From the NCBI GenBank assembly GCA_003649615.1, contig QMSI01000001.1, positions 1 to 64,000 of the forward strand: DNA of 64,000 nt. Direction: 5' to 3'. The DNA is from Thermoprotei archaeon (GTDB lineage Archaea; Thermoproteota; Methanomethylicia; Nezhaarchaeales; B40-G2). Shown here in pieces: positions 1 through 64,000 of this stretch (positions within the stretch are counted from its first letter, which is position 1; each line of letters opens with the position of its first letter). A program made the position numbers and the translations under genes. The notes beneath the pieces are model-generated. The model did not search any database. It was not told where the DNA came from and saw nothing but the letters and a program-made list of their open reading frames with translations.

Positions 1-10
1 GAAGTCCTTT

Positions 11-904
11 GTGAAAACCTCGAACCCCAAAACTTGGTGTAACTTTATGGATAAACTTGTTGATATCTCTCATTTTAGGCATGTTTTTGAGAGGCCAACT
101 ATATCGCTTAACCCTGATATGCCCATCAGAATAGCAATACGGCTTATGTCTCATAAGGGTGTACGTCATCTACCGGTAATTGACAAGGAAAGAGCGGTGC
201 TGGGCATAGTAACCGTTATGGATATCTTAAGCCTTCTCAAAGGACCCCTCTACCATGAGATAGTTGTTGCTAAGTATGGTGGGGACGTTAAGAGCGCATT
301 GTTTGAGGCCGCCAAATCGATCATGAAGGAAGCGCCCACGGTTCCCGTGGATGGTGACCTACAAAGCGTGGTGAGGACCATGGCCGAGCGCTTGATAGGA
401 GCTGCTATATTCATTGACCATGAAGGTAAGTTGATGGGAATTGTAACCGAAAGGGACCTAGCTGTATTATTGAAGAGACCCACCAATATAAAGGTCTCAG
501 ATGTCATGAGTAGAGACTTGGTCTACGCCAGGCCAAGCGATGAGTTAAACAGAGCCGTCGAGCTTATGTTTAAGCAGAAGATTAGGAGGCTTCCTATCCT
601 TGATAATGATGGGAAGCTTATAGGTTTAATAACAGCGCTAGACATACTCCGCTGCTTAGACTTAGATACCTTCTCTCTGATGTGGCCTATCTCGAAGATC
701 ATGGTTAAGACGGTGGAGACCGTAAACCCTCAAGCCGATGTGGCTGAGGCTTCTAGCCGTATGAAGAACCTAGCTATAGGTAGCCTACCTGTTGTTGAAG
801 CTGGCAAGCTCATAGGTATTGTAACTGAGAGAGACCTGACCGTGAAAGTAGCCTCGAAATACGGTACTGATAGGTTCATCAGCTTGCTTCAACTAAGCGG
901 CTAA
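11..904 (+). CDS. Protein with four CBS domains
   Basis: About 297 residues made almost wholly of four CBS repeats (roughly residues 24-78, 100-157, 160-217, 228-290). Each ends with the typical hydrophobic strand plus T-x-x-D-[IL] signature (GIVTVMDI, GIVTERDL, GLITALDI, GIVTERDL). CBS pairs form Bateman modules that bind adenosyl ligands such as AMP, ATP or SAM, so this is probably a stand-alone cytoplasmic energy or nucleotide sensor; its target is not visible. The GTG at 11 is the first start; an ATG at 47 (MDKLVDIS) is an alternative. No transmembrane or catalytic domain is present. Confidence 0.85.
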   Translation: MKTSNPKTWCNFMDKLVDISHFRHVFERPTISLNPDMPIRIAIRLMSHKGVRHLPVIDKERAVLGIVTVMDILSLLKGPLYHEIVVAKYGGDVKSALFEAAKSIMKEAPTVPVDGDLQSVVRTMAERLIGAAIFIDHEGKLMGIVTERDLAVLLKRPTNIKVSDVMSRDLVYARPSDELNRAVELMFKQKIRRLPILDNDGKLIGLITALDILRCLDLDTFSLMWPISKIMVKTVETVNPQADVAEASSRMKNLAIGSLPVVEAGKLIGIVTERDLTVKVASKYGTDRFISLLQLSG

Positions 905-1063
905 GCAGACCCCAAGTTATGGTTCGTAAACTGTTCAAGAAATCGTATGTGGAAAATTAAATGGAAATGATAAAAGGTTGACAGTGTCTCGGAAGGTATA
1001 CTCTACGTCAATCCTTGAGTTAGCTGCTTTGAAAGGTGAAATAAATGGGAAGGATTTGAGGGC

Positions 1064-1927
1064 TCACTTCTTAACCGGTTTCTCCATCAGCTTCGATTTC
1101 ACCATGGGGGATCCGTCTTTAGCGTGAGGTGCGCGCTGAAGCGTATCGCTATATTTCTCGATCTCCCTTGCTTCATCTGCTAGCTTAGCAGCATTTCTGA
1201 GCATTTCATGAGCCGCTGCTGCTATTGGGGTGTAGCGCTCCCATTCCTGTATCTTGAAGCAAGCCTCAGTGGTCAAGTCGGCTACTCTGCGTGCGGTCTC
1301 AAAGGCAGCCATAGCCTTAGCTTTAGCATAAGGATTAGAGTAGCCAGTAGCAGCATTAGCTGTCTCCTTGTCCACTACGACCCTTGGCAGCTCAGGTGTC
1401 TTGCCCTCCTTAAAGGCGGCTATGACCCTGTCTACGTAGTCCACTACTATATTATATACGCCGGTAGCGGCGAGAACCTTTATGATGTCGGCATTAAAGC
1501 ATGCCATCTCGACCGGGTCTAGGAACTCTCTCCTAGCACCTATCATGGCGTCGGCCTCCACGATGATGGCGCCGAAGCCCTTAGATTCTAAGTCGCCCAT
1601 AGCTTTCTTAGCAGGTGCGTCAGAGATTACTATGACAGGTAAGCCCGCTTCCTTTAAGATCTCTCTAGCCTTCGTGGGTCCAGGCAGAGCAGCATTAGGG
1701 CTAACCACTATGGCGAAGTGGGGCTTAAAGTCTAGCAGTTTCTTGGCTACCTCCTCGGCTTTGTCAGGGTCCATCTTGGCGCCTGACGATACCACCCTCA
1801 CATCAATATCCTTTCGGTCAGCCCTTTCATCTAACAGGAACTCTAGCATGGGGGCAGTGCCTACACAACCTAGTTTAACGATGCCTACCTTCACAACCGT
1901 CTCCTTCCCAGACATAAGAACACCCAT
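1064..1927 (-). CDS. mtd: F420-dependent methylene-H4MPT dehydrogenase
   Basis: Mtd reversibly oxidises methylene-tetrahydromethanopterin to methenyl-H4MPT with coenzyme F420. The 287-residue protein has the family N-terminus (VKVGIVKLGCVGTAPMLEF), the DxRVVSSGAKM segment, VSPNAALPGP and DAMIGARREFLDP, all typical of Mtd, at normal length. The start is the ATG at 1927 or the in-frame ATG at 1915, which lies closer to the conserved N-terminus. It is divergent from the MobA-like gene across 49 bases that hold a shared TATA-like element. With ftr 4 kb away and cofE at 15 kb it marks an H4MPT/F420 C1 pathway, used either for CO2 reduction or for oxidation. Confidence 0.95.
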   Translation of the reverse strand: MGVLMSGKETVVKVGIVKLGCVGTAPMLEFLLDERADRKDIDVRVVSSGAKMDPDKAEEVAKKLLDFKPHFAIVVSPNAALPGPTKAREILKEAGLPVIVISDAPAKKAMGDLESKGFGAIIVEADAMIGARREFLDPVEMACFNADIIKVLAATGVYNIVVDYVDRVIAAFKEGKTPELPRVVVDKETANAATGYSNPYAKAKAMAAFETARRVADLTTEACFKIQEWERYTPIAAAAHEMLRNAAKLADEAREIEKYSDTLQRAPHAKDGSPMVKSKLMEKPVKK

Positions 1928-1946
1928 ATAGGGGTGAAGAGACGCC

Positions 1947-1956
1947 CTATAAATCC
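1947..1956. promoter_or_regulatory. TATA-like element between mtd and the MobA-like gene
   Basis: CTATAAATCC lies about 25 bases before the MobA-like ATG at 1977, which would make that mRNA essentially leaderless. On the other strand the same bases (GATTTATAGG) sit about 25 bases before the mtd start. It is the only TATA-like sequence in the 49-base divergent gap, so it may serve both directions. Confidence 0.5.
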
Positions 1957-1976
1957 GTTAAAGCGGCTGTGGAAAC

Positions 1977-2969
1977 ATGCGTGGAGCTATAATCTTAGCA
2001 GGAGGAGCTGGGCGTAGATTCAGGTCGGCTGGAGGAGCTGTAGACAAGGCGCTCTTCATGGTGGAAGGTAAGCCTATGCTTGTCAGAGTAGCTGAATCCG
2101 TAAAGGAGGTAGTAGATGAAGTAGTAGTCGCGGTGGATAGTGAAACCAAGGCTAAGAACTACGCTGAGCTCGTAGACTGGATAGACGTAGTGGTGGATGA
2201 AGGAGGGCCGCGAGGACCTCTGAGAGGAATTAGGACAGGTCTCCGTAAATTAACAGCTGATAGTTGCCTTGTAGTTCCATGTGATTCCCCTTTCCTTAAA
2301 CCATTAGTGCTCGATAAATTGCTTAGAAAGGTAGAAGAAGGCTTTGAAGGCGTATTACCATTATGGCCTAACGGAAAACATGAACCTCTACTAGCGGCCT
2401 ACCGCAGGGAGGAGGCCCTTAAACTAAGTGAGGCTTTAGCCAGAGTTGATAGATCTAGGACGGATGATCTCATAAGGGCTGGACTTACCACTTTCTTCCT
2501 TTCAGTGCCGTTGGAGGTAAAGCCTCTAGACCCTGAGCTTAAGAGCTTCATCAACATTAACCGTCCTTCCGATCTCCATGCTCCACCCCCCTGGGTAGAG
2601 GAGGAAAAAGAGAGCTTTGCGATAAAGCCTCAGCTATCCTCCAGTGAAGTGGTTAGGATCGTGTCTAAAGCCGTCGATGCGGGTTTGCCCACGATAGCGG
2701 ACGAGGCCGGAAACCTATTTTGGTCAGCGTTAACAAGGGTTTACGTAGCTAGACTTAGAGAAGATCAAAAGATGTTGGTAGAGGCTTCTAACCTGTTTAA
2801 AAAGGAGGGTGAAGAGTACTTACGTAGAGGGTTAAAGCTATTCTACGCCCGTGCCCTTGTAGACGCTTCTGCGTGTTTAAGGAAGGTAGACGATGATAAA
2901 GCCGAGGAGCTGCTTAATGAAGCATTAAAGGTATATAGGGAGCTTAAGGTGGCTAGCAAGGCGGCGTAA
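1977..2969 (+). CDS. MobA-like nucleotidyltransferase with C-terminal helical domain
   Basis: Residues 1-200 form a MobA/IspD-type nucleotidyltransferase: LAGGAGRRF is the NTP-binding loop, followed by DKALFMVEGKPML, a VPCDSPF metal-binding motif and FININRPSDL at the end. MobA attaches GMP (or CMP) to molybdopterin; related enzymes (CofC, CobY) charge other cofactors. Residues about 215-330 add a lysine/glutamate-rich helical domain not found in ordinary MobA, which is about 200 residues. The neighbour downstream is MobB-like, and a molybdopterin oxidoreductase lies at 59.6-61.9 kb, so Mo-cofactor maturation is the best role. The ATG is probably near-leaderless. Confidence 0.75.
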   Translation: MRGAIILAGGAGRRFRSAGGAVDKALFMVEGKPMLVRVAESVKEVVDEVVVAVDSETKAKNYAELVDWIDVVVDEGGPRGPLRGIRTGLRKLTADSCLVVPCDSPFLKPLVLDKLLRKVEEGFEGVLPLWPNGKHEPLLAAYRREEALKLSEALARVDRSRTDDLIRAGLTTFFLSVPLEVKPLDPELKSFININRPSDLHAPPPWVEEEKESFAIKPQLSSSEVVRIVSKAVDAGLPTIADEAGNLFWSALTRVYVARLREDQKMLVEASNLFKKEGEEYLRRGLKLFYARALVDASACLRKVDDDKAEELLNEALKVYRELKVASKAA

Positions 2970-2973
2970 GGGA

Positions 2974-3543
2974 TTGAAAATGAAGCCTATCATAGTAGCT
3001 GTTGTAGGAGGCAAGGATACCTATAAGACGAGGGCAGTAGAGCTTCTTACCTCATACTTCACGTCTAGGGGGCTTCGAGTAGCTGCCCTTAAACATCTCC
3101 ACCACGTTGAGACGATAGATAAAGAAGGGAAGGATACGTGGAGGTTTGCTAAGGCAGGGGCTAAAGTAGTGGTGGCTGCCTCTCATAGCGAGGTGGCAGT
3201 GCTCAAGAAAGACGTTGCCTGGAGCCTTAAAGGCTTGATTAAGCTAGTAGAGGAGGAGGTTGATGTAGTGATTATTGAAGGCTTTAAGTCTTTTGTAAGC
3301 GACGAAGAGTCATTCATGAAGATAGTAACCGCCAAAACGGTGAACGAGTTGGAGGACCTACTAGGCCAGCTCAAACCCCCTATAGCTGCTATAACAGGTC
3401 CCGTCGCAAAACAGCTTAAAGGCTATTGGAATGGAATACCGGTTATAGACCTCGATAATAATGGAGTTAGATTGGCTGAACTGATTCAACGAATAGCTGA
3501 GGATAATAGGTGTAAATGTTGTAGGGAAGAGGGTGAGCTATGA
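2974..3543 (+). CDS. MobB-like GTP-binding protein
   Basis: A 189-residue MobB family protein: VVGGKDTYKT in the P-loop position, ALKHLHH, DKEGKDTWRFAKAGA and VVIIEGFKS are all MobB landmarks. MobB assists MobA in guanylation of the Mo cofactor. The P-loop is unusual: the glycine before the conserved KT is tyrosine (DTYKT rather than xSGKT), which may weaken GTP binding. A Cys-rich tail (RCKCC) could bind metal. It follows the MobA-like gene by 4 bases and overlaps the next gene as ATGA, so it is in one operon. TTG 2974 or ATG 2980 are possible starts. Confidence 0.75.
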   Translation: MKMKPIIVAVVGGKDTYKTRAVELLTSYFTSRGLRVAALKHLHHVETIDKEGKDTWRFAKAGAKVVVAASHSEVAVLKKDVAWSLKGLIKLVEEEVDVVIIEGFKSFVSDEESFMKIVTAKTVNELEDLLGQLKPPIAAITGPVAKQLKGYWNGIPVIDLDNNGVRLAELIQRIAEDNRCKCCREEGEL

Positions 3544-4523
3544 ACTTAGAGGAGCTAACCCTAGACCTCTTCCTATTGAAGCCTCATCCTCACGTCGTGA
3601 AGAGGCTTGTGGAAGCCGCTGAGAAGATCACCTTAAACCCTGTCAAACTTAAACCACCCATCTTTAAGCCTCGTCAACCCCCCACCCCAGCATCAATCAT
3701 AACAGGCGTCGATGGAGGCTTCCAGGTCAAGGAGCTTTGCGGAGGCTCCTTAATCATAGCAACCGGAGTAGCCTACACTTCCTCCTTGAGCCTAATTGAG
3801 GACTTAGAGCCCGTAATTGAGGCTGAGGTCAGACTAGCCGATGTAGACGAACCTGTAGCATGGGCTGAGGCTCTGGAGAGAAGGCTAACCTTTAAGTCAG
3901 CGTCTAGAGCTGTAATCGAAAGAAAGCCAGAAGCAGTCTTTATCGATGGGGGGCTACTATTACATCCAACCTTCTTCGCTTCTAAGGGAGACTGTAAAAT
4001 CGAGGTTGAAGGCTGCCTCATGGAACTAGCAAAGCTGCTTAACTTGACTGAGAAAATTGGCATAAATATAGCCGGTATCGTCAAGAGGCCTAGAGGTAAA
4101 CTTTTCGACGGTATACATAGAGATGCCGCCCTCCTAGACCTAGAAGAGGGAGAGGCTACAGAGCCTAGACCAGCCGAGGAAGCTTCAGTGAGAAGATACG
4201 CTGAAGCGTTTAGAAAGGTAGGGGTCAAGCTACCTGTAATCATGGTTTCTTACGTTAAAACCTCTTCAAGAAGAGAGCCGCTACGTGTAGAGTATCCTTC
4301 TTGGTGTAGTTTTGATGAAATACTCGCCACAATACTCGCCACCTCCGACTCGGTCATGGGAGTTCCGGTACACGTGGTGAAAGCCGATGTTCACACCAAG
4401 GTACATGGAGGAATCGTGAAAGCCGTGTATAGTAGGCTGCTTTATAGGCTCTTAGCAGAGTATGGTGAAAGAGCTGAGGACTACTTAAGGCCAATTAGAG
4501 GAGAAAGCCTGGAGGAGAGTTGA
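3540..4523 (+). CDS. nurA: NurA-family 5'-3' nuclease
   Basis: NurA is a Mn-dependent nuclease that works with the HerA hexameric translocase in archaeal DNA end resection. The protein (327 residues) shows the two NurA acidic motifs, GVDGGFQVKE near residue 57 and VFIDGGLLL near 138, and the C-terminal HVVKADVHTKV segment. ATG overlaps the MobB-like stop as ATGA, so it is translationally coupled. HerA, Mre11 and Rad50 are not adjacent, which is unusual because these four genes are often clustered. Confidence 0.75.
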   Translation: MNLEELTLDLFLLKPHPHVVKRLVEAAEKITLNPVKLKPPIFKPRQPPTPASIITGVDGGFQVKELCGGSLIIATGVAYTSSLSLIEDLEPVIEAEVRLADVDEPVAWAEALERRLTFKSASRAVIERKPEAVFIDGGLLLHPTFFASKGDCKIEVEGCLMELAKLLNLTEKIGINIAGIVKRPRGKLFDGIHRDAALLDLEEGEATEPRPAEEASVRRYAEAFRKVGVKLPVIMVSYVKTSSRREPLRVEYPSWCSFDEILATILATSDSVMGVPVHVVKADVHTKVHGGIVKAVYSRLLYRLLAEYGERAEDYLRPIRGESLEES

Positions 4524-4535
4524 GGAGGACTAGGG

Positions 4536-5291
4536 TTGAAGGCTAACCTTAGATCATTAAAGAACCCCATAATGGTTATTGGCTTCTCAGGCTACACTGA
4601 TGCAGCTGGAGTCGCTAGCTTTAGCATAGATTACCTCATTAAGAAGACGGGGGCTAAGAAGCTAACATCGCTTAAAAGAGGTCTATACGTGCTTTCGACA
4701 AGCCGGCCGATCACGGTCATAAGGACAGGTCTCGTTGAGGAGGTTAAGTATCCCTGCACGGAGCTTTACGTTTCGAAGAAAGCCGGGCTATTAGCCTTAA
4801 GAGGAGAGGAGCCCAACATAAACTGGGAAGACTACGTGGAGGAAGTTATGGAGATTATAGAGGAGGCCAACGTGTCCTCTCTCTATACTCTTGGAGGTTT
4901 AATTGACTACGTGGAGGAGTCGAAGGTATCAGCCGTAGTAAGCTCTCCTGAACTTAAAGAGGAGGCTAGGGTTGTGGGGGCCGAGTTGATAAATTACGAG
5001 GGCCCTTGCAGCATCTACACAGTTATCATACGTCGATGTGGAGAGCGAGGAGTGAAAGCAATGAGCCTATGGGGCCATGTACCCTTCCAGCGCTACTCGA
5101 CCCTGACACAGTTGAGGTCACCTGACTTAAAGACCGCTTACCTAACTCTTAAAACGCTATGTAAACTCACAGGGATAGATCTAGAACTCGAGAGACTAAG
5201 GGCAGAGGCAGAAACCATGCTGGAGCTGGTAGACAGGATAAGGAAAACAAGCGAGGAGAAACCTTCTAAGTTCTTCAACTATATCTACTAG
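4536..5291 (+). CDS. PAC2-family proteasome assembly chaperone-like protein
   Basis: A 251-residue PAC2 (PbaB-like) protein: MVIGFSGYTDAAGVA at the N-terminus, then the typical alternation of Rossmann-like strands, a TLGGLIDY motif and a helical C-terminus. Archaeal PAC2 proteins act as proteasome assembly or ATP-independent chaperone-like adaptors, but partners are not shown here. The TTG at 4536 follows an SD-like GAGGACTAGGG; it is 12 bases after nurA and likely in the same operon. It overlaps the convergent hypothetical gene by 4 bases. Confidence 0.8.
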   Translation: MKANLRSLKNPIMVIGFSGYTDAAGVASFSIDYLIKKTGAKKLTSLKRGLYVLSTSRPITVIRTGLVEEVKYPCTELYVSKKAGLLALRGEEPNINWEDYVEEVMEIIEEANVSSLYTLGGLIDYVEESKVSAVVSSPELKEEARVVGAELINYEGPCSIYTVIIRRCGERGVKAMSLWGHVPFQRYSTLTQLRSPDLKTAYLTLKTLCKLTGIDLELERLRAEAETMLELVDRIRKTSEEKPSKFFNYIY

Positions 5292-5668
5292 TATCCTTCT
5301 TCATCTTCAAACGATAGTAGATCCTCTAGGCTTTGAGAGTATAGGTCCTCGAAGGTTTTTAACTCGTCGCTTTTGACGCCTCTTTTAGAGAACCTCCTAG
5401 TGGTCTTGATATCATACTTAACGAACTCCTTAGCGATTTTACTTATCTTACCTGCCAATTCCTGTAGTTCCTCGTCGCTTAACATCGATAAGGTCTCAGG
5501 ATTCTCTAAGCGCTGATACCAGTCCAGTAAGCTCTTGGCCATAGCATAGAGGGATAGATTCATGAGGTTGAGTAAGTCCAATCTATCTCTAGGCTTCTTG
5601 GAAGCCATGTCACCTATGAGTTTAAGCGTTTCCTTACTGGCGCTAATCCACTCGTTCAATAAGTCCAC
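5288..5668 (-). CDS. Small helical archaeal protein (DUF2153-like)
   Basis: 126 residues, all predicted helix, rich in Lys/Glu/Leu, with no catalytic motif or membrane segment. The pattern (KKPRDRLDLLNLMNLSLYAMAKSLLDWYQRL, in two stretches) recalls the DUF2153 archaeal family, but I cannot confirm this without a profile search. It is divergent from ftr with about 120 bases between them. Function unknown. Confidence 0.55.
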   Translation of the reverse strand: MDLLNEWISASKETLKLIGDMASKKPRDRLDLLNLMNLSLYAMAKSLLDWYQRLENPETLSMLSDEELQELAGKISKIAKEFVKYDIKTTRRFSKRGVKSDELKTFEDLYSQSLEDLLSFEDEEGY

Positions 5669-5730
5669 GCACCTTTAAAGGAGAGGTTTCAGGGAGCACT
5701 TATTCTTTCCCTTCATGTAGAACCCAAGAA

Positions 5731-5738
5731 CTTTTATA
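5731..5738 (+). promoter_or_regulatory. TATA box of ftr
   Basis: CTTTTATA lies 59 bases before the GTG at 5790. Archaeal transcription would start near 5760, giving a leader of about 30 bases that contains the strong SD GGGGGGTGA at 5774-5782. This arrangement favours the GTG over the upstream TTG at 5766. Confidence 0.55.
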
Positions 5739-5789
5739 CCCTTTCACGTAGCCTCTACTACAGTCTTGATGCTGGGGGGTGAAGGGAGC

Positions 5790-6725
5790 GTGTCCTTCTT
5801 CAAGGTGAACGAAGTCGACGTAGAAGATACTTTCGCTGAGGCTTTCCCCATGGTAGGGACGAGGATTCTTATCACCGCTAAAGATGAAAAATGGGCTTTA
5901 ACCGCAGCTCAGGTAGCTACAGGCTTTGCTAGCTCCATCATAATGTCCCCTGCAGAGGCAGGAATTGAAAGATTAGTACCTCCAAGCGAAACACCTGATG
6001 GTAGACCAGGAGCACTAATACACATTTACCATAGGTCTGTTCCTGAGCTGAAATTTCAGGTATTAGCGAGGTTAGGACAATGTATCCTCACATGCCCTAC
6101 GGCTAGAGCCTTCGACGGCCTCCCTAAGGCCAAGCGCAAGATGCATATCGGCAGTGCTGTAGGCAAGTTTGGCGATGGTTTCGAGACCATCGAAGAGATG
6201 GGTGGAAGAAAAGTGTATAAGATCCCTGTGATGCAAGGCTGGTTCTATGTCGAGGATACGCTAGGCGTCGTTAAAGCAGTAGCTGGAGGAAACCTGCTTG
6301 TCCTAGGGGAGGATGAAGATGTAACGCTCGAGGGAGCCACAAAAGCTGTAGAGGCGATCAAGAAATACTGTAAAGGCGTAGTTATGCCATTCCCTGGAGG
6401 CATCGTTAGGAGCGGTTCAAAGGTGGGGTCACTAAAGTATCCTAAGCTCCCAGCCTCCACTAACCATCTCTACTGCCCAGCCATACGAGATAAAGTACCT
6501 GACTCTAAAGTGCCCCCAGGCGTTAATAGCGTGTTGGAGATAGTAATCAACGGCCTGAACGCCAACCTAGTGAAGATAGCTCAGGGAGTAGGTGTATTAG
6601 CCGCTTGTGACGTAAAAGGGATTAAAATGGTAACTGCGGCGAACTTTGGTGGAAGCCTAGGACCCTTCAAGATCTACCATAAAGAGGCTGTGGAGGCTGC
6701 AAAGAACATCTACAAGGGCATGTAA
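5790..6725 (+). CDS. ftr: Formylmethanofuran:H4MPT formyltransferase
   Basis: Ftr moves the formyl group between methanofuran and H4MPT in the cytoplasm. Family landmarks are complete: VEDTFAEAF at the N-terminus, SPAEAGIE, PSETPDGRPG, GQCILTCPTARAFDG, PFPGGIVRSGSKVGS, PASTNHLYCP, EIVINGLN and the closing NFGGSLGPFKIY. I place the start at GTG 5790 (about 311 residues) because Ftr proteins begin just before the VEDTFAEAF motif and an SD GGGGGGTGA lies 8 bases upstream; TTG 5766 would add eight residues. With mtd it supports a functional H4MPT branch of C1 metabolism. Confidence 0.95.
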   Translation: MSFFKVNEVDVEDTFAEAFPMVGTRILITAKDEKWALTAAQVATGFASSIIMSPAEAGIERLVPPSETPDGRPGALIHIYHRSVPELKFQVLARLGQCILTCPTARAFDGLPKAKRKMHIGSAVGKFGDGFETIEEMGGRKVYKIPVMQGWFYVEDTLGVVKAVAGGNLLVLGEDEDVTLEGATKAVEAIKKYCKGVVMPFPGGIVRSGSKVGSLKYPKLPASTNHLYCPAIRDKVPDSKVPPGVNSVLEIVINGLNANLVKIAQGVGVLAACDVKGIKMVTAANFGGSLGPFKIYHKEAVEAAKNIYKGM

Positions 6726-6728
6726 GCC

Positions 6729-7739
6729 CTACCCCGCCCTATTTATTAGCCTACTTGCTAGCGAGCAAGCCTCTATCCTCAACCTTTTACGTATCCAATT
6801 GGCCATCTCCTCAGCGTAGTACCCTAAGGTATACACGCGCCTCGCCCCAACTTGCTTCACATACTCTATGAGCGTGGGGAAAGAGGAATGTCCACTGAGA
6901 GGAAAAGCCTTGTCAAAGGCATTGTACTCAAATACTGCAGCCCAGCCTGTAACCACTGCTTTATAGGGGTTGGCTGCTTCAAGCTTCGAAGGTCTAGGTC
7001 TGAGAGGAACGATGTAAGCGCCCCCTCCTCTTAGAGCCTCACGTACCTCACGGTCCTCCTCAATGTACCTTAACTTAACTCCGGCTTTCGCATATACTTC
7101 ATTAACCTTAGCTATTTTAGGGTGAACCGCAGGCTCTATGTCAACATATTGATTAAGCACCTTTACCAACTCCTGGGCCTTACCTAAAGGATGAGCATAA
7201 AGCACTGCAGTGCCTCCGGCATTCACTACGCTCTGCGTCCACGTAGCTATGCTTTCGTAGAGTCTTTCGCGAGGGGGAAACTTCAGGTGAGGGTGGCCGA
7301 AGGTAGCATCCACGATCAGCACGTCGCAATTGAGCACGTCGGCGGGACTCGTAACTATGGAGCCTTCAACGTTTAAATCTCCTGTGTATACTAGCACTCC
7401 ATGTTCAGGGTGAGATAGGAGAAACTGAGCTGAGCCAAGTATGTGTCCTGCTTCTTTAAGTTCTATTGATAAGCTGTCTAGCTTTAAAGCGGCTGGCAGG
7501 TGTAAAAGCGTTGCTTCGTTAACCCTACCTCCATAGCACACCGAGTAAAGTTCAGCAGTTAACGAGCTACATATCTTAGAGCCCTTTGACCTAAACCCGG
7601 CCACGTGGTCTCCGTGAGCATGCGAGATCAACACATAGTCCCCCCCGCCTATAGACGAGGAGGGATCTATGGACACTGAGAGGTCGTCGAGCAGTATGAG
7701 TATCGATTTAAACCATTGTACAGTCCATGTAGGATCCAT
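6729..7739 (-). CDS. Beta-CASP-like metallo-beta-lactamase exonuclease
   Basis: A 336-residue metallo-beta-lactamase fold protein: SHAHGDHVAGF (motif 2, HxHxDH), EAGHILGSAQF (motif 3), YTGDLN, VDATFGHP and the late PLSGHSSF histidine. The order and the SGHS motif resemble SNM1/YSH1-type nucleic-acid nucleases, often annotated as exonucleases of the beta-lactamase fold. Two-metal hydrolysis of DNA or RNA phosphodiester bonds is expected. The KH domains found in archaeal CPSF are absent. It is tail to tail with ftr (3 bases apart) and divergent from orc1/cdc6. Confidence 0.8.
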   Translation of the reverse strand: MDPTWTVQWFKSILILLDDLSVSIDPSSSIGGGDYVLISHAHGDHVAGFRSKGSKICSSLTAELYSVCYGGRVNEATLLHLPAALKLDSLSIELKEAGHILGSAQFLLSHPEHGVLVYTGDLNVEGSIVTSPADVLNCDVLIVDATFGHPHLKFPPRERLYESIATWTQSVVNAGGTAVLYAHPLGKAQELVKVLNQYVDIEPAVHPKIAKVNEVYAKAGVKLRYIEEDREVREALRGGGAYIVPLRPRPSKLEAANPYKAVVTGWAAVFEYNAFDKAFPLSGHSSFPTLIEYVKQVGARRVYTLGYYAEEMANWIRKRLRIEACSLASRLINRAG

Positions 7740-7825
7740 CGCTAAAGGGCTATGAAAAATTGAGTATTTAAGACCTAGGGTTAAGTGAACAACGTTAAAA
7801 ACCTTCCACGCTTAAGGGGAGTTCT

Positions 7826-8995
7826 GTGGGGCTACGAGAGATTATCTTCAGGCCTTCTGTGTTTAAAGACGAAAGCAAGCTGGACATACATTACGTTCCG
7901 CCTAGACTCCCGCACCGTGAAGAACAACTTAAGCAGCTGCTAGCACTCTTCAGTTCTGTACTTATAAATCCTGGTTCAAAAGCTTGTCGAGCTGTACTAT
8001 TAGGTAGCACTGGTACCGGCAAAACAGCAGTCGCCTTAAAGTTAGGAGAAGTCATGGCCGAGGAGGCTAGGAGAATCAAGGTAAACTTAAGGTATGTCTA
8101 TCTCAACACCAGGGTGTTGAAGGATGGTAGAGAGGTGCTGAACTCGGTGCTTACGGCTCTCATACCATCCTTCCCCAGGAGGGGGTTAAGCTACGTTGAC
8201 ATGTTAAAAGCTCTTTGGCACTGCCTAGAACAGGGAGATCTACAGTTGATTCTTACCCTTGACGAAGCCCATTACCTCATGGCTAGACAGGTGAAGGATG
8301 TTGTTTACGACCTATCGAGAATCCATGAACAGTTTAGGGGGGCTAAGAGGCTTCACCTAATACTCATCTCAAGGGATGAAAGTTTTTTGGAATCCCTCGA
8401 TAAGGCTTCTCAAAGCACCTTCAAGGCCAGCATTGTGAGGTTCAATAAGTATGGTATGGAGGAGCTCTACGATATAGTAAGCGAGCGCGTTGAGGAAGCT
8501 TTTCAGCCTAATGCTGTTAGCCGCGAGGTAATTCGGATGATAGCTGACTTAGCGTCTCCTTGGGGGGATGCTCGTTATGCCCTAGAACTAGCTTGGAGAG
8601 CAGGAAAATATGCTGACGTGGAGGGTTTAGATCAAGTACTGCTCGAACATGTTAGGAAAGCTAAGGCTGAGATCCATCCCGAGATAAGGAGAGAGGAGCT
8701 TTATGCTTTGAGTCTACATCAAAGATTACTACTTCTAGCCGTAGCTCGATACTTTAAAAGAGTGGAGCAGGCCTACGCCTCCTTTGAGGCTTTAATGAAG
8801 GATTACCGTCTAATCTGCGAGGAATATGAGGTTAAGCCGAGCGACGAAGTGGTTGAGGACCTTTATGCTCTACATAGTCAAGGGCTCATAGTAATTAAGG
8901 AAGGCCAAGTAGGGCTTCTCGATGCTCCAGCTTCTATGCTTGAACAAGCACTTGTTGAACTACTGAATACTGGAAGGCTGAGGTGGCCTGCTTAA
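7826..8995 (+). CDS. Orc1/Cdc6-family replication initiator
   Basis: A 389-residue AAA+ ATPase: Walker A GSTGTGKTAVA near residue 60, Walker B LILTLDEAH near 145, a sensor-1-like LILISRD and, from about residue 280, a winged-helix C-terminus (LHQRLLLLAVAR onwards). Orc1/Cdc6 proteins bind origin recognition boxes and load MCM; some paralogues are regulatory. The PRLPHREEQL N-terminal motif is classic for the family. GTG 7826 follows SD AAGGGGAG. Palindromes in the intergenic stretch downstream may belong to an origin. Confidence 0.85.
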   Translation: MGLREIIFRPSVFKDESKLDIHYVPPRLPHREEQLKQLLALFSSVLINPGSKACRAVLLGSTGTGKTAVALKLGEVMAEEARRIKVNLRYVYLNTRVLKDGREVLNSVLTALIPSFPRRGLSYVDMLKALWHCLEQGDLQLILTLDEAHYLMARQVKDVVYDLSRIHEQFRGAKRLHLILISRDESFLESLDKASQSTFKASIVRFNKYGMEELYDIVSERVEEAFQPNAVSREVIRMIADLASPWGDARYALELAWRAGKYADVEGLDQVLLEHVRKAKAEIHPEIRREELYALSLHQRLLLLAVARYFKRVEQAYASFEALMKDYRLICEEYEVKPSDEVVEDLYALHSQGLIVIKEGQVGLLDAPASMLEQALVELLNTGRLRWPA

Positions 8996-9047
8996 AGGAG
9001 TTAAGCATCAAACTCCGACATTTATGTAGATTTAAAGATGGAAAAAC

Positions 9048-9077
9048 CTCCAGAGATGCTAGAGCTAATCTCTGGAG
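9048..9077. repeat. 10-bp perfect inverted repeat downstream of orc1/cdc6
   Basis: CTCCAGAGAT (9048-9057) and ATCTCTGGAG (9068-9077) are exact inverted copies around a 10-base spacer. A second perfect palindrome AGTTTAAACT lies at 9089-9098 in an A/T-rich stretch. No oligo-T tract follows, so a simple terminator is not obvious. They could be initiator-binding or regulatory sites for the following small HTH gene. Confidence 0.6.
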
Positions 9078-9135
9078 CATTATTACTTAGTTTAAACTCT
9101 GAGCGTTAAAAGGTCGAAGGAACTATTCTTGAACG

Positions 9136-9408
9136 GTGACGAAAATGAGGAAAGAAGCCGCTATTAATAGTGCAGGAGGCTTAGAGAACGACGTAGAAGA
9201 AAGAATCCTCCAGTTCTTAAGATCAAGGAAGAGGGGTGCCACCATGCGCTTCATAGCGGTTAAGGTAGGCGACAACTTAGACCTAGTGGCGTCAGCTCTC
9301 AATAGGTTGCTTACGAGAGATGCCATAGAAAAGAGAGGTAAATTCTTCCGGTTTAAAGGACGAAGGAGATGGTCTGCCCCCAGAGTTGCTAAAAGCTACA
9401 TCGTTTAG
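9136..9408 (+). CDS. Small winged-helix-like DNA-binding protein
   Basis: 90 residues. The central part (EERILQFLRSRKRG, then FIAVKVGDNLDLVASALNRLL and KRGKFFRFKGRRRW) reads as a winged helix-turn-helix with a basic wing, so DNA binding is likely. GTG 9136 or ATG 9145 is the start. It lies between orc1/cdc6 and radA on the same strand. No family name recognised; a role in replication/repair control is only suggested by position. Confidence 0.55.
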   Translation: MTKMRKEAAINSAGGLENDVEERILQFLRSRKRGATMRFIAVKVGDNLDLVASALNRLLTRDAIEKRGKFFRFKGRRRWSAPRVAKSYIV

Positions 9409-9491
9409 TGGAAAGATAGCCCTGGCTGAAAAGAAGTATTTATCTCGGTCTAAGCTAACTTATTTTGAGGCAATACCTCAAGGTGTGTAAG

Positions 9492-10445
9492 TTGAGCAAA
9501 CCTTCAAGACCTAGAGATTTAACCGACCTACCAGGTGTAGGCCCCGCCACGGCAGAGAAGCTATTGGAAGCCGGGTTTAAAACGTTCGAAGCCATAGCTG
9601 TCGCTTCACCTCAAGAACTTAGTGCAGTAACCGGTCTTTCAGTAGCCGCTGCTCAGAAAATCATAGCTGCAGCTAGGGAGGCTCTCGATATCGGCTTTAA
9701 GACCGCGGATGAAATCTACGCCAGAAGGCTCAAGGTAGCTAAGCTTACTACAGGTAGCAAGAATCTGGACAAGCTACTTGGTGGTGGTGTTGAAACTCAA
9801 ACCATAACCGAGTTTTATGGAGAATTTGGGACAGGTAAAACCCAGCTCTGCCATCAACTATGTGTTAACGTACAACTACCTCGCGAGGCGGGAGGACTTG
9901 AAGGAAAAGCCCTTTACATCGACTCTGAAGGCACGTTTAGGCCGGAAAGGATAATAGCAATGGCAAGGGCCTTGAACCTGGATCCTCAACAAGCTCTTAA
10001 GAACATAATCGTGGCCAGAGCCTTCAACACCGATCACCAAATGTTGTTGGTGGAGAAAGCTAAGGAGCTTGTGCCAGAACAAAACGTAAAGCTCCTCGTC
10101 ATAGACAGCATTACAGGTCACTTTAGAGCTGAATACCCTGGCAGGGAAGCCCTAGCAGCTAGGCAACAGAAGCTTAACCGCCACCTTCACGAGCTTTCTA
10201 GATTAGCAGATGCATATGAGCTGTGCGTAGTGGCGACCAACCAGGTGATGGCAAGGCCCGACATGTTCTTCGGCGACCCTACAGCAGCTGTAGGAGGACA
10301 TATACTCGCTCATGCTCCAGGTGCAAGAGTTTACCTTAGGAAATCTAAGGGGGAGAAGCGTATAGCTAGGTTGGTGGATTCACCTTATCTTCCTGAAGGA
10401 GAGGTCGTCTTCATGATAACCGATGAGGGAGTTAGAGACGCTTAA
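9492..10445 (+). CDS. radA: DNA repair and recombination protein RadA
   Basis: RadA is the archaeal Rad51/RecA strand-exchange recombinase. It has an N-terminal helix-hairpin-helix domain ([18 protein letters not shown]), Walker [10 protein letters not shown], Walker [13 protein letters not shown], the [11 protein letters not shown]2-region motif and the [20 protein letters not shown] segment. I choose TTG 9492 (317 residues) because SD AAGGTG sits 6 bases upstream; TTG 9465 would add nine residues that fall in a small hairpin (TTGAGG-CAATA-CCTCAA at 9465-9481). A TATA-like GTATTTATC near 9436 precedes it. Confidence 0.95.
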
Positions 10446-10456
10446 AGGGGTTGAAG

Positions 10457-10882
10457 GTGGCGATCATAAGTTTAGCCTTACCGGATAGCTTACTATGGGA
10501 GCTGGATAGGGTCGTTGAGGATGAAGGATATTCTAGCCGATCAGAAGTAGTTCGAGCTTCTCTTAGAAGCTTTCTTTCAAAGCGTAAGTGGCTAACAGAC
10601 CTTAAGGGTTCCTTCATAGCCACTTTGATGTTCACCTACCTTAAAGGAAAAGTGAAGGCAGACGTGTTGGATGTACTTAAGCACGAGTTCGATGACGTCA
10701 TAGCCACCGAGGTACACATGCACCTCGAGGAGGAAAATTGCTTAGAGATACTCGTAATTAAAGGGAAAGGAGAGCGCATAAAGGAACTTACAGGCAAACT
10801 ATCTACGCTTAGAGGTATAGAACAGGTAGAGGTAATGACCATACCGCTCCGCAGCGAGGCTTCATTAATCAACGAGGCTTAA
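10457..10882 (+). CDS. nikR: NikR-family nickel-responsive regulator
   Basis: An N-terminal ribbon-helix-helix (residues 1-45, SRSEVVRASLRSFL) is joined to an ACT-like metal-sensing domain. The nickel ligands of NikR are all visible: His in VLKHEF, two in VHMHLEEENC, and the Cys of the same motif. NikR binds Ni(II) and represses nickel uptake or Ni-enzyme genes. GTG 10457 is preferred over TTG 10451 because SD AAGGGG lies directly before the TTG. It follows radA by a few bases. The [NiFe] hydrogenase at 56-59 kb is a plausible local reason for nickel control. Confidence 0.85.
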   Translation: MAIISLALPDSLLWELDRVVEDEGYSSRSEVVRASLRSFLSKRKWLTDLKGSFIATLMFTYLKGKVKADVLDVLKHEFDDVIATEVHMHLEEENCLEILVIKGKGERIKELTGKLSTLRGIEQVEVMTIPLRSEASLINEA

Positions 10883-11756
10883 ACAGGACCGCAGGGCAAT
10901 GTTTAATCGAACTTAACATCCTCCAAGTAACTTCCTCTAAACCTACTTCAAACCTCTCAGCCATCTCAAACACAGTTCTTCCAGCACCAGAGCCCCTAAG
11001 CCTATCAGCTAGCTCTGTCAAGCCAAGTAACATGAAACTATCAAGCTGCTCCCCAACCACGGCCAATGGGGTAGCAAATGGCGCAAATTTCCCTCTAAAT
11101 GTCCTGCCGATAATGTAGGCTAAGAAACCTAGATAAAGAGATCTCTTCAAGGCTGAACGGCGACTTGTCAACGCAAAACCTGAGGAACGATGTATATAGA
11201 GCCTATCGCTATCCGAGATCATTACCGTCACATTTATACCTAAACACTTCTTTATCTTAGACCTCAACTCTTCCGCCTCTCTTAAAGGGTTGAAAAGAGG
11301 AAGAGCTACAAGGCTACCTGGTAAGTTACTTGCATCCACTCCAGCCTCTGACGAGGGTTTAAGAACCTCTAGTAAACCTCCCAGCTTCGCGGCAAGCTGT
11401 TTATGACGAGAACCTTCCCTTAGAGGGTAGGCTCTAAGCCACTCTAAGGTATAAGGCTTAAGTCTACATAAAGGGCCTAGAAGGTACCCCCATACAATCC
11501 TCATCAATAGGAGGGTAATCACCATGGAGAGAATAGAGGGCTTTATGGAAGCTTCATCAACAACCAGGCCTTTAGATACTGATAGTGCCTTCTCCGAAAC
11601 TACCAGTATGTCTCCGTTGTTTGCTTTACCCTTCAAAGCTTCAATCAGTTTACTTGAAGCATCCATGCCCGGCAGCCAAAGGTCCATTACTAGCCTTATG
11701 GGTTTATATCTGCTTGAGGCCGCCTGGATCAGTCTTCCCGATGTTATGCGTCTCAC
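10869..11756 (-). CDS. Divergent CofE-like (F420 glutamyl ligase family) protein
   Basis: 295 residues related to CofE. GDILVVSEKALSVSKG matches Cof[34 protein letters not shown] matches [36 protein letters not shown] matches the [14 protein letters not shown] region. The bona fide CofE is at 14.6 kb, so this is a paralogue. The DTQGRPFR metal/GTP-binding loop is poorly kept (SDSDRLYI, TFRGK), so activity may differ or be absent. It overlaps the DegT-like aminotransferase by 4 bases, which suggests a shared pathway. Role unknown. Confidence 0.65.
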   Translation of the reverse strand: MRRITSGRLIQAASSRYKPIRLVMDLWLPGMDASSKLIEALKGKANNGDILVVSEKALSVSKGLVVDEASIKPSILSMVITLLLMRIVWGYLLGPLCRLKPYTLEWLRAYPLREGSRHKQLAAKLGGLLEVLKPSSEAGVDASNLPGSLVALPLFNPLREAEELRSKIKKCLGINVTVMISDSDRLYIHRSSGFALTSRRSALKRSLYLGFLAYIIGRTFRGKFAPFATPLAVVGEQLDSFMLLGLTELADRLRGSGAGRTVFEMAERFEVGLEEVTWRMLSSIKHCPAVLFKPR

Positions 11757-12889
11757 TCAGCCAATTTCCTCCTAAGAAGCTTAACCGTCTCATTAGCTAT
11801 CCATTTAGCTTGTTCCTCGGTGACCTTTGGATGAACTGGTAATTGAAACACTGTTCGCGAAGCTAACTCCGCGTTAACTGGTCGTACCTTCCTAGCTACC
11901 TTCAGGTGTAGGGGAGTGCGATGTATAGGCGTCCTGTAATATACAGCGGCCCCTATTCCTACCTTATTTAGCTCTCTCACCACCTTATCTCTCTTCTTTT
12001 GATCCTCCACACGTACCGTGTATAGATACCAGCAGTGCTTGAATCCTCGAGGCTCTATGGGCAAATGAGTACCCTCAAGGCCTGAAAGCCCCTCCGACAG
12101 GATCTCAGCGTTCCTCCTCCTTGAGCGGAGGAAATTTTCAATTCTATTAAGCTGCACCAAGCCTATCGCTGCTTGAACTTCTGGCATCCTATAATTATGT
12201 CCGAGCCTCTCGGTATCGTAACCCTTCCTTTGTCCATGTGTCCTTATGGACCTTAACCTATCTGCTAGTTCGTCATCGTTAGTCGTCACCATTCCACCCT
12301 CCCCCGTGGTTATCACCTTGCTTGAATAGAAAGAAAAACAAGCCAAGTGGCCTAATCCACCTACTTTACGTCCCTTATACTCAGCTCCATGAGCTTGAGC
12401 CGCATCCTCGATAACGTAGAGGCCCTTCTCCTCAGCCAACTCCATAACAGGGTCCATATCGACAGGCAAGCCGTAAAGGTGTACGGGTATCACGGCTTTA
12501 GTCCTCTTTGTAAGCGCCTTCCTAACCGCTTCCAAGCTAATATTATAAGTGTCTAGGTCTATATCCACTATTACCGGCTTCGCACCAGTCAGTAATACAG
12601 CGTTAGCTGTAGCTACGAAAGTAAAGGCTGGCACTATCACCTCATCTCCTTTACCAACACCAATTGCAAGAAGAGCTGCATGTAACGCAGCTGTACCTGA
12701 GTTTACAGCGATAGCATGTTTAACTCCAATATAAGAGGCGAAAGCTTCCTCAAACCTTCTTGCAGCAGGTCCTCCTTCAGGTCTCCATTCAGTTAGCCTG
12801 CCAGACTCTAGAACCTCCCTTACCGCTTGAACTTCCTCTTCTCCCATTATAGGTACGTTGATAGGTATCAAGAATACCTCCGAGCTCAA
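11753..12889 (-). CDS. DegT/DnrJ/EryC1/StrS-family PLP aminotransferase
   Basis: A 378-residue fold-type I sugar aminotransferase: NSGTAALHAALLAIG near residue 60, EVIVPAFTF, VIEDAAQAHGAEYKGRKVGGLG and the PLP lysine in CFSFYSSKVITTGEGG. These enzymes aminate NDP-4-keto or 3-keto sugars for surface glycans and N-glycans, though some act elsewhere. It is translationally coupled to the CofE-like gene downstream, with no sugar dehydratase nearby, so the substrate is open. Start ATG 12889. Confidence 0.9.
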   Translation of the reverse strand: MSSEVFLIPINVPIMGEEEVQAVREVLESGRLTEWRPEGGPAARRFEEAFASYIGVKHAIAVNSGTAALHAALLAIGVGKGDEVIVPAFTFVATANAVLLTGAKPVIVDIDLDTYNISLEAVRKALTKRTKAVIPVHLYGLPVDMDPVMELAEEKGLYVIEDAAQAHGAEYKGRKVGGLGHLACFSFYSSKVITTGEGGMVTTNDDELADRLRSIRTHGQRKGYDTERLGHNYRMPEVQAAIGLVQLNRIENFLRSRRRNAEILSEGLSGLEGTHLPIEPRGFKHCWYLYTVRVEDQKKRDKVVRELNKVGIGAAVYYRTPIHRTPLHLKVARKVRPVNAELASRTVFQLPVHPKVTEEQAKWIANETVKLLRRKLAE

Positions 12890-12931
12890 TAGTTAAGTCC
12901 TAGAGGGATAATAGGCTTGCTGGGGGGATAC

Positions 12932-14167
12932 TTGAGAACAAACTTAGTGGCCTTTGCGTCACCAATTCATCCAGAGGAGGAGTGGAGAAGAGATCTTGAA
13001 CAATGCCTAGAAAAATTGAGAGACGTAGGCTTAGAGTTCCATGAACACCTCATCGTAGGTCAACCCCATTACCGAGAAGTAAAGCTCAGCAAAAGAGTAC
13101 ATGGGACCATAATAGTGTTTCTAACGGGAGGGACTTCTAAATCAGCTGCGAAAATCCTGCAAGATATAGCTAAGCCTTTAATTTTCATAGCATCGCCCCG
13201 CCATAACGCCCTCCCTTCAGCTCTTGAAGCCAATGCTCTCTTGAGGGAGCAAGCCATGGCAAAGATAGTAATGGTTAGAGAGGGCTACGCAGAAGAAGTC
13301 AGAAGATTCTTGGAGAAAGCTAAATCCCTCAGAGAAGAAAGTAAAGCTAAGATTCTATCCTTCGGGGGACTGGCAGCGAGAGCTGACCTTAAAGAAGCCA
13401 GTCCAGAAAGACTCGCCGAGATGTTTAACGTGGAAATCGAGGAAGTACCATACAAGGACTTGGAGGAAGCCATCATAAAGGTAGGTGAAGAGGAGGTGGA
13501 GACGATGGAGAAACGGTTGAGAGCCTCGATGGCAATAAAAGACACGAGCTTAACAAAGGCTATCAGGTTGTATTTGGCTACCAAAAGTCTACTTGAAGCT
13601 AGAGGGGCCGACGGCTTCACCTTCAACTGCTTCAATTTACTGAGCAAGATAGGCTCCACGCCCTGCCTTACTATGTCTTTATTAAGCGATGAAGGCTACG
13701 TAGCTGTATGTGAAGGAGAAATTCAGTCCATAGCTGCAAGCGTCTTGACACGTAAACTACTTAAGAGAGAGTTCTTCATGTCCAACGTCTCATCATACAC
13801 CGGTAGGACTTTGCTAATAGCACACTGTACAGCGCCAGCCTCCATGGCCGAGAGACGGATAGACGTCCTTCCACATTTTGAAAGCGGGCTTCCAGCAGGT
13901 CTGGATGTGGAGTTGAAAAGAGGGGCTGTCACGCTTTTTAATGTAGATAAAGGATTGAAGGAGATAGTAGCTTTCAAAGGTTACATGAAGGCGTCATTCC
14001 TGAAGAAGGAAGGGTTCTGCAGGACCCAAGCAGAGGTGGAGGTGGAGGAGCCAGTTGAGCTGTTAAGTAGATTAGTAGGAGGGCACTTATTGATGGTTTA
14101 TGGTGATGTTATGGAAGAGCTAAGGGAGATAGCGGAGCTCCTAAACTTAGGGTTCAGAGAACTATAA
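12932..14167 (+). CDS. L-fucose isomerase-like protein
   Basis: About 411 residues with FucI/AraA-like architecture. The C-terminal half carries ADGFTFNCFNLL, TPCLTMSLLSDEGYVAVCEG and LLIAHCTAPASM, matching the CEGD...AHC pattern of archaeal fucose-isomerase-like proteins; the N-terminal half is Rossmann-like (TIIVFLTGGTSKSAAKIL). Metal-dependent aldose-ketose isomerisation is the family reaction, but substrate is unknown and these distant members may do something else. TTG 12932 follows a GGGGGG SD; TTG 12917 is upstream in frame. Confidence 0.6.
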   Translation: MRTNLVAFASPIHPEEEWRRDLEQCLEKLRDVGLEFHEHLIVGQPHYREVKLSKRVHGTIIVFLTGGTSKSAAKILQDIAKPLIFIASPRHNALPSALEANALLREQAMAKIVMVREGYAEEVRRFLEKAKSLREESKAKILSFGGLAARADLKEASPERLAEMFNVEIEEVPYKDLEEAIIKVGEEEVETMEKRLRASMAIKDTSLTKAIRLYLATKSLLEARGADGFTFNCFNLLSKIGSTPCLTMSLLSDEGYVAVCEGEIQSIAASVLTRKLLKREFFMSNVSSYTGRTLLIAHCTAPASMAERRIDVLPHFESGLPAGLDVELKRGAVTLFNVDKGLKEIVAFKGYMKASFLKKEGFCRTQAEVEVEEPVELLSRLVGGHLLMVYGDVMEELREIAELLNLGFREL

Positions 14168-14198
14168 AGAGGGAAAAATGATGTAGCGTTGAGGCCGC

Positions 14199-14519
14199 CT
14201 ACTTCCTGGCTAGCAGGATCTCGATGGTAGACACGTTTCTCTCTTGCCCGTACTCGCCAACTCTCTCAGTGCCTATCTTGACGTCCTTGACCTCTACCTG
14301 GTCCTGTAAGAATCGTAGTTGAACGATCTGAGCAGTGTCGACCGCCTTGGATATAGCTCTCCCTCTAGCCTTAACTATCACCTTGTCGGCTCCCTGGTTG
14401 AACTGAATGACTGTGGCCAGCACATAGTTCATGGTTGGCTTGTTCCCCACCAGGACTACGTTCTCTCCTATGGGCCTGGCGGCCTTCTCCTTCTTTGAAG
14501 CCTCTGCCTCCTTGCTCAT
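14199..14519 (-). CDS. albA: Alba chromatin protein
   Basis: A 106-residue Alba protein with a nearly complete family pattern: [15 protein letters not shown], the [14 protein letters not shown] segment with the DNA/RNA-contacting lysines, and the [10 protein letters not shown] end. Alba coats DNA and RNA and is controlled by acetylation in some archaea. The acetylation-target region (N-terminal KPTMN) is conserved. SD AGGAGGTA stands close to the ATG, and a TATA-like CTATTTATTTTA lies on the minus strand at about 14563-14574. Confidence 0.95.
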
Positions 14520-14590
14520 GTTGTTTACCTCCTTGTTCGCAGCGCTACCCCTCTTGTTAGGGTAAAATAAATAGTTTACCTCCGACTCCT

Positions 14591-15337
14591 TTAAGCGAAA
14601 AGATCCTCAGGCCTAGGTCTTTGAAGGTCTTTCGCCTCGGCTTTCTCGTCCTTCTCATAGCTAACCCCTCTTATGATAGCAACAGGTGTGGCTTCAGCCG
14701 CCTGACCAATCACCAGCTCGGCCGCAGAAGCCAGCTCGTCAGCTAAAGCTATCTCCTTTATCCTTAAGGAATACCCGTAAAGATCCTTCTCCCCCTTCCT
14801 ATCCCATATCGGTTTTAGCCCAGCCAGACCCACTGCTACATCCACCTGTCCTTTCCTGAAGGGTCTACCCTGCGTATCAGATACTATGACCGCCACTTCC
14901 TTACCAGTAGCTTTTGACAAGGCGTCTCTAAGTTTTCTCGCAGAAGCGTCTGGGTCTATTGGAAGAAGAATAGCGTAGCCAGGTGGGGCATTAGATACAT
15001 CTACACCTGAATTAGCGCTTATCCATCCTCTTAAATCCTCAGTGATCAAGACCCGCTTGCCCATCCTGACAATACGTGAAGCTTCACGTAAAACAAGCTC
15101 GACCACTTCAGCAGGTTTGCCTAGAGAAGCAGCTAACCTTTCAGCGAAGGGTGAGGGCTTAACCGTATTTAACGAGGCCAGTCTACCTTCAGCTTTAGAT
15201 ACAACCTTAGAGGTTACTACCACAACGTCGCCGTCCTTTAAACCTCCAGCTTGGCGCTCAGCTTCTCTAACTATGGCCTCAGCTAGGTCGAAGCCAGGTT
15301 TAATCTCCTCCTTAACCTTAAGCCCGTAAACCTCCAC
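14591..15337 (-). CDS. cofE: Coenzyme F420-0:L-glutamate ligase
   Basis: CofE adds glutamates to F420-0 using GTP. The protein begins [15 protein letters not shown], continues [48 protein letters not shown] and ends with [13 protein letters not shown] and TPVAIIRG; all are CofE signatures. GTG 15337 (about 248 residues, the usual length) matches the family N-terminus; an ATG at 15424 would overlap the divergent GGPP synthase gene. It provides F420 for Mtd. A TATA-like CCTTATACG lies between the two divergent genes. Confidence 0.9.
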
Positions 15338-15398
15338 TTTACTCAAAACTCGGCCCCCAGCTAGGCTTTTTAGCGTATAAGGTTTAACGGTTTTCTCG

Positions 15399-16475
15399 GT
15401 GAAAGCTTTGCTTAAGGAAACCATAGCTCTCTACAGCCCAAAAGTTGAAGAAGCATTGGAGAGGTTCTTAAGAAAGGAGCTTGCACAGGCGAGAGAGCTA
15501 AGCAGGTTTCATGAAGAGTACTACGCTAACTTAAAGGAGTACCTCCTTAGAGGAGGGAAGAGGCTTAGACCCATCGCCCTAGTAATGGCTTATAGAGGTG
15601 TAGGAGGCAGTGACGAACAGGCATCGATAGACGCCTCCATATGCGTTGAGCTACTCCACAACTCAAGTCTCATACACGACGACATAATCGATAGAGACGA
15701 ACTTAGGAGAGGAGGACCAACCTTCCATGCCAAGTATAGAGATTGGCATAGAGCGGTTAAAGCCTCAGGAGACTCAGAGCATTTCGGCTTAAGCCTGGGG
15801 ATACTTGGAGGAGATATCTTATTTAACCTAGGGTTTAAGGCCCTAGCCTATGCAAGATTTGATGAGAAACTGTTAGTTAAGGCGCTTAAGCTCTATGTTG
15901 AGGCCTACCAGCAACTCATAGACGGCGTACTCCTAGATACTTATCTACCCTTAAGTGAACAAGTTGAGGAGAAGGAGTACCTAGAAATGGTTAGGTTGAA
16001 GACTGCAGCTCTCTTCGAGAAAGCCATTTTGATAGGTGCGACACTAGGTGGAGCCACTGATAGCCAATTAAAAGCCTTAAGCAGCTACGCTGTTCTTTCA
16101 GCTCAGGGCTTCCAGATCCAGGACGACATCATAGGCCTCTTTGGCGAAGAAGAAGAAATAGGGAAACCCGTAGGAAGTGATATTAGAGAAGGTAAGATGA
16201 CGCTACTCGTCATTAAGGCTCTGGAGCTAGCCGATGAAACAAATAGAAACAGGCTCAGAAAGCTATTAGGTAAAGCAGACCTTACAAGAGAAGAAGTTGA
16301 GGAGGCTAGGAACATCGTGGAAAGTACAGGAGCTTTGAGCTACGCCCGTCAACTCGCTCAAGATCTCGTGAAGCTGGCCAAAGAGAAGCTGAGAGAAGCT
16401 GAACCTAGCTTAACGAAGCATTCCATGGCCTTCTTCGAGGAGCTCGCAGACTTCTTCATAGAACGAACCTTTTAA
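15399..16475 (+). CDS. idsA: Geranylgeranyl/polyprenyl diphosphate synthase
   Basis: A 358-residue trans-isoprenyl diphosphate synthase that condenses IPP with allylic diphosphates to make C20 (or longer) chains for archaeal ether lipids. First aspartate-rich motif: LIHDDIIDRDELRRGGPTFH near residue 88; second: QIQDDIIGLFG near 240; GKMTLLVIKAL follows. Length and motifs suit GGPP synthase; exact chain length is not readable here. GTG 15399 start, with a TATA-like GTATAAGG near 15375. Confidence 0.9.
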   Translation: MKALLKETIALYSPKVEEALERFLRKELAQARELSRFHEEYYANLKEYLLRGGKRLRPIALVMAYRGVGGSDEQASIDASICVELLHNSSLIHDDIIDRDELRRGGPTFHAKYRDWHRAVKASGDSEHFGLSLGILGGDILFNLGFKALAYARFDEKLLVKALKLYVEAYQQLIDGVLLDTYLPLSEQVEEKEYLEMVRLKTAALFEKAILIGATLGGATDSQLKALSSYAVLSAQGFQIQDDIIGLFGEEEEIGKPVGSDIREGKMTLLVIKALELADETNRNRLRKLLGKADLTREEVEEARNIVESTGALSYARQLAQDLVKLAKEKLREAEPSLTKHSMAFFEELADFFIERTF

Positions 16476-16507
16476 TAATTGTAAGGGAAGGTGTTGAAAA
16501 ACACTAC

Positions 16508-16517
16508 CTTTATAAAG
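16508..16517 (+). promoter_or_regulatory. TATA box before the RHH/KaiC-like operon
   Basis: CTTTATAAAG lies 48 bases before the ATG at 16565, and a GGAGGG SD stands just ahead of that ATG. The identical decamer occurs before the nuoA operon (38726-38735). Confidence 0.55.
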
Positions 16518-16564
16518 AGATTGTTTAAAGGTTTTTACAAAGTGTCTAGATCAGAGGAGGGTTA

Positions 16565-16750
16565 ATGTTGAGGGTGATAACAGTTAAAGTACCTAAAGCT
16601 TATCTTGAAGAACTTAATAGACTCATTGAGGCTGGGCTATTTCCTTCTAGAAGCGAAGCTATAAGGATAGCTATACGTGATCTACTTCAAAGAGAGTTAT
16701 GGACTATTCGAGGAGCAAAGTCTAGAGAGCTTAGATTAGAGGAGGTTTAG
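16565..16750 (+). CDS. Ribbon-helix-helix (CopG-type) regulator
   Basis: 61 residues: a beta strand (LRVITVKVPKAY), then helix-turn-helix with FPSRSEAIRIAIRDLL, the normal RHH core, and a charged tail. It should bind DNA as a dimer. SD GGAGGG precedes the ATG. The following KaiC-like gene starts 3 bases after its stop, so the two are co-transcribed and probably co-functional. Confidence 0.8.
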   Translation: MLRVITVKVPKAYLEELNRLIEAGLFPSRSEAIRIAIRDLLQRELWTIRGAKSRELRLEEV

Positions 16751-16752
16751 TT

Positions 16753-17490
16753 TTGATAACTCCTACGAGAACTATTCAACGTACCCCTACAGGTATACCT
16801 GGGCTCGACGAACTCATTGAAGGAGGACTATTGAAAAGTAGAACCCACCTCATCGCGGGCGAGACGGGAACTGGAAAAACCATATTCTCCCTTCAGTTTC
16901 TCCTCCATGGAGTGAAGATAGGGGAGAGAGGTATTTACATGGCCATTGATGAGGATAGGGAAAACGTGATTCGGGGAGCTGAAGGCTTCGGCTGGGATGT
17001 AAGCAGTCTGCTTGAGAAGAACCTTTTGTCTATAACTCAGATAGTACCAGGCTTTGCCGAGAAGTTTAAGAAGAAGTATATTGAGGCAGCTGTCGGTTCA
17101 GTCATCGTAGGTATTAGACAGGAGATGATGAGGATAGGAGCTACTAGGCTGGTCATAGACCCTATAGCTCCTCTACTAACAAAGGAGGAAGACCTCCCCT
17201 TTACAAGGGAGTATATTAGAGAGTTGGTGCTGGCAATCGAGCGCGAGCTTGGATGTACAACATTGATCGTCTCAGAGGTACCTACAGGGTCAAATACTTT
17301 GAGTAGATTCGGCGTAGAGGAATTCTTGGCCTCAGGCATCATAACGTTAGGGATACTTAGAAAAGGTAATGAAGTTTATAGAACCTTATGTGTAAGAAAA
17401 ATGAGGTGGACTGCTGTTGATCCAGTGCTTTATAAGTTTAGGATCGTTAGAGGAGAGGGCATAGTGGTGGAAGGCCCTATTTCTGAGTAG
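16753..17490 (+). CDS. KaiC/RadA-like single-domain ATPase
   Basis: 245 residues: RTPTGIPGLDELIEGGL, Walker A GETGTGKTIFSLQF near residue 36, Walker B RLVIDPIAPLL near 135, then VSEVPTGSNTLSRFGVEEFLASGII, the pattern of archaeal KaiC-domain ATPases. Such proteins regulate motility, signalling or recombination in archaea and bind or hydrolyse ATP as hexamers. The RHH partner directly upstream suggests a transcription-linked switch. TTG start at 16753. Substrate and targets not visible. Confidence 0.8.
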   Translation: MITPTRTIQRTPTGIPGLDELIEGGLLKSRTHLIAGETGTGKTIFSLQFLLHGVKIGERGIYMAIDEDRENVIRGAEGFGWDVSSLLEKNLLSITQIVPGFAEKFKKKYIEAAVGSVIVGIRQEMMRIGATRLVIDPIAPLLTKEEDLPFTREYIRELVLAIERELGCTTLIVSEVPTGSNTLSRFGVEEFLASGIITLGILRKGNEVYRTLCVRKMRWTAVDPVLYKFRIVRGEGIVVEGPISE

Positions 17491-17495
17491 TTTTA

Positions 17496-18566
17496 CTATC
17501 GTTCTCTTGCTCCTTTTATGAACTCCTCTACCCATTGCCTAGCGACGGAGGCTGGGGCATGTACTGGCGGGTGCTTAAAGCCCCAGGCTGAAATGCTGGT
17601 TAAGGGACCACCCACGCCTCTGTCCAAAGCTATCTTCACTGCTCTTATCACATCTATGACCACACCCGCTGAGTTTGGAGCATCCCACACTGAGAGCTTT
17701 ACGTCGATGCTAATGGGGGTATCGCCGAAGTGTTTCCCTCTAATCCATATGTAGCATATCTTTCTATTCTCTAGAAACGGTATGTAGTCACTAGGCCCTA
17801 TTTTCACAGGGAACTCATGGCCAGCCATCTTCTGAACCGCCATAGTCTTGCTGACTTCCTTAGAGGCTAGACGCTCACGCTCTAACATGTTAAGGAAGTC
17901 TGTATCGCCACCTACGTTGAGCTGGTAGGTTTCTTCGATCCTAACACCGCGCTCCTCTAAGAGCTTGACTATGGTTTTATGCAAGACCGTAGCTCCTAGC
18001 TGGCTTTGTATATCGTCGCCTGCCACAGGAATTCTTCGATCCTCGAATTTCTTAGCCCACACTGGGTCGGAAGCTATGAACACCGGCATGCAGTTAACGA
18101 AAGCACATCCTGCTTCGAGCGCTTGCGCAGCATACCATCTGACTGCTTCTTCAGAGCCCACGGGAAGGTAGTTTACCAAGATGTCAGCTTTGGTGTCCTT
18201 AAGCACTTGAGCCACGTCGGCAGGCGGTTCATCGGATAGCTTAATTATATCCTTCAGATACCTGCCTATTCCATCCATTACCGGAGCATTCATGACAGTG
18301 ACTCCTAGCCGAGGGACTTCTGCGAACCTTCTGGTGTTATTGGGGTAAGCGAAGATAGCTTCAGAGAGGTCTTTGCCTACCTTCTCCGCGTTTACGTCAA
18401 AAGCAGCCACGAACTCTATATCCTCGACCCTGTAGCCTCCAAAGTTAGGGTAGAGGAGTCCCGGTATATCTGAGTCGTCAGGAGCACCCCTATAGTAATA
18501 TATGCCTTGGATAAGGGCAGAGCAGCAGTTACCTACACCTGCTACTGCTACTCTTATCTTGCCCAT
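17496..18566 (-). CDS. ino1: Myo-inositol-1-phosphate synthase
   Basis: Converts glucose 6-phosphate to inositol 1-phosphate with NAD, for inositol ether lipids and, in hyperthermophiles, di-inositol phosphate solutes. Motifs: VAVAGVGNCCSALIQG (NAD), AFDVNAEKVGKDL, LPVGSEEAVRWY, PVAGDDIQSQLGATVLH and LNVGGDTDFLNM. I use ATG 18566 (about 356 residues) because it follows an SD-like GGTGGTGGAT and begins exactly at MGKIRVAVAGVG; the in-frame upstream region overlaps the promoter palindrome. Confidence 0.95.
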   Translation of the reverse strand: MGKIRVAVAGVGNCCSALIQGIYYYRGAPDDSDIPGLLYPNFGGYRVEDIEFVAAFDVNAEKVGKDLSEAIFAYPNNTRRFAEVPRLGVTVMNAPVMDGIGRYLKDIIKLSDEPPADVAQVLKDTKADILVNYLPVGSEEAVRWYAAQALEAGCAFVNCMPVFIASDPVWAKKFEDRRIPVAGDDIQSQLGATVLHKTIVKLLEERGVRIEETYQLNVGGDTDFLNMLERERLASKEVSKTMAVQKMAGHEFPVKIGPSDYIPFLENRKICYIWIRGKHFGDTPISIDVKLSVWDAPNSAGVVIDVIRAVKIALDRGVGGPLTSISAWGFKHPPVHAPASVARQWVEEFIKGARER

Positions 18567-18582
18567 ATCCACCACCACATAA

Positions 18583-18602
18583 TATTTTATAGCTATAAAA
18601 TA
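18583..18602. promoter_or_regulatory. 20-bp perfect palindrome in a divergent promoter
   Basis: TATTTTATAGCTATAAAATA is its own reverse complement. It lies 17 bases before the ino1 start and about 50 bases before the acyl-CoA synthetase start. It contains TATA-like halves in both orientations. A separate TATAAAAA at about 18611-18618 suits the rightward gene, so the palindrome is either the ino1 TATA element or an operator. Confidence 0.55.
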
Positions 18603-18652
18603 ACTGAGCCTATAAAAAGCTTTCATCCTACCTCGCAGAGGAGGAAAGAACA

Positions 18653-20059
18653 TTGGGTAAGGCACCCTGGAGCTTGTTTCTATCGCCCCGCTCCATGGCT
18701 ATAATCGGAGTATCTAAAAGAGAAGACGATTACATCAACCACTACGTTAGAACCCTCCTCGAGTATGGTTATCATGGCCGCCTCTACCTCGTAAATCCAA
18801 AGGAAAGCGAGATCTTGGGGTTCAAGGTATACCATAAGGTAAGCGAGATAGAGGAAGCAGTAGACTTAGCGTTCATAGCCGTGCCTAGAGAAGCAGTAGC
18901 AGAGGTATTGGAAGAGTGTGGCGTTAAAGGTGTGAAAGCCATCATTATCTTCACCTCTGACTCCGACATCCTCTCACCGACGGGTGATAGGGGAATAAGT
19001 AGAGCTATAGTTGAGGCAGTTAAACGCTGGAAGTTTAGGGTGATAGGACCAAATTGCTTAGGCATCTACAGGCCTAGCTCTGGACTATGCTTTGCCCACG
19101 GCTTCCCTAAGGAAGCTGGAAATGTAGCCTTTCTGGCTCAGAGCGGGGGACACGCTGCAGCCATGGGGTGGCTAGGAGCATCTATAGGACTTAAGTTTAG
19201 TGCTATTGTAAGTTATGGCAATGCGGTTGATGTAGACTTACCTGAGCTAATCGAGGCCTTCGGCGAAGACCCTGAGACCCACGTGATAGCAACCTACGTG
19301 GAAGGAGTTAAGGACGGAAGACAGCTCATAAGCTCTCTAAAGAAAACCACGGCCAAGAAACCAGTTATTGTATGGAAAGGAGGGGTGACGGAGGAAGGGG
19401 CAGAGGCGGTATCGACTCATACGTTAGCTATGGCAGGGTCTTGGACCCTGTGGAGAGTAGCCTTAAAGCAGGGTCAAGCCATCCAGGCTTATAGCCTAGA
19501 AGACACCGCCTACACGTCCCTCACATTCTCATTAATCCCAAAAATTAGCGGGGGAAGGCTGGCAGTCGTTTCAATAAGTGGAGGGGAGGCCGTATCAACA
19601 GCTGACGCCTGTAGTAAGCATGGCTTAAGCCTCCCTAGACCCTCTGGAGAGACCTTGAAGAAGCTTGAAAAAATAGTTCCTAGGTACGGGTCCAGCATAA
19701 GAAACCCTGTGGATATTCAATTAGCTGCCCTGGACCCAGAAACCTACTTAGAGATACTATCTTTCCTGATAGAAGACCCTAACATTGATGGGCTCCTAAT
19801 TCTTCAAAGCATGGAGTGGCCTTCATTATACCGAGGAGCACAACGCTTCCATGAGCTTACCGACGTGGTATGCCGCGTTAAGCAACGCTACGGTAAACCG
19901 ATATTCGTGGTCATGCAACCGAGACTATTCTACGAAGACTATCAGAAAGCTGGAAGAAAACTGCTGGAAGTTAAAGTGCCCGTCTATCCAACAGTAGATT
20001 TAGCGGTCTCAGCCATTTCACGTTTAGTGACGTACTCAGCAAAACGCCCAATCGCTTAA
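18653..20059 (+). CDS. ADP-forming acyl-CoA synthetase, alpha-type subunit
   Basis: 468 residues: CoA-binding Rossmann domain (SPRSMAIIGVSKREDD, LVNPKESEILG), GPNCLGIYRP, LAQSGGHAAAMG and the phosphohistidine loop EAVSTHTLAMAGS corresponding to SHTGALAGS of family members. The enzyme makes ATP from acyl-CoA, ADP and Pi together with an ATP-grasp beta subunit, which is not encoded nearby. The catalytic His is kept but the following TG is altered to TL. SD GGAGGA precedes TTG 18653. Location just before hdrA suggests acyl-CoA metabolism linked to Hdr/ETF electron flow; that link is inference. Confidence 0.75.
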   Translation: MGKAPWSLFLSPRSMAIIGVSKREDDYINHYVRTLLEYGYHGRLYLVNPKESEILGFKVYHKVSEIEEAVDLAFIAVPREAVAEVLEECGVKGVKAIIIFTSDSDILSPTGDRGISRAIVEAVKRWKFRVIGPNCLGIYRPSSGLCFAHGFPKEAGNVAFLAQSGGHAAAMGWLGASIGLKFSAIVSYGNAVDVDLPELIEAFGEDPETHVIATYVEGVKDGRQLISSLKKTTAKKPVIVWKGGVTEEGAEAVSTHTLAMAGSWTLWRVALKQGQAIQAYSLEDTAYTSLTFSLIPKISGGRLAVVSISGGEAVSTADACSKHGLSLPRPSGETLKKLEKIVPRYGSSIRNPVDIQLAALDPETYLEILSFLIEDPNIDGLLILQSMEWPSLYRGAQRFHELTDVVCRVKQRYGKPIFVVMQPRLFYEDYQKAGRKLLEVKVPVYPTVDLAVSAISRLVTYSAKRPIA

Positions 20060-20093
20060 ATAATCTTAACACTCTACCGCGTGAAGGGTTTCC

Positions 20094-22451
20094 TTGCCCC
20101 AACCGAAGGTGGGCGTATTTATATGTAGATGTGGAGGTAACATAAGCGATACTGTCGATTGCGATCATTTGCGGGAGAAGGCTTCTAAGTGGAGTTACGT
20201 AGTTGTTGCGAGGGTCGAAGATTATCTATGCTCCAAGCCTTCTCAAGATAGGCTTGTAGAAGCTATTAAGTCACGTGGCCTCGATAGAGTAGTTGTAGCT
20301 TGTTGTACGCCTAGGATGCATCTCTCCACTTTTCATGACGCTATGCGCAGGGCAGGCCTTAACCCTTACATGTTAGAGTTCGTCAATATAAGGGAACAAT
20401 GTTCATGGGTCCACGCTGACGATAAAGAGGCCGCTACGAAGAAAGCTCTAAGGCTACTTAAGGGAGGCTATGAAAGATGCCTGGAGCTCGAGCCTCTCGA
20501 ACCCATGGAGGAGCCTTGTAGAAAGGAAGTGCTCGTGATCGGAGGAGGTATAGCTGGGATAACCTGTTCTCTAGAGCTCGCCGACAAGGGCTATAAAGTC
20601 TACTTGGTCGAGAAGGGCCCATCGATAGGAGGAAACATGGCCAAGTTGACTAAGGTCTTCCCCACCCTCGACTGTGCGCAGTGCATACTAACACCTAAGA
20701 TGGCTGAGGTGAGTAGACACCCTAACATAACGCTGCTCACGTTAAGCGAAGTTGAAAATATCGAAGGATATCCGGGTAACTATACGGTTAAGGTGAAAGT
20801 TAAACCTCGAGGAGTGGACGTATCCAAGTGTGCTGGTTGCGGTATATGTAGTAAAGCTTGTCCCGTTGAGGTTGACGATGAATACAATGAAAATAGAAGC
20901 AAGAGGAAAGCTATCTATGTACCCTTTCCTCAAGCAGTACCTTATGCTTATGTCATCGACTTCTCTGCCTGTACTCGCTGCGGCGCCTGTATAGAGAAGT
21001 GTCCACGTGACGCTATACGACTAGACGAAGAAGAAAGCCAGCTGGAGCTTAAGGTTGGAGGGGTCGTGGTAGCGGTAGGCTATGAGCTCCTCGACGCTAA
21101 GCTTCTCGAGGATTATGGCTATGGCCAGTACCCTGACGTAATAACTATGATGGAGCTTGAACGCTTGACTTCCCTCTTCGGCCCAACAAAGGGGTTATTA
21201 AGGAAATTTAGCGACCAGAGCGAGGTTAAGAAAATAGCCATTGTGCTATGTGCCGGCTCTAGGGATAGGAATAGATACGTGCCTTACTGCAGCAAGGTAT
21301 GTTGCATGTACTCATTAAAGCAGGCCGTACTGCTCAGAGAACAGTTTGGAGTTGAAGTATGGATATTTTATACTGATATTAGAGCTGCAGGGAAAGGCTA
21401 TGAGGAGCTCTACGTTAAGGCTCAAGAGAGTGGCGTAGTATTCGTGAGGGGTAGGGTAGCTGAGATTAGGCGTGGAGAACATGGTCTCCTTGTAAGAGCT
21501 GAAAACACACTACTCGGAAAAGTGATGGAGGAGGAATTCGACTTAGTGGCTCTGGCTACTCCCATGATCCCACCTTCAGGACTACGTCAACTAGCTGATA
21601 AAGTATCACTGCCTATAGGTGAGGATGGCTTCATACAGGAGAAACACCCGAAACTGGGTCCAGTTGATCTACTTAGAGCCGGCATCTATGCTTGTGGCTG
21701 TGCTTTAGGACCTAGAGATGTACGAGATAGCGTTGCTGATGCCTTGGCTGCCTCGTCTCGCGTAGATACCTTTCTCAGGAGAGGGGTTGTGATCTCAAGT
21801 CCAGAAAAACCATGGGTTTACTGGGAGCAATGCGATGGATGTGGCGCTTGTATGGAGGTTTGCCCTATTGCTGCGATAGAGTTGAAGGAAGGAAAAGCAG
21901 CGGTTAAGGTGGTCTCATGTATAGGGTGTGGCGCCTGCATCCCAGCTTGCCCGAAAAGCGCCATAGACTTCAAGAACTATACGCGTAGACAGCTAGAAGC
22001 TCAACTTAAAGGATTGCTAGCTGAAAAGAGAGAAGGCGATGTAGTTATCGTCGCTTTCGTGGAAAAGAACATTGCCTACACAGGGCTTGACTTCTTAGGC
22101 TTAGACAGAGTTAATTATCCTGCTGAAACCTTGCCAATAGCTATACCTTCCTCAGCTATCTTAGGAAGAGACTTACTTCTCAAAGCCTTCATGCTTGGAG
22201 CCGATGGAATAGTGGTTATAGAGGGGCAGAAATGGGTGGATGAAGCATTCAGATGGAGGTTTGAAGAAGCCCTCGCTAGCCTAGAGGAAGCTGGCGTGGA
22301 GTCGACGCGGGTCTACTATAGCCTTATCGAGTTACCTGCCTATAGAAAGATAGCCGACATACTGCGCACGCATACCTCCATGGTCAGGGACCTAGGTCCC
22401 TTAGGGGCTGAGGAAAGAGTTAGGCTAAGTAGAGCAATGGAGGCGCGATGA
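20094..22451 (+). CDS. hdrA: HdrA-like flavin/FeS protein with cysteine-less MvhD-like C-terminus
   Basis: 785 residues. VGVFICRCGGNI is the HdrA N-terminus; VVVACCTPRMH follows; FAD-binding VIGGGIAGITC at about 148; FPTLDCAQCILTPKM is diagnostic HdrA. Inserted 4Fe-4S motifs occur at about 245 (CAGCGICSKACP) and 292 (CTRCGACIEKCP), and a C-terminal ferredoxin at about 579-620. From about 649 an MvhD-like fold follows (VVIVAFVEKNIAYTGLD, LLLKAFMLGADGIVVIEG), but every cysteine that binds the MvhD [2Fe-2S] cluster is replaced. HdrA carries the bifurcating FAD in Hdr complexes. The next gene overlaps as ATGA. Confidence 0.9.
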   Translation: MPQPKVGVFICRCGGNISDTVDCDHLREKASKWSYVVVARVEDYLCSKPSQDRLVEAIKSRGLDRVVVACCTPRMHLSTFHDAMRRAGLNPYMLEFVNIREQCSWVHADDKEAATKKALRLLKGGYERCLELEPLEPMEEPCRKEVLVIGGGIAGITCSLELADKGYKVYLVEKGPSIGGNMAKLTKVFPTLDCAQCILTPKMAEVSRHPNITLLTLSEVENIEGYPGNYTVKVKVKPRGVDVSKCAGCGICSKACPVEVDDEYNENRSKRKAIYVPFPQAVPYAYVIDFSACTRCGACIEKCPRDAIRLDEEESQLELKVGGVVVAVGYELLDAKLLEDYGYGQYPDVITMMELERLTSLFGPTKGLLRKFSDQSEVKKIAIVLCAGSRDRNRYVPYCSKVCCMYSLKQAVLLREQFGVEVWIFYTDIRAAGKGYEELYVKAQESGVVFVRGRVAEIRRGEHGLLVRAENTLLGKVMEEEFDLVALATPMIPPSGLRQLADKVSLPIGEDGFIQEKHPKLGPVDLLRAGIYACGCALGPRDVRDSVADALAASSRVDTFLRRGVVISSPEKPWVYWEQCDGCGACMEVCPIAAIELKEGKAAVKVVSCIGCGACIPACPKSAIDFKNYTRRQLEAQLKGLLAEKREGDVVIVAFVEKNIAYTGLDFLGLDRVNYPAETLPIAIPSSAILGRDLLLKAFMLGADGIVVIEGQKWVDEAFRWRFEEALASLEEAGVESTRVYYSLIELPAYRKIADILRTHTSMVRDLGPLGAEERVRLSRAMEAR

Positions 22452-23560
22452 AGTTGGAGGCGTTAAGCAGGCATGAATTATTAGCCTGCATGCAGTGCGG
22501 AGTATGTGTAGGTAGCTGTCCTTTAAGTACGAGGTCTACGCTCAACGTTAGGCGAATAACAGCGTCACTTATGACTAAAAGCCTTGAGGTAGGCGATGAA
22601 CTATGGGACTGTACAACCTGTTACCTATGCGTTTACAGGTGTCCTCGAGGTACTAAGCCCCTCGACCTTATCATTGAGTTAAGGTCGGAGCGTGTGGAGG
22701 CCGGAAAAATACCGCCTACACTTAGAGACAGCCTTGAAAACACATTCAAACAAGGTAACCCTTGGGGTAAGAGTAGGGTTAAACGTGGGGAGTGGGCCTC
22801 AGGCCTAGGTATCAAGAGGCTTTTAGAGCTCGAAGATTCCAAGATTCTCTTATTCACTTGTTGCGCATCAGCCTATGACCCTAGGGCTCAAGAAGCTGCT
22901 AGAGCCCTGGTCAAGGTACTTAAAGCCGCCGGCGTTGAACCAGCGTTTCTGGGCGAGGACGAGGTCTGCTGCGGAAATGAGGTATACAATATAGGTGAAC
23001 TTGGGCTTTTCGAGGAACTCATGGAAACGAATAAAGCAAACATGGGAGAAGGCGTAGAAACAATCATTACCACTTCCCCCCATTGCTACTATGCCTTTAA
23101 GAACAGGTATCTTGGGCTTAAGGCTGAGGTGCTTCATTATACGCAATTCTTAGCCCGCCTCTTAGACGAGGGTTTACTTAAGCTCAAGGGCTTAGCTGAC
23201 GTGGTGGTCACCTACCATGACCCATGTTACTTAGGTAGACGTAGCGGAGTATACGAGGAGCCACGTAAGCTTCTGAAAGCTATACGCGGGGTCAAACTTG
23301 TTGAGATGGAGCGTTCCAGGTCGAGGAGTCTATGCTGTGAAGGGGGTGGAGGAAGGATGTGGTTTGAAGGACCACCTGGCAGAAGATTAGCTGAAGTTAG
23401 AGTAGTCGAAGCATCCTCTACAGGAGCATCTATCCTCGCTACTGCTTGTCCCTTCTGCTTAGCTAACCTAGAGGACGGGGTGAAGACGGCTGGGTTAGAA
23501 GATAAACTTAGAGTCATGGATGTAGCTGAACTATTGGCACAAGCTCTTCCTAGCTCCTAG
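22448..23560 (+). CDS. HdrC-HdrB-like fused heterodisulfide-reductase-type subunit
   Basis: 370 residues. Residues 1-80 are an HdrC-like 8Fe ferredoxin (CMQCGVCVGSCP, CTTCYLCVYRCP). Two CCG domains follow: FTCCASAYDP/EVCCGN/SPHCYYAF and YHDPCYLG/LCCEGGGG/TACPFCLANL. In the first the CxxC has one Cys replaced by Ser, as in many FadF/GlpC-type oxidoreductases. The layout matches HdrD-like or ETF-linked FeS oxidoreductases, which reduce disulfides or pass electrons to or from ETF. No membrane helices, so cytoplasmic. Translationally coupled to hdrA; overlaps etfA tail to tail by 11 bases. Confidence 0.85.
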   Translation: MKLEALSRHELLACMQCGVCVGSCPLSTRSTLNVRRITASLMTKSLEVGDELWDCTTCYLCVYRCPRGTKPLDLIIELRSERVEAGKIPPTLRDSLENTFKQGNPWGKSRVKRGEWASGLGIKRLLELEDSKILLFTCCASAYDPRAQEAARALVKVLKAAGVEPAFLGEDEVCCGNEVYNIGELGLFEELMETNKANMGEGVETIITTSPHCYYAFKNRYLGLKAEVLHYTQFLARLLDEGLLKLKGLADVVVTYHDPCYLGRRSGVYEEPRKLLKAIRGVKLVEMERSRSRSLCCEGGGGRMWFEGPPGRRLAEVRVVEASSTGASILATACPFCLANLEDGVKTAGLEDKLRVMDVAELLAQALPSS

Positions 23561-24509
23561 CCTTAAGCAGGTTCTTTAAGGCCTCTACCACCTTCATTAG
23601 GTCGTCCACTATGCCGTAGTGGGCCACATTAAAAATCGGTGCATTAGGGTCCTTGTTCACTGCTATGATTAGGTCAGAGTTTTTCATTCCTACCACGTGC
23701 TGAAAAGCCCCGCTAATGCCGAGCGCTAGGTAAAGTTTAGGCTTCACGGTCTTACCTGAATTACCGACTTGTCTATCCTTAGGAAGCCATCCTTTATCCA
23801 CTACTGGCCTAGAACAAGCTAGTACTCCACCCAACATGCGAGCTAACTCTTCGACAGCAGGTATGTTGCCTGCATCCCTGATGCCTCGACCTATGCTAAC
23901 TATGACGTCAGCTTTAGTTATGTCAACCTCGGCTACCGGAGGCTCTACGTAGCCTACAACTTTTTTACGCAGCGACTCCTTTAACTCCATGTCAACTTTG
24001 GTTACTTTGCCTTGACCTTTAGGTTCAGGCTGGCGTAACACTCCTGGCCTCATAGTGATCATATGGCATGGAGACTCCTTAAGCTCCATTAAAGCCTCCA
24101 CCTTACCCCCATATATCTGCCTCCTAGCTAACAGCTTCTCTCCATTAAGTTGAACGTCCAGAACGTCGGTTATCAGAGGACAGCCTAGCTCAGCAGCTAA
24201 ACTGGGGGCCAGCTCCATGCCTATGGAGGTGTGACCCATAGCTACCAGCTTAGGTCTACGCTCCTTCGTCAACTTAGCTAGAAGAGGTTGATAGAGGTCA
24301 GAGTTGAAATGCTTGAGGAGGTCGTGTTCTACGTAAAACACCTCATCAAAGTATGATGCCAGCTTCTCAGCCATGGATTGAGCCTTGAAACCTAGTAGAA
24401 CACAGGTGGCTTTAAGTTCAAGTTTTCTCGCTAGCCCCGCTAATTCAAAGGTGACCTCTCTAAGCTCACCTTCTCTATGCTCAGCTAGTGCCAGTAGCTC
24501 AGGGTTCAA
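23550..24509 (-). CDS. etfA: Electron transfer flavoprotein alpha subunit
   Basis: 319 residues. The C-terminal FAD domain is diagnostic: VSIGRGIRDAGNIPAVEELARMLG, ACSRPVVDKGWLPKDRQVGNSG, YLALGISGAFQHVVGM, IIAVNKDPNAPIFNVAHYGIVDDL. It forms a heterodimer with EtfB to carry electrons between dehydrogenases and acceptors, and in bifurcating systems holds two FADs. Its start overlaps the etfB stop by 4 bases. Confidence 0.95.
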   Translation of the reverse strand: MNPELLALAEHREGELREVTFELAGLARKLELKATCVLLGFKAQSMAEKLASYFDEVFYVEHDLLKHFNSDLYQPLLAKLTKERRPKLVAMGHTSIGMELAPSLAAELGCPLITDVLDVQLNGEKLLARRQIYGGKVEALMELKESPCHMITMRPGVLRQPEPKGQGKVTKVDMELKESLRKKVVGYVEPPVAEVDITKADVIVSIGRGIRDAGNIPAVEELARMLGGVLACSRPVVDKGWLPKDRQVGNSGKTVKPKLYLALGISGAFQHVVGMKNSDLIIAVNKDPNAPIFNVAHYGIVDDLMKVVEALKNLLKARS

Positions 24510-25294
24510 GCCGTGACCCCCCTCTCCTTCAATAGGTTAAAGATGAATGAAGCAGCCTTCTCAGCGGGGCCTTCAATGATTAAGGCCCGTTTTTCAACGC
24601 GTGGGATCTCATATCGTACTAGCCTAGCCCAAGACCCTTCCCTGCCCACGTCTTCAGAAGTCAGTTCGAGCTCTCCTGGCGATAGGACCTTTAATGGTTT
24701 TTTAGAGGCTCTTCTAAGACCCATAATGGATACGTACCTGGGCTCATTGATGCCTGTCTGTATCGTGAGTAAAGCTGGAACACGTAATTCAACTACCTCC
24801 TCAGCTCCACCTTCAAGCTCTCTATGCACCCTAATCCATTCTTCTAAAACCTCCACTTTCTTAACCAAAGTGGCGTGAGGAACCCCTAAGAGGAAAGCTA
24901 ATATGGGGCCTACCTGAGCATAACCATCGTCAGAGGCTTGAGCACCCATCAAGACGAGGTCAAAGTTGAGCTTCTTCAGAACACGGTGTAACACCTTCGC
25001 CACTGCGTAGGCGTCCATTTCTTCAGTTGGAACATCTACCCTAATCGCTTCGTCAGCTCCTTTCGCCAAACATTTCCTCAATACTTCTTCGCTATCCTCG
25101 TCACCCACGGTTACTGCTGTTAATCTACCCCCCAAGGCCTCCTTGAGCCTTAAGGCTTCCTCTAACGCATAATCATCCCATTCATTTATGTCGTAGGCTG
25201 CTCCTTTTACCTTTAGTTTCTTCCCTGTTTCATCAACCTCAAACTCGGCTTCAGCGTGTTCAGCTACTCTTTTAACGCATACCACTAGATCCAT
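24506..25294 (-). CDS. etfB: Electron transfer flavoprotein beta subunit
   Basis: 262 residues: LVVCVKRVAEHAEAEF, the INEWDDYALEEALRLKE motif, VTVGDEDSEEVLRKCLAKGADEAIRV and MGAQASDDGYAQVGPILAFLLG are EtfB signatures that form the nucleotide (AMP or second FAD) pocket. Whether the pocket is bifurcating needs structural modelling. The gene is 12 bases after the small hypothetical gene, and in an apparent pyrF-orf-etfB-etfA operon. Confidence 0.95.
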   Translation of the reverse strand: MDLVVCVKRVAEHAEAEFEVDETGKKLKVKGAAYDINEWDDYALEEALRLKEALGGRLTAVTVGDEDSEEVLRKCLAKGADEAIRVDVPTEEMDAYAVAKVLHRVLKKLNFDLVLMGAQASDDGYAQVGPILAFLLGVPHATLVKKVEVLEEWIRVHRELEGGAEEVVELRVPALLTIQTGINEPRYVSIMGLRRASKKPLKVLSPGELELTSEDVGREGSWARLVRYEIPRVEKRALIIEGPAEKAASFIFNLLKERGVTA

Positions 25295-25306
25295 TTAGAC
25301 ACCCCC

Positions 25307-25732
25307 TTATAGGTATCTTGAAAGCCTAGGAAGCTCCTTATCCAACACTCTCTTAGCAGCATATATGATAGCATTAGCATAAAGCACGGTAAAATCGGAG
25401 GCGTCTTCAGCTGGCACACCTATGCTAGGAGCTTCCCTATTGTAGAAGGCTAGAAGCCTATCTTCAAATTCAGGTGAGTATCGTTGGAGGACGAAAAAGA
25501 TATCGAATCCTCGGAAGGGAGAGATCTTTAATGCCCACTCCGTAGCGTCGTCTATTTTAAGGTCCACTAAATGAGCTCCCAGCTCCTTCGCCACTTCCTC
25601 AACGTCTCGAGCTGTAAGGTGTTTTATGATCTCTAACCTCTGCTTTAAAGCCTCGGTGAGGAAGTGGTGATGAGCCTGCCCTCCCTCGAAAGACCTGATA
25701 TCTATGAGAGATGAGCGTTCCACCTTCTCCAT
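25307..25732 (-). CDS. Uncharacterised protein between pyrF and etfB
   Basis: 141 residues, soluble, no recognised family. Notable are an AHHHFLTEALKQRLE segment with three adjacent histidines, and a final YANAIIYAAKRVLDKELPRL helix. It lies 3 bases after pyrF and 12 before etfB with no promoter, so it is probably co-translated with the ETF genes and could be an ETF or Hdr accessory. That is inference from position only. Confidence 0.6.
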   Translation of the reverse strand: MEKVERSSLIDIRSFEGGQAHHHFLTEALKQRLEIIKHLTARDVEEVAKELGAHLVDLKIDDATEWALKISPFRGFDIFFVLQRYSPEFEDRLLAFYNREAPSIGVPAEDASDFTVLYANAIIYAAKRVLDKELPRLSRYL

Positions 25733-25735
25733 AAG

Positions 25736-26491
25736 TCACCCTCCACGTAAGCGGGCTAGCGTCTCCTCCACCAGCCTATTAAGATTAGCGGCGACTTGGC
25801 TCGGATTCGGAGCCTCCACAATAGCCCTTCCGACTATCAGGTAGTCGGCTCCAGCCTTCAATGAAACCTCAATACTACCTCCCTGAACTATGATGCCGGG
25901 CGAGTATATCGGTATCTTACCTTTTAAGAGACGTTTTACTTCAGCCAAGATTCGTGGGCGAGTAGCGCCCACTATTGCTCCGTCAGCTCTCCACAGTAGG
26001 GCCTTCTCAGCAAATATCTCATACATCCTCTTATAGGATATTGAAGATCTATCCAACACTAACCTCTCGTAGTTTTCGGAGGCCCCTTCATGGCTCATGT
26101 AAACAAGGACGAGAATTCCTCTACTATTATCTTTAGCTAGGTTGAATACAGGCTCAAGACCCTCCTTCCACCCAGTAAAGGGACTTGCAGTTAAAGCATC
26201 GAAACCAGCATGGAAGAAAAGCTCAGCCATCACTTTATTGGTGCTTCCTACGTCGTTTATCTTGCAATCCATAATGGCGAGGAGGCCTCGATCATGTATA
26301 GCATGGACCAGCTTGGAAAGCTCCTCTATGTTCAGAGGCACTGATAGGTGGCGGTTCACCTTGACGGCTGATACGTAAGGATAAACTTCATCGAGTATCT
26401 TTAAGGCTCTATCCAGCAGTGAGGGCCCAGTCAGGTCGAGAGCGAGGATTATTCTAGATTTAGACTTGGACATGAGCTCTGCGAAGCTCAA
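25736..26491 (-). CDS. pyrF: Orotidine 5'-phosphate decarboxylase
   Basis: A 251-residue TIM-barrel OMP decarboxylase catalysing the last step of UMP synthesis. ILALDLTG opens the barrel; the catalytic DxKxxD is DCKINDVGSTN near residue 75; SPGIIVQGGS and ADYLIVGRAIVEAPNP close the phosphate site. First gene of the leftward operon; a 67-base gap divides it from the divergent DUF362 gene. Confidence 0.9.
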   Translation of the reverse strand: MSFAELMSKSKSRIILALDLTGPSLLDRALKILDEVYPYVSAVKVNRHLSVPLNIEELSKLVHAIHDRGLLAIMDCKINDVGSTNKVMAELFFHAGFDALTASPFTGWKEGLEPVFNLAKDNSRGILVLVYMSHEGASENYERLVLDRSSISYKRMYEIFAEKALLWRADGAIVGATRPRILAEVKRLLKGKIPIYSPGIIVQGGSIEVSLKAGADYLIVGRAIVEAPNPSQVAANLNRLVEETLARLRGG

Positions 26492-26558
26492 CCCAGGTGA
26501 ACCTCAAATCGTTTATATTTAGGTTGACTTTTAGCTGTAGCGATGAGGATGGCTAGCC

Positions 26559-27641
26559 TTGATCCCCGAAGTTTACTTCCTTGACTACTCCAAGGATACT
26601 GACGTATTGGAAGGGCTAAGAGAGCTTTTTGAGAAAGCAGGGTTCGCGAAGGCCCTGAAAGGTAAAGTAGCTGTCAAGGTCCATATTGGTGAAAGAGGAA
26701 ATATAACGTACCTAAGACCAATCTTAGTCCATAGAGCTGTGGAGTTAGTAAAGGAGATAGGAGGAGAGCCATTTATCGTTGAGACCACGACGCTATACCC
26801 TAAACATAGGTTCACCGTAGAAGACTGTTACCGTACTGCAGAGCTCCACGGCTTCACCGAGAAGCTAGGCGCCCCCTTCGTGGTGGGGGATGCCCCAAAT
26901 GGCTACGCAGGGGTCAAAGTAAAGATTGATAAATCCATAGAGGGCTGCAGCTTAAATGAAGTAGAGATAGCCTCAGCCATAGCAAAGGCTGATTCTCTTC
27001 TACTAATTGTACACGCTAAAGGACACCTCCTAGCAGGTTTTGGAGGAGCCCTCAAACACGCCGCTATGGGATGCGTCACTAAGAGGTCGAAGGCAGCTCA
27101 ACACGCTGCCTGCGGCTTAGTCTTCGACGCTGAAAAATGCGACGGATGCGGTATCTGCGCAGAGTCTTGTCCCTTTCAAGCATTAAAGGTTGAGGATGGT
27201 AAAGCTGTCAGGGACCCCTCGAAATGCATGTATTGCAATACCTGCCTCTTTACCTGTCCCAACGGAGCATGGAGTTGGCCAGAAGAAGGAAAGGAAAGGT
27301 TCCAGGTCTACTTGGCACACGCAGCCTATGCTGTACTAAAACAATTTAAAGATAGGATAGCTATACTAAGCTTCGTCCAAGACGTAACGCCCTTATGCGA
27401 CTGCGCGACTCCAGCCGGTAGGCCCCTAATACCTGATGTAGGGGTCCTAGCCTCCTTAGACCCCGTAGCAATAGACGCTGCAGCTTTAGACCTTATAGAG
27501 GCTGCAGCGGTACATTCATGGCACGAAGCTAAGCCGCCTAACTTCTTAGCCAAAGTAAATGGCACAAACCCTCGAAGACACTTAGAGATAGCTAAAGAGC
27601 TGGGAGTCGGTGAGACCATTTACCGCTTAATCACGCTCTAG
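26559..27641 (+). CDS. DUF362 protein with 2x[4Fe-4S] ferredoxin domain
   Basis: 360 residues. The DUF362 parts (VAVKVHIGERGNITYLRP, PFIVETTTLYP, HAKGHLLAGFGGALKHAAMGC and the LDPVAIDAAALDLIE end) flank an inserted ferredoxin at about residues 188-228 (CDGCGICAESCP, CMYCNTCLFTCP). DUF362 proteins are FeS proteins of undefined function, common in anaerobes, possibly electron carriers or metal-handling. Cysteines in the late PLCDCATP loop may bind a further metal. TTG start at 26559. Confidence 0.8.
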   Translation: MIPEVYFLDYSKDTDVLEGLRELFEKAGFAKALKGKVAVKVHIGERGNITYLRPILVHRAVELVKEIGGEPFIVETTTLYPKHRFTVEDCYRTAELHGFTEKLGAPFVVGDAPNGYAGVKVKIDKSIEGCSLNEVEIASAIAKADSLLLIVHAKGHLLAGFGGALKHAAMGCVTKRSKAAQHAACGLVFDAEKCDGCGICAESCPFQALKVEDGKAVRDPSKCMYCNTCLFTCPNGAWSWPEEGKERFQVYLAHAAYAVLKQFKDRIAILSFVQDVTPLCDCATPAGRPLIPDVGVLASLDPVAIDAAALDLIEAAAVHSWHEAKPPNFLAKVNGTNPRRHLEIAKELGVGETIYRLITL

Positions 27642-27652
27642 GTGGACATGAA

Positions 27653-28501
27653 ATGTTGATAGCACTACCAGTATGGCCAAGAGCAGGATCAGTGGTTAAG
27701 GCAATAAATAAAGCCAATGAGTACGGTTTTGACTATGTGGAAATTTCTCTCGACTATCCATGGCCCGAAAAACTCAGAGGGAAGACGTTGGAGGAGATTA
27801 AGGAAGCGAAAGCTAAATACGGAGTAGAGCTAGCGATCCATGCTCCTTGGAGAGACGTATCATTAGCTAGCCCAAGACCAATACTAAGAGAGGCCGCGCT
27901 TAAACTATTTGATGAGTGTCTTGAGTTCGCATCGAAGTTAAGCCCCCTATACTTTAACCTTCATGTTGCTTCAAGGGAAGCTTGGACCATTGAAGGAGTG
28001 AGGAAAGCCCTGGAAGAAGCCGCGGTACGCTCCATTAAACACATAGCCGAGAAAGCTAGGCAGCTTGGAATCGAAATCACGGTTGAAAATAACCCAGACC
28101 CTCTATTTGGTGTACCAAGCATGCTTAAGCCGATGGTAGAGATAGAAGGAGTCAAGCTATGTCTTGACGTAGGCCACGTAGCCTATGCCCGCTGGACCGT
28201 GGAGCATAGGGGTATGGACCTGTTTAAAGAAGAGGCTGTAGACCTAGAGGAGTGGGTAAAGACCTTTAAAGGTAAGGTGCTTGTAGGTCACCTTCACGAC
28301 TACGCAGCTGAAGACCACAGCTTCCAAGACCACCTCCTGCCAGGCACAGGCTCAGCTGACGTCAAGAAAGACCTTTCCCTGCTGAAGGAGGCTGGCTGTA
28401 GCATGATATTGCTTGAGGTTCACTGGGCAGGCAAGAGGAAACCTGCAAAGTTTAAGGATCTTGCGAGGGCGTTAAACATCATTAAACCCTTGATAAAGTA
28501 A
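27653..28501 (+). CDS. Sugar phosphate isomerase/epimerase-type TIM barrel
   Basis: 282 residues of the xylose-isomerase-like/AP endonuclease 2 superfamily. Metal ligands are seen at HAPW, ENN (TVENNPDP), the CLDVGHVAY motif, GHLHDY and the final LLEVHW. The family includes epimerases, dehydratases and endonuclease IV; the short length and lack of endonuclease IV signatures favour a sugar-type enzyme. It follows the DUF362 gene by 11 bases and is probably co-transcribed. Confidence 0.75.
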   Translation: MLIALPVWPRAGSVVKAINKANEYGFDYVEISLDYPWPEKLRGKTLEEIKEAKAKYGVELAIHAPWRDVSLASPRPILREAALKLFDECLEFASKLSPLYFNLHVASREAWTIEGVRKALEEAAVRSIKHIAEKARQLGIEITVENNPDPLFGVPSMLKPMVEIEGVKLCLDVGHVAYARWTVEHRGMDLFKEEAVDLEEWVKTFKGKVLVGHLHDYAAEDHSFQDHLLPGTGSADVKKDLSLLKEAGCSMILLEVHWAGKRKPAKFKDLARALNIIKPLIK

Positions 28502-28531
28502 AAAAGACACCTTTCCCCTTAGTCGTTTAAG

Positions 28532-28738
28532 ATGTCAAGAGAAGATGTAAGCGAACTGATTAGGCGTAGATTGGAGAACTTACCTCCCCAGCTATCACCG
28601 CTAGCTCCACCGTGGATGAATGAGGTCTTACCGCTCCTTATCTCCTTAGGTAAAAGGCTGGATGAGGTAGCTAAGCGCTTGGAAAAGCTGGAGAGGATGT
28701 TAGAGGAGCTTAAAGCCCTTGTACTCTCTAAAACTTAG
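28532..28738 (+). CDS. Short coiled-coil protein
   Basis: 68 residues. A proline-rich middle (LPPQLSPLAPPWM) is followed by a heptad-patterned helix (ISLGKRLDEVAKRLEKLERMLEEL) that probably forms a coiled coil. ATG start 30 bases after the TIM-barrel gene; overlaps the end of the convergent radical-SAM pseudogene by 4 bases. No function can be given. Confidence 0.5.
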   Translation: MSREDVSELIRRRLENLPPQLSPLAPPWMNEVLPLLISLGKRLDEVAKRLEKLERMLEELKALVLSKT

Positions 28739-29844
28739 AGGAAGCGCCAGGGCTTTGAGACATACCTTCCCACTATGGGGATAGCTGCTCCACAGCTGGG
28801 ACAACGGTTATCCTTAACCAATCTACATTCCAATACCTTGAAACCTTCCCGCCTAATGATTAGCTGTCCGCATTCATGGCAGTAGGTGTTCTCATAACGA
28901 TGGCCAGGAACGTTGCCTAAATATACATAGAGCAAACCTTCTTCCTTAGCCACTTTATAAGCAGCTTCAAGCTTCGATACGCTTGTTGGAGGAGCATTAA
29001 ACTTGAATGCAGGGTAATACCTAGTGAAGTGGAGGGGGGTGTAAGCCCCCAGCTCCTTTAAATGTCTCCTAACCAACCCCCTTACCTGCTCCTCTTGGTC
29101 ATTTACGCCTGTAACCATTAAATTAACGATTTCTACGTGGAGCCCGAGTCTCTTAGCTTCTCTAGCTGTACTCCATACAGGTTCATCGCTTGGGGCTGCA
29201 CAGAAACGTCTATACACTTCGCGGTCTCCTTTAACATCTATCTTTATGGCATCTAAGCCAGCCTTCTTGAGTTCTCGTAAAGCTTCCAAGGTAAGGTAGC
29301 CGTTACTCACGTAGGTGTTGTAGAGGCCTTGCTGCCTAGCTAACTTAAAGACCTCCAAGCTATACTCGAAGAGCATTAAGGGCTCAGTGAAGGAGATGCA
29401 GAGGCCTTCATCGCCAGCCCTCTTAGCCATAAATATGAGCCTTTCAGGAGACACATAGTTTGGTTGATAGGGGTTAGGCTCTTCCTTGCTGAGGTGCCAG
29501 TTCTGACACCACAAACAGTATAAATTACAGGACCAAGTGGAGAAGGTTAAGGCCGTGGAGCCTGGCCAGAAGTGAAAGAAAGGCTTTATTTATAGGCCTA
29601 GGCCTAAAGGCCTTAGGCTTTCTATTGGTCTAGACTCCACGGCATTTAAATCTCCATAAACTATGGTGTAGAGCTTCCCATTCACATTCACTCTCGTCCT
29701 ACAAAAACCTCTAAACCCGATAGGTATTACACATCTCCTAGCACAAGTATTACATCTAACTTTACCTCCCCTCAACTGTTCATAAAGCAAGGCTTCCTTA
29801 ACTGAAGGGCTCTTAAGTAAGCGTGCGTCAGCTCTAAACTTCAA
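28735..29844 (-). pseudogene. AmmeMemoRadiSam-type radical SAM gene broken by an in-frame stop
   Basis: The two parts lie in the same frame. The 5' part (29844-29590) gives KEALLYEQLRGGKVRCNTCARRCVIP and ends LGLGL-stop; after the TAA the frame continues with KPFFHFWPGSTALTFSTW, the radical-SAM CNLYCLWCQNW motif, and a normal remainder with a C-terminal zinc ribbon (CHEC, CPSC). The family normally reads PIE-K-P-x-FHF without interruption, so about 11 codons with a TAA have been inserted. The only downstream start, TTG 29514, is inside CxxxCxxC and loses two cluster cysteines. TAA is not a known recoded sense codon here. Most likely a recent pseudogene. Confidence 0.75.
29581..29621. repeat. 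Short palindrome-rich insertion flanked by AGGCTTT repeats
   Basis: AGGCTTT occurs at 29581-29587 and 29615-29621, 34 bases apart. Between them lie repeated TAGGCC units and a near-perfect palindrome (CCTAAAGGCCTTAGG at 29603-29617). The segment accounts for the extra codons and the TAA in the radical-SAM gene. It could be a mini-insertion with target duplication or a slippage product. Confidence 0.6.
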
Positions 29845-29908
29845 GTTTAGAACCCCCCTAGCATAAAAGGGGAAGAGCTCGTATTAAACTTCAGGCGAGG
29901 AGTGTAAG

Positions 29909-30682
29909 TTGACGGAGGAAATTAAGCAAGGAGATGATGTTCTCCTATACCTCGATGAGCGTAGAAGGTACTTAGTTAAAGTTGAGGATAGGAGCTTTCA
30001 CACGCATAAAGGCTACGTGGAGCTAAGAGAGCTAATAGGCAGGCCTTACGGGGTCAGCGTGGAAAGTAATTTGAAGGTGTCTTTCATAGCTCTTAAGCCC
30101 ACGATTTACGACTACATAGCTAAGCTAGCGAGGAGGACACAGATACTATACTATAAGGATATAGCGTTGATAATACTTAGGCTCGGCATAGGAGCCGGTT
30201 CAAGAGTAGTCGAGGGAGGGACAGGGAGTGGGGCTCTAGCTTCAGCTTTAGCTTTCTTCGTTAAACCTACAGGTAAAGTTTACAGCTACGAAGTAAGGAG
30301 CGACGTGTTAGAGGTGGCGAGAAAAAACCTCGCTAGGGTAGGGTTGCTTGACTACGTGGAGCTCAAGAATAAAGATCTGACCGAAGGGATCGAGGAGAAA
30401 GAGGTGGACGCCGTAGTCTTGGACCTAGCCTCCCCATGGGATGTTGTACCTCATGCCTACGAAGCGTTAAAGGGAGGTGGAGGCCTAGCTAGTTTTAGTC
30501 CAACAATTAATCAAGTAGAAAAGACCGTGGAAGCTCTTAGGAGAGAAGGGTTCGTGGATATAGAGGCTGTTGAATGTCTCCTCAGAAAGTTGAAGGTTGA
30601 GGTGGGCGCTACGAGGCCTCATACGTTCATGGTAGGCCATACCGGGTACTTGGTGTTTGCTCGTAAAAGCATAAAGAGCTGA
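29909..30682 (+). CDS. trmI: tRNA (adenine-58/57-N1) methyltransferase TrmI
   Basis: 257 residues. N-terminal small beta domain, then an SAM-binding Rossmann fold: RVVEGGTGSGALASALA near residue 98, YSYEVRSDVLEVARKNL, DAVVLDLASPWDVV. This pattern is the TrmI/Gcd14 family, which methylates A58 (and A57 in archaea) in the T-loop and stabilises tRNA in thermophiles. TTG start at 29909. Divergent from the radical-SAM pseudogene. Confidence 0.9.
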   Translation: MTEEIKQGDDVLLYLDERRRYLVKVEDRSFHTHKGYVELRELIGRPYGVSVESNLKVSFIALKPTIYDYIAKLARRTQILYYKDIALIILRLGIGAGSRVVEGGTGSGALASALAFFVKPTGKVYSYEVRSDVLEVARKNLARVGLLDYVELKNKDLTEGIEEKEVDAVVLDLASPWDVVPHAYEALKGGGGLASFSPTINQVEKTVEALRREGFVDIEAVECLLRKLKVEVGATRPHTFMVGHTGYLVFARKSIKS

Positions 30683-30774
30683 GAGCCTTCAAATGAAACA
30701 GGTGAAAAACTCTACTGGCTAGTTCCTTTAAGCTTATAACCTCATGGCTACGCTAGGTACTTTAGGCGGAGTAC

Positions 30775-32025
30775 GTGAAAGTTTACGCTGATTTACATCT
30801 ACATAGTCCCTTCTCAAGGGCTACAAGCGAGAAGATGAACCCCCTTGACTTAGTAGGCTTCGCCAAGATCAAGGGCTTAAACCTATTAGGTACAGGAGAT
30901 GCTCTACATCCAGCCTGGCTCTCCCAGTTAAGCTTAGCCTTAGAAGAAGTAGACGGTACAGGCCTCTATAAAGCAAGAGGGGCTGACGAAAATGTGCTGT
31001 TTCTCGTCGAGGCGGAGGTGGAAACCGTCCACCTCTATGAAGGCAGAGTTAAGAGGATACACCACGTTATATTCATGCCTAGTTTAGAGGTAGCTGAGCA
31101 GCTGGGTGAGGCGTTATCGAGGTATGGAGACCTTGAACGTGACGGCAGGCCTACGCTAACCATCAAACCTTCAGAGCTGGTAGAAACAATACTGGGAGTT
31201 GACGATCGCTGCCTTGTGTTTCCTGCCCATGCATGGACGCCGTGGAGGTCGATCTTCGGTTCCTTCAGCGGAGTGGATAGTATTGAAGAATGCTACGAAG
31301 ACATGGCTAAGCGCATCTATGCCCTTGAAACAGGGCTTAGTAGCGATCCAGCCATGAACTGGAGGGTAAGTAGGCTCGACCGCTTCACTTTATTGAGCTT
31401 TTCAGATAGCCACTCTCCATGGCCTTGGAGGCTCGGTAGAGAATGCACTATTTTTAACCTAAGTAAACTTAGCTACAAAGAGTTAATTGAAGCCATCAGG
31501 ACAGGTAAGGTGGCCACGCTCGAGGTACCGCCGGAGTATGGAAAATACCATTACTCAGGGCATCGTGAATGTGGTGTAGGCCCCCTCTTCCCAGCTGAAG
31601 CCTCTAAACTAAATTATAGATGTCCTGTATGCAGCAAGCCTTTAACGAAAGGAGTGGAGGATAGAGTGGAGGAGCTGGCTGATAGGCCAAGTGGCTTTAA
31701 ACCAGAGAAAAACATGAACTACGTTAAGGTACTTCCACTCCACGAAGTCATATCCGCTGCCTTGAAGCTTGGAGGTATGAAGTCTCTTCAGTCCAAGGTA
31801 GTAGGAGAGCTATATGAAAACTTAGTTGTGAAGCTAGGTTCAGAGTACAACGTACTACTACACGCCAGCTACGAGGAACTAATACAAGCAGCCCCTAGGG
31901 AAGTGGCTATAGCCATAATCATGGTAAGAGAGGGGAGGTATAGGATAATCCCGGGGTACGACGGGGTTTACGGGAAACTTGAACTTAAAGTAGTTCAAAA
32001 AGGGCTTGAAGGATTCTTAGATTGA
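30775..32025 (+). CDS. Endonuclease Q-like PHP-domain DNA repair nuclease
   Basis: 416 residues. PHP-domain metal ligands are seen in YADLHLHSPFSRA, GTGDALHP, LFLVEAEVETVH, FPAHAWTPW and SFSDSHSPWPWRLGRE. A zinc-finger segment (RECGVGP ... YRCPVCSKPL) and a helical C-terminus complete the EndoQ layout. EndoQ of Thermococcus cuts 5' of deaminated bases and abasic sites. GTG 30775; a TATA-like GCTTATAACC lies about 40 bases upstream. It overlaps nuoM tail to tail by 9 bases. Confidence 0.85.
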   Translation: MKVYADLHLHSPFSRATSEKMNPLDLVGFAKIKGLNLLGTGDALHPAWLSQLSLALEEVDGTGLYKARGADENVLFLVEAEVETVHLYEGRVKRIHHVIFMPSLEVAEQLGEALSRYGDLERDGRPTLTIKPSELVETILGVDDRCLVFPAHAWTPWRSIFGSFSGVDSIEECYEDMAKRIYALETGLSSDPAMNWRVSRLDRFTLLSFSDSHSPWPWRLGRECTIFNLSKLSYKELIEAIRTGKVATLEVPPEYGKYHYSGHRECGVGPLFPAEASKLNYRCPVCSKPLTKGVEDRVEELADRPSGFKPEKNMNYVKVLPLHEVISAALKLGGMKSLQSKVVGELYENLVVKLGSEYNVLLHASYEELIQAAPREVAIAIIMVREGRYRIIPGYDGVYGKLELKVVQKGLEGFLD

Positions 32026-33546
32026 TGTCCTTGCAAGGGCAGCTATTACTTCGACTAGCCTTGAAGCCCATGAAGCCGCGGGCTCCGTTATGATCGTTGG
32101 GTAGACGCCGATAATGACAGCTAATGCCGCTAATATCATGATGGGGGCCACCATTAACGGCGATCCCTCCTTAGCGTCCTTAACATAGGGGTTCAGTTGG
32201 CCGAAGAAAACTCTCCTAATAGTCCATAACCCATAGCCCGCAGTTAGAGCAGAGCCGACGATGGCTATGGCGGTTACCAGGACTCTCGCAACGTCCACGC
32301 CTGCTAAGCTAGCAAATGCGGTGTGCATGGAACCTGCAAATATGAATACCTCTCCCCAGAAACCAACCATGGGAGGAGTCCCTGCTAAACCTAGGAAAGC
32401 TATGAGGGACGCTGTAGCGGTTAGTGGCATTTTAGGTCCTAAGCCGCCGAACTTGCTAATGCTTCTCGTATGGAAACTATGGATCAGTATCCCTGACATC
32501 ATGAAGAGGACTGCCTTACATAAGCCGTGATTTACGTAGAAGAGCACAGAGCCAGCTAACCCTAACACCGAGATCGAAGCTATGCCGAAGAGTAGGTAAC
32601 CCATCTGGCTTATACTGGAATAGGCGAGGAGCCTCTTAATATCGTCCTGAGCTAAGGCCATAACTCCTCCGTAGACCATAGTTATTACTGCGAGAGTGGC
32701 TAGGCCTATTACGAAGGGCCAGTTAGCCATTACCATGGGGAAAGCGGTGTATGCTATCCTTATTACAGCGTAACCGCCTATACCTATCATGGCTGGAGAT
32801 AATAGGGCGCTTATAGGTGTAGGGGCTTCTGCGTGGGCGTCAGGAAGCCAAGTATGTAGGGGGAATATTGCCATCTTAACGAGCAGGCCTAGTAACATGG
32901 CTACTACTATGACCGTGAGTAGGTTTACATCGTAGGCTGAAAGCTTGGTGGCCATTTCCATTACGTCAAATGTCCCTGTAAGGAAGTAGGTGGCCACGAT
33001 TCCGCCTAGCAGGGATAGTGCACCAGCTTCAGTGAACATAAAGTACTTGAAAGCTATTCTCTCCTTAGGGCCAGTACCCCAGATACCTATCATAGCCCAG
33101 GAGGGTATTAGCATCAACTCGAAGAAGAGGAAGAAGGCTGCTAAGTTGGTGACAAGTACTGTCCCTATCATGCCGGCCGCGTATAGGAGGTATAGCGAGA
33201 AGTAGGCGTCTAGGCGGTGTTCGTGTTCCATGTATCCTATCGAATATATCGCGATCAGTGCGCATAGGAGGGCTATGGTTAAAGCGATGGGTGCGCTGAG
33301 GCCATCAGCTATCAGGGTGAAATTGCCTATGTAAGGCCCCCAGTAATACTCAGCCTTTAAGAGGCCCTCAGGTATGTAGGGAAGCGACAATGTCACATAA
33401 GCTAAGAGGCCTGTCACGTAAGCCAGTACCGCGAAGACCAGCCAGCCTGTGTTCTTACCCATTGCCCTACCGGCGACAAGAGCTATCACCGAGAAAGCCA
33501 TGGGTATAAGGATCGTTTGGAGTAGGATATGGCTCGTATCCATCAT
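32017..33546 (-). CDS. nuoM: Complex I/Fpo-like antiporter subunit M
   Basis: 509 residues, about 14 membrane helices. The FFLFFELMLIPSWAMIGIWG and FKYFMFTEAGALSLLGG helices are subunit-M-like. Proton-channel residues are present in the Glu of FFELML, Lys of LLVKMAIFPLHTWLPDAHAEAPTPISALLS and Lys/His of YVNHGLCKAVLF. Together with L and N it pumps protons (or Na+). Last gene of the leftward operon, 6 bases after nuoL. Confidence 0.9.
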   Translation of the reverse strand: MMDTSHILLQTILIPMAFSVIALVAGRAMGKNTGWLVFAVLAYVTGLLAYVTLSLPYIPEGLLKAEYYWGPYIGNFTLIADGLSAPIALTIALLCALIAIYSIGYMEHEHRLDAYFSLYLLYAAGMIGTVLVTNLAAFFLFFELMLIPSWAMIGIWGTGPKERIAFKYFMFTEAGALSLLGGIVATYFLTGTFDVMEMATKLSAYDVNLLTVIVVAMLLGLLVKMAIFPLHTWLPDAHAEAPTPISALLSPAMIGIGGYAVIRIAYTAFPMVMANWPFVIGLATLAVITMVYGGVMALAQDDIKRLLAYSSISQMGYLLFGIASISVLGLAGSVLFYVNHGLCKAVLFMMSGILIHSFHTRSISKFGGLGPKMPLTATASLIAFLGLAGTPPMVGFWGEVFIFAGSMHTAFASLAGVDVARVLVTAIAIVGSALTAGYGLWTIRRVFFGQLNPYVKDAKEGSPLMVAPIMILAALAVIIGVYPTIITEPAASWASRLVEVIAALARTSI

Positions 33547-33552
33547 CTTACA

Positions 33553-35667
33553 TCACCCGAAGACGAACACTACCAACACGATAAAAAGTATGAAACCTAG
33601 GACGATGCCTATCACGTTATAGTTCAATATGCCTGTATGAGTCTTCCTGAACCTCGAAGCGATCGCTTGTGATAAGTCGGCTAAAGCGTAGTTGAACCTG
33701 TCTATTACGGCAGTCTCAATGTTCCTAAACAGCCATCCGCTTGCCCTTATTACAGAGTAAACGAAGGCTTTGTAGTAGAAGGTATTCACATACCATCTTC
33801 GGAAGAGGAAGTGCCAAAGCGCTTTGAGGGCTGGTCTAGGCTCGAGTAGTTTCTCAGGATCAACCTTGCGTTTAATGTAGATGTGGTAAGCTGGTAGCGC
33901 ACCTATGAGTAGCATGGATATGGACGTCGCCGCAGTCACTATTACCGCCATTTCATGTGACATAGCTGGAGCCGTTTCGACAGCGTGTTCAGCTGAGTGT
34001 AATAGGTGACCTCCTAATCCCCATGCCTCCAGCTGGTGGTGGAAGACCTGTTCAAGCCATCCACTCACAAAGTAACCGCCTATACCAAAGATTACGGTTG
34101 CAACAGCTAAGGCAGCGTAAGGAACCCACATCACCTTAGGTGCTTCATGCACATGTTTGCCTTCGCGTTCCAGCTCGTGGATGTGCTTGCTTTCATGTCC
34201 AAAGAAAGTTAAGCCTAATGCTCTTACAGTGTAGAAGCAAGTTATCGAAACAGCCAGGACTCCTAGGACGAATAGGGGCCAGGTGGAGGTAGTAGCCATC
34301 AAGGACGCTTCGAGTACGAGGTCTTTGCTCCAGAAGCCGCTGAAGAATATGGGTACACCCATAAGCGAGAAGGCAGCTAAAGCCATACACCAGAAGGTTA
34401 TGGGCATATGCTTCTTTAAGCCGCCGTAGTCCCTGAAGAACCTCGACTCTGTAGCATGTATTACAGAGCCTGCGGTCAAGAAGAGCGCTGCCTTGAACAT
34501 GGCGTGGCTCATTAGGTGAAAGATCCCTCCAGTATAACCAATAGCGAACTCGGCTGCTGCCCCTGCCACGCCTAGTCCCATCATCATGTAGCCTATCTGG
34601 CTAACCGTGGAGTATGCCCACACCTTCTTAATTTCGCTTGAAGCCATTGCCTGCGTCCCAGCTATAAAGGCAGTGAGCACACCTACCCAGCCCACCAGGT
34701 AGAAGAAGGTGACTAAGTCGTTAGCTTGACCTCCTATCCAGGCAGCAGCATAGAAGATGGGAAAGATTCTGCCTACAAGGTATACTCCTGCCTTAACCAT
34801 AGTCGCTGCGTGTATTAAGGCGCTAACTGTCGTAGGACCAGCCATAGCGTCTGGAAGCCACTCCATCAGTGGGAGCTGAGCTGACTTCCCTATAGGGCCG
34901 CCGAAGAGAAAGACAGCAGCTACTACCAAGTATCTTAGTAGCTCGGGGTGAGCTATTACTTCGTGGTGGAACTGAGTGCTTTGCACAAACTCCATGAGTT
35001 CCTTGAAGCTTAAGGTACCTGTCAAGGCTAAAATGATGAAGGCGCCTATAAACATGGCCACGTCGCCTACCCTAGTGGTTATGAAAGCCTTCATACCGCA
35101 GTGTGAGGGAGGATAAACTTCAGGGGGTTCGCCTACCCAGAAGGTAAACCAGTCTTCCTTAGAGTCCTGGTAGCGGAAGCCTATGAGCGCGTAGCTGCAC
35201 AAACCTACGCCTTCCCAGCCGAAGAGCATCTGCAGTATGTTGTCAGACATGACCAAGAGGAGCATGTTGCCTATGAAGAAGTTCATGAAGAACCAGTACC
35301 GTGTTAATGAAGGGTCGCCGTGCATGTAGCCAAGCGAGTACACCATTATGAGGAAGCTTATGACCGCCACGACGTTAGCCACTATTATACTCAACGGATC
35401 CACTATTACCCCTGCTTTGAGCTCGCTGAGTATGGGCGACCCGGGCAGCCTAATCCATTCTACTTGATAGTAGTATACGTGAGGGTCGAAGATGAGAGGT
35501 ATCATGGAGACCGTCATTAATGCAGCCATCAGAGAGAAGAAGACAGCACCGTAGTCTCTTAGCTTAGGGTTAATCTTAGCGAAGATAGGGGTCAGTAAGG
35601 CTCCAGCCATAGGGAGCATCCAACAAAGCCATGCTTGAGGTACGAAGGCTTCTATAAACTCGCTCAT
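33553..35667 (-). CDS. nuoL: Complex I/Fpo-like antiporter subunit L
   Basis: 704 residues, longest of the three antiporter-like subunits as expected for L. VGLCSYALIGFRYQ, the GKSAQLPLMEWLPDAMAGPTTVSALIH loop, VKAGVYLVGRIFP and HLMSHAMFKAALFLTAGSVIH are NuoL signatures. The C-terminal extension (about residues 500-704) with several His-rich segments and a final helix should form the lateral arm. It lies 6 bases after the N-like gene. Confidence 0.95.
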   Translation of the reverse strand: MSEFIEAFVPQAWLCWMLPMAGALLTPIFAKINPKLRDYGAVFFSLMAALMTVSMIPLIFDPHVYYYQVEWIRLPGSPILSELKAGVIVDPLSIIVANVVAVISFLIMVYSLGYMHGDPSLTRYWFFMNFFIGNMLLLVMSDNILQMLFGWEGVGLCSYALIGFRYQDSKEDWFTFWVGEPPEVYPPSHCGMKAFITTRVGDVAMFIGAFIILALTGTLSFKELMEFVQSTQFHHEVIAHPELLRYLVVAAVFLFGGPIGKSAQLPLMEWLPDAMAGPTTVSALIHAATMVKAGVYLVGRIFPIFYAAAWIGGQANDLVTFFYLVGWVGVLTAFIAGTQAMASSEIKKVWAYSTVSQIGYMMMGLGVAGAAAEFAIGYTGGIFHLMSHAMFKAALFLTAGSVIHATESRFFRDYGGLKKHMPITFWCMALAAFSLMGVPIFFSGFWSKDLVLEASLMATTSTWPLFVLGVLAVSITCFYTVRALGLTFFGHESKHIHELEREGKHVHEAPKVMWVPYAALAVATVIFGIGGYFVSGWLEQVFHHQLEAWGLGGHLLHSAEHAVETAPAMSHEMAVIVTAATSISMLLIGALPAYHIYIKRKVDPEKLLEPRPALKALWHFLFRRWYVNTFYYKAFVYSVIRASGWLFRNIETAVIDRFNYALADLSQAIASRFRKTHTGILNYNVIGIVLGFILFIVLVVFVFG

Positions 35668-35673
35668 TCAAGT

Positions 35674-37239
35674 TCACCCCCCAATGATGAAGCTTAATAG
35701 ACTTTTAGCCGCAGTATCAGCTAAGCCGAGAACGGGGCCAGGAAAAGCTCCCACGACCACGCAGATTGATGCCAAGAGAGCTATGGGTAGAACCATGGAG
35801 AAGGGGGCTTCATGCACCTTGGCCACCCTTTCCGTGGGTGACTTGAGCATGATACGTTGCATGACCCATAGATAATATGCAGCTGAGAATATAGCGTTTA
35901 AAATGAGGATGGCCGTTATGATTACCATATAACCGTCTTGAGGTATGCTAAGACCAGCTAGGATTATGAAGAGCTTACTCCAGAACCCGTTTAGGGGCGG
36001 TACACCCGCTAGAGCTAGTAGCCCTATGGACAGGGAAACACCAGTCCAAGGCATACGTTTACCTATACCCTCTAGGATGGTTAGGTCCCTGGTTTTAGCC
36101 TCATGAAGGAAGCAGCCAGAGCAAAGGAAGAGAAGCCCTTTACCTATGGCGTGGTTAAATACATGGAAGAGACCGCCTGCTAAAGCGAAAACAGCCACGC
36201 TCGTGGCCAGTATGGGGGAGCTAGCGTAGTAGGTAGTTAGAGCGTAGGCGGCAATGCCAGCAGCGGTAATTATGTACCCTATGTTGACTATGCTAGAGTA
36301 CGCGAAAAGCCTCTTGATATCTCTTTGGAGCAGAGCCATGAGGTTAGCCACGGTGAGTGTGAGCACGCCGAAGATCATGAGTACAGCTCCGTAATTGTAG
36401 AAAGCAGGGTTGAAAAAGGTAAACACAGACCTATACATGCCGTATACTCCCGCCTTAATTACAACGCCTGATAACATCGCGCTTATCCCGCTGGGAGCGG
36501 CTGGGTGGGCGTCGGGTAGCCATGTGTGGAAGGGCACCATAGCAGCGGTTACACCGAAGCCGGCCACTATCATACATATTACTAGGTACAGGTATGGGTT
36601 GTTTTGACTGAGGAGAGTTTCAGCCATGTATGTGAAGTTTAAGGTGCCGGTCATCCCGTAGAGGAAGGAGACCCCGTAGAACATGAGTATGGAGCCGAAG
36701 GTGCTCATGATTAAGTATTTGAAGCCAGCCTCTACCGGCTCCCACCTATATTTCCTGAAACCTACTAGGACGTAACCTGACACTGCCATGGTCTCCCAGA
36801 AAACGAAAAGTGTTAGGAAGTCCCATGCAAACGCAACCCCGACCATGCCTGCAACCATGGCCAACAGGAGAGCGTAGTACTTGTCTAAGCCTGTATCCTC
36901 TTCCATGTACCTTATGGAGTATATGGCTACAAGTAGCCCTACTCCGCAAAAGAGCATCGACATAAAGGAGCTGAGGGCGTCGACCCTAAGGGCTGAGCCA
37001 AAGGGAGGGCCGAATCCTGGGATGGTAAACTCAACGTAACCCTCTGCTGCCACCTCGAGGTAAAGGGTATATAGCTTGTATAAGGCAAGGGCGAAGATAG
37101 CTACGGCAAAGAAGTCCTTCAGCTTTTCAGCGTTCACCCTTTTCCCTACCACGTCTACAAGGGGGACGAGAACTGCCCCTAGGAATAGGATGATGAGGGG
37201 TTGAAGGATTAAGGGGACTGACAAGGACATTCCTACCAC
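35674..37239 (-). CDS. nuoN: Complex I/Fpo-like antiporter subunit, N-type
   Basis: 521 residues, about 14 helices. Antiporter motifs: FVFWETMAVSGYVLVGF, MVPFHTWLPDAHPAAPSGISAMLSG, VVIKAGVYGMYR and FNHAIGKGLLFLCSGCFLHE. The positions of channel Glu, Lys and His residues are conserved. I assign N because the M-type and L-type proteins are the other two, but this protein also resembles MnhD/HyfF-type subunits. The order K-N-L-M is unusual; K-L-M-N is typical. Overlaps nuoK by 7 bases. Confidence 0.75.
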   Translation of the reverse strand: MVGMSLSVPLILQPLIILFLGAVLVPLVDVVGKRVNAEKLKDFFAVAIFALALYKLYTLYLEVAAEGYVEFTIPGFGPPFGSALRVDALSSFMSMLFCGVGLLVAIYSIRYMEEDTGLDKYYALLLAMVAGMVGVAFAWDFLTLFVFWETMAVSGYVLVGFRKYRWEPVEAGFKYLIMSTFGSILMFYGVSFLYGMTGTLNFTYMAETLLSQNNPYLYLVICMIVAGFGVTAAMVPFHTWLPDAHPAAPSGISAMLSGVVIKAGVYGMYRSVFTFFNPAFYNYGAVLMIFGVLTLTVANLMALLQRDIKRLFAYSSIVNIGYIITAAGIAAYALTTYYASSPILATSVAVFALAGGLFHVFNHAIGKGLLFLCSGCFLHEAKTRDLTILEGIGKRMPWTGVSLSIGLLALAGVPPLNGFWSKLFIILAGLSIPQDGYMVIITAILILNAIFSAAYYLWVMQRIMLKSPTERVAKVHEAPFSMVLPIALLASICVVVGAFPGPVLGLADTAAKSLLSFIIGG

Positions 37240-37550
37240 CTTAACCTCCTCAACCTCCTAGCGTCTAAGCTCCCATAATGTCGATAAGCATTAATCACAT
37301 ACATGAGCGCGACCGTGGCCACACACGCTCCTAGGCCGGTAGATATCACTACTATGACCTGTGTAAGGGGATTGAAGGCTACCAGGGATAACGCGTAGCC
37401 CATGGCTATGAAGTTAAGGTGCATTGCTGAGGTGATGATCTCAAGTCCTATCACTATCTTTATCATGTTCCTCTTAACAGCAAGGCAATAGACGCCTATA
37501 GCGAAGAGTATGATGCTCGTGGTTATGTACCATCCAGGGTGTAGTGCCAA
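37233..37550 (-). CDS. nuoK: Complex I/Fpo-like subunit K
   Basis: 105 residues with three membrane helices: FAIGVYCLAVKRNMIKIVIGLEIITSAMHLNFIAMG carries the conserved Glu in helix 2 (GLEI), and VVISTGLGACVATVALMYVINAYRH the third helix. NuoK belongs to the membrane arm and takes part in the proton path. It lies between the J genes and the N-like gene in one operon. Confidence 0.9.
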   Translation of the reverse strand: MALHPGWYITTSIILFAIGVYCLAVKRNMIKIVIGLEIITSAMHLNFIAMGYALSLVAFNPLTQVIVVISTGLGACVATVALMYVINAYRHYGSLDARRLRRLRW

Positions 37551-37553
37551 GCC

Positions 37554-37868
37554 TTACACCTCCTCCTCCGCTTCCTCTTCGACCTCCTTTTCCACTAAGG
37601 TCTCTTCTTCAGGTCCAGGCCTCTCTCCTTCGTACCTGAAAAGCGCAGCAACCCCAACAGTAGCCGCAAATACAGCCAAGGAGAGGAAAGCCACGTCTAA
37701 AGCTCTAAAGGTTGCAAACCATTGTTGAGGAGGAGCTTGCGAAGGTGTTGACGGTAAATATGGAGTAAATCCAAAAGCTAGGAGGGAGCCAAGATAAAGA
37801 GCAATAAGAGCGAAAACTATGGAAACTATGATCCCTACAGCCTTCCCCCAAGCTCCCACAACTACCAC
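37554..37868 (-). CDS. Complex I/Fpo-like subunit J, C-terminal part
   Basis: 104 residues with two membrane helices and a very acidic tail (glutamates from about residue 84 on). It corresponds to the second half of NuoJ, which is encoded as two genes in many archaeal Fpo-like operons (FpoJ2). Starts overlap the upstream J-N gene by 7 bases. The acidic tail is not part of ordinary NuoJ and would lie in the cytoplasm or outside according to topology. Confidence 0.75.
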   Translation of the reverse strand: MVVVGAWGKAVGIIVSIVFALIALYLGSLLAFGFTPYLPSTPSQAPPQQWFATFRALDVAFLSLAVFAATVGVAALFRYEGERPGPEEETLVEKEVEEEAEEEV

Positions 37869-38098
37869 CTCTTAACCGTGTGTAGAGCTACTAGGAATAT
37901 CACCACAACAGCCCCCGCGTAGATGAGGAGTTGGAAGAAAGCAGCCAAGTACGCGTTAAGGACGAGGAATATGACAGCGAGGAGTATGCTCATGATAAGA
38001 AAGGAGGCAACAGCTCTGATGAGTTTGGGATGTTCCACAGCGACTATAGCGGACACTATTGTGAGTGCCAGCAACGCAATTTCGAGGTATTCGATCAT
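37862..38098 (-). CDS. nuoJ: Complex I/Fpo-like subunit J, N-terminal part
   Basis: 78 residues, three membrane helices, with FLVLNAYLAAFFQLLIYAGAVVVIFLVALH; the YAGAVVVIFLF motif of NuoJ is clear. This is the FpoJ1 equivalent. It opens the J-K-N-L-M operon; a TATA-like CTTTATATTA on the minus strand near 38174-38183 may be its promoter. The small membrane protein gene further upstream is on the same strand but 185 bases away. Confidence 0.85.
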   Translation of the reverse strand: MIEYLEIALLALTIVSAIVAVEHPKLIRAVASFLIMSILLAVIFLVLNAYLAAFFQLLIYAGAVVVIFLVALHTVKRW

Positions 38099-38283
38099 CC
38101 CGGAACCTCCCGCAGGCGCGGGCCTCCATGAGTGATGCTCTACGTCCCAGCCCCCCTACCGTTTTTAACCCTAATATAAAGCCTTCGCCTCTGCAAGTCT
38201 GAGGCTACGTTCCGTAAAGCAATCGTGAAGAAGAAAACATGAAAGTCGACATGATTCACGCGGTTAGCTTCAGGGCATGGAGA

Positions 38284-38589
38284 TTAAAGCAGAGCTAGTA
38301 AGAGGACGCCGCCGATAGCTAAGGCCGCCGCGATGATTACAATTATCAGCAGTATCTCGAAGAGGCCGGTTGATGTTTCCATCTGTTGAGCTTCCTCAGG
38401 GAGGCGCTCCAGCTCTTCCTTAGTTCTTAGGGTTAAACCCAGCCACATAAGTATAGCCCCGAAAAGACCCAGTGCACCAGCTAACCCCAGCAAAGGAGTG
38501 GCGAAGGCCGGCAGGTAGGTCCTAAAGACACCTACTAAAACCATTAAGCTAAAAAGTACGAGTGCGCGGTTAACCAAGCTTGGTCGCAT
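38284..38589 (-). CDS. Small three-helix membrane protein in the Nuo locus
   Basis: 101 residues with predicted helices near 8-27, 30-52 and 78-100, and a charged loop (RTKEELERLPEEAQQME) between the last two. It matches no complex I subunit that I know. It sits between the divergent nuo operons, on the J-K-N-L-M strand, so it may be an accessory subunit. Evidence is positional only. Confidence 0.6.
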   Translation of the reverse strand: MRPSLVNRALVLFSLMVLVGVFRTYLPAFATPLLGLAGALGLFGAILMWLGLTLRTKEELERLPEEAQQMETSTGLFEILLIIVIIAAALAIGGVLLLALL

Positions 38590-38725
38590 GGTTTACCCCC
38601 GGCTATGACGTGAAGCGGTAGGGGCTTAGATATTTTGCGGTTAGCTAATATCCATGGAAGTCCTTGATCGGGCATGGGCCAACTCGATGGTTTGACGATG
38701 AAAAAAGCACATCAGTTAGAAAAAG

Positions 38726-38735
38726 CTTTATAAAG
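38726..38735 (+). promoter_or_regulatory. TATA box of the nuoABCDHI operon
   Basis: CTTTATAAAG stands 39 bases before the nuoA ATG at 38765, followed by an SD GGAGGGG at 38752-38758. The expected transcription start near 38755 leaves a very short leader. Confidence 0.5.
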
Positions 38736-38764
38736 AGTAGGCCTTAACGGTGGAGGGGCCTGAA

Positions 38765-39175
38765 ATGGTTAGCGAGGCGGTGCTAGAAGGAGTAGGCCTC
38801 GCTATATACGTCATCATTGCATTCGTATTCTGCCTGTCCTCCCTCCTCCTGGCTAAGATAGTCTCTCCTTCAAGACCTAACCCTCGTAAGACCATGACTT
38901 ATGAATGTGGTCAGATACCAACCGAGCCTACGAAGGCACGGTTCACCATACAGTACTACCCTTATGCTGTGATCTATGCCATATATGGGGCCTTAGCCAT
39001 AATCCTCCTATTAGCTGCCCCCTCTATTAGCGCAATGCCTGTTGATCAACTATGGATAGTAATACTCATATTGGGAGCATTCGCCTTCGCTTTGATGGGG
39101 GCGATCATGACCCTTCAACCTGTAGTTAAGCGTAGGGGGGGTGGCGTTGTCTCTCAAACCCATAGAACGGATTAG
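38765..39175 (+). CDS. nuoA: Complex I/Fpo-like subunit A
   Basis: About 136 residues with three membrane helices. TMTYECGQIPTEPTKARFTIQYYPYAVIYAIYG carries the YECG motif of NuoA; the FDVE motif that follows in bacteria is replaced by YPYAVIYAIYG, as seen in archaeal types. I use ATG 38765 because GGAGGGG is a strong SD; the upstream GTG 38750 overlaps that SD. Overlaps nuoB by 35 bases. Confidence 0.9.
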   Translation: MVSEAVLEGVGLAIYVIIAFVFCLSSLLLAKIVSPSRPNPRKTMTYECGQIPTEPTKARFTIQYYPYAVIYAIYGALAIILLLAAPSISAMPVDQLWIVILILGAFAFALMGAIMTLQPVVKRRGGGVVSQTHRTD

Positions 39176-39620
39176 AACCAAGATTAGCTGTTGGAAGCCC
39201 ATCAAGGACATGCTTAATTGGGGGAGAGCTTGGAGCTTATGGTGGGTCCACTATGAGACAGGCTGTTGCTGCCCTGAGATAATGTCGCTCGTAGCAGCGA
39301 GGTTTGACCATGAAAGACTAGGGGCTATCCCCTTCCCTACATTGAGGGAGTGCGACTTAATAATCATAGAGGGAGTCGTGACCAAGAAAATGGCCAAGAG
39401 GCTAAGAATGATATATGACCAGATGCCTGATCCTAAGTACGTCATAGCTCTAGGCGACTGTGCCATCACAGGAGGGTTCTGGTGGGATAGCTACAGTGTA
39501 GTTCAAGGTGTCGACAAGGTAGTTCCAGTAGACGTATACGTTCCAGGCTGTCCACCTAGACCTGAACAGATACTACAGGGGTTCAGGTTGCTCCAGAAGA
39601 AGATCATGGAGGGAAAGTAA
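39141..39620 (+). CDS. nuoB: Complex I/Fpo-like subunit B (N2 cluster)
   Basis: 159 residues. The N2 [4Fe-4S] ligands are present: tandem Cys in YETGCCCPEIM, then GDCAITGG and PGCPPRP. Subunit B passes electrons to the quinone or methanophenazine-type acceptor with D. ETGCCCPEIM differs from the bacterial ACCAIEM but keeps the cysteine pair. GTG 39141 or TTG 39147 may be the start; both lie inside nuoA. Confidence 0.95.
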   Translation: MALSLKPIERIRTKISCWKPIKDMLNWGRAWSLWWVHYETGCCCPEIMSLVAARFDHERLGAIPFPTLRECDLIIIEGVVTKKMAKRLRMIYDQMPDPKYVIALGDCAITGGFWWDSYSVVQGVDKVVPVDVYVPGCPPRPEQILQGFRLLQKKIMEGK

Positions 39621-39621
39621 A

Positions 39622-40080
39622 GTGGATGTAGAGCGGTTACTCGAAGAAATCAAGACTAAACTATCTGACGTATTAGTAGAGGCAAAAATAGATCGACCTC
39701 GATATGCTTCAATAAAAGTTAAGCCTGAGGGCATGGTTAAGGCTGCCACCCTTCTAAAAGAAAACGGCTTTAATCATCCACTTTCTGTAAGTGGAGTAGA
39801 TTATCCAGATCGAGGAGAAGTAGAAGTAGTATATCATGTTAGTTGCCTCGATTCAAAAAGCCTTGTTGCTTTGAAGACTGCTCTACCTAGAGGCCAGCCC
39901 TCCATGCCTTCGCTTAGAGAAATCTGGAGAGGCGTCCACTTCCATGAACGTGAGACGTGGGAGATGCTAGGGGTAAAGTTTGAAGGACATCCTGAACTCA
40001 AACGCTTCCTCCTCCAAGAGGACTGGGAGGAGGGAGTTTATCCTCTAAGGAAAGAATTCAAGCTTAAACCTGAGTCCTAG
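39622..40080 (+). CDS. nuoC: Complex I/Fpo-like subunit C
   Basis: 152 residues. HPLSVSGVDYPDRGEVEVVYHVSCL, then MPSLREIWRGVHFHERETWEMLGVKFEGHPELKRFLL and ED-WEEGVYPLRKEF are classic 30-kDa subunit motifs. It supports B and D at the quinone site. Separate from D, unlike NuoCD fusions. GTG start 1 base after the nuoB stop. Confidence 0.95.
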   Translation: MDVERLLEEIKTKLSDVLVEAKIDRPRYASIKVKPEGMVKAATLLKENGFNHPLSVSGVDYPDRGEVEVVYHVSCLDSKSLVALKTALPRGQPSMPSLREIWRGVHFHERETWEMLGVKFEGHPELKRFLLQEDWEEGVYPLRKEFKLKPES

Positions 40081-40092
40081 GAGGAGTCAAAG

Positions 40093-41169
40093 TTGCCGAT
40101 TAGGGTAGCTTGGGGAATACAGCACCCAATGAGCGGTCACCTCACACTTTACCTAGACGTGGATGGTGATATAGTACTTAACACTGAAGCCGACGTGGGA
40201 TATACTCATAGAGGGCTTGAAAAGATAGCAGAGTACAGGAACTTCATTCAGTACGTCCCAGTAATAGAGAGGGCTTGCGACTTTGATGCCTCCAATTTTG
40301 CGTTAGGTTACGTGAGAGCTGTAGAAGCCTTAATGGGGATAGAAGTTCCTGAGAGGGCGAAATACCTCAGGGTAATAGCAGCTGAACTGAGTAGAATCAT
40401 GAGCCACCTTTACGCTCAGGCCTTGCTGTCGATGACCGGCGGCTTTGAAACCATGACCGTGTGGTCCGCAAACGACCGTGAACTCATCTTAGATCTCTTA
40501 GAGAGGCTGTCAGGAGCTAGAGTGACTCACACCTACATAATTCCTGGAGGAGTGAGGGCAGACATACCCAAAGGATTTAAGGAAAAGGCCTATGATGTAT
40601 TGAACTACTTGGAGAGACGTATATGGGACTACTACAAGATGTTATTCCAGAATAAGACTTTTCAAGATAGGACAATGGGAGTAGGCGTATTGAGCAAGCA
40701 AGATGCCATAGAGCTAGGGATTACAGGGCCAAACCTTAGAGCCTCAGGCGTAGACTTCGATGTGAGGAGAGATGACCCTTATGAGGCTTACGATAAACTT
40801 GACTTCGAAGTGGTAGTGGAAAAAGAAGGAGATTCGTATGCTAGGGCCTTAGTGAGGTTCTATGAGATCGCCCAGAGCATAAAGATAATCAAGCAGGCCC
40901 TCAAAGATTTGCCTGAAGGCCCTATTCGATGCAAGACACCGCCCATGCTACCTCGAGGAGAAACCTATACCAGAATTGAAAGCGGTAGAGGAGAGCTGGG
41001 AGTATATATCGTGGGCTCAGGTACCAATAAGCCCTACAGGCTAAAGATAAGCGCACCTTCCTTCAGGAACTTGGCTGGGTTGGTATACCTTTGTAGAGAC
41101 ATACCTATGGGTGACATACCTGTAATTTACTATAGCCTCGACATCCTTCTCTTAGACGTAGATAGGTAG
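40093..41169 (+). CDS. nuoD: Complex I/Fpo-like subunit D
   Basis: 358 residues, homologous to [NiFe] hydrogenase large subunits. GYTHRGLEKIAEYRNFIQYVPVIERAC, AELSRIMSHLYAQAL and the C-terminal MGDIPVIYYSLDILLLDVDR are conserved. Both CxxC pairs for nickel are absent, as in true complex I D subunits, so this is not a hydrogenase. Quinone-site His and Tyr residues seem present (GYTHRGLE). TTG start. Confidence 0.95.
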   Translation: MPIRVAWGIQHPMSGHLTLYLDVDGDIVLNTEADVGYTHRGLEKIAEYRNFIQYVPVIERACDFDASNFALGYVRAVEALMGIEVPERAKYLRVIAAELSRIMSHLYAQALLSMTGGFETMTVWSANDRELILDLLERLSGARVTHTYIIPGGVRADIPKGFKEKAYDVLNYLERRIWDYYKMLFQNKTFQDRTMGVGVLSKQDAIELGITGPNLRASGVDFDVRRDDPYEAYDKLDFEVVVEKEGDSYARALVRFYEIAQSIKIIKQALKDLPEGPIRCKTPPMLPRGETYTRIESGRGELGVYIVGSGTNKPYRLKISAPSFRNLAGLVYLCRDIPMGDIPVIYYSLDILLLDVDR

Positions 41170-41183
41170 GAGGTGCATGTGAC

Positions 41184-42293
41184 GTGAACCTCCCCATATC
41201 TCTACCAACCTTACCAAACATCCCAGGCCTACCCCCGATACCTCTACCGGTACTACCTCCTCCTTTTGATGTATTAATCGAGTTCATGCAAACCTCAGAG
41301 TTCATGGAGTTTGCCGTTGAACTCTCTCTCAAGCTCCTCGTCTTCCCTGGTCTAGCTTTCATCATGCTCTACGCCATGCTAGCTGTGTGGGGAGAACGTA
41401 AGCTACATGCTAGGATACATTTAAGGATAGGGCCTTACCATGTGGGACCTATCTTCGGTCTCTTTCAGCTAGTGGCTGACGGTATAAAGCTTCTAGGCAA
41501 GGAGATAGTCACCCCTGAAAGGTCGCACAAATTCTTCTACCATCTAGCCCCAGTACTGATAATGTCACTATCCATGATCACCCTAGCCTTCATACCATTC
41601 TTCCCCGTCGGCCCAGGAGAATACTGGACAATCTATTACTCAGAGTACAGCCTGCTCATCATCTTAGCGCTCTTCTCGCTTAGGCCTTTCATCATGATAA
41701 TGGCTGGTTGGGCTTCCAATAACAAGTACACCATGATGGGGGCCATGAGAGCAGCCTTCCAACTCTTGGCCTACGAAGTGCCTCTCATGCTATCCATGGC
41801 TAGCGTGGTGATCTTAGCGGGCTCCTTCGACCTGGCCAAGATAGTAGAAAGCCAAGCTAACATGTGGTTTATAGTTCCTTGCTTCCTAGGCTTCATAGTC
41901 TTCTTCATCTCCACGATGGCTGAGATTTGCCGTAGGCCCCTTGACATAATAGTTGCTGAACAGGAAATAGTGTTTGGGCCATGGACCGAGTATACGGGGA
42001 TGGAGTATGGGTTAATAATGATGTCGGAGTACGTAGATGTTGCTATCGCCTCCTTCTTAACTAGCATCTTATTCCTAGGCGGATGGCATGGACCGGGCCT
42101 ACATCCGTTGGTTTGGCTCCTGATAAAGATGGGCATACTGTCGATGTTCTTTATGATAGGGAGGTCGACTTGGCCTAGGTTGAGAATAGATCAACTACTC
42201 GATGCAGGTTGGAGGAAACTGATCCCCTTAGCGCTGGTCCAAGTGTTCATAGCTATAGTCCTCGTCTATGTATTGAAGGTGATAGTTGTCTGA
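41184..42293 (+). CDS. nuoH: Complex I/Fpo-like subunit H
   Basis: 369 residues with about eight helices. GERKLHARIHLRIGPYHVGPIFGLFQLVADGIKLLGKE is the classic H loop at the quinone chamber; AFQLLAYEVPLMLS, FISTMAEICRRPLDIIVAEQEIVFG and EYTGMEYGLIMMSEYVDV follow. A proline-rich N-terminus (NIPGLPPIPLPVLPPP) is an unusual extension. Start at GTG about 41184 after the nuoD stop; overlaps nuoI by 8 bases. Confidence 0.95.
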   Translation: MNLPISLPTLPNIPGLPPIPLPVLPPPFDVLIEFMQTSEFMEFAVELSLKLLVFPGLAFIMLYAMLAVWGERKLHARIHLRIGPYHVGPIFGLFQLVADGIKLLGKEIVTPERSHKFFYHLAPVLIMSLSMITLAFIPFFPVGPGEYWTIYYSEYSLLIILALFSLRPFIMIMAGWASNNKYTMMGAMRAAFQLLAYEVPLMLSMASVVILAGSFDLAKIVESQANMWFIVPCFLGFIVFFISTMAEICRRPLDIIVAEQEIVFGPWTEYTGMEYGLIMMSEYVDVAIASFLTSILFLGGWHGPGLHPLVWLLIKMGILSMFFMIGRSTWPRLRIDQLLDAGWRKLIPLALVQVFIAIVLVYVLKVIVV

Positions 42294-42735
42294 GGTGAGA
42301 GGTATGTCTTCGTATCTAAGACCCCTGTACATGGCCTTGGTCCACGCATTTAAGAGAACCTTCACCGTCAAGTATCCTTTCGAAATACTTCAACCCGCTG
42401 AGCGCTATAGAGGTAGGATTAAGCTTAACATGGATAAATGCATAGGTTGTGGCGTATGCAGCTATATATGTCCTAATAGGGCGATTACGTTAGTTGAACA
42501 TGAAGGAAGGAAGTACCCCCAGCTAGACTATGGTAGATGCTGCTTCTGTGGCTTCTGCGTCGAATACTGTCCTCGAGCTGCACTTGAACACACCCAAGAA
42601 TACGAGATAGCAGCCTATACCAAAGAAGAGTTAATCTATAGCCCATTAAAGATGGCAGAGCCAGCTAAACCGTTTGATAGAAGAATAGTCACAGTTAAGG
42701 GCTTAGACAGCAAACTAGGCCCTGGACATGGATGA
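42286..42735 (+). CDS. nuoI: Complex I/Fpo-like subunit I (2x[4Fe-4S])
   Basis: 149 residues: CIGCGVCSYICPNRAI and CCFCGFCVEYCPRAAL bind two 4Fe-4S clusters that link the input device to N2. No further input module (NuoEFG or FpoF) follows; this is the last gene of the rightward operon. Ferredoxin or an FpoF encoded elsewhere may dock here. Its last 21 bases overlap the convergent radical-SAM gene. Confidence 0.95.
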   Translation: MSEVRGMSSYLRPLYMALVHAFKRTFTVKYPFEILQPAERYRGRIKLNMDKCIGCGVCSYICPNRAITLVEHEGRKYPQLDYGRCCFCGFCVEYCPRAALEHTQEYEIAAYTKEELIYSPLKMAEPAKPFDRRIVTVKGLDSKLGPGHG

Positions 42736-43809
42736 CGGCGCATGGGCATAAGGGCATGAAGGATCTTCAGCTAAATAATCATTGAGCAGGGCGTAGGCTT
42801 TAGCCCTACATCCACCACATACTTCTTTAAGCACGCATCCACCACATGCATCTCTAAACTTATCCCTACTCCTCAATTCTTCAAAGACTTTTGAAGATCT
42901 CCATAGATAGCTAAGCCTATCTTTCTTAACGTTTCCAACCGATACAGGAAGGAAGGGGCATGGAGTAACTTCTCCATCAGGGGAAACCCTTACCATGGAC
43001 CTGCCCGCTAAACATCCCTTAAAGTATCCTTTAAGAACTTCTTCATCAACTCCTAGGTCACCAGCTTTGCTCAGTAAATAGACCCAGAAGTATGGGTAGC
43101 ACTGCGGTTTAAGCCATACCTTAAACCTACGCTGTTCTTTGAAAAGGTAGTCAAAGAGAGCTAAAGGATCTAAACCATGAGGTTTAAGAAAAGCACCTCT
43201 ACCAGTCGGTATAAGGTCGAAGATGAAAAGCCTTCTAGCTTGAAGGTGTTCAGCCAATTCTATTAATGAAGGAAGCTCATTAACGTTACTTTCCATCAAC
43301 GTAAAGTGGAGCTGTAGGCTTAATCCAGTCTTCTTAGCGTTGAGAGCTCCTTGTATAGCTGCATCGAAGGCTCCTTGTACGCCCCTAATATGATCATGGC
43401 TTGTCTTAGTAGCTCCATCGATGCTAATAGCGAGCTCGTCGAGGCCAGCTTGCTTAAGCTTCCTAGCAACCTCCAAGTCAATCAACGTACCATTGCTCGC
43501 TAAGGCTACACGAAGACCCAAGCTAGAGGCATACTCCACCAATTCATAAACGTCAGGTCTAAGGAGAGGTTCTCCTCCGCTTAAGACTAGTTGAGAGCCT
43601 GCCCCAAAGATCGCTCTTACCTCATCTATGAGTTTTAGGCCCTCTTCGAGGCTCAATTCAGATCGTTTAGAAGATGATGGTAAATAACAATGCATGCAAC
43701 GAAGGTTACAAGAGTACGTGACGTTCCATACGAGCTCGCCTGCTGAATGCCCTAGACAGCCATCTTCCACGTTGTCAGGGTGTAGTAACTCAGGTAAGTT
43801 CATGGTCAT
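42715..43809 (-). CDS. Radical SAM/SPASM enzyme, AhbC/AhbD/NirJ-like (copy 2)
   Basis: 364 residues. SAM cluster CNLRCMHCY near residue 34, GGEPLLRPDVYELVEYA, SISIDGAT-like AISIDGATKTSHDHIRG, and a SPASM region (CLAGRSMVRVSPDGEVTPCPF, then CGGCVLKEVCGGC) with a final ED-PSC. The ending CGGCRxxAYxLxxDYLAEDPSC resembles AhbC/AhbD (siroheme-derived heme synthesis) and tungsto-cofactor maturases. The substrate is not certain. Six bases after the paralogue below; it is convergent with nuoI. Confidence 0.8.
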   Translation of the reverse strand: MTMNLPELLHPDNVEDGCLGHSAGELVWNVTYSCNLRCMHCYLPSSSKRSELSLEEGLKLIDEVRAIFGAGSQLVLSGGEPLLRPDVYELVEYASSLGLRVALASNGTLIDLEVARKLKQAGLDELAISIDGATKTSHDHIRGVQGAFDAAIQGALNAKKTGLSLQLHFTLMESNVNELPSLIELAEHLQARRLFIFDLIPTGRGAFLKPHGLDPLALFDYLFKEQRRFKVWLKPQCYPYFWVYLLSKAGDLGVDEEVLKGYFKGCLAGRSMVRVSPDGEVTPCPFLPVSVGNVKKDRLSYLWRSSKVFEELRSRDKFRDACGGCVLKEVCGGCRAKAYALLNDYLAEDPSCPYAHAPSSMSRA

Positions 43810-44622
43810 TCAGATCTATGGTTTAGGGGTAATAGGACATGAAGGATCTTTTTCAAAGCAGTCTCCAAAGTGCGCTTCTGCCCTACCTCTACATCCACCA
43901 CATACTTCTAGATATTTGCAAGACCTACAAGGCTCCCTTAGAAAGCTGCGAGGGTTTCTAAGCTTCTTAAAGAGCTCCGCGTCCCTCCAAATCTTAAGGA
44001 AGCCTCCATCCCTCACGTTACCTGCACTGGTCCTCACGTAGGGGCATGGTGTTACTTCTCCGGTCACTGTTACGCAGCAATGCCTTATACCGGCTTGACA
44101 CATTCTTATCATATCTGCTGTGAAGTCCTGTTCGAATTCTACTTCATACTCCTCTATTATGAAAGGCCAGTACTGAGGCATGCATTCAGGTCTTATCCAA
44201 AGCCTACCTTCATGTTGCACCTTATACTTGAAAATATAGTCCAGCAAACCCAAGTATTCTTCCTTACTTAACTCCGCATCGGGCATATTTTTGGCGCCAT
44301 TACCCAAGGGGATATAATGGAAAAGGAAGACGCCTGGAGGGCTCGTTATGGGGTCATTTGGGCTTCGCTTTGAAAGTTTCTTGGCTAACTCTATTATAGC
44401 TGGGACTTGGTCGACGTTATATTTGTTAACCACGAACGCTATGTTCCAGTGTATGCCGACTTCTTTACACGCCTTTAACCCTTCTAAGGCCTTCTTGTAG
44501 GATCCTACTCCTCTAATACCATCGTTTACTTCTTGTGTAGCTCCATCGATGCTAATAGAAATACCTACGAGGCCAGCTTGCTTAAGCTTCCTAGCAACCT
44601 CCAAGTCAATCAACGTACCATT
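43440..44622. repeat. 55-nt identical segment shared by the two radical-SAM genes
   Basis: 43440-43494 and 44568-44622 are identical over 55 bases, and 43409-43430 equals 44537-44558 over 22 bases, while nearby sequence differs at many positions. The segment encodes NGTLIDLEVARKLKQAGL in both. It suggests gene conversion between tandem paralogues, or a recent partial homogenisation. Confidence 0.8.
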
Positions 44623-44928
44623 ACTGGTCATGACAGGCCTCATTCCAAGTCTAGAGGCATATTCTATGTAATCGTAGATATAGGGACATAGAATGGGCTC
44701 TCCGCCTTCAAACACAACCATTACATCTTTAGGGCCTAGCTTAGCCATCTCTTCCAACAAAGCTAAGCCTTCTTCTTTAGAGAGAGCATTCTCAGGTTCA
44801 GATCCAACATCGTTAAGGTAGCAATGCTTACACCTTAAGTTACACTTGTTGGTCACTTCCCAAGCAAATTCCTTTACATCTCCGCCTAGTATAATAGGCA
44901 GATGTCCCTCGAGGCAGCCCATAAGCAC
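43816..44928 (-). CDS. Radical SAM/SPASM enzyme, AhbC/AhbD/NirJ-like (copy 1)
   Basis: 370 residues: CNLRCKHCYLND cluster, FEGGEPILCPYIYDYIEYA, SISIDGATQEVNDGIRG, and SPASM cysteines in CQAGIRHCCVTVTGEVTPCPY and CRSCKYLEVCGGCRGRAEAHFGDCFEKDPSC. First gene of a two-gene operon. Adjacent AhbC/AhbD-like pairs make heme from siroheme derivatives in some archaea; alternatives are PqqE-like peptide or tungstopterin modification. The pair sits beside nuo and is close to a UbiD/UbiA pair; a role in respiratory cofactors is an inference. A TATA-like CTATATATTAAGCC lies about 30 bases upstream. Confidence 0.8.
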   Translation of the reverse strand: MLMGCLEGHLPIILGGDVKEFAWEVTNKCNLRCKHCYLNDVGSEPENALSKEEGLALLEEMAKLGPKDVMVVFEGGEPILCPYIYDYIEYASRLGMRPVMTSNGTLIDLEVARKLKQAGLVGISISIDGATQEVNDGIRGVGSYKKALEGLKACKEVGIHWNIAFVVNKYNVDQVPAIIELAKKLSKRSPNDPITSPPGVFLFHYIPLGNGAKNMPDAELSKEEYLGLLDYIFKYKVQHEGRLWIRPECMPQYWPFIIEEYEVEFEQDFTADMIRMCQAGIRHCCVTVTGEVTPCPYVRTSAGNVRDGGFLKIWRDAELFKKLRNPRSFLREPCRSCKYLEVCGGCRGRAEAHFGDCFEKDPSCPITPKP

Positions 44929-45077
44929 CGGCTAGAGGCAGCCATATGGCTTAATATATAGCTTTTCTTTTAAGAAACAAAACAATGCCAAAAGAACTTC
45001 AGCTTTAAGCCTCAGAGACTATCAACAAACTCCTTAATTGACTCTTATAGGAGAGTTCTTCAGTTCCTTAAGATGAC

Positions 45078-46172
45078 ATGAAGATACTGCTTGTGAGCGA
45101 GAGATACCCTTTAATCATCGGGGGAGTGGAGGAACACTTAAGGGGATTAGCTGAGAGGCTTGAAGAGAAAGGCTTTGAGGTCTCAGTGGCTTATAGGAGG
45201 AGGCAAGAGAAGAGTCTTGTCAATGCTCCACGCCTAAAGTGCTTGAAAGTATCGCTCGACACCTTTAAGCTACGTGACTTTATCAAGCAAGAGGCACCTG
45301 ACTTAATTCATGCTCATTACTCCTTCAACTGGTTACCTCCGTTGCTGCTCGCTATCGGAAGTCAGTTAAACATACCGGGCGTTGTTACCAGCCACAGCGC
45401 ATTGCCCGGCTATGAGTACGATCCTGTCAGATACCTCTACGCATTAATGCCTCATCGACTACTTTTATCAAAGGCCCAAGTTATGATTTCGGTAAGCAGG
45501 GCAGTAGACCATCTCATGGCCGCCCTTGTCAATAAAAGGGTTAGGAGAGTGATTATACCTAATGCCGTCGACACCAATAAGTATAGACCCTCACACAGGG
45601 AGCCTTCTGATCCCCTTGTTCTTTACGTCGGTAGGCTCATATATCGTAAAGGCATTCATGTGTTACTGCATGCCTTTAAGAAGGTAATTAAGGAGGAGCG
45701 TGAAGCAAAACTGGTAATCGCGGGCAGTGGTTACATGGAGCCCTTCTTTAAAGCCCTCGCCTCCAGTCTAAAGCTACGTGGCTACGTAGAGTTTAGAGGC
45801 AACGTGTCCGATGAAGTTAAAGCTGAGTTCTATCGACGTGCATGGCTCACCGTGGTACCCACTCTCTACGGTGAGGGGTTCGGGATAGTAGCCATTGAAT
45901 CCATGGCCTCTGGAACACCGGTGGTAGCTTCGGAGGTCGGAGGCTTGAAGGAGGTGGTAGACAACGAAGTAAGCGGTCTGCTCGTCAAGCCTAACTCACC
46001 TAAAAAGCTGGCCGAGGCCGTCATAGCCCTTCTCCAAGACCCCGTCCTCCGTAAGAGGCTTTCGGTCAATGCTAGGCTTAAGGCCTTAAAGGAGTATGCA
46101 TGGGACAGCGTAGCTAGCCAGATCATCGACATATATTCAGAAGCACATCGCGAAAGTGCTAGGCCTAGATAA
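45078..46172 (+). CDS. Family 4-type glycosyltransferase
   Basis: 364 residues, GT-B fold. N-terminal SERYPLIIGGVEEHLRGLAERL, the donor-domain start VLYVGRLIYRKGIHVLLHAF near residue 178 and the EX7E motif EGFGIVAIESMASGTPVVASEVGGLKEVV near 265-290 are diagnostic for GT4. It transfers a sugar from an NDP- or phospho-donor to glycan or lipid at the cytoplasmic face; no membrane helix is present. Stand-alone on the plus strand between leftward genes. Confidence 0.9.
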   Translation: MKILLVSERYPLIIGGVEEHLRGLAERLEEKGFEVSVAYRRRQEKSLVNAPRLKCLKVSLDTFKLRDFIKQEAPDLIHAHYSFNWLPPLLLAIGSQLNIPGVVTSHSALPGYEYDPVRYLYALMPHRLLLSKAQVMISVSRAVDHLMAALVNKRVRRVIIPNAVDTNKYRPSHREPSDPLVLYVGRLIYRKGIHVLLHAFKKVIKEEREAKLVIAGSGYMEPFFKALASSLKLRGYVEFRGNVSDEVKAEFYRRAWLTVVPTLYGEGFGIVAIESMASGTPVVASEVGGLKEVVDNEVSGLLVKPNSPKKLAEAVIALLQDPVLRKRLSVNARLKALKEYAWDSVASQIIDIYSEAHRESARPR

Positions 46173-46183
46173 ACGTCTAAGCG

Positions 46184-46930
46184 CTATGCGTAGAAGCAGT
46201 TATAGATATATCTCTCCAAGGCCAAAGCCTCTGAGCTGCTTAGATCTCTAGGCCTAGGTATGTCCACATCTATTATATCCTTCACCCTAGTCGGCTTATC
46301 GGAAAACACGACGATCCTTTCAGCTAAATATATGGCTTCTTTAGGATCGTGGGTGACGAAAAGTATTGTTAGGTTTTCTTCACTCCACACCTTGAGAATC
46401 TCCTCTTGAAGCTCCTTACGTGTTCGTACATCTAAGCCTGTTAAAGGTTCATCCATGAGCAGTATCTTAGGCTTAACCGCTAAGGCCCTAGCTAAAGCTA
46501 CCCTTTGCTTCATACCCCCACTAAGTTCATGTGGATAAGCGTTAGAGTATGCTTGAAGACCCACCATCCTTAAGCAGCTATCCACAATCTCTTCGTCCTC
46601 GGCCTCTACCTTACCTTTCCTGAGCTCCACTGACAGCCTAACATTCTCCCTAACGGTCCTCCAACGTAAGAGCCTAGGTTCTTGGAAGACCACGCTTATG
46701 GATGAGAGAAAACCATCATCTTCCTTCACGTTAGAGCCTTGCACGTCAACCGAGCCTCCGTCGAAGGAAGTGAGCTTGGCAAGTATCTTTAGCAAGGTCG
46801 TCTTGCCGCAACCTGAGGGACCAAGCACGCAACAAAATTCACTATTCTTTACGTTAAAGGAAATCCCATCTAAGACTAGGAGGTTACCGTAGCTTTTTTT
46901 CAAGTCGCTTATGGTTATGGCGTATTTCAC
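46184..46930 (-). CDS. ABC transporter ATPase, SsuB/TauB-like
   Basis: 248 residues: Walker [15 protein letters not shown]-loop [13 protein letters not shown], signature [16 protein letters not shown], Walker [14 protein letters not shown] and the switch His in FVTHDPKEA. The Q-loop and length match nitrate/sulfonate/taurine ATPases. Overlaps the permease gene by 4 bases. Substrate possibly sulfonate, nitrate, thiamine precursor or oxyanion; not resolvable from sequence. Confidence 0.9.
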
Positions 46931-47679
46931 CTACGCCACCTCCTTATGAGCCTCTTATCAATGAGGTTAAAGACCACGTATTCAAAGAAAGCTATTATGG
47001 CTGCACAGAATAGAACCCACGCAAACATGCGATCTATAGAGTAGCTACTGAAAGACAGCCAGAGCATGTATCCTATACCGTTCACAGCACCGAAGACCTC
47101 GCCTAACACTACCACCTTCCAAGCCACCTCGAAGGAAGTTCGTAGAGCAGCGAAAAGATAGGGATATAACATTGGCAATATCACGGCCTTAAACACCCTC
47201 AACTTATTCCTAGTGTAGGCGTAGGCCATCTCTACGAGGCTTTCGTCAAGTTCCTTGACACCTTCCCATAGGTTTATGGTGAAGAAGGGGATTATAGCAG
47301 CTGCCACGACAAAGACGGGAGCTGTACCGGAAAGGCCAAAGAGAGCTGCAAAGATCAGTGCCCAACATAATGCTGGTACAGACTCCAAGACTGGTTGGAT
47401 GACCGATTCCACCACGAAAGAAGCCGTGGAGCTATAGCGAGGAGCTATGCCTAAAACCAAGCCAAGAAGAGAGCCTAAGGCAACTCCAAGCAATACCCTG
47501 TTGAAGGTAGCTGCTACATGAAACCAAGTACTAGGCTTCATAATCATCTCGAGGAAAGGGTCAGCAACCTGGAGAGGGCTAGGAAAGAGATAGCTATTCA
47601 CGAGGCTAGCAGCTAAGAGCCAAACAGCTAAGACTGTAAGGAAAGCGGCCAGGAGCCTAGCTATCTCCTTAAGGTTCAT
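46927..47679 (-). CDS. ABC transporter permease, SsuC-like
   Basis: 250 residues, about six membrane helices, with the EAA loop [45 protein letters not shown], and [29 protein letters not shown] typical of the taurine/nitrate family. It overlaps both its neighbours by 4 bases, forming a tight three-gene transport operon. Confidence 0.9.
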
Positions 47680-48665
47680 GGCTCTAAACTCACGAAAACC
47701 TCTAGGGGGTCGGGGAGGACGCTTATTAAACCTCTCGAATAGGCTAGTTCAAAGAGCTTCCCTATGACCATCTTGTCGTCCTCTGTTAGACCATACCTTA
47801 TGCAATATTGCTCAAGGGATTTTTGCGCAGCCTCAAGCTCCACACCTTCTCGTTGAGTTAAAGTCCACTCTAACGCTTCATCACGATGGATTAAGCTATA
47901 GCTCAACGATTCGTTAAGCAACCTTAAAGCCTCCCTTACCAAGTCTGGATTCTCCTCGAGTAGATCAGCTTTAACAACCAATACAGCCACTACAGGGTAC
48001 TCACCATAGAGCCGCCTAAACTCCTCCGATACGTCGCATATTAACCGGTATTTATCGGGGCTTAGGCTCATCTGAGCCGCCACGTCACCTATAACAAGCA
48101 CGGCGTCCACTTCCCCAGCATCAAGTAAAGCTGGAAGCTGAGGCAACGGTTTATCGATGATGAGATCGCTCTCTAGCGATAATGAAAGGTTAAAACGTCG
48201 CTCTAATACGTCCAAGAGTATAAGATTGCTGCTCTTTAATCCTCTAGGCGTAGGCACCCCTATCCTCCGACCTTTAAGCTCAGATGGATCGGTAATCTCC
48301 GAATCTAACCTTACGAAGAGAAGAGCATTACCCTCCTCATTGCCTTGAATTACAGCTGTACCTAATATCTTCAAGGGCCTCTCCATCTCATAAGCCTTAG
48401 CAAACGCTTCGGTAGACATGAAGCCTATGTCGGCCTGAAGGTCCATTAAGATCTCATTGAACTGTAAGGTGTGCTGGACTGTTATGGTAAGATTGCTTGA
48501 ACTGACGATACCTGTCTCCAAAGCGTAGGTTGCCATATACTCAGCAGTGAAAGGAGGGATCACCAAAGTTAAGTTAGTGCGTGGAGGAGAGGATGATAAC
48601 AGGTAGTAAGCTGTTGCAGCCATGAGCACTGCAACAACCATTAATACTGCCAGGTAAGCCCTCAC
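47676..48665 (-). CDS. ABC transporter substrate-binding protein, SsuA/NMT1-like
   Basis: 329 residues. An N-terminal hydrophobic signal-anchor (residues 5-22) precedes a two-lobed type II binding domain: LQADIGFMSTEAFAKAYE, ITDPSELKGRRIGVPTPRGLKSS and ALLDAGEVDAVLVIGDVAAQM. No lipobox cysteine. Ligand unknown. First gene of the operon; divergent from ubiD with about 60 bases between. Confidence 0.85.
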   Translation of the reverse strand: MRAYLAVLMVVAVLMAATAYYLLSSSPPRTNLTLVIPPFTAEYMATYALETGIVSSSNLTITVQHTLQFNEILMDLQADIGFMSTEAFAKAYEMERPLKILGTAVIQGNEEGNALLFVRLDSEITDPSELKGRRIGVPTPRGLKSSNLILLDVLERRFNLSLSLESDLIIDKPLPQLPALLDAGEVDAVLVIGDVAAQMSLSPDKYRLICDVSEEFRRLYGEYPVVAVLVVKADLLEENPDLVREALRLLNESLSYSLIHRDEALEWTLTQREGVELEAAQKSLEQYCIRYGLTEDDKMVIGKLFELAYSRGLISVLPDPLEVFVSLEP

Positions 48666-48730
48666 CCTCCACCAACCCCTTAAAGCCCTTTTTAGCCCAG
48701 TTTTTAAGGGTATTTTAGCGCGTGAGAACT

Positions 48731-50155
48731 ATGTTTGATGACCTGAGAGGGTTCATAAGAGTTCTCGAAGAAAGAGGAATGTTGAGGAGGGTTCAGGCTA
48801 AGGTAAAGGTGGAGCTTGAAATAGCTGAGATCGTGAGGAGGGTGTTTAAAGCTGGAGGGCCAGCCCTTCTCTTCGAGCAGGTTGAAGGGTTTGATATCCC
48901 TGTCTTAACCAACCTCTTCGGGACAGAGGAAAGAGTACTTTTAGCCTTGAGAGCTGAGAAAGTGGAGGACGTCACGAGCAGGATGAGCGACCTCCTCAAG
49001 GTAGCAAGGAAGCCTAGCTTAAAAGCCATATTCCAAGCCTTGAGAGCCGTTAAAGCAACGAGGCCCAAGTTGGTTGGGAACGCGCCTTGTAAGGAAGTGG
49101 TCTTGAGAGGAGAGAAGGTTAAGTTAAGTAAGCTACCGGCTCTAAAATGCTGGCCTAAAGAGGCAGGACGCTTCATAACACTACCTCTCGTATTCACTAA
49201 AGACCCTGAGGAAGGAACCCGCAACGTAGGTATCTACAGGATGCAGATATTTGATGACACTACTACGGGCATGCACTGGCAGATACATAAACACGGAGCG
49301 CTCCATCTATGGAAGAAGAAGAAACCCTTAGAGGTGGCAGTGGCTCTTGGAGGAGACCCAGCGTTGATCCTCGCAGCCTCAATGCCCTTACCACAAGGAA
49401 TAGATGAAGTGATGGTGGCCGGGCTTCTAAAAGGCTCACCCATCAAGCTTGTTAAGTGCGAAACAGTTGACCTCGAGGTTCCTGCAGGAGCTGAGATAGT
49501 CTTGGAAGGTTACGTCGATCCCACTGAAACAAGGCTTGAAGGACCCTTCGGTGATCATACAGGGTACTATTCGCCTCCTCAGCCATGCCATGTGTTTAGG
49601 GTAAACTGCATGACCATGAGGGAAGAACCCATTTATCCGGCTTGGGTTGAAGGAAAACCTCCGAATGAAGGAGCGGTGCTCCAGAGGGTTTTCCAACGCT
49701 TAACGCTCCCCCTATTACGGACTGTACTTCCCGAGGTCGTCGACATCAACTTTCCTCCTGAAGCCTGCTTCCATGGCCTCTGCATAGTCTCTATGAGAAA
49801 GAGGTACCCAGGCCACGCAAAGAGAATCATGATGGGTCTGTGGGGCCTTGAGTCCTTCTCCTTGGTTAAGGTCATAGTAGTCGTGGACGAGGACGTAAAC
49901 GTTCATGATTTAGGCGAGGTGCTATGGGCCATAGCAACGCGCGTTGACCCTGCAAGAGACATGCTAGTGTTGAAAGAAACACCACTTGACGCATTAGACC
50001 ACTCAGCCCCTCGTATAGGGCTAGGATCTAAGGTTGGCATAGATGCCACCAAAAAGTTGAAGGAAGAAGTAGAAAGGGAGCTGCCAGAAGAACTGAAGAT
50101 GGACGAGGAGATTAGTAGAAAGGTGGATACATTATGGCACAGCCTAAACCTCTGA
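48731..50155 (+). CDS. UbiD-family prenylated-FMN decarboxylase
   Basis: About 474 residues. UbiD landmarks: NVGIYRMQIFD, the WQIHKHGALH motif, ALGGDPALILAASMPLP, VPAGAEIVLEG with its acidic residues, and EGPFGDHTGYYSPP. UbiD enzymes use prFMN to decarboxylate aromatic or alpha,beta-unsaturated acids. In archaea they act in quinone synthesis or as trans-anhydromevalonate phosphate decarboxylase. The 22-base overlap with a UbiA-like prenyltransferase favours a quinone/aromatic lipid role. ATG 48731 or GTG 48722. Confidence 0.85.
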   Translation: MFDDLRGFIRVLEERGMLRRVQAKVKVELEIAEIVRRVFKAGGPALLFEQVEGFDIPVLTNLFGTEERVLLALRAEKVEDVTSRMSDLLKVARKPSLKAIFQALRAVKATRPKLVGNAPCKEVVLRGEKVKLSKLPALKCWPKEAGRFITLPLVFTKDPEEGTRNVGIYRMQIFDDTTTGMHWQIHKHGALHLWKKKKPLEVAVALGGDPALILAASMPLPQGIDEVMVAGLLKGSPIKLVKCETVDLEVPAGAEIVLEGYVDPTETRLEGPFGDHTGYYSPPQPCHVFRVNCMTMREEPIYPAWVEGKPPNEGAVLQRVFQRLTLPLLRTVLPEVVDINFPPEACFHGLCIVSMRKRYPGHAKRIMMGLWGLESFSLVKVIVVVDEDVNVHDLGEVLWAIATRVDPARDMLVLKETPLDALDHSAPRIGLGSKVGIDATKKLKEEVERELPEELKMDEEISRKVDTLWHSLNL

Positions 50156-51072
50156 TCAAGTTGATAGACATCCTCAACTTAAGGCATGCTTGGAGCCCAG
50201 TAGCAGGAGTCGCGCTGGGGCTAGCTTCCACTTATTATTATTATGGGGTCTTCGACGGGGTGTTAGCGACATTAACGTTAATTGTGGTGATGTTGATTTC
50301 CTTCGGCTCCTTCTTCATAAACGATTATGCCGACTATGTGAGTGGGGTAGACACGCTAGTTAGCCATGAAGACGCAACTAAGTGGACAGGAGGAGGAAAA
50401 CCAACAGTGATGGGGCTCATATCACCTTCCACGCTATTAGTCATGTCGATCGTCTCCTTTACCATCGCAGGAGTACTTGGCCTATACCTAGTCTTCCTGA
50501 CAGGTCTATGGCCGCTCTTAGCTATAGGACTCATAGCTGCCTTTACAGGAGCCTTCTACGTAGCCCCTCCCTTGAAGCTTTCATATAGAGTCTACGGAGT
50601 TCCAGAGTTCTTAATGCCATTTAACTTCACCTTTCTTATAGTGCTAGCCACCTCCTACATCCAGCTGGGCAGCTTTGCTATGGAGCCACTCGTAGCCTGT
50701 ATACCAGCGCTTATAGCACCCTTAGCTCCAAGGCTATTAGGCGAAATCCCCGACTACTACGCCGATAAGCAGGCCGGTAAGCTTACCCTAGCAGGATACC
50801 TTGGAAGGGAGAAAGCCGCTAGGGTGGCTTTATATCCGGTAATCGTCAGCGCCACTATCTTAGTACTTGAAGTATGGCTAGGACTTTTACCGTATACCTG
50901 CCTTGTAGGCCTGGTCTTCTTTCCCATTGCTGTGTGGAAAGTCTATGAAGCCAGATATAGGTATGAGGAAGGGAGGAGGCTTGTACCTTGCATTAAGGCT
51001 TCCTTCCTACACTTGTTTGGAGTAAAGGCGCTTTTAGCCTTGGGTTTCTTAATTACAATTCTATTGAACTAA
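50134..51072 (+). CDS. UbiA-family membrane prenyltransferase
   Basis: 312 residues, about eight or nine membrane helices. First aspartate motif NDYADYVSGVDT near residue 68 and the second region GEIPDYYADKQAGKLTLAG near 203-221 bind Mg and prenyl diphosphate. It would attach a prenyl chain to an aromatic or other polar acceptor, such as MenA/MqnP-like menaquinone synthesis. DGGGP synthase is an alternative, though its partner genes are not here. Coupled to UbiD. Confidence 0.85.
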   Translation: MAQPKPLIKLIDILNLRHAWSPVAGVALGLASTYYYYGVFDGVLATLTLIVVMLISFGSFFINDYADYVSGVDTLVSHEDATKWTGGGKPTVMGLISPSTLLVMSIVSFTIAGVLGLYLVFLTGLWPLLAIGLIAAFTGAFYVAPPLKLSYRVYGVPEFLMPFNFTFLIVLATSYIQLGSFAMEPLVACIPALIAPLAPRLLGEIPDYYADKQAGKLTLAGYLGREKAARVALYPVIVSATILVLEVWLGLLPYTCLVGLVFFPIAVWKVYEARYRYEEGRRLVPCIKASFLHLFGVKALLALGFLITILLN

Positions 51073-51168
51073 TTAAAAATCATATTTATGGTAGATGTTT
51101 AGGAATAACGTATAAGTATGTCGTAGAGGCTTAGTTAACAAGGCTAGCTTATAGGCCTTGGTGATCTT

Positions 51169-52146
51169 ATGACTTATAACCCACCGATTGAAAAAGTACT
51201 CCAAGGACTCAGAAGCGGCAAGATCATTGGCGAAACCAAGATAACCATGGAGTGCCTCGACGCCATAGCTTCCTCCACTGTCTACATGAAAGCTAAGCGC
51301 CCTGAAGACTTTGAACATGAAATAACAGAGTACTTAGCCCTCTTCCTTAAGGAAAGACCTAGGTTAATATTGTTAGCTAATGCTTCTCGTTATCTGATTA
51401 ACGAGGTTAGGCAGGGCATAGACAAAGGCCTCAGCGTTACAGAGCTCAAGAAACTGGTAACTTTGAAAGCTATGGAGTTTAACAAGTCCATGAGGTCAGC
51501 CATAGATAAGATAGGCGAGGTAGGGGCCAGGTATATTGAGGACGGAGACGTCATCTTAACCCACGGTGCGAGTACCACAGTATTATCTATACTCGCGAAA
51601 GCCAAGGAAGAAGGCAAGAAAATACAAGTGATGGTTACTGAAGCGAGGCCAGATTTCCAAGGAAGAATTTTAGCTATGGCCCTAGCTGATCTAGGCCTAC
51701 CCACCACCCTGATCATAGATTCTGCTCACTATTACTACATCAGAAGAGTACATAAGGTGGTATTAGGAGCCACTGCCATCTGTCCTAACGGTTGCATAGT
51801 AGGCAAGGTGGGTACGGGAGCCGTAGCCTTAGCAGCAAGGGAACATAGAGTTAAGGTTTATGTGGCTGCCAATACCCAGAAGATCACAGCTGAAGTAGCC
51901 TTTGCCGAGGAAGCTAGCTATGAAAGAGGCGACCCTTCATGGGTACTGCCTCAAGAAGAGATACAGAGACTTGGCATCTTCGTGGCTAACCCTACATACG
52001 ACGTAACTCCTCCTGAATACATTGACCTTATAATAACCGAAAAGGGCGCTGTTCCTCCACAAGGTGTCATATTGATAGCTAAGGAAATTTATGGTTGGCC
52101 TCTAGTCACTTTTAAACACACTGACTTCTTCGAGTACATAACTTAA
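51169..52146 (+). CDS. eIF2B-alpha/R15P-isomerase-family protein lacking isomerase residues
   Basis: 325 residues: GDVILTHGASTTVLSIL, VTEARPDFQGRILA, DLGLPTTLIIDSA, ANPTYDVTPPEYIDLIITEKG align closely with archaeal ribose-1,5-bisphosphate isomerase. The catalytic Cys of R15P isomerase (THC-H-S) is Gly here (THGAS) and the Asp (GADSI) is replaced (GATAI). I therefore infer an aIF2B-like regulatory/ligand-binding protein and not an active isomerase. ATG 51169; a TATA-like CTTATAGGCC stands about 25 bases before. Confidence 0.8.
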   Translation: MTYNPPIEKVLQGLRSGKIIGETKITMECLDAIASSTVYMKAKRPEDFEHEITEYLALFLKERPRLILLANASRYLINEVRQGIDKGLSVTELKKLVTLKAMEFNKSMRSAIDKIGEVGARYIEDGDVILTHGASTTVLSILAKAKEEGKKIQVMVTEARPDFQGRILAMALADLGLPTTLIIDSAHYYYIRRVHKVVLGATAICPNGCIVGKVGTGAVALAAREHRVKVYVAANTQKITAEVAFAEEASYERGDPSWVLPQEEIQRLGIFVANPTYDVTPPEYIDLIITEKGAVPPQGVILIAKEIYGWPLVTFKHTDFFEYIT

Positions 52147-52206
52147 GGGAGGAAGCTCTTCACGTCGGAGACGGTAGACGCTCTAAAGGAAATTTTCAGG
52201 GAAGTT

Positions 52207-52542
52207 ATGCTATCTATCCTGACGTGTGAGGATGAAATAATCCTTGAATTAAGAGAGCCAAGATTAAAAGACTTGGTTAGGAAGAATTTCGAAAAGTTAA
52301 GGTCGCAGCTAGCCAAGGTGTATGTAAAGAAGTTAAGAGAAGGTTACGAAAGAGAGTTGAAGGCCTTCAGCGAGAGGCTTGACCTTGAGTTCATGCCAAG
52401 CAGGCTCATCCCAAAACCCCCTAGAGGACGCGATAAGGCAAAAACCTGGATTGAGCAGATAAACCACATACTCGAGAACTACGAAGGCTCCCTCAGGGAG
52501 TTGAAGAAGAGAGCTGACCAGAGGAGAGCCTTTAAACTTTAA
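52207..52542 (+). CDS. Uncharacterised charged helical protein
   Basis: 111 residues, helical and Lys/Glu/Arg-rich, no known family. Its C-terminal 37 residues (from IPKPPRG through WIEQINHILENY to the end) resemble the C-terminus of the next protein. The frame is open back to the previous stop, and reads FTSETVDALKEIFREV after a strong GGGAGG, but without ATG, GTG or TTG; ATG 52207 has a weak GGGAAG SD. Start therefore uncertain. Confidence 0.6.
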   Translation: MLSILTCEDEIILELREPRLKDLVRKNFEKLRSQLAKVYVKKLREGYERELKAFSERLDLEFMPSRLIPKPPRGRDKAKTWIEQINHILENYEGSLRELKKRADQRRAFKL

Positions 52543-52588
52543 GTGTGGCCATTAAGCAAGGAAGGGTGAAAGAAAGGTTCGAATACTC

Positions 52589-53179
52589 ATGGTCACAGTA
52601 CGTAAAGCCACCTTAGAGGATATAGACAAGCTTAAGATATCGTCAGGGTTTACTAGGTGGATTTCCTCTCACGATGAAAAGGGAAAGGCAGAGCTTAAAC
52701 AGCTGCTTAGAGATAGGCTTAGAGAAGGTTTAGACGTGTGGTTGGCTGTCGAGAACGACGAAGTAGTAGGCTTCGCTATAATATCAGACTGGCCAGCTCT
52801 TCCGGGAGCTAAGGCAATAGAAGCTATCGAGGTTGCTAGGCCTTATAGAGGTAAAGGAGTAGGATCCGCATTACTAAGCAGTATAACAAGTGAGCTAGAC
52901 ACCATTATAGCTCTCATGCCATCACCTGAAGAAGGTTATGAAAAGGAGTTGGAGAAGTTCTATGAACGGTTCGGCTTCAAATATATAACTGAAGACTACA
53001 TGGTACGTATCCCTGAAAGTCCTGAAAGTGGATACAAGCTTAGAAGATGGATAGACCAAATAGATAGACTTCTAGAGATTTATCAAGTGCTCTTGAAGGA
53101 GATGAAGATAAGACACGACATGATCTATGAGAAGCTGCCTAGGATGGCTGAAGAAAAGAAAGAAGAAGACAGCACTTAA
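52589..53179 (+). CDS. GNAT-family N-acetyltransferase with helical C-terminal extension
   Basis: 196 residues. Residues 1-140 form a GNAT fold: VRKATLEDIDKL, WLAVENDEVVGFAII, the acetyl-CoA loop PYRGKGVGSALL near 90 and FYERFGFKYI. Residues about 145-185 (IPESPESGYKLRRWIDQIDRLLEIYQ) resemble the tail of the previous protein. Acetyl-CoA-dependent acylation of a protein or small molecule is expected. Alba is one possible archaeal GNAT target but there is no direct evidence for it. Confidence 0.8.
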   Translation: MVTVRKATLEDIDKLKISSGFTRWISSHDEKGKAELKQLLRDRLREGLDVWLAVENDEVVGFAIISDWPALPGAKAIEAIEVARPYRGKGVGSALLSSITSELDTIIALMPSPEEGYEKELEKFYERFGFKYITEDYMVRIPESPESGYKLRRWIDQIDRLLEIYQVLLKEMKIRHDMIYEKLPRMAEEKKEEDST

Positions 53180-53250
53180 AGCTATGAACCTACATAGACA
53201 CTATTAAAGCTTATAAATCCTTTCAATAATCCAATGTGTTGGGTGAGGCT

Positions 53251-53529
53251 ATGCCGTATAAGGCTAAACTTGTTATAAAGGCACCGCTTGAAGGAGATCA
53301 AGGCATCGCAAGGCTAGATAAAAAGACCATGGATTACCTCGGGGTAAAGAAAGGTGATAAAATAGAGATAACTGCCAGCTTTTGGTCCGTTAGAGGAACC
53401 TACACCATAGCCACTGTGGATGAACTCCCTCCCGAGGATGAAGGACAAGGAATCATAAGGTTAGCTAAAGATAGGCTTCTAGACGGTAACTTTAGAGTTG
53501 GTGATAAGGTCATAGTTACAAGGGCTTAA
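53251..53529 (+). CDS. Stand-alone Cdc48/VAT N-domain-like double-psi barrel protein
   Basis: 92 residues. DQGIARLDKKTMDYLGVKKGDKIEIT and GQGIIRLAKDRLLDGNFRVGDKVIVTRA reproduce the two repeated GxGIxRL...GDxxxI halves of a Cdc48 N-terminal double-psi barrel, without any AAA domain. It may act as an adaptor or substrate-binding module. ATG 53251 follows SD GGGTGAGG; the GTG at 53236 overlaps the SD. A TATA-like CTTATAAATCC is at 53210-53220. Confidence 0.65.
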   Translation: MPYKAKLVIKAPLEGDQGIARLDKKTMDYLGVKKGDKIEITASFWSVRGTYTIATVDELPPEDEGQGIIRLAKDRLLDGNFRVGDKVIVTRA

Positions 53530-53581
53530 GGAGAAACGAAGAAACTGGATATCTAAACAACAAAAAATGCATTACCTGTTT

Positions 53582-54544
53582 TTAGCCTACCACTGGTAGC
53601 TGTCCAGCAACTAGGAAGCAGTATCTCATAAAGGCTCCTCCGATTAGTACGCATAGCGCAGCGACTATCATCAACGGAGCGTAAAGCCTTATGAAGGCAG
53701 CCGTCCTGCCTTTCCACGCTAATAGCACTACTAGCATGATAGGTATTATTAAGCCGAGGAATATGAAGCCTCCCCAGAATAGAGGAGCTAGTTCCCCGAA
53801 GGCCAGTATGGCTGCAGATTCGCGTGCAATTTCTGATGGGTTGTTGAACATGATGTATAAGTATAGCATAGCAGCGCCCAGCTCTATGAGTAACATGTAG
53901 CCGTCGGCTACGTCGAGCCTATGCATCATTTCTACGAAGAGCTTCTTGGATTCCTCGGTAACCTGCACTAAACGAAGAATAGCTATGCATAGGCCTATGG
54001 CCATTAAAGCTGTGGACACGCCGGAAACATAGAACAACACAGTTATCAACGGAGTCTCCCAGAAAGGCTGTGCCCATGCTATACCTAACACGAAACCTGT
54101 GTAGCCAGCTAGGCCTGAGCCAAGTATGAATAGCAGTAGCTCGAAGAACTTCCTTGGCTTAACGTACACGGACCACGGTAAGAACGACTTCAACCACGGT
54201 AGAGAGTCTGGCGGCAGGAAGGTGGCATAAATTAGCCCTATCGGTAGTATCGAAGATATTACGCAGGTGCCGAAGGTTATCATAGATATGGGGTTACTAT
54301 ACATGTATAGCAGTCGTTCAGGATGTCCAGCGTGGAGAGCAAGGAAGGTGCCGCATAAGGCTGTTGCTATCAGTCCTATATAGGCACCGAACTTCATAAT
54401 ATCCCTGAATTCCTCGCCTGAAATGAAGCTAGTGACTGCAGCTACTATGAAGGAGCCTCCGCCCAGTCCTCCAAAGTAGAGAGCTAAAGCGATAGTTAAG
54501 CCCCAAGGTAGTTCCTCCGATAAAAGCTCGATCATCTCGATCAA
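53582..54544 (-). CDS. NrfD/PsrC-family membrane quinone-interacting subunit
   Basis: 320 residues with nine or ten helices. LTIALALYFGGLGGGSFIVAA is the NrfD start; LLYMYSNPISMITFG, FTGFVLG-like YTGFVLGIAWAQPFWETPL and LFWGGFIFLGLIIPI follow. It anchors an exported FeS subunit and passes electrons to or from quinone, sometimes with proton movement. Overlaps the HybA-like gene by 4 bases. Completes the hydrogenase set. Confidence 0.9.
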   Translation of the reverse strand: MIEMIELLSEELPWGLTIALALYFGGLGGGSFIVAAVTSFISGEEFRDIMKFGAYIGLIATALCGTFLALHAGHPERLLYMYSNPISMITFGTCVISSILPIGLIYATFLPPDSLPWLKSFLPWSVYVKPRKFFELLLFILGSGLAGYTGFVLGIAWAQPFWETPLITVLFYVSGVSTALMAIGLCIAILRLVQVTEESKKLFVEMMHRLDVADGYMLLIELGAAMLYLYIMFNNPSEIARESAAILAFGELAPLFWGGFIFLGLIIPIMLVVLLAWKGRTAAFIRLYAPLMIVAALCVLIGGAFMRYCFLVAGQLPVVG

Positions 54545-55482
54545 CCCCTCGGGATCTCCTTAACCTTAGCTTTAATTATTCTAGATCTGCGCCACAGTGC
54601 GAAGCTCAAGAATATAAGCGCTGCGCCTCCGAAGGTGGCTAGGCCTCCACGTTCTAAGAATAGCTTCGGGTAGGCCTCTGGTGCAGGTACCCTCATCTCA
54701 GGTTCAGGCAAGCCTAGCTCTTCGAACGGTACATCTGAGACGAAGATCACGTTGGTACCATGCTCCTCACCGGCCCCCCAGACGTAAGCTTCCCTACCTT
54801 CAGCTCTAAGCTCATCGCATCTTGCATAAGCCTTAGCAACCATTTCATCGCGAGTGCCAAAGTCAAGCGCACCCACGGGACATACGCTTACGCATGCAGG
54901 ATATAGGCCCTGTTCGAGCCTATCAAGGCAGAACCAGCACTTAACTGGAACACCCCATCCTTCACCTTCATAGAACACCCTGGCCTTATAAGGACAAGCT
55001 ATAACGCAGTACTGGCAGCCGAAACATCGGTCATAGTCAGTTAGGTTTATCCCCTTATATTGGTAGATGGCATTTGTAGGACAGACGTATAGACACGGCG
55101 GCTCAACACAATGCATACATGATCTTCGCTGAAACACTCCTCTACCATCCTGGTGTCTAAGCTCAGGGTGGGGAACTATGACTAGGAAGTGATGTTCATC
55201 GATCTTAGGTTCCTCCGGAGGTTCCTGAGGGCCAATCCTGTCCTCCAAGAGGAAAGGAAAACGTCCACCTAATCTTCCATTCCATAACCTGCATGCCACT
55301 ACACAGGCATTGCACCCTATACACTTTGTGTTATCGTATAGCATAGCATACGTCTCCGAGGCGCTAGAGGTTCCTGAGCTAGACATTTGAGGAGAGGAAA
55401 GGCCCATGAATGAAGCCGCGACACCCCCACCGAATACTTTAAGGAAATCTCTTCTCGTTAGCCTCCTTTCCACATTAGTCAT
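54541..55482 (-). CDS. HybA-like exported 4x[4Fe-4S] hydrogenase subunit
   Basis: About 313 residues. TAT signal (LTRRDFLKVFGGGVAASFMG), four ferredoxin cysteine sets (CIGCNACVVACRLW, CMHCVEPPCLYVCP, CFGCQYCVIACP, CWFCLDRLEQGLYPACVSVCP) and a C-terminal membrane anchor with LATFGGAALIFLSFALW. It links hydrogenase to NrfD. ATG 55482 has SD GGAGG eight bases upstream and is preferred over TTG 55497. Own promoter likely at 55538-55554. Confidence 0.9.
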   Translation of the reverse strand: MTNVERRLTRRDFLKVFGGGVAASFMGLSSPQMSSSGTSSASETYAMLYDNTKCIGCNACVVACRLWNGRLGGRFPFLLEDRIGPQEPPEEPKIDEHHFLVIVPHPELRHQDGRGVFQRRSCMHCVEPPCLYVCPTNAIYQYKGINLTDYDRCFGCQYCVIACPYKARVFYEGEGWGVPVKCWFCLDRLEQGLYPACVSVCPVGALDFGTRDEMVAKAYARCDELRAEGREAYVWGAGEEHGTNVIFVSDVPFEELGLPEPEMRVPAPEAYPKLFLERGGLATFGGAALIFLSFALWRRSRIIKAKVKEIPRG

Positions 55483-55537
55483 TGTTCCAGCCTCCAACAG
55501 GAAGCCTCATGCTAGCGCGACAGTGGTCGTTGATTGG

Positions 55538-55554
55538 CTTTAATAAGTGTTTCG
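55538..55554 (-). promoter_or_regulatory. BRE/TATA-like promoter element of the HybA-like gene
   Basis: On the minus strand the 17 bases read CGAAACACTTATTAAAG: a purine-rich BRE followed by a TATA-like box. It lies 55 bases before the ATG at 55482. The same 17 bases with one change occur before hynS. Confidence 0.6.
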
Positions 55555-55611
55555 GACAGCCAAATAAGGTAGCTCTCTTAGAGTATTGAAGCCTGCAATG
55601 CTATCTATTGG

Positions 55612-56067
55612 TTACGTTTTTAGCTCGTTGAGCAAGAGTTTAACGGCCTTAGGTATAGCGGCCTCAACCTCAGGAGAGAGACCCTCCCCTAATTCCACTA
55701 CCTTAGGCTCTATGCCCACTATAACCACTTCTCGTGGAAGCTTCCCTGTATGTTTAGCTATCTTCAAGGCAGTTATAGCGTCAATCTCGTGCATTGAAGT
55801 CGGGCTAGAAGTCTCGAAAAGCCCTTCCTCGAAACTAAGACGATAGATCGTCCCAGGAGGACCCTTCAGCTCTACTGCATCCACCAAAATGACTTTATCA
55901 AAACCTTCAATTAAAGAAATTAAAAAAAGTCCAGGAGTTCCAGCTTCGTAAACCTCCACATTAGGTGGCAAGGCTTGTTTTTTAAGCTCCTTAACCACCT
56001 TTACGCCTACACCTTCATCAGCCATCAGCGTGTTGCCTAAGCCTATCACAGCTGTCTTTTTCGACAA
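55612..56067 (-). CDS. Hydrogenase maturation protease (HyaD/HybD family)
   Basis: 151 residues: GLGNTLMADEGVGVKVV supplies the first Ni-contacting Glu, ILVDAVEL the Asp and TSMHEIDA the His, which is the full HybD triad. It removes the C-terminal tail of the large subunit after nickel insertion. It follows that gene by 10 bases, and the large subunit has a suitable 18-residue tail after its last His. Confidence 0.9.
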   Translation of the reverse strand: MSKKTAVIGLGNTLMADEGVGVKVVKELKKQALPPNVEVYEAGTPGLFLISLIEGFDKVILVDAVELKGPPGTIYRLSFEEGLFETSSPTSMHEIDAITALKIAKHTGKLPREVVIVGIEPKVVELGEGLSPEVEAAIPKAVKLLLNELKT

Positions 56068-56077
56068 TCTTTACTCG

Positions 56078-57607
56078 CTATGGTAAGAGTGGTGTAACAG
56101 GTACTCTTAAGGCTTCACCTTTAGGCGTTATTAGGTGTATGGCGCAGGCTAAGCAGGGATCGAACGACCTAACGATCCTAACCGCGTTAATCACGTCATA
56201 ATGCCCTGCTTCCTCGTCGTAGGGTACTGGGGTACCGATCAGGGCGGTCTCAATGGGTCCCTTCTTCCCGTTGACGTCGCGCGGAGAGGCGTTCCAAGTG
56301 GTAGGTACCACGCATTGATACGCCGCGGTCTTTCCATCTCTTATCCTGATGTAGTGTAGTAGCGCGCCTCTGGGTGGCTCCCAGGTCCCGAAGCCTTCTC
56401 CATCTCTCAGCTCGAAGTCGGTGTCATATACTGGCTGTCCTGGCTTTACGCTTAGAATCCAGTCTAATATGTTCTCAGCGTAGAGTTTAGCCTCTTCCAG
56501 CCTTGCTAATACTCTGTCGAGTAGTGAGGCTCCTTGGTTTGAGATAGGGGTGTATTTGTTGTTGACTAGCATTCTGGCTAAGGGGCCTACTTCACAGGGC
56601 TCGCCCATATATCTTGGAGCTTTAATCCATGAGTAAGCTCCGGATTTACCATAATAAGGCTCCGGCGGAGGCTCCTGCGAGGGCTTACCACCGCTGCTGT
56701 CCGTGTACCAGGAGTACTTGACCTGTTCTTCGATTTCGTTTAAGTCAATGCTATACCTGTCGCCGTTTATGATGACGCCGCCATCTAGGAACTTTGCGTA
56801 ATTGTTCTCCGGAACTGGACAGACGCCGTAGGCAAGGAAGTTTTTGACGCCTACGCCTATATTGGTGATCGCCTCAACGACGTCCGGGTGCTCGTCTAAG
56901 AGGTGGGGTACGAAGGTGCCCCATACATAGTTGTAGACCTCCTCTATGATGTTCTTAACTTCTCTCATCTTAGCGTACGCTAACGCCAAGTCAGCTGGGC
57001 TGGGCGTAACTGTTACTCCACCAGGCAAGGCTGTCATGTGGTGGGGAACCTTGCCGCCAAAGATAGCCATGGCCTCGTGGCAAAGCTTCTGTACAGGCAG
57101 GATGACATTATGGAGTAGGCTGTAGTACCTGTTTATGTCGATCTCTAAGCATGGAGCCGAGGAAGTAGCTGTTTCAGTAGAGGTAGGAGGAGCCCATGGT
57201 GGCTGACGTAAGCCGGGACAGTATTTACCGGCTAGGCCGTAGACCGCATAGTCAGGGCCAGCTAGGACTGTTAGGTGAGCGGCGTGATCCCATATCTCCT
57301 GAATACCTTCGATGATGTTCCTTATCCTGATTGCGTTGTCAGGAGGGTGGTAATCTTCACCCATACAGGCATGTTCGATGGCAAGGATTGATGTTTGGCG
57401 ATGGACGCCGTGGCACACGCCGCATATACGTGAGAGTATTATCGGGGCGTCTCTCGGGTCTCTATTGAGGACCACTCGCTCTAAGCCTCTCCATAGCATG
57501 CCCATGGACCATGCATCCACGACCTGGCCGTCCTCTACCATTAATTTAATGGCCATGTGTCCTTCGATCCTACTCATAGGATCTATTACGACCTCAGGCA
57601 TTCTCAT
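56078..57607 (-). CDS. Group 1 [NiFe] hydrogenase large subunit
   Basis: 509 residues. RIEGHMAIK, then L1 motif RICGVCHGVHR near residue 61 and L2 motif DPCLACAIH near the end carry the four nickel cysteines; ALPGGVTVTP and the PRGALLHYIRIRDGKTAAYQ segment are conserved. The C-terminal 18 residues after DPCLACAIH would be cleaved during maturation. Exported with the small subunit by its TAT signal. Overlaps hynS by 14 bases. Subgroup (1g-like or other) not resolved. Confidence 0.95.
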   Translation of the reverse strand: MRMPEVVIDPMSRIEGHMAIKLMVEDGQVVDAWSMGMLWRGLERVVLNRDPRDAPIILSRICGVCHGVHRQTSILAIEHACMGEDYHPPDNAIRIRNIIEGIQEIWDHAAHLTVLAGPDYAVYGLAGKYCPGLRQPPWAPPTSTETATSSAPCLEIDINRYYSLLHNVILPVQKLCHEAMAIFGGKVPHHMTALPGGVTVTPSPADLALAYAKMREVKNIIEEVYNYVWGTFVPHLLDEHPDVVEAITNIGVGVKNFLAYGVCPVPENNYAKFLDGGVIINGDRYSIDLNEIEEQVKYSWYTDSSGGKPSQEPPPEPYYGKSGAYSWIKAPRYMGEPCEVGPLARMLVNNKYTPISNQGASLLDRVLARLEEAKLYAENILDWILSVKPGQPVYDTDFELRDGEGFGTWEPPRGALLHYIRIRDGKTAAYQCVVPTTWNASPRDVNGKKGPIETALIGTPVPYDEEAGHYDVINAVRIVRSFDPCLACAIHLITPKGEALRVPVTPLLP

Positions 57608-58751
57608 TCACCTCCTTCTTCCTGCTTTCCTTGTGCTGAACACGACCTTTCAAGAGGACGGTGGCTGCTCCTAGGCCCATGGCTGCTAGAGCTATTTTAT
57701 CTATGGCAGTTAGCGCGAATGCTCGTCCCGTTGAGGCCACTGTGTCCCTGTATGATAGGGTCTTGAGATCCACGGTGAAGGGGGCGCTGAATACCTTTGG
57801 CTCCCCTACGTTAGGGTTGGCTAAGTGTTCATAGAAGCCCTTGGGGTTAGCTTCTTTGCCCGGGAAGTCTGGGTTTACGCACCCGATGCAGGGTGCATTG
57901 GCAGAGATGCAGAAGTTCGTGCCATTGTTCCAAAGCCTAATGGGGCAGTCTGCCTTGGTTACGGGTCCGCGGCATCCGATCCTCCATAGACACTTAGTCT
58001 CCCAGTCGCCGGGATGTTCAGCTATCTCAAGGTTATCGAAGTATTGCCTCCTTGGGCATAGGTTATGGATGTAGTCTGGGTAGAACCAGCTTGGCCTATT
58101 ATACTCATCGAGACTATCTAATACCCAGTCAGCGTGGCCAAGCGCTACCAGCGCTATTGTTAGTAGCATCCAGTCTGGATGAGGCGGGCAGCCTGAAATA
58201 TTTATGACGGGTGTGGTGATCCCTTTTTCATCGAAGAAGTCCTTGAGGCCACGGCAACCAGTAGGGTTGGGGTACCCTGCAGGTATGCCGCCGAAAGCAG
58301 CGCAGGTACCAAAGGCAAGGGCTACGCTTGCCTTACTGCCGAGCTCCTCCATCCACTCCTCAAGGGTAACTGGTTGCCCTTCCTTCTCGCCTACCATGCA
58401 GTAGTTGCCTTGAGGAATGGCTCCTTCAAGTATTAAAACTCCTCCTTCAGGAAACTCCTCTAACTTCTTGAGGGCTCCTTCAGGGTCGTGTTGAGGCTCT
58501 ACCATAATGGTTGGGTGGAAGCTTAGGTTAAGCCTAAACCATGTTAGAGCTTCAACGAGGTCAGGGTCGCTGCTCTGTATGAGAGAGATCGTACAGCCTG
58601 TACAGCCTGCGCCTTGCACCCAGGCTACCGGTATCTCGCCACTAGCTGCGGATTCAAGCGCTTGGACAATCTCTGGTTTATACAGTTCTATGGCAGCCGC
58701 TGCACCAAGTAAGGTCACTGTTTTGAGGAACTCGCGCCTAGACAGCCTCAT
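57594..58751 (-). CDS. Group 1 [NiFe] hydrogenase small subunit with TAT signal
   Basis: About 385 residues. RLSRREFLKTVTLLGAAAAIE is a TAT signal. Proximal-cluster motif GAGCTGCTISLI, GTCAAFGGIPAG and SGCPPHPDW, then medial/distal cluster residues (C-RRQYFDN, DCPIRLWNNGTNFC, CIGCVNPDFPG). A C-terminal membrane helix with IDKIALAAMGLGAATVLL anchors it to the outer face. ATG 58751 is favoured since the TATA-like element at 58782-58798 gives a start near 58760; ATG 58775 is upstream. Confidence 0.95.
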   Translation of the reverse strand: MRLSRREFLKTVTLLGAAAAIELYKPEIVQALESAASGEIPVAWVQGAGCTGCTISLIQSSDPDLVEALTWFRLNLSFHPTIMVEPQHDPEGALKKLEEFPEGGVLILEGAIPQGNYCMVGEKEGQPVTLEEWMEELGSKASVALAFGTCAAFGGIPAGYPNPTGCRGLKDFFDEKGITTPVINISGCPPHPDWMLLTIALVALGHADWVLDSLDEYNRPSWFYPDYIHNLCPRRQYFDNLEIAEHPGDWETKCLWRIGCRGPVTKADCPIRLWNNGTNFCISANAPCIGCVNPDFPGKEANPKGFYEHLANPNVGEPKVFSAPFTVDLKTLSYRDTVASTGRAFALTAIDKIALAAMGLGAATVLLKGRVQHKESRKKEVNENA

Positions 58752-58781
58752 GTTCGATCGTTTTACTAGGGCCAATACCTA

Positions 58782-58798
58782 CTTTAATAAGCGTTTCG
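58782..58798 (-). promoter_or_regulatory. BRE/TATA-like promoter element of hynS
   Basis: The minus-strand 17 bases CGAAACGCTTATTAAAG differ from the HybA-like gene element by one base. Transcription would start near 58760, giving a nearly leaderless hynSL mRNA. Confidence 0.6.
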
Positions 58799-58924
58799 CA
58801 AAAACGAAGGAGAATTGGAGGTTCATGTTGATGACTGGTTAAGGTCCATGACGAAGGGCGCTATGTCGTACCCGTCATCTATAACTGTAGAAATTAATGA
58901 TCAATGAAGTGATCCATAGATCAC

Positions 58925-59587
58925 CTAAAGTAAACGTGATTCTATGGAGATAAACTCTTTTAGTAGAAGAGCTGCTCCCTTGAAAAAGTCGCATCTACTA
59001 AATTCATGGACCCTCTTGTAAAATGAAGAGACCCATCTAGCAAGGTGTTCTTTTATAAAAGTTCTAGCATTCTCTACGCAGTCTTCAAGTTCCTTTATCG
59101 TTGATGTTTCCGGCAACTCGAGGCATTTGCGGATTGAAAGAGAGACAAACTCTAGCTCAACAGCGATGTGATCTGGCAGGTCCTTAAAGTTGTCTGATAA
59201 CTTAAAGCCAGAGCTCAGGTAAGACCTAAGAACCTCCTTCGTCGACTGCTGCATCACATAGCCGCCGTTCACGTAGAACGATTCGTATGGAGGACAAGGA
59301 ACATGTTTCGAGTCAATAAAAATTCTAGTATATTCAACAGCTAGGGCTTTCCAGACTTCCTCAATATCCTTGTCCTTGTACTTCTTTATATAGTTCTTGA
59401 CGAGGTTTATCCCATCCTTCAGAGAGGAATATTCTTCACCGAGACTATCTACAGACTCTTCGAGAACTTTGATTACTTCTCCTTTAACCAAAGCCCTTGT
59501 AAAGTTTACATCAGGATAATGAAAACATAGAGCAAGAATTGCGTAAAGGTTTGCGCGTGCTGCCAAAAAATGTTTTAAGTTTATCAT
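58925..59587 (-). CDS. TorD/DmsD-family molybdoenzyme chaperone
   Basis: About 220 residues, all-helical, with the TorD pattern: RANLYAILALCFHYPD, VEYTRIFIDSKHVPCPPYESFYVNGG and LPDHIAVELEFVSLSI near the C-terminus. Such chaperones hold the TAT leader and apo-enzyme until Mo cofactor is inserted. I prefer ATG 59587 (after the partner's stop); an upstream ATG at 59638 overlaps it by 32 bases. It follows the molybdoenzyme in the same operon. Confidence 0.85.
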   Translation of the reverse strand: MINLKHFLAARANLYAILALCFHYPDVNFTRALVKGEVIKVLEESVDSLGEEYSSLKDGINLVKNYIKKYKDKDIEEVWKALAVEYTRIFIDSKHVPCPPYESFYVNGGYVMQQSTKEVLRSYLSSGFKLSDNFKDLPDHIAVELEFVSLSIRKCLELPETSTIKELEDCVENARTFIKEHLARWVSSFYKRVHEFSRCDFFKGAALLLKEFISIESRLL

Positions 59588-59606
59588 AGAAAATATGCAA
59601 GCTCCT

Positions 59607-61859
59607 TTATGCTCTGTACACTTTGACGCAGACATCACTCATAGGTGCAGCGCCTGTTGGATCCTTCCTGGCCAACAGTTCGTCTATGGTCTGGTCGGGG
59701 ATTAGGTCTCCGTCATTAGCGCCCCATCCATAAGCTAAGCTGAGCTGTCTAGACCAGTGGCCAAAACCATGAGCTACACATACACAGTCACGCCTGATAC
59801 CTGCGTAACGTAGTGCTTTGAGCTTAATCCTGCCGTACCTCGATTCCACGTAGACCCACTCATCATCCTCTATCCCTAACCTGGCTGCCTCATCGGGATG
59901 TATTAATACATGGTTCTCCGGGCAAATTTCATGTAACCATGGTATGTTCGTAGTCTTACCATGCCTATGGACTGCTGGGCGAGTTACCAGCAGGTAGTAG
60001 GGGTACTCTAATGTTGGGGTCTCCCGCTTAGGTTCCCAGGACGGTAGAGGGTCGTAACCATGGGCAGCAAAGTTTTCACAGTATATCTGTATCTTTAGTC
60101 CTCCGCTTGTAAGTGCTTGAAGCTTTTCGAGAGGTACGAACTCACCGCTACTAACGAGTCCGTTGGTCGCTTTTTGGACGAGCTCTTCAAAGGAGTTAGC
60201 TAACCCTGTCCCCCTAACTTGCTCATTCAATAGCTCATCAGGTGTAAAGTCGAAATACTCTGGTGCTAGTCTCTTGCCTAGTTCAATGCATATCCAGCCA
60301 AGGCTCCTGACCTCATACATAGGCTTTATAACCTGTTCCCGGATGGCAAGCTGAGGGTGAAGACCATTATACGTGCGCGACGAGATTCCTTTAACCTCCC
60401 AATAAGTGGCCTCAGGCAATACGACGTCAGCCAGCATGGCCATCTCGCTAGGTATTATGTCTATCACTGCGATGAATTCGAGCTTCTTGAAGGCTTCGAT
60501 GATCTTATTAGGGTTCGGGAAGGAGAGGACGTTGTATCCTCTTATCAATGCAGCTTTCACTGGGTATGGCTGATCGTTTAGGATCCCATTAGCAAGAGTA
60601 GAGAATATTCCATGGTTAAGGGGATTGAGTAGAGGGAGTTTATCCTTGCCGTCTATCTTTTCGGTCACTGTAGGAGTAGGTGGAGGTTGATAGAGCTGAT
60701 TTACGTTGCGCATCGGGAAGGTTCTCGGGTAAACTATCCCTCCGGTGTTATCAATACTTCCCACAAGAGCATTTAGTATTACTATAGCATGGGAGAGGCG
60801 CCAACTATTAGTGTAGGAAGGACCTGCGGGGTCCCTCTTATGGGTTAAAGCTACCGACGGCTTAGTAGTAGCAAACTCAGTGGCTATTCTCCTAATGGTC
60901 TCTGCAGGTACCTCGGTTATGGACTCAGCCCACTCTGGCGTGTATTGGGCCACCCATGACCTTATCTCATTTTCGTAAGCTGGGAAGTTCGTGTAGGAAG
61001 TTACGTATTCCTCGTCGTATAGGTTATCGTTTATTATCACGTTGATCATGGCCAAGGCAAAGGCGAGGTCTGTGCCTGGCTTGATAGAGATCCATTCATC
61101 AGCCTTAGAGGCCGTTGGTGTATACATTGGGTTAAGAACCACCACTTTAGCTCCTTCATCCTTTGCCCTTATGAAACGATGAGAATAGACTATCTTCCCT
61201 TTAGCTGGCTGATCCCAACCAAAGCATAAGATATACCGTGAGTTTTCCAGGTCGCAGCAGAAAGTGGGAATGAACATCGTATACTTCCTGACTAAGACGT
61301 TCGTGATAACACAGGTATCCAGGTGATTAATGTAGTTAGGGCTTCCTACTGCACGTGCTAATCTCATCATCCAGGCCATGCTTTCGCCGGGATGCGCCAT
61401 GAATATTATAGCTTGCCCACCATAGGTTTCTTTAATCTCGTTGAATTTATTGGCTATGAGGTCTAGCGCCTCATCCCAGGTTATTCTCACCCAGCCAGGA
61501 TCAACATCTATGCCTTTCTCTGGGTTTGTTCTCTTCATGGGGTACTTGAGCCTATCAGGGTCATAAGCATACTGGATGCCTGCATTTCCCTTAGCACAAA
61601 GCTTGCCTTGGCTCTGCAAGTCATCAGGGTTACCCTCTAAATCCCTTATGAAATAGTCCCCTTCAACATACGCCTTTAAGGCACACGAAGAGCCACAGAT
61701 ACCGCAGACTCCGTAACGAAGAGAGGAACTGAACATCTTTTCATAGTAGTAGTTTCCTGCCTCTGCACTGATGGGCTCTAGAGCCTTAGGAGCTAAGCCC
61801 AATAGCAGACCAGACGCCGCAAGCTTCAAAAAGTTACGCCTACTCAATCGGAGCGACAT
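59607..61859 (-). CDS. Exported molybdopterin oxidoreductase, PsrA/PhsA-like
   Basis: 750 residues. TAT signal LRLSRRNFLKLAASGLLLG; FeS motif CGICGSSCALKAY with the fourth Cys in GKLCAKGNAG; the cofactor-binding domains include VVLNPMYTPTASKADEWISIKPGTDLA and GNNP-like segments. A Cys in LDTCVITN stands in the Mo-ligand position, typical of polysulfide, thiosulfate or formate-type enzymes rather than Ser or Asp types. Sulfur/polysulfide reductase is my best call, but substrate is unproved. Its FeS partner is divergent at 62001. No NrfD gene is in this block. Confidence 0.85.
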   Translation of the reverse strand: MSLRLSRRNFLKLAASGLLLGLAPKALEPISAEAGNYYYEKMFSSSLRYGVCGICGSSCALKAYVEGDYFIRDLEGNPDDLQSQGKLCAKGNAGIQYAYDPDRLKYPMKRTNPEKGIDVDPGWVRITWDEALDLIANKFNEIKETYGGQAIIFMAHPGESMAWMMRLARAVGSPNYINHLDTCVITNVLVRKYTMFIPTFCCDLENSRYILCFGWDQPAKGKIVYSHRFIRAKDEGAKVVVLNPMYTPTASKADEWISIKPGTDLAFALAMINVIINDNLYDEEYVTSYTNFPAYENEIRSWVAQYTPEWAESITEVPAETIRRIATEFATTKPSVALTHKRDPAGPSYTNSWRLSHAIVILNALVGSIDNTGGIVYPRTFPMRNVNQLYQPPPTPTVTEKIDGKDKLPLLNPLNHGIFSTLANGILNDQPYPVKAALIRGYNVLSFPNPNKIIEAFKKLEFIAVIDIIPSEMAMLADVVLPEATYWEVKGISSRTYNGLHPQLAIREQVIKPMYEVRSLGWICIELGKRLAPEYFDFTPDELLNEQVRGTGLANSFEELVQKATNGLVSSGEFVPLEKLQALTSGGLKIQIYCENFAAHGYDPLPSWEPKRETPTLEYPYYLLVTRPAVHRHGKTTNIPWLHEICPENHVLIHPDEAARLGIEDDEWVYVESRYGRIKLKALRYAGIRRDCVCVAHGFGHWSRQLSLAYGWGANDGDLIPDQTIDELLARKDPTGAAPMSDVCVKVYRA

Positions 61860-61964
61860 TGCAGCTCTGTTGGCTCAGCGTAAGTTAAGGATATTTAAGC
61901 TTTTATGAAGCTTGATGGTCTTAGAACTAGACCAGCATAAATCTTAAATACCGAGTCAAGTAAA

Positions 61965-61992
61965 GGGGGTCCGATGTAACCCCTTGGGGGTT
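61965..61992 (+). promoter_or_regulatory. Leader with two mutually exclusive stems before the FeS subunit
   Basis: GGGGGT at 61965-61970 can pair with ACCCC at 61979-61983; alternatively AACCCC at 61978-61983 can pair with GGGGTT at 61987-61992. The second stem would hide the only G-rich SD-like run (61986-61990), 10 bases before TTG 62001. A TATA-like CTTAAATACC lies at 61943-61952. May be chance. Confidence 0.35.
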
Positions 61993-62000
61993 AAAAGAGC

Positions 62001-62810
62001 TTGGTTAATGCAATCCTGTATGATGCCTCAAAGTGTATAGGTTGCAGAGCTTGTCAGGTTGCGTGTAAGAGATGGAATGAGCTCGAGGCCGAGTATACTG
62101 AAGGCTCAGACTACAAGAACACGCAGGAACTCACTGCGAGTACATGGAATGTCATTAAATACGTGGGTATCGAGGGAGACGAAGGCTTCAAACTTCACTT
62201 CGTGTCATTTCGGTGTATGCATTGCCTAGATCCTGTATGTGTTGCAATCTGCCCTGTTAGGGCAATAGAGAGAGATCCCGAAACAGGAGCAGTAGTGACA
62301 CATTCTGAGCGGTGTGTAGGATGTTTAATGTGTGTTAATGTATGTCCTTTCCACGTACCAAAGTTTGAGCGAGGAGTTGGTACGCGGAAATGCACTATGT
62401 GTATTGATAGACAGTCTGTAGGCTATGAGCCTGCATGCGTCCATACATGTCCAACAGGAGCTTTAATGTTCGGGGAAAGAGAAGAAATCGTTCGCACAGC
62501 ACAGGCGAGAGCAAATGAGATAGGCGGCTACCTATATGGGCTCGAGGAAGCTGGTGGGACCTGTGTTATAATGGTGTTAACGGCCCCACCGGAGCAATTA
62601 GGTCTACCTAACGTTGAGAAAAGGTCATACGCAGAGGTTGAAGCAGTCCGAGAAGTTTCTGAAGTTGCATCGGTTATCCATGAAACAAGCGAAATGTCGA
62701 AGTCAAGCGGAGGGCTTCTCTTAGCTGCAGGGTTGGCTGTTGTTGGAGGGCTAGTAGCCTTTAAAACAAAGAGAAAACAAGCATTGAAGGCTACCAAGAA
62801 TGAAGGATAG
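62001..62810 (+). CDS. PsrB/DmsB-like 4x[4Fe-4S] subunit with C-terminal anchor
   Basis: 269 residues with four cluster motifs: CIGCRACQVACKRW, CMHCLDPVCVAICP, CVGCLMCVNVCP and CTMCIDRQSVGYEPACVHTCP. A C-terminal helix with LLLAAGLAVVGGLVAF should anchor the protein. It has no TAT signal, so it may be carried out with the catalytic subunit or stay with other partners. Divergent from the molybdoenzyme by about 140 bases. TTG start. Confidence 0.85.
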   Translation: MVNAILYDASKCIGCRACQVACKRWNELEAEYTEGSDYKNTQELTASTWNVIKYVGIEGDEGFKLHFVSFRCMHCLDPVCVAICPVRAIERDPETGAVVTHSERCVGCLMCVNVCPFHVPKFERGVGTRKCTMCIDRQSVGYEPACVHTCPTGALMFGEREEIVRTAQARANEIGGYLYGLEEAGGTCVIMVLTAPPEQLGLPNVEKRSYAEVEAVREVSEVASVIHETSEMSKSSGGLLLAAGLAVVGGLVAFKTKRKQALKATKNEG

Positions 62811-62893
62811 CTTACAACATCTTTTTCTGAGATAAACCAAAGTGAAACTATGGGAGCTAATGCTCGTTCATCGCGAATTTTCCATGGTGAGGT

Positions 62894-64000
62894 TTAGTTA
62901 ACTTCTACACTTACCAACGGATCAATTAACGAGAAAGACTCCACGTCCACTAGCCCCCTATCGGTCAACTTCAGCTTAGGGATGACTGGTAAAGATATGA
63001 ACGAAAGGGTTTGAAGAGGTGAAGTCAACCTACAGCCTAAACGTTCTAGGGCTTCCTGTACTCTTGAAAAGGCTTCAGCCACTTTTAAAGGTGCATCATA
63101 ACTCATCAAACCAGCCACCTCCAACTTGACCTCAGCCTCGACCCTCCCATCAACCGCAACAGCATAACCTCCCTGCATATCCACGACCTTGTTCACAGCA
63201 AGAGCCATGTCGGTCCATGAAGCACCCACCACTACTATGTTGTGTGAGTCGTGAGCATAAGAGGAGGCTATAGCACCCTTCTTCAAACTAAATCCTGACA
63301 CGAAGCCTAGACCAACTCTACCCGATTTTCCATGTCTCTCCACTACCGCTGCTTGTAAAACATCACGATAAGGGTCAGGTTTTACAAGGCCCTCCTTCAC
63401 TTCTAATGTAGTTGTCGAAGCCTCTGTGACTAAACTACCGTCTTTCACGACCATTACCCTAACAACCGCGACACCTTTACTTATAGGCGCCTTGACAGCG
63501 AAGATATGAGGATCAAGGAGTGGAGGAAGCTTCACTGTTACATGGAAGCTTTCAGGATATCTATACCCACCAAGCTTGACCTGCATCTTACTATCTGCGG
63601 CTATAGTCACGCCGTTAACTATGGTGTAGCGCACTTTTACCTTCTCCAAGTCCTCTATCAGCACCACGTCAGCCTTCCAGCCTGGAGCTACTAGGCCTGC
63701 CTGCCTTTCTAAAGCAAAGTAGGTAGACGGGTTTAGAGTGACCATCCTAATAGCTTCAAGAGGCTCTAAACCAAGCTTCACTGCCTTCCTCAACACCACG
63801 TCTAAGTGTCCTTGGATAAGGTCTCTCGGCTCTACGTCGTCAGTCACTATCATAATCCTTCGTAGATCTAGGCCTTGCCTAAGTATTTCCCGTAGAATAG
63901 GTTCAAGGTTCTTGGAGCTTGAGCCTTCCCTCACCATCACCCACATCCCCTGCCTAAGCTTCTCCACCGCTTCTTCACCATCGAGAGATTCATGGTCAGA
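62894..64000 (-). CDS. ade: Adenine deaminase, 5' end beyond the window
   Basis: At least 368 residues are present; the frame stays open to the edge (HESLDGEEAVEKLRQGMWVMVREGS), so the N-terminal metal-binding HxH part lies outside. Present are REGSSSKNLEPILRE, IVTDDVEPRDLI, TLNPSTYFALERQAGLVAPGWKADVVLIEDL and the C-terminal SYAHDSHNIVVVGAS domain typical of Ade. It converts adenine to hypoxanthine in purine salvage. Confidence 0.9.
   Translation of the reverse strand, partial: SDHESLDGEEAVEKLRQGMWVMVREGSSSKNLEPILREILRQGLDLRRIMIVTDDVEPRDLIQGHLDVVLRKAVKLGLEPLEAIRMVTLNPSTYFALERQAGLVAPGWKADVVLIEDLEKVKVRYTIVNGVTIAADSKMQVKLGGYRYPESFHVTVKLPPLLDPHIFAVKAPISKGVAVVRVMVVKDGSLVTEASTTTLEVKEGLVKPDPYRDVLQAAVVERHGKSGRVGLGFVSGFSLKKGAIASSYAHDSHNIVVVGASWTDMALAVNKVVDMQGGYAVAVDGRVEAEVKLEVAGLMSYDAPLKVAEAFSRVQEALERLGCRLTSPLQTLSFISLPVIPKLKLTDRGLVDVESFSLIDPLVSVEVN

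Follow-up and report, generated by a model that had tools for sequence, protein, structure and literature searches.

The hdrA locus and its neighbours

The analysed window, a stretch of 64,000 nucleotides from a Thermoprotei archaeon, contains an hdrA gene surrounded by genes for an acyl-CoA synthetase-like protein, an HdrC-HdrB fusion (HdrCB) and the two subunits of an electron transfer flavoprotein (EtfAB). The features of this region are:

18653–20059, + strand: acyl-CoA synthetase (ADP-forming) alpha-like (TIGR02717, 353 bits, below the cut-off of 567)
20094–22451, + strand: hdrA, fused 'type Ia' with C-terminal MvhD-like domain (785 aa, NCBIfam HdrA2)
20829–21002, + strand: inserted 2[4Fe-4S] ferredoxin domain of HdrA, residues 246–303, 8/8 Cys (100% Cys in the Cys-less group)
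21819–21971, + strand: C-terminal 2[4Fe-4S] ferredoxin domain of HdrA, residues 576–626, 8/8 Cys (Fer4 families, 97–100% Cys)
22047–22397, + strand: MvhD/FlpD domain of HdrA, residues 652–768, without any of the five cluster Cys (PF02662, domain model)
22062–22064 (E657), 22071–22073 (I660), 22149–22151 (S686) and 22221–22226 (E710/G711), + strand: former cluster-ligand columns (64 Cys-less versus 23 intact HdrAs)
22448–23560, + strand: HdrCB, EtfD/TfrB-like (PF02754, 119 bits; TfrB, 161 bits)
23550–24509, − strand: EtfA, electron transfer flavoprotein alpha (PF00766, 121 bits; PF01012, 119 bits)
24506–25294, − strand: EtfB, electron transfer flavoprotein beta (PF01012, 144 bits)

The hdrA frame is open, has a TTG start codon and gives a product that is HdrA along its whole length, with an FAD domain and with inserted and C-terminal ferredoxins of which the ligand cysteines are intact. 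The NCBIfam HdrA2 model matched residues 5–771 with 845 bits, which is below its curated cut-off of 1100 bits, and for residues 1–644 the matches to solved HdrAs had E-values no higher than 1e-164. In the alignment, C197 of the window protein is opposite Cys197 of the solved HdrA, and the bifurcation residues, K409 and E356 in M. thermolithotrophicus numbering, are present, as they are in 90/92 and 79/92 of the collected fused HdrAs, respectively. The HdrCB gene starts within hdrA, with an overlap of 4 bases, and etfA and etfB are convergent to this gene pair. The acyl-CoA synthetase alpha-like gene ends 34 bases upstream of hdrA; distant homologues were found near only few other loci, and a link of its product to the HdrA complex is uncertain. 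Just past the EtfAB genes, a DUF362 protein with a 2[4Fe-4S] ferredoxin insert is encoded at 26559–27641.

An MvhD fold without cluster ligands

The MvhD domain of HdrA normally holds an iron-sulfur cluster. The Pfam FlpD family (PF02662) matched residues 652–768 of the window HdrA with 63 bits (cut-off 22.3), and in a sequence comparison of the last 138 aa with the PDB, only MvhD chains gave credible matches (E 3e-7 to 5e-4). There is no cysteine anywhere in this domain: in the alignment to MvhD (5odc_D), VEKNI is opposite CCNWC, PSSAI opposite MCSGR and EGQKW opposite the GC-HLGDC stretch, and the MvhD cysteine columns are occupied by E (657), I (660), S (686), G (711) and, for the fifth, a gap. 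The domain alone was modelled with AlphaFold2 from a three-row alignment (mean pLDDT 81.5, pTM 0.81), while a full-length HdrA model from a four-row alignment was poor (pLDDT 69.9, pTM 0.55) and was left unused. A Foldseek search of the PDB with the domain model returned 5odh_D, 5odc_D, 8rvu_F and 7bkb_F on top, all MvhD-type chains of Hdr complexes (E 1e-8 to 2.5e-6, TM 0.72–0.79), followed by a first other match with E 2e-3 and TM 0.30, and the predicted domain thus fits the MvhD fold and nothing else well.

An earlier note on this DNA had described the gene product as HdrA fused to an MvhD-like domain in which all cluster cysteines are replaced, and had proposed comparison of a model with MvhD. 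The HdrA2 and PF02662 matches bear out the fusion, the replacements were confirmed in every checked detail by the 5odc_D alignment, and the structural comparison returned the four MvhD chains as best PDB matches. A sequencing error and a selenocysteine codon were both ruled out, as the frame is open, dozens of genomes display the same loss, and D/E, S/T, V/I and E are encoded at the replaced positions.

Cysteine loss is conserved and specific to the MvhD cluster

We built a profile from seven Cys-less domains and ran it against 398 genomes of the phylum and 201 genomes of the class of genome G040. Matches of >100 bits occurred in 27/398 and about 70/201 genomes (counted from tables), and every full-length sequence above this threshold for which the ligand columns were read lacked the ligand cysteines. 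The best matches of the window domain among relatives were also Cys-less; a scan of genome contigs gave only two relatives, and a scan of viral contigs gave none. The HdrAs of locus L033 and of G040 share 82% identity. Two further PF02662 proteins are encoded in the genome of the window, both of them Cys-bearing.

From these searches, 92 full-length fused HdrAs with their flanks were collected and scored on the five MvhD ligand columns; none of the five cysteines was present in 64, two were present in 5 and all five in 23. The five MvhD positions have 0–6% Cys in the Cys-poor group (68 rows), where the 6% represents the two-cysteine proteins. At the other cluster sites of this group, cysteine was found at 100% for all eight positions of the inserted ferredoxin, 97–100% for the C-terminal ferredoxin, 99% for the N-terminal cluster, 97% for C194/C197, and 100% for C386, C399 and C404 of the FAD-domain motif, with C403 of that motif at 84%. 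Exceptions to the 97–100% retention in the Cys-less group are residue 403 (0.84) and residue 103 (0.49). Judged by these cysteines, only the MvhD cluster is gone from HdrA and the other cluster sites are retained. The loss is not due to chance, since 64/92 fused HdrAs have lost all five ligands while the other HdrA cluster cysteines are 97–100% kept, single weakly conserved positions excepted.

As the cluster site is gone, electrons cannot pass via an MvhD [2Fe-2S] cluster in the window HdrA. The suggestion of the earlier note that the redox role of the domain has been dropped therefore stands for the window and for all 64 clade members, and close relatives, which it had named as a possible counterexample, do not keep the cysteines, as 64/64 lack all five. 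We found no report of MvhD cysteine loss in the open-licence papers searched, in which a fused HdrA variant with a cluster-less MvhD domain thus appears unreported.

A single origin of the loss

A tree of the HdrA core, from which the MvhD domain was left out, placed the 64 Cys-less HdrAs on one side of a branch with support 100. A more careful core tree of 41 dereplicated rows under a mixture model recovered the Cys-less clade with 100/100 support, with all 200 bootstrap trees in agreement, and these topologies indicate a single origin of the cysteine loss in the 64 HdrAs. Repeated independent losses are not needed, as the 64 stay together as one clade whether or not the set is dereplicated. 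Stepwise loss via the two-cysteine group was suggested by the quick tree, in which this group is the sister of the Cys-less clade (support 82), but was dropped since the careful tree gives it no resolved placement. HdrAs without a fused MvhD domain fall among the intact fused HdrAs, in line with several fusions (PMC12054007).

Partner genes in the branch of the window

The hdrA, HdrCB, etfA and etfB genes are found together in L033, L037, L038, L039 and L041, with varying orders and orientations. Within the branch of the window (38 rows), HdrCB was encoded within 5.5 kb in 36/38 and EtfAB in 22/38, with acyl-CoA dehydrogenase genes near 8, acyl-CoA ligase genes near 4, and an Nfn-A-like gene near 10/38 HdrAs. 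Most of the 16/38 members without EtfAB within 5.5 kb belong to one family with EtfA elsewhere in the genome, and a check of 21 genomes that included this family showed EtfA to be encoded in 17/17 good genomes. A partnership of HdrA, HdrCB and EtfAB in this branch is suggested by gene linkage, which is not proof of binding.

Other groups have other neighbours. In a second Cys-less subclade, a TfrA-like flavoprotein is encoded with HdrB and HdrC (TfrA in 11/11), as it is beside 4/5 two-cysteine HdrAs, and among small Cys-less subclades a PhsA-like molybdoenzyme is located beside the HdrAs of L171 and L172 and FrhB beside that of L163, with some having HdrBC only. As these subclades have a molybdoenzyme, FrhB or HdrBC only, the ETF partner belongs to the branch of the window and not to the whole clade. 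Neither EtfAB nor TfrA was found near intact fused HdrAs (0/23), and a FwdB-like gene was near 8/23 of these versus 0/69 of the others. The Fisher values (EtfAB 0.001, TfrA 0.002, FwdB 5e-6) are overstated since loci share ancestry, and the partner contrast is therefore safe at clade level only.

Several further redox genes were observed at these loci. In L125 (9928–13000), and similarly in L117–L128 and L145, which represent one family with HdrCB-adjacent redox genes, HdrCB is accompanied by thioredoxin-reductase-like, full-Cys ferredoxin-MvhD and Nfn-A-like genes. Fully Cys-less MvhD domains are encoded next to GcvH and DsrE-like genes in L040 (6015–9721) and L042 (11224–13803), the latter also with HdrB, and both loci resemble sulfur-oxidising Hdr-like clusters. 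In L038 (10369–13077), a 903-aa FAD-linked oxidase/[4Fe-4S]/CCG fusion adjoins a GcvH gene and HdrCB.

HdrCB resembles ETF acceptors

HdrCB is made up of two [4Fe-4S] and two CCG domains. Its eight [4Fe-4S] cysteines are invariant in 33 orthologues and the full five-cysteine set of CCG domain 2 is present in 32–33/33, while a complete CxxC is missing from CCG domain 1 in 33/33 (S210/C213 in the window HdrCB, C210 in 30 orthologues). The Hdr-type bridging cysteine is likewise absent from domain 1 of HdrCB. In 12 separate HdrBs from the same locus set, both CCG domains are complete. The CCG domains of EtfD hold two sites, a linear [3Fe-4S] and a noncubane [4Fe-4S] one. FadF and DgcB, which are homologous to EtfD, lack first-site cysteines and have been argued to accept ETF electrons at the second site (PMC13083937). 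This precedent and the site pattern of HdrCB suggest that it likely serves to accept ETF electrons and not to reduce disulfides.

Proposed route of electrons

We propose that the window encodes a conserved HdrA variant in which a redox-silent MvhD domain is kept for structure or docking, high-potential electrons use an HdrCB-EtfAB route, and the mid-potential pair is exchanged without an MvhD cluster, a reading which we consider fairly probable. Electrons from acyl-CoA oxidation would be passed to EtfAB and, given the gene linkage and the EtfD precedent, from there to a noncubane-type cluster in CCG domain 2 of HdrCB, then via the HdrC clusters to the N-terminal cluster and bifurcating FAD of HdrA. 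The complex would use these high-potential electrons together with reduced ferredoxin for confurcation, or bifurcate in reverse, with either direction allowed, and ferredoxin may contact the inserted ferredoxin domain of HdrA. The retained MvhD-like domain may act as scaffold or docking surface. In the branch of the window, electrons thus probably use the old HdrA enzyme by a different route.

The mid-potential pair would most likely enter or leave directly at the FAD, or alternatively via a partner docked on the C-terminal ferredoxin, the strict retention of which argues for continued electron exchange at this site. The first candidate for its carrier is F420H2, because HdrA2 reacts with F420H2 without needing an F420 subunit (PMC5296606) and because F420 genes are present in the genome; the second is NAD(P)H, because of the Nfn-A-like gene near 10/38 HdrAs. 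F420 and C1 carriers are indeed part of the metabolism encoded in this genome, as the window contains:

1064–1927: F420-dependent Mtd
5766–6725: formylmethanofuran:H4MPT formyltransferase (Ftr)
14591–15424: CofE

The strict conservation of the C-terminal ferredoxin also allows for a different arrangement, in which the flavoprotein, EtfAB or, for the sister group, TfrA, binds to the MvhD end and supplies electrons directly to the C-terminal ferredoxin, replacing hydrogenase or formate dehydrogenase and making the MvhD cluster superfluous. The eight cysteines of this ferredoxin kept clade-wide and the retained, conserved MvhD-like domain fit such docking, but ETF and succinate/fumarate flavoproteins operate near 0 mV, which is too positive for the mid-potential port. 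As ETF-linked CCG proteins also have a precedent as electron acceptors (PMC13083937) and HdrCB is encoded beside HdrA in 36/38, we regard this arrangement as unlikely.

Replacement residues and selection on the domain

The replacements at the former ligand sites are not random. In the 64 Cys-less HdrAs, residue 657 is D/E in 62, residue 686 is S/T in 63 and residue 710, directly beside former Cys 711, is E in 64/64, while in the 23 intact HdrAs positions 657, 686 and 711 are Cys and position 710 is G or A. This acid-Ser-acid pattern (D/E657, S/T686, E710), at or beside the cluster sites, has the appearance of a signature and not of random decay. It could mean that the former cluster pocket has been turned into a binding site for a metal ion or a small ligand, formed by these three residues, for which their near-invariance, the G/A at 710 of intact HdrAs and the occurrence of D657, S686 and D/E710 already in the two-cysteine group would speak. 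However, the same three residues would equally be required by a network of salt bridges or hydrogen bonds, and we know of no ligand-bound homologue of such a pocket, which makes ligand binding a doubtful option. A fuller version of our preferred scheme, in which HdrA-HdrCB-EtfAB confurcation connects acyl-CoA oxidation to ferredoxin and a hydride carrier (F420 or NAD(P)), the MvhD wire was cut once in a large archaeal clade with the pocket rebuilt as an acid-Ser-acid site, and the C-terminal ferredoxin has become a new point of contact for partners, is put forward as tentative.

A [2Fe-2S] cluster could also be given in trans by a separate Cys-bearing MvhD, with the fused copy just keeping its old place. 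One family of the branch of the window does encode a ferredoxin-MvhD protein (5–7 Cys) 1–3 kb from HdrCB, and the genome of the window has its two other PF02662 proteins, but none is encoded near the hdrA of the window or in most EtfAB-type loci, and the docking site would be taken by the fused domain, so that this is improbable.

Purifying selection acts on the MvhD-like domain as it does on the rest of HdrA, with dN/dS values in close pairs of mostly 0.02–0.18, similar to those of the core; an exception was a pair with low dS (0.13), which had 0.63 for the domain versus 0.34 for the core. Although its cofactor site is destroyed, a functionless, decaying relic was rejected as extremely improbable on these dN/dS values and on conservation, with new invariant residues and the domain being present in all 64 members.

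Other gene sets in the window

Two further regions of the window encode redox complexes. A complex I/Fpo-like set is located at 32017–42735, and a [NiFe]/[NiFeSe]-type hydrogenase region, with a protease-like gene and ferredoxin-type subunits, at 53582–62810:

32017–37239, − strand: three antiporter-type subunits
39141–42735, + strand: NuoB-, NuoD- and NuoI-like genes
56078–57607: hydrogenase large subunit
57594–58775: hydrogenase small subunit, twin-arginine-like start
59607–61859: PhsA-like molybdoenzyme

The hydrogenase and PhsA-like genes possibly allow for H2-dependent sulfur or thiosulfate respiration.

Implications

How F420H2 gains access to type Ia HdrA, which lacks a recognisable F420 site (PMC12054007), and how anaerobic archaea discard the high-potential electrons of fatty-acid oxidation are both open questions. 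The Cys-less clade can serve as a natural mutant in addressing both, as evolution has removed the MvhD cluster and left every other cofactor site intact; should F420H2 still be an electron donor to this clade, entry via the MvhD cluster would be excluded. For annotation, an HdrA-MvhD fusion does not imply input from hydrogenase or formate dehydrogenase, and with about 70/201 sampled genomes of the class of G040 matching at >100 bits, the variant occurs in many uncultured archaea and is not a one-genome curiosity.

Comparison with known HdrA systems

The HdrA2 or type Ia proteins are fusions of HdrA with MvhD, as in HdrA2B2C2 of Methanosarcina acetivorans, where a [2Fe-2S] cluster is predicted in the MvhD domain and HdrA2 acts with HdrB2C2 on CoM-S-S-CoB (PMC5296606, PMC12054007). 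A 2025 survey of 1,152 HdrAs, which covered only genomes carrying mcrA or an mcrA-like gene, described the type Ia MvhD domain as bearing one [2Fe-2S] (PMC12054007). The window HdrA has the fused C-terminal domain of type Ia, by both PF02662 match and fold, and 0/5 of the [2Fe-2S] ligand cysteines, as do 64/64 clade members. Like HdrA2, it has the order of N-terminal cluster domain, FAD domain with inserted ferredoxin, C-terminal ferredoxin and fused MvhD, keeps K409/E356 and matches the HdrA2 model over its full length; unlike HdrA2, it lacks the MvhD cysteines, scores 845 against the cut-off of 1100, and has an EtfD-like HdrCB and EtfAB as neighbours. Compared with MvhD of the Mvh-Hdr and Fdh-Hdr complexes (5odc, 7bkb, 8rvu), the window domain is alike in fold and sequence pattern, but is without [2Fe-2S] ligands and is part of the HdrA chain.

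For Culexarchaeia, the published account names HdrA2B2C2 and EtfAB separately, and proposes bifurcation by EtfAB and acyl-CoA dehydrogenase, without HdrA (PMC9723716). The class of the window includes genomes with a cluster that resembles the Culexarchaeia Ehe cluster, which makes it likely that the lineages are related, and the two-cysteine HdrAs of L043, L044, L046 and L194 are located in such clusters, with HdrABC, TfrA/SdhA-like, GcvH and hydrogenase subunit genes; the description of the Ehe cluster consulted here makes no mention of cysteine loss (PMC9723716).

With EtfD, FadF and DgcB (PMC13083937), HdrCB shares the [4Fe-4S]-plus-CCG make-up, with the first CCG site altered and the second complete, and the location of its gene next to EtfAB fits this likeness. 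EtfD is membrane-bound and passes its electrons to quinone, whereas the HdrCB gene adjoins that of an HdrA which is soluble and has a flavin of the bifurcation type.
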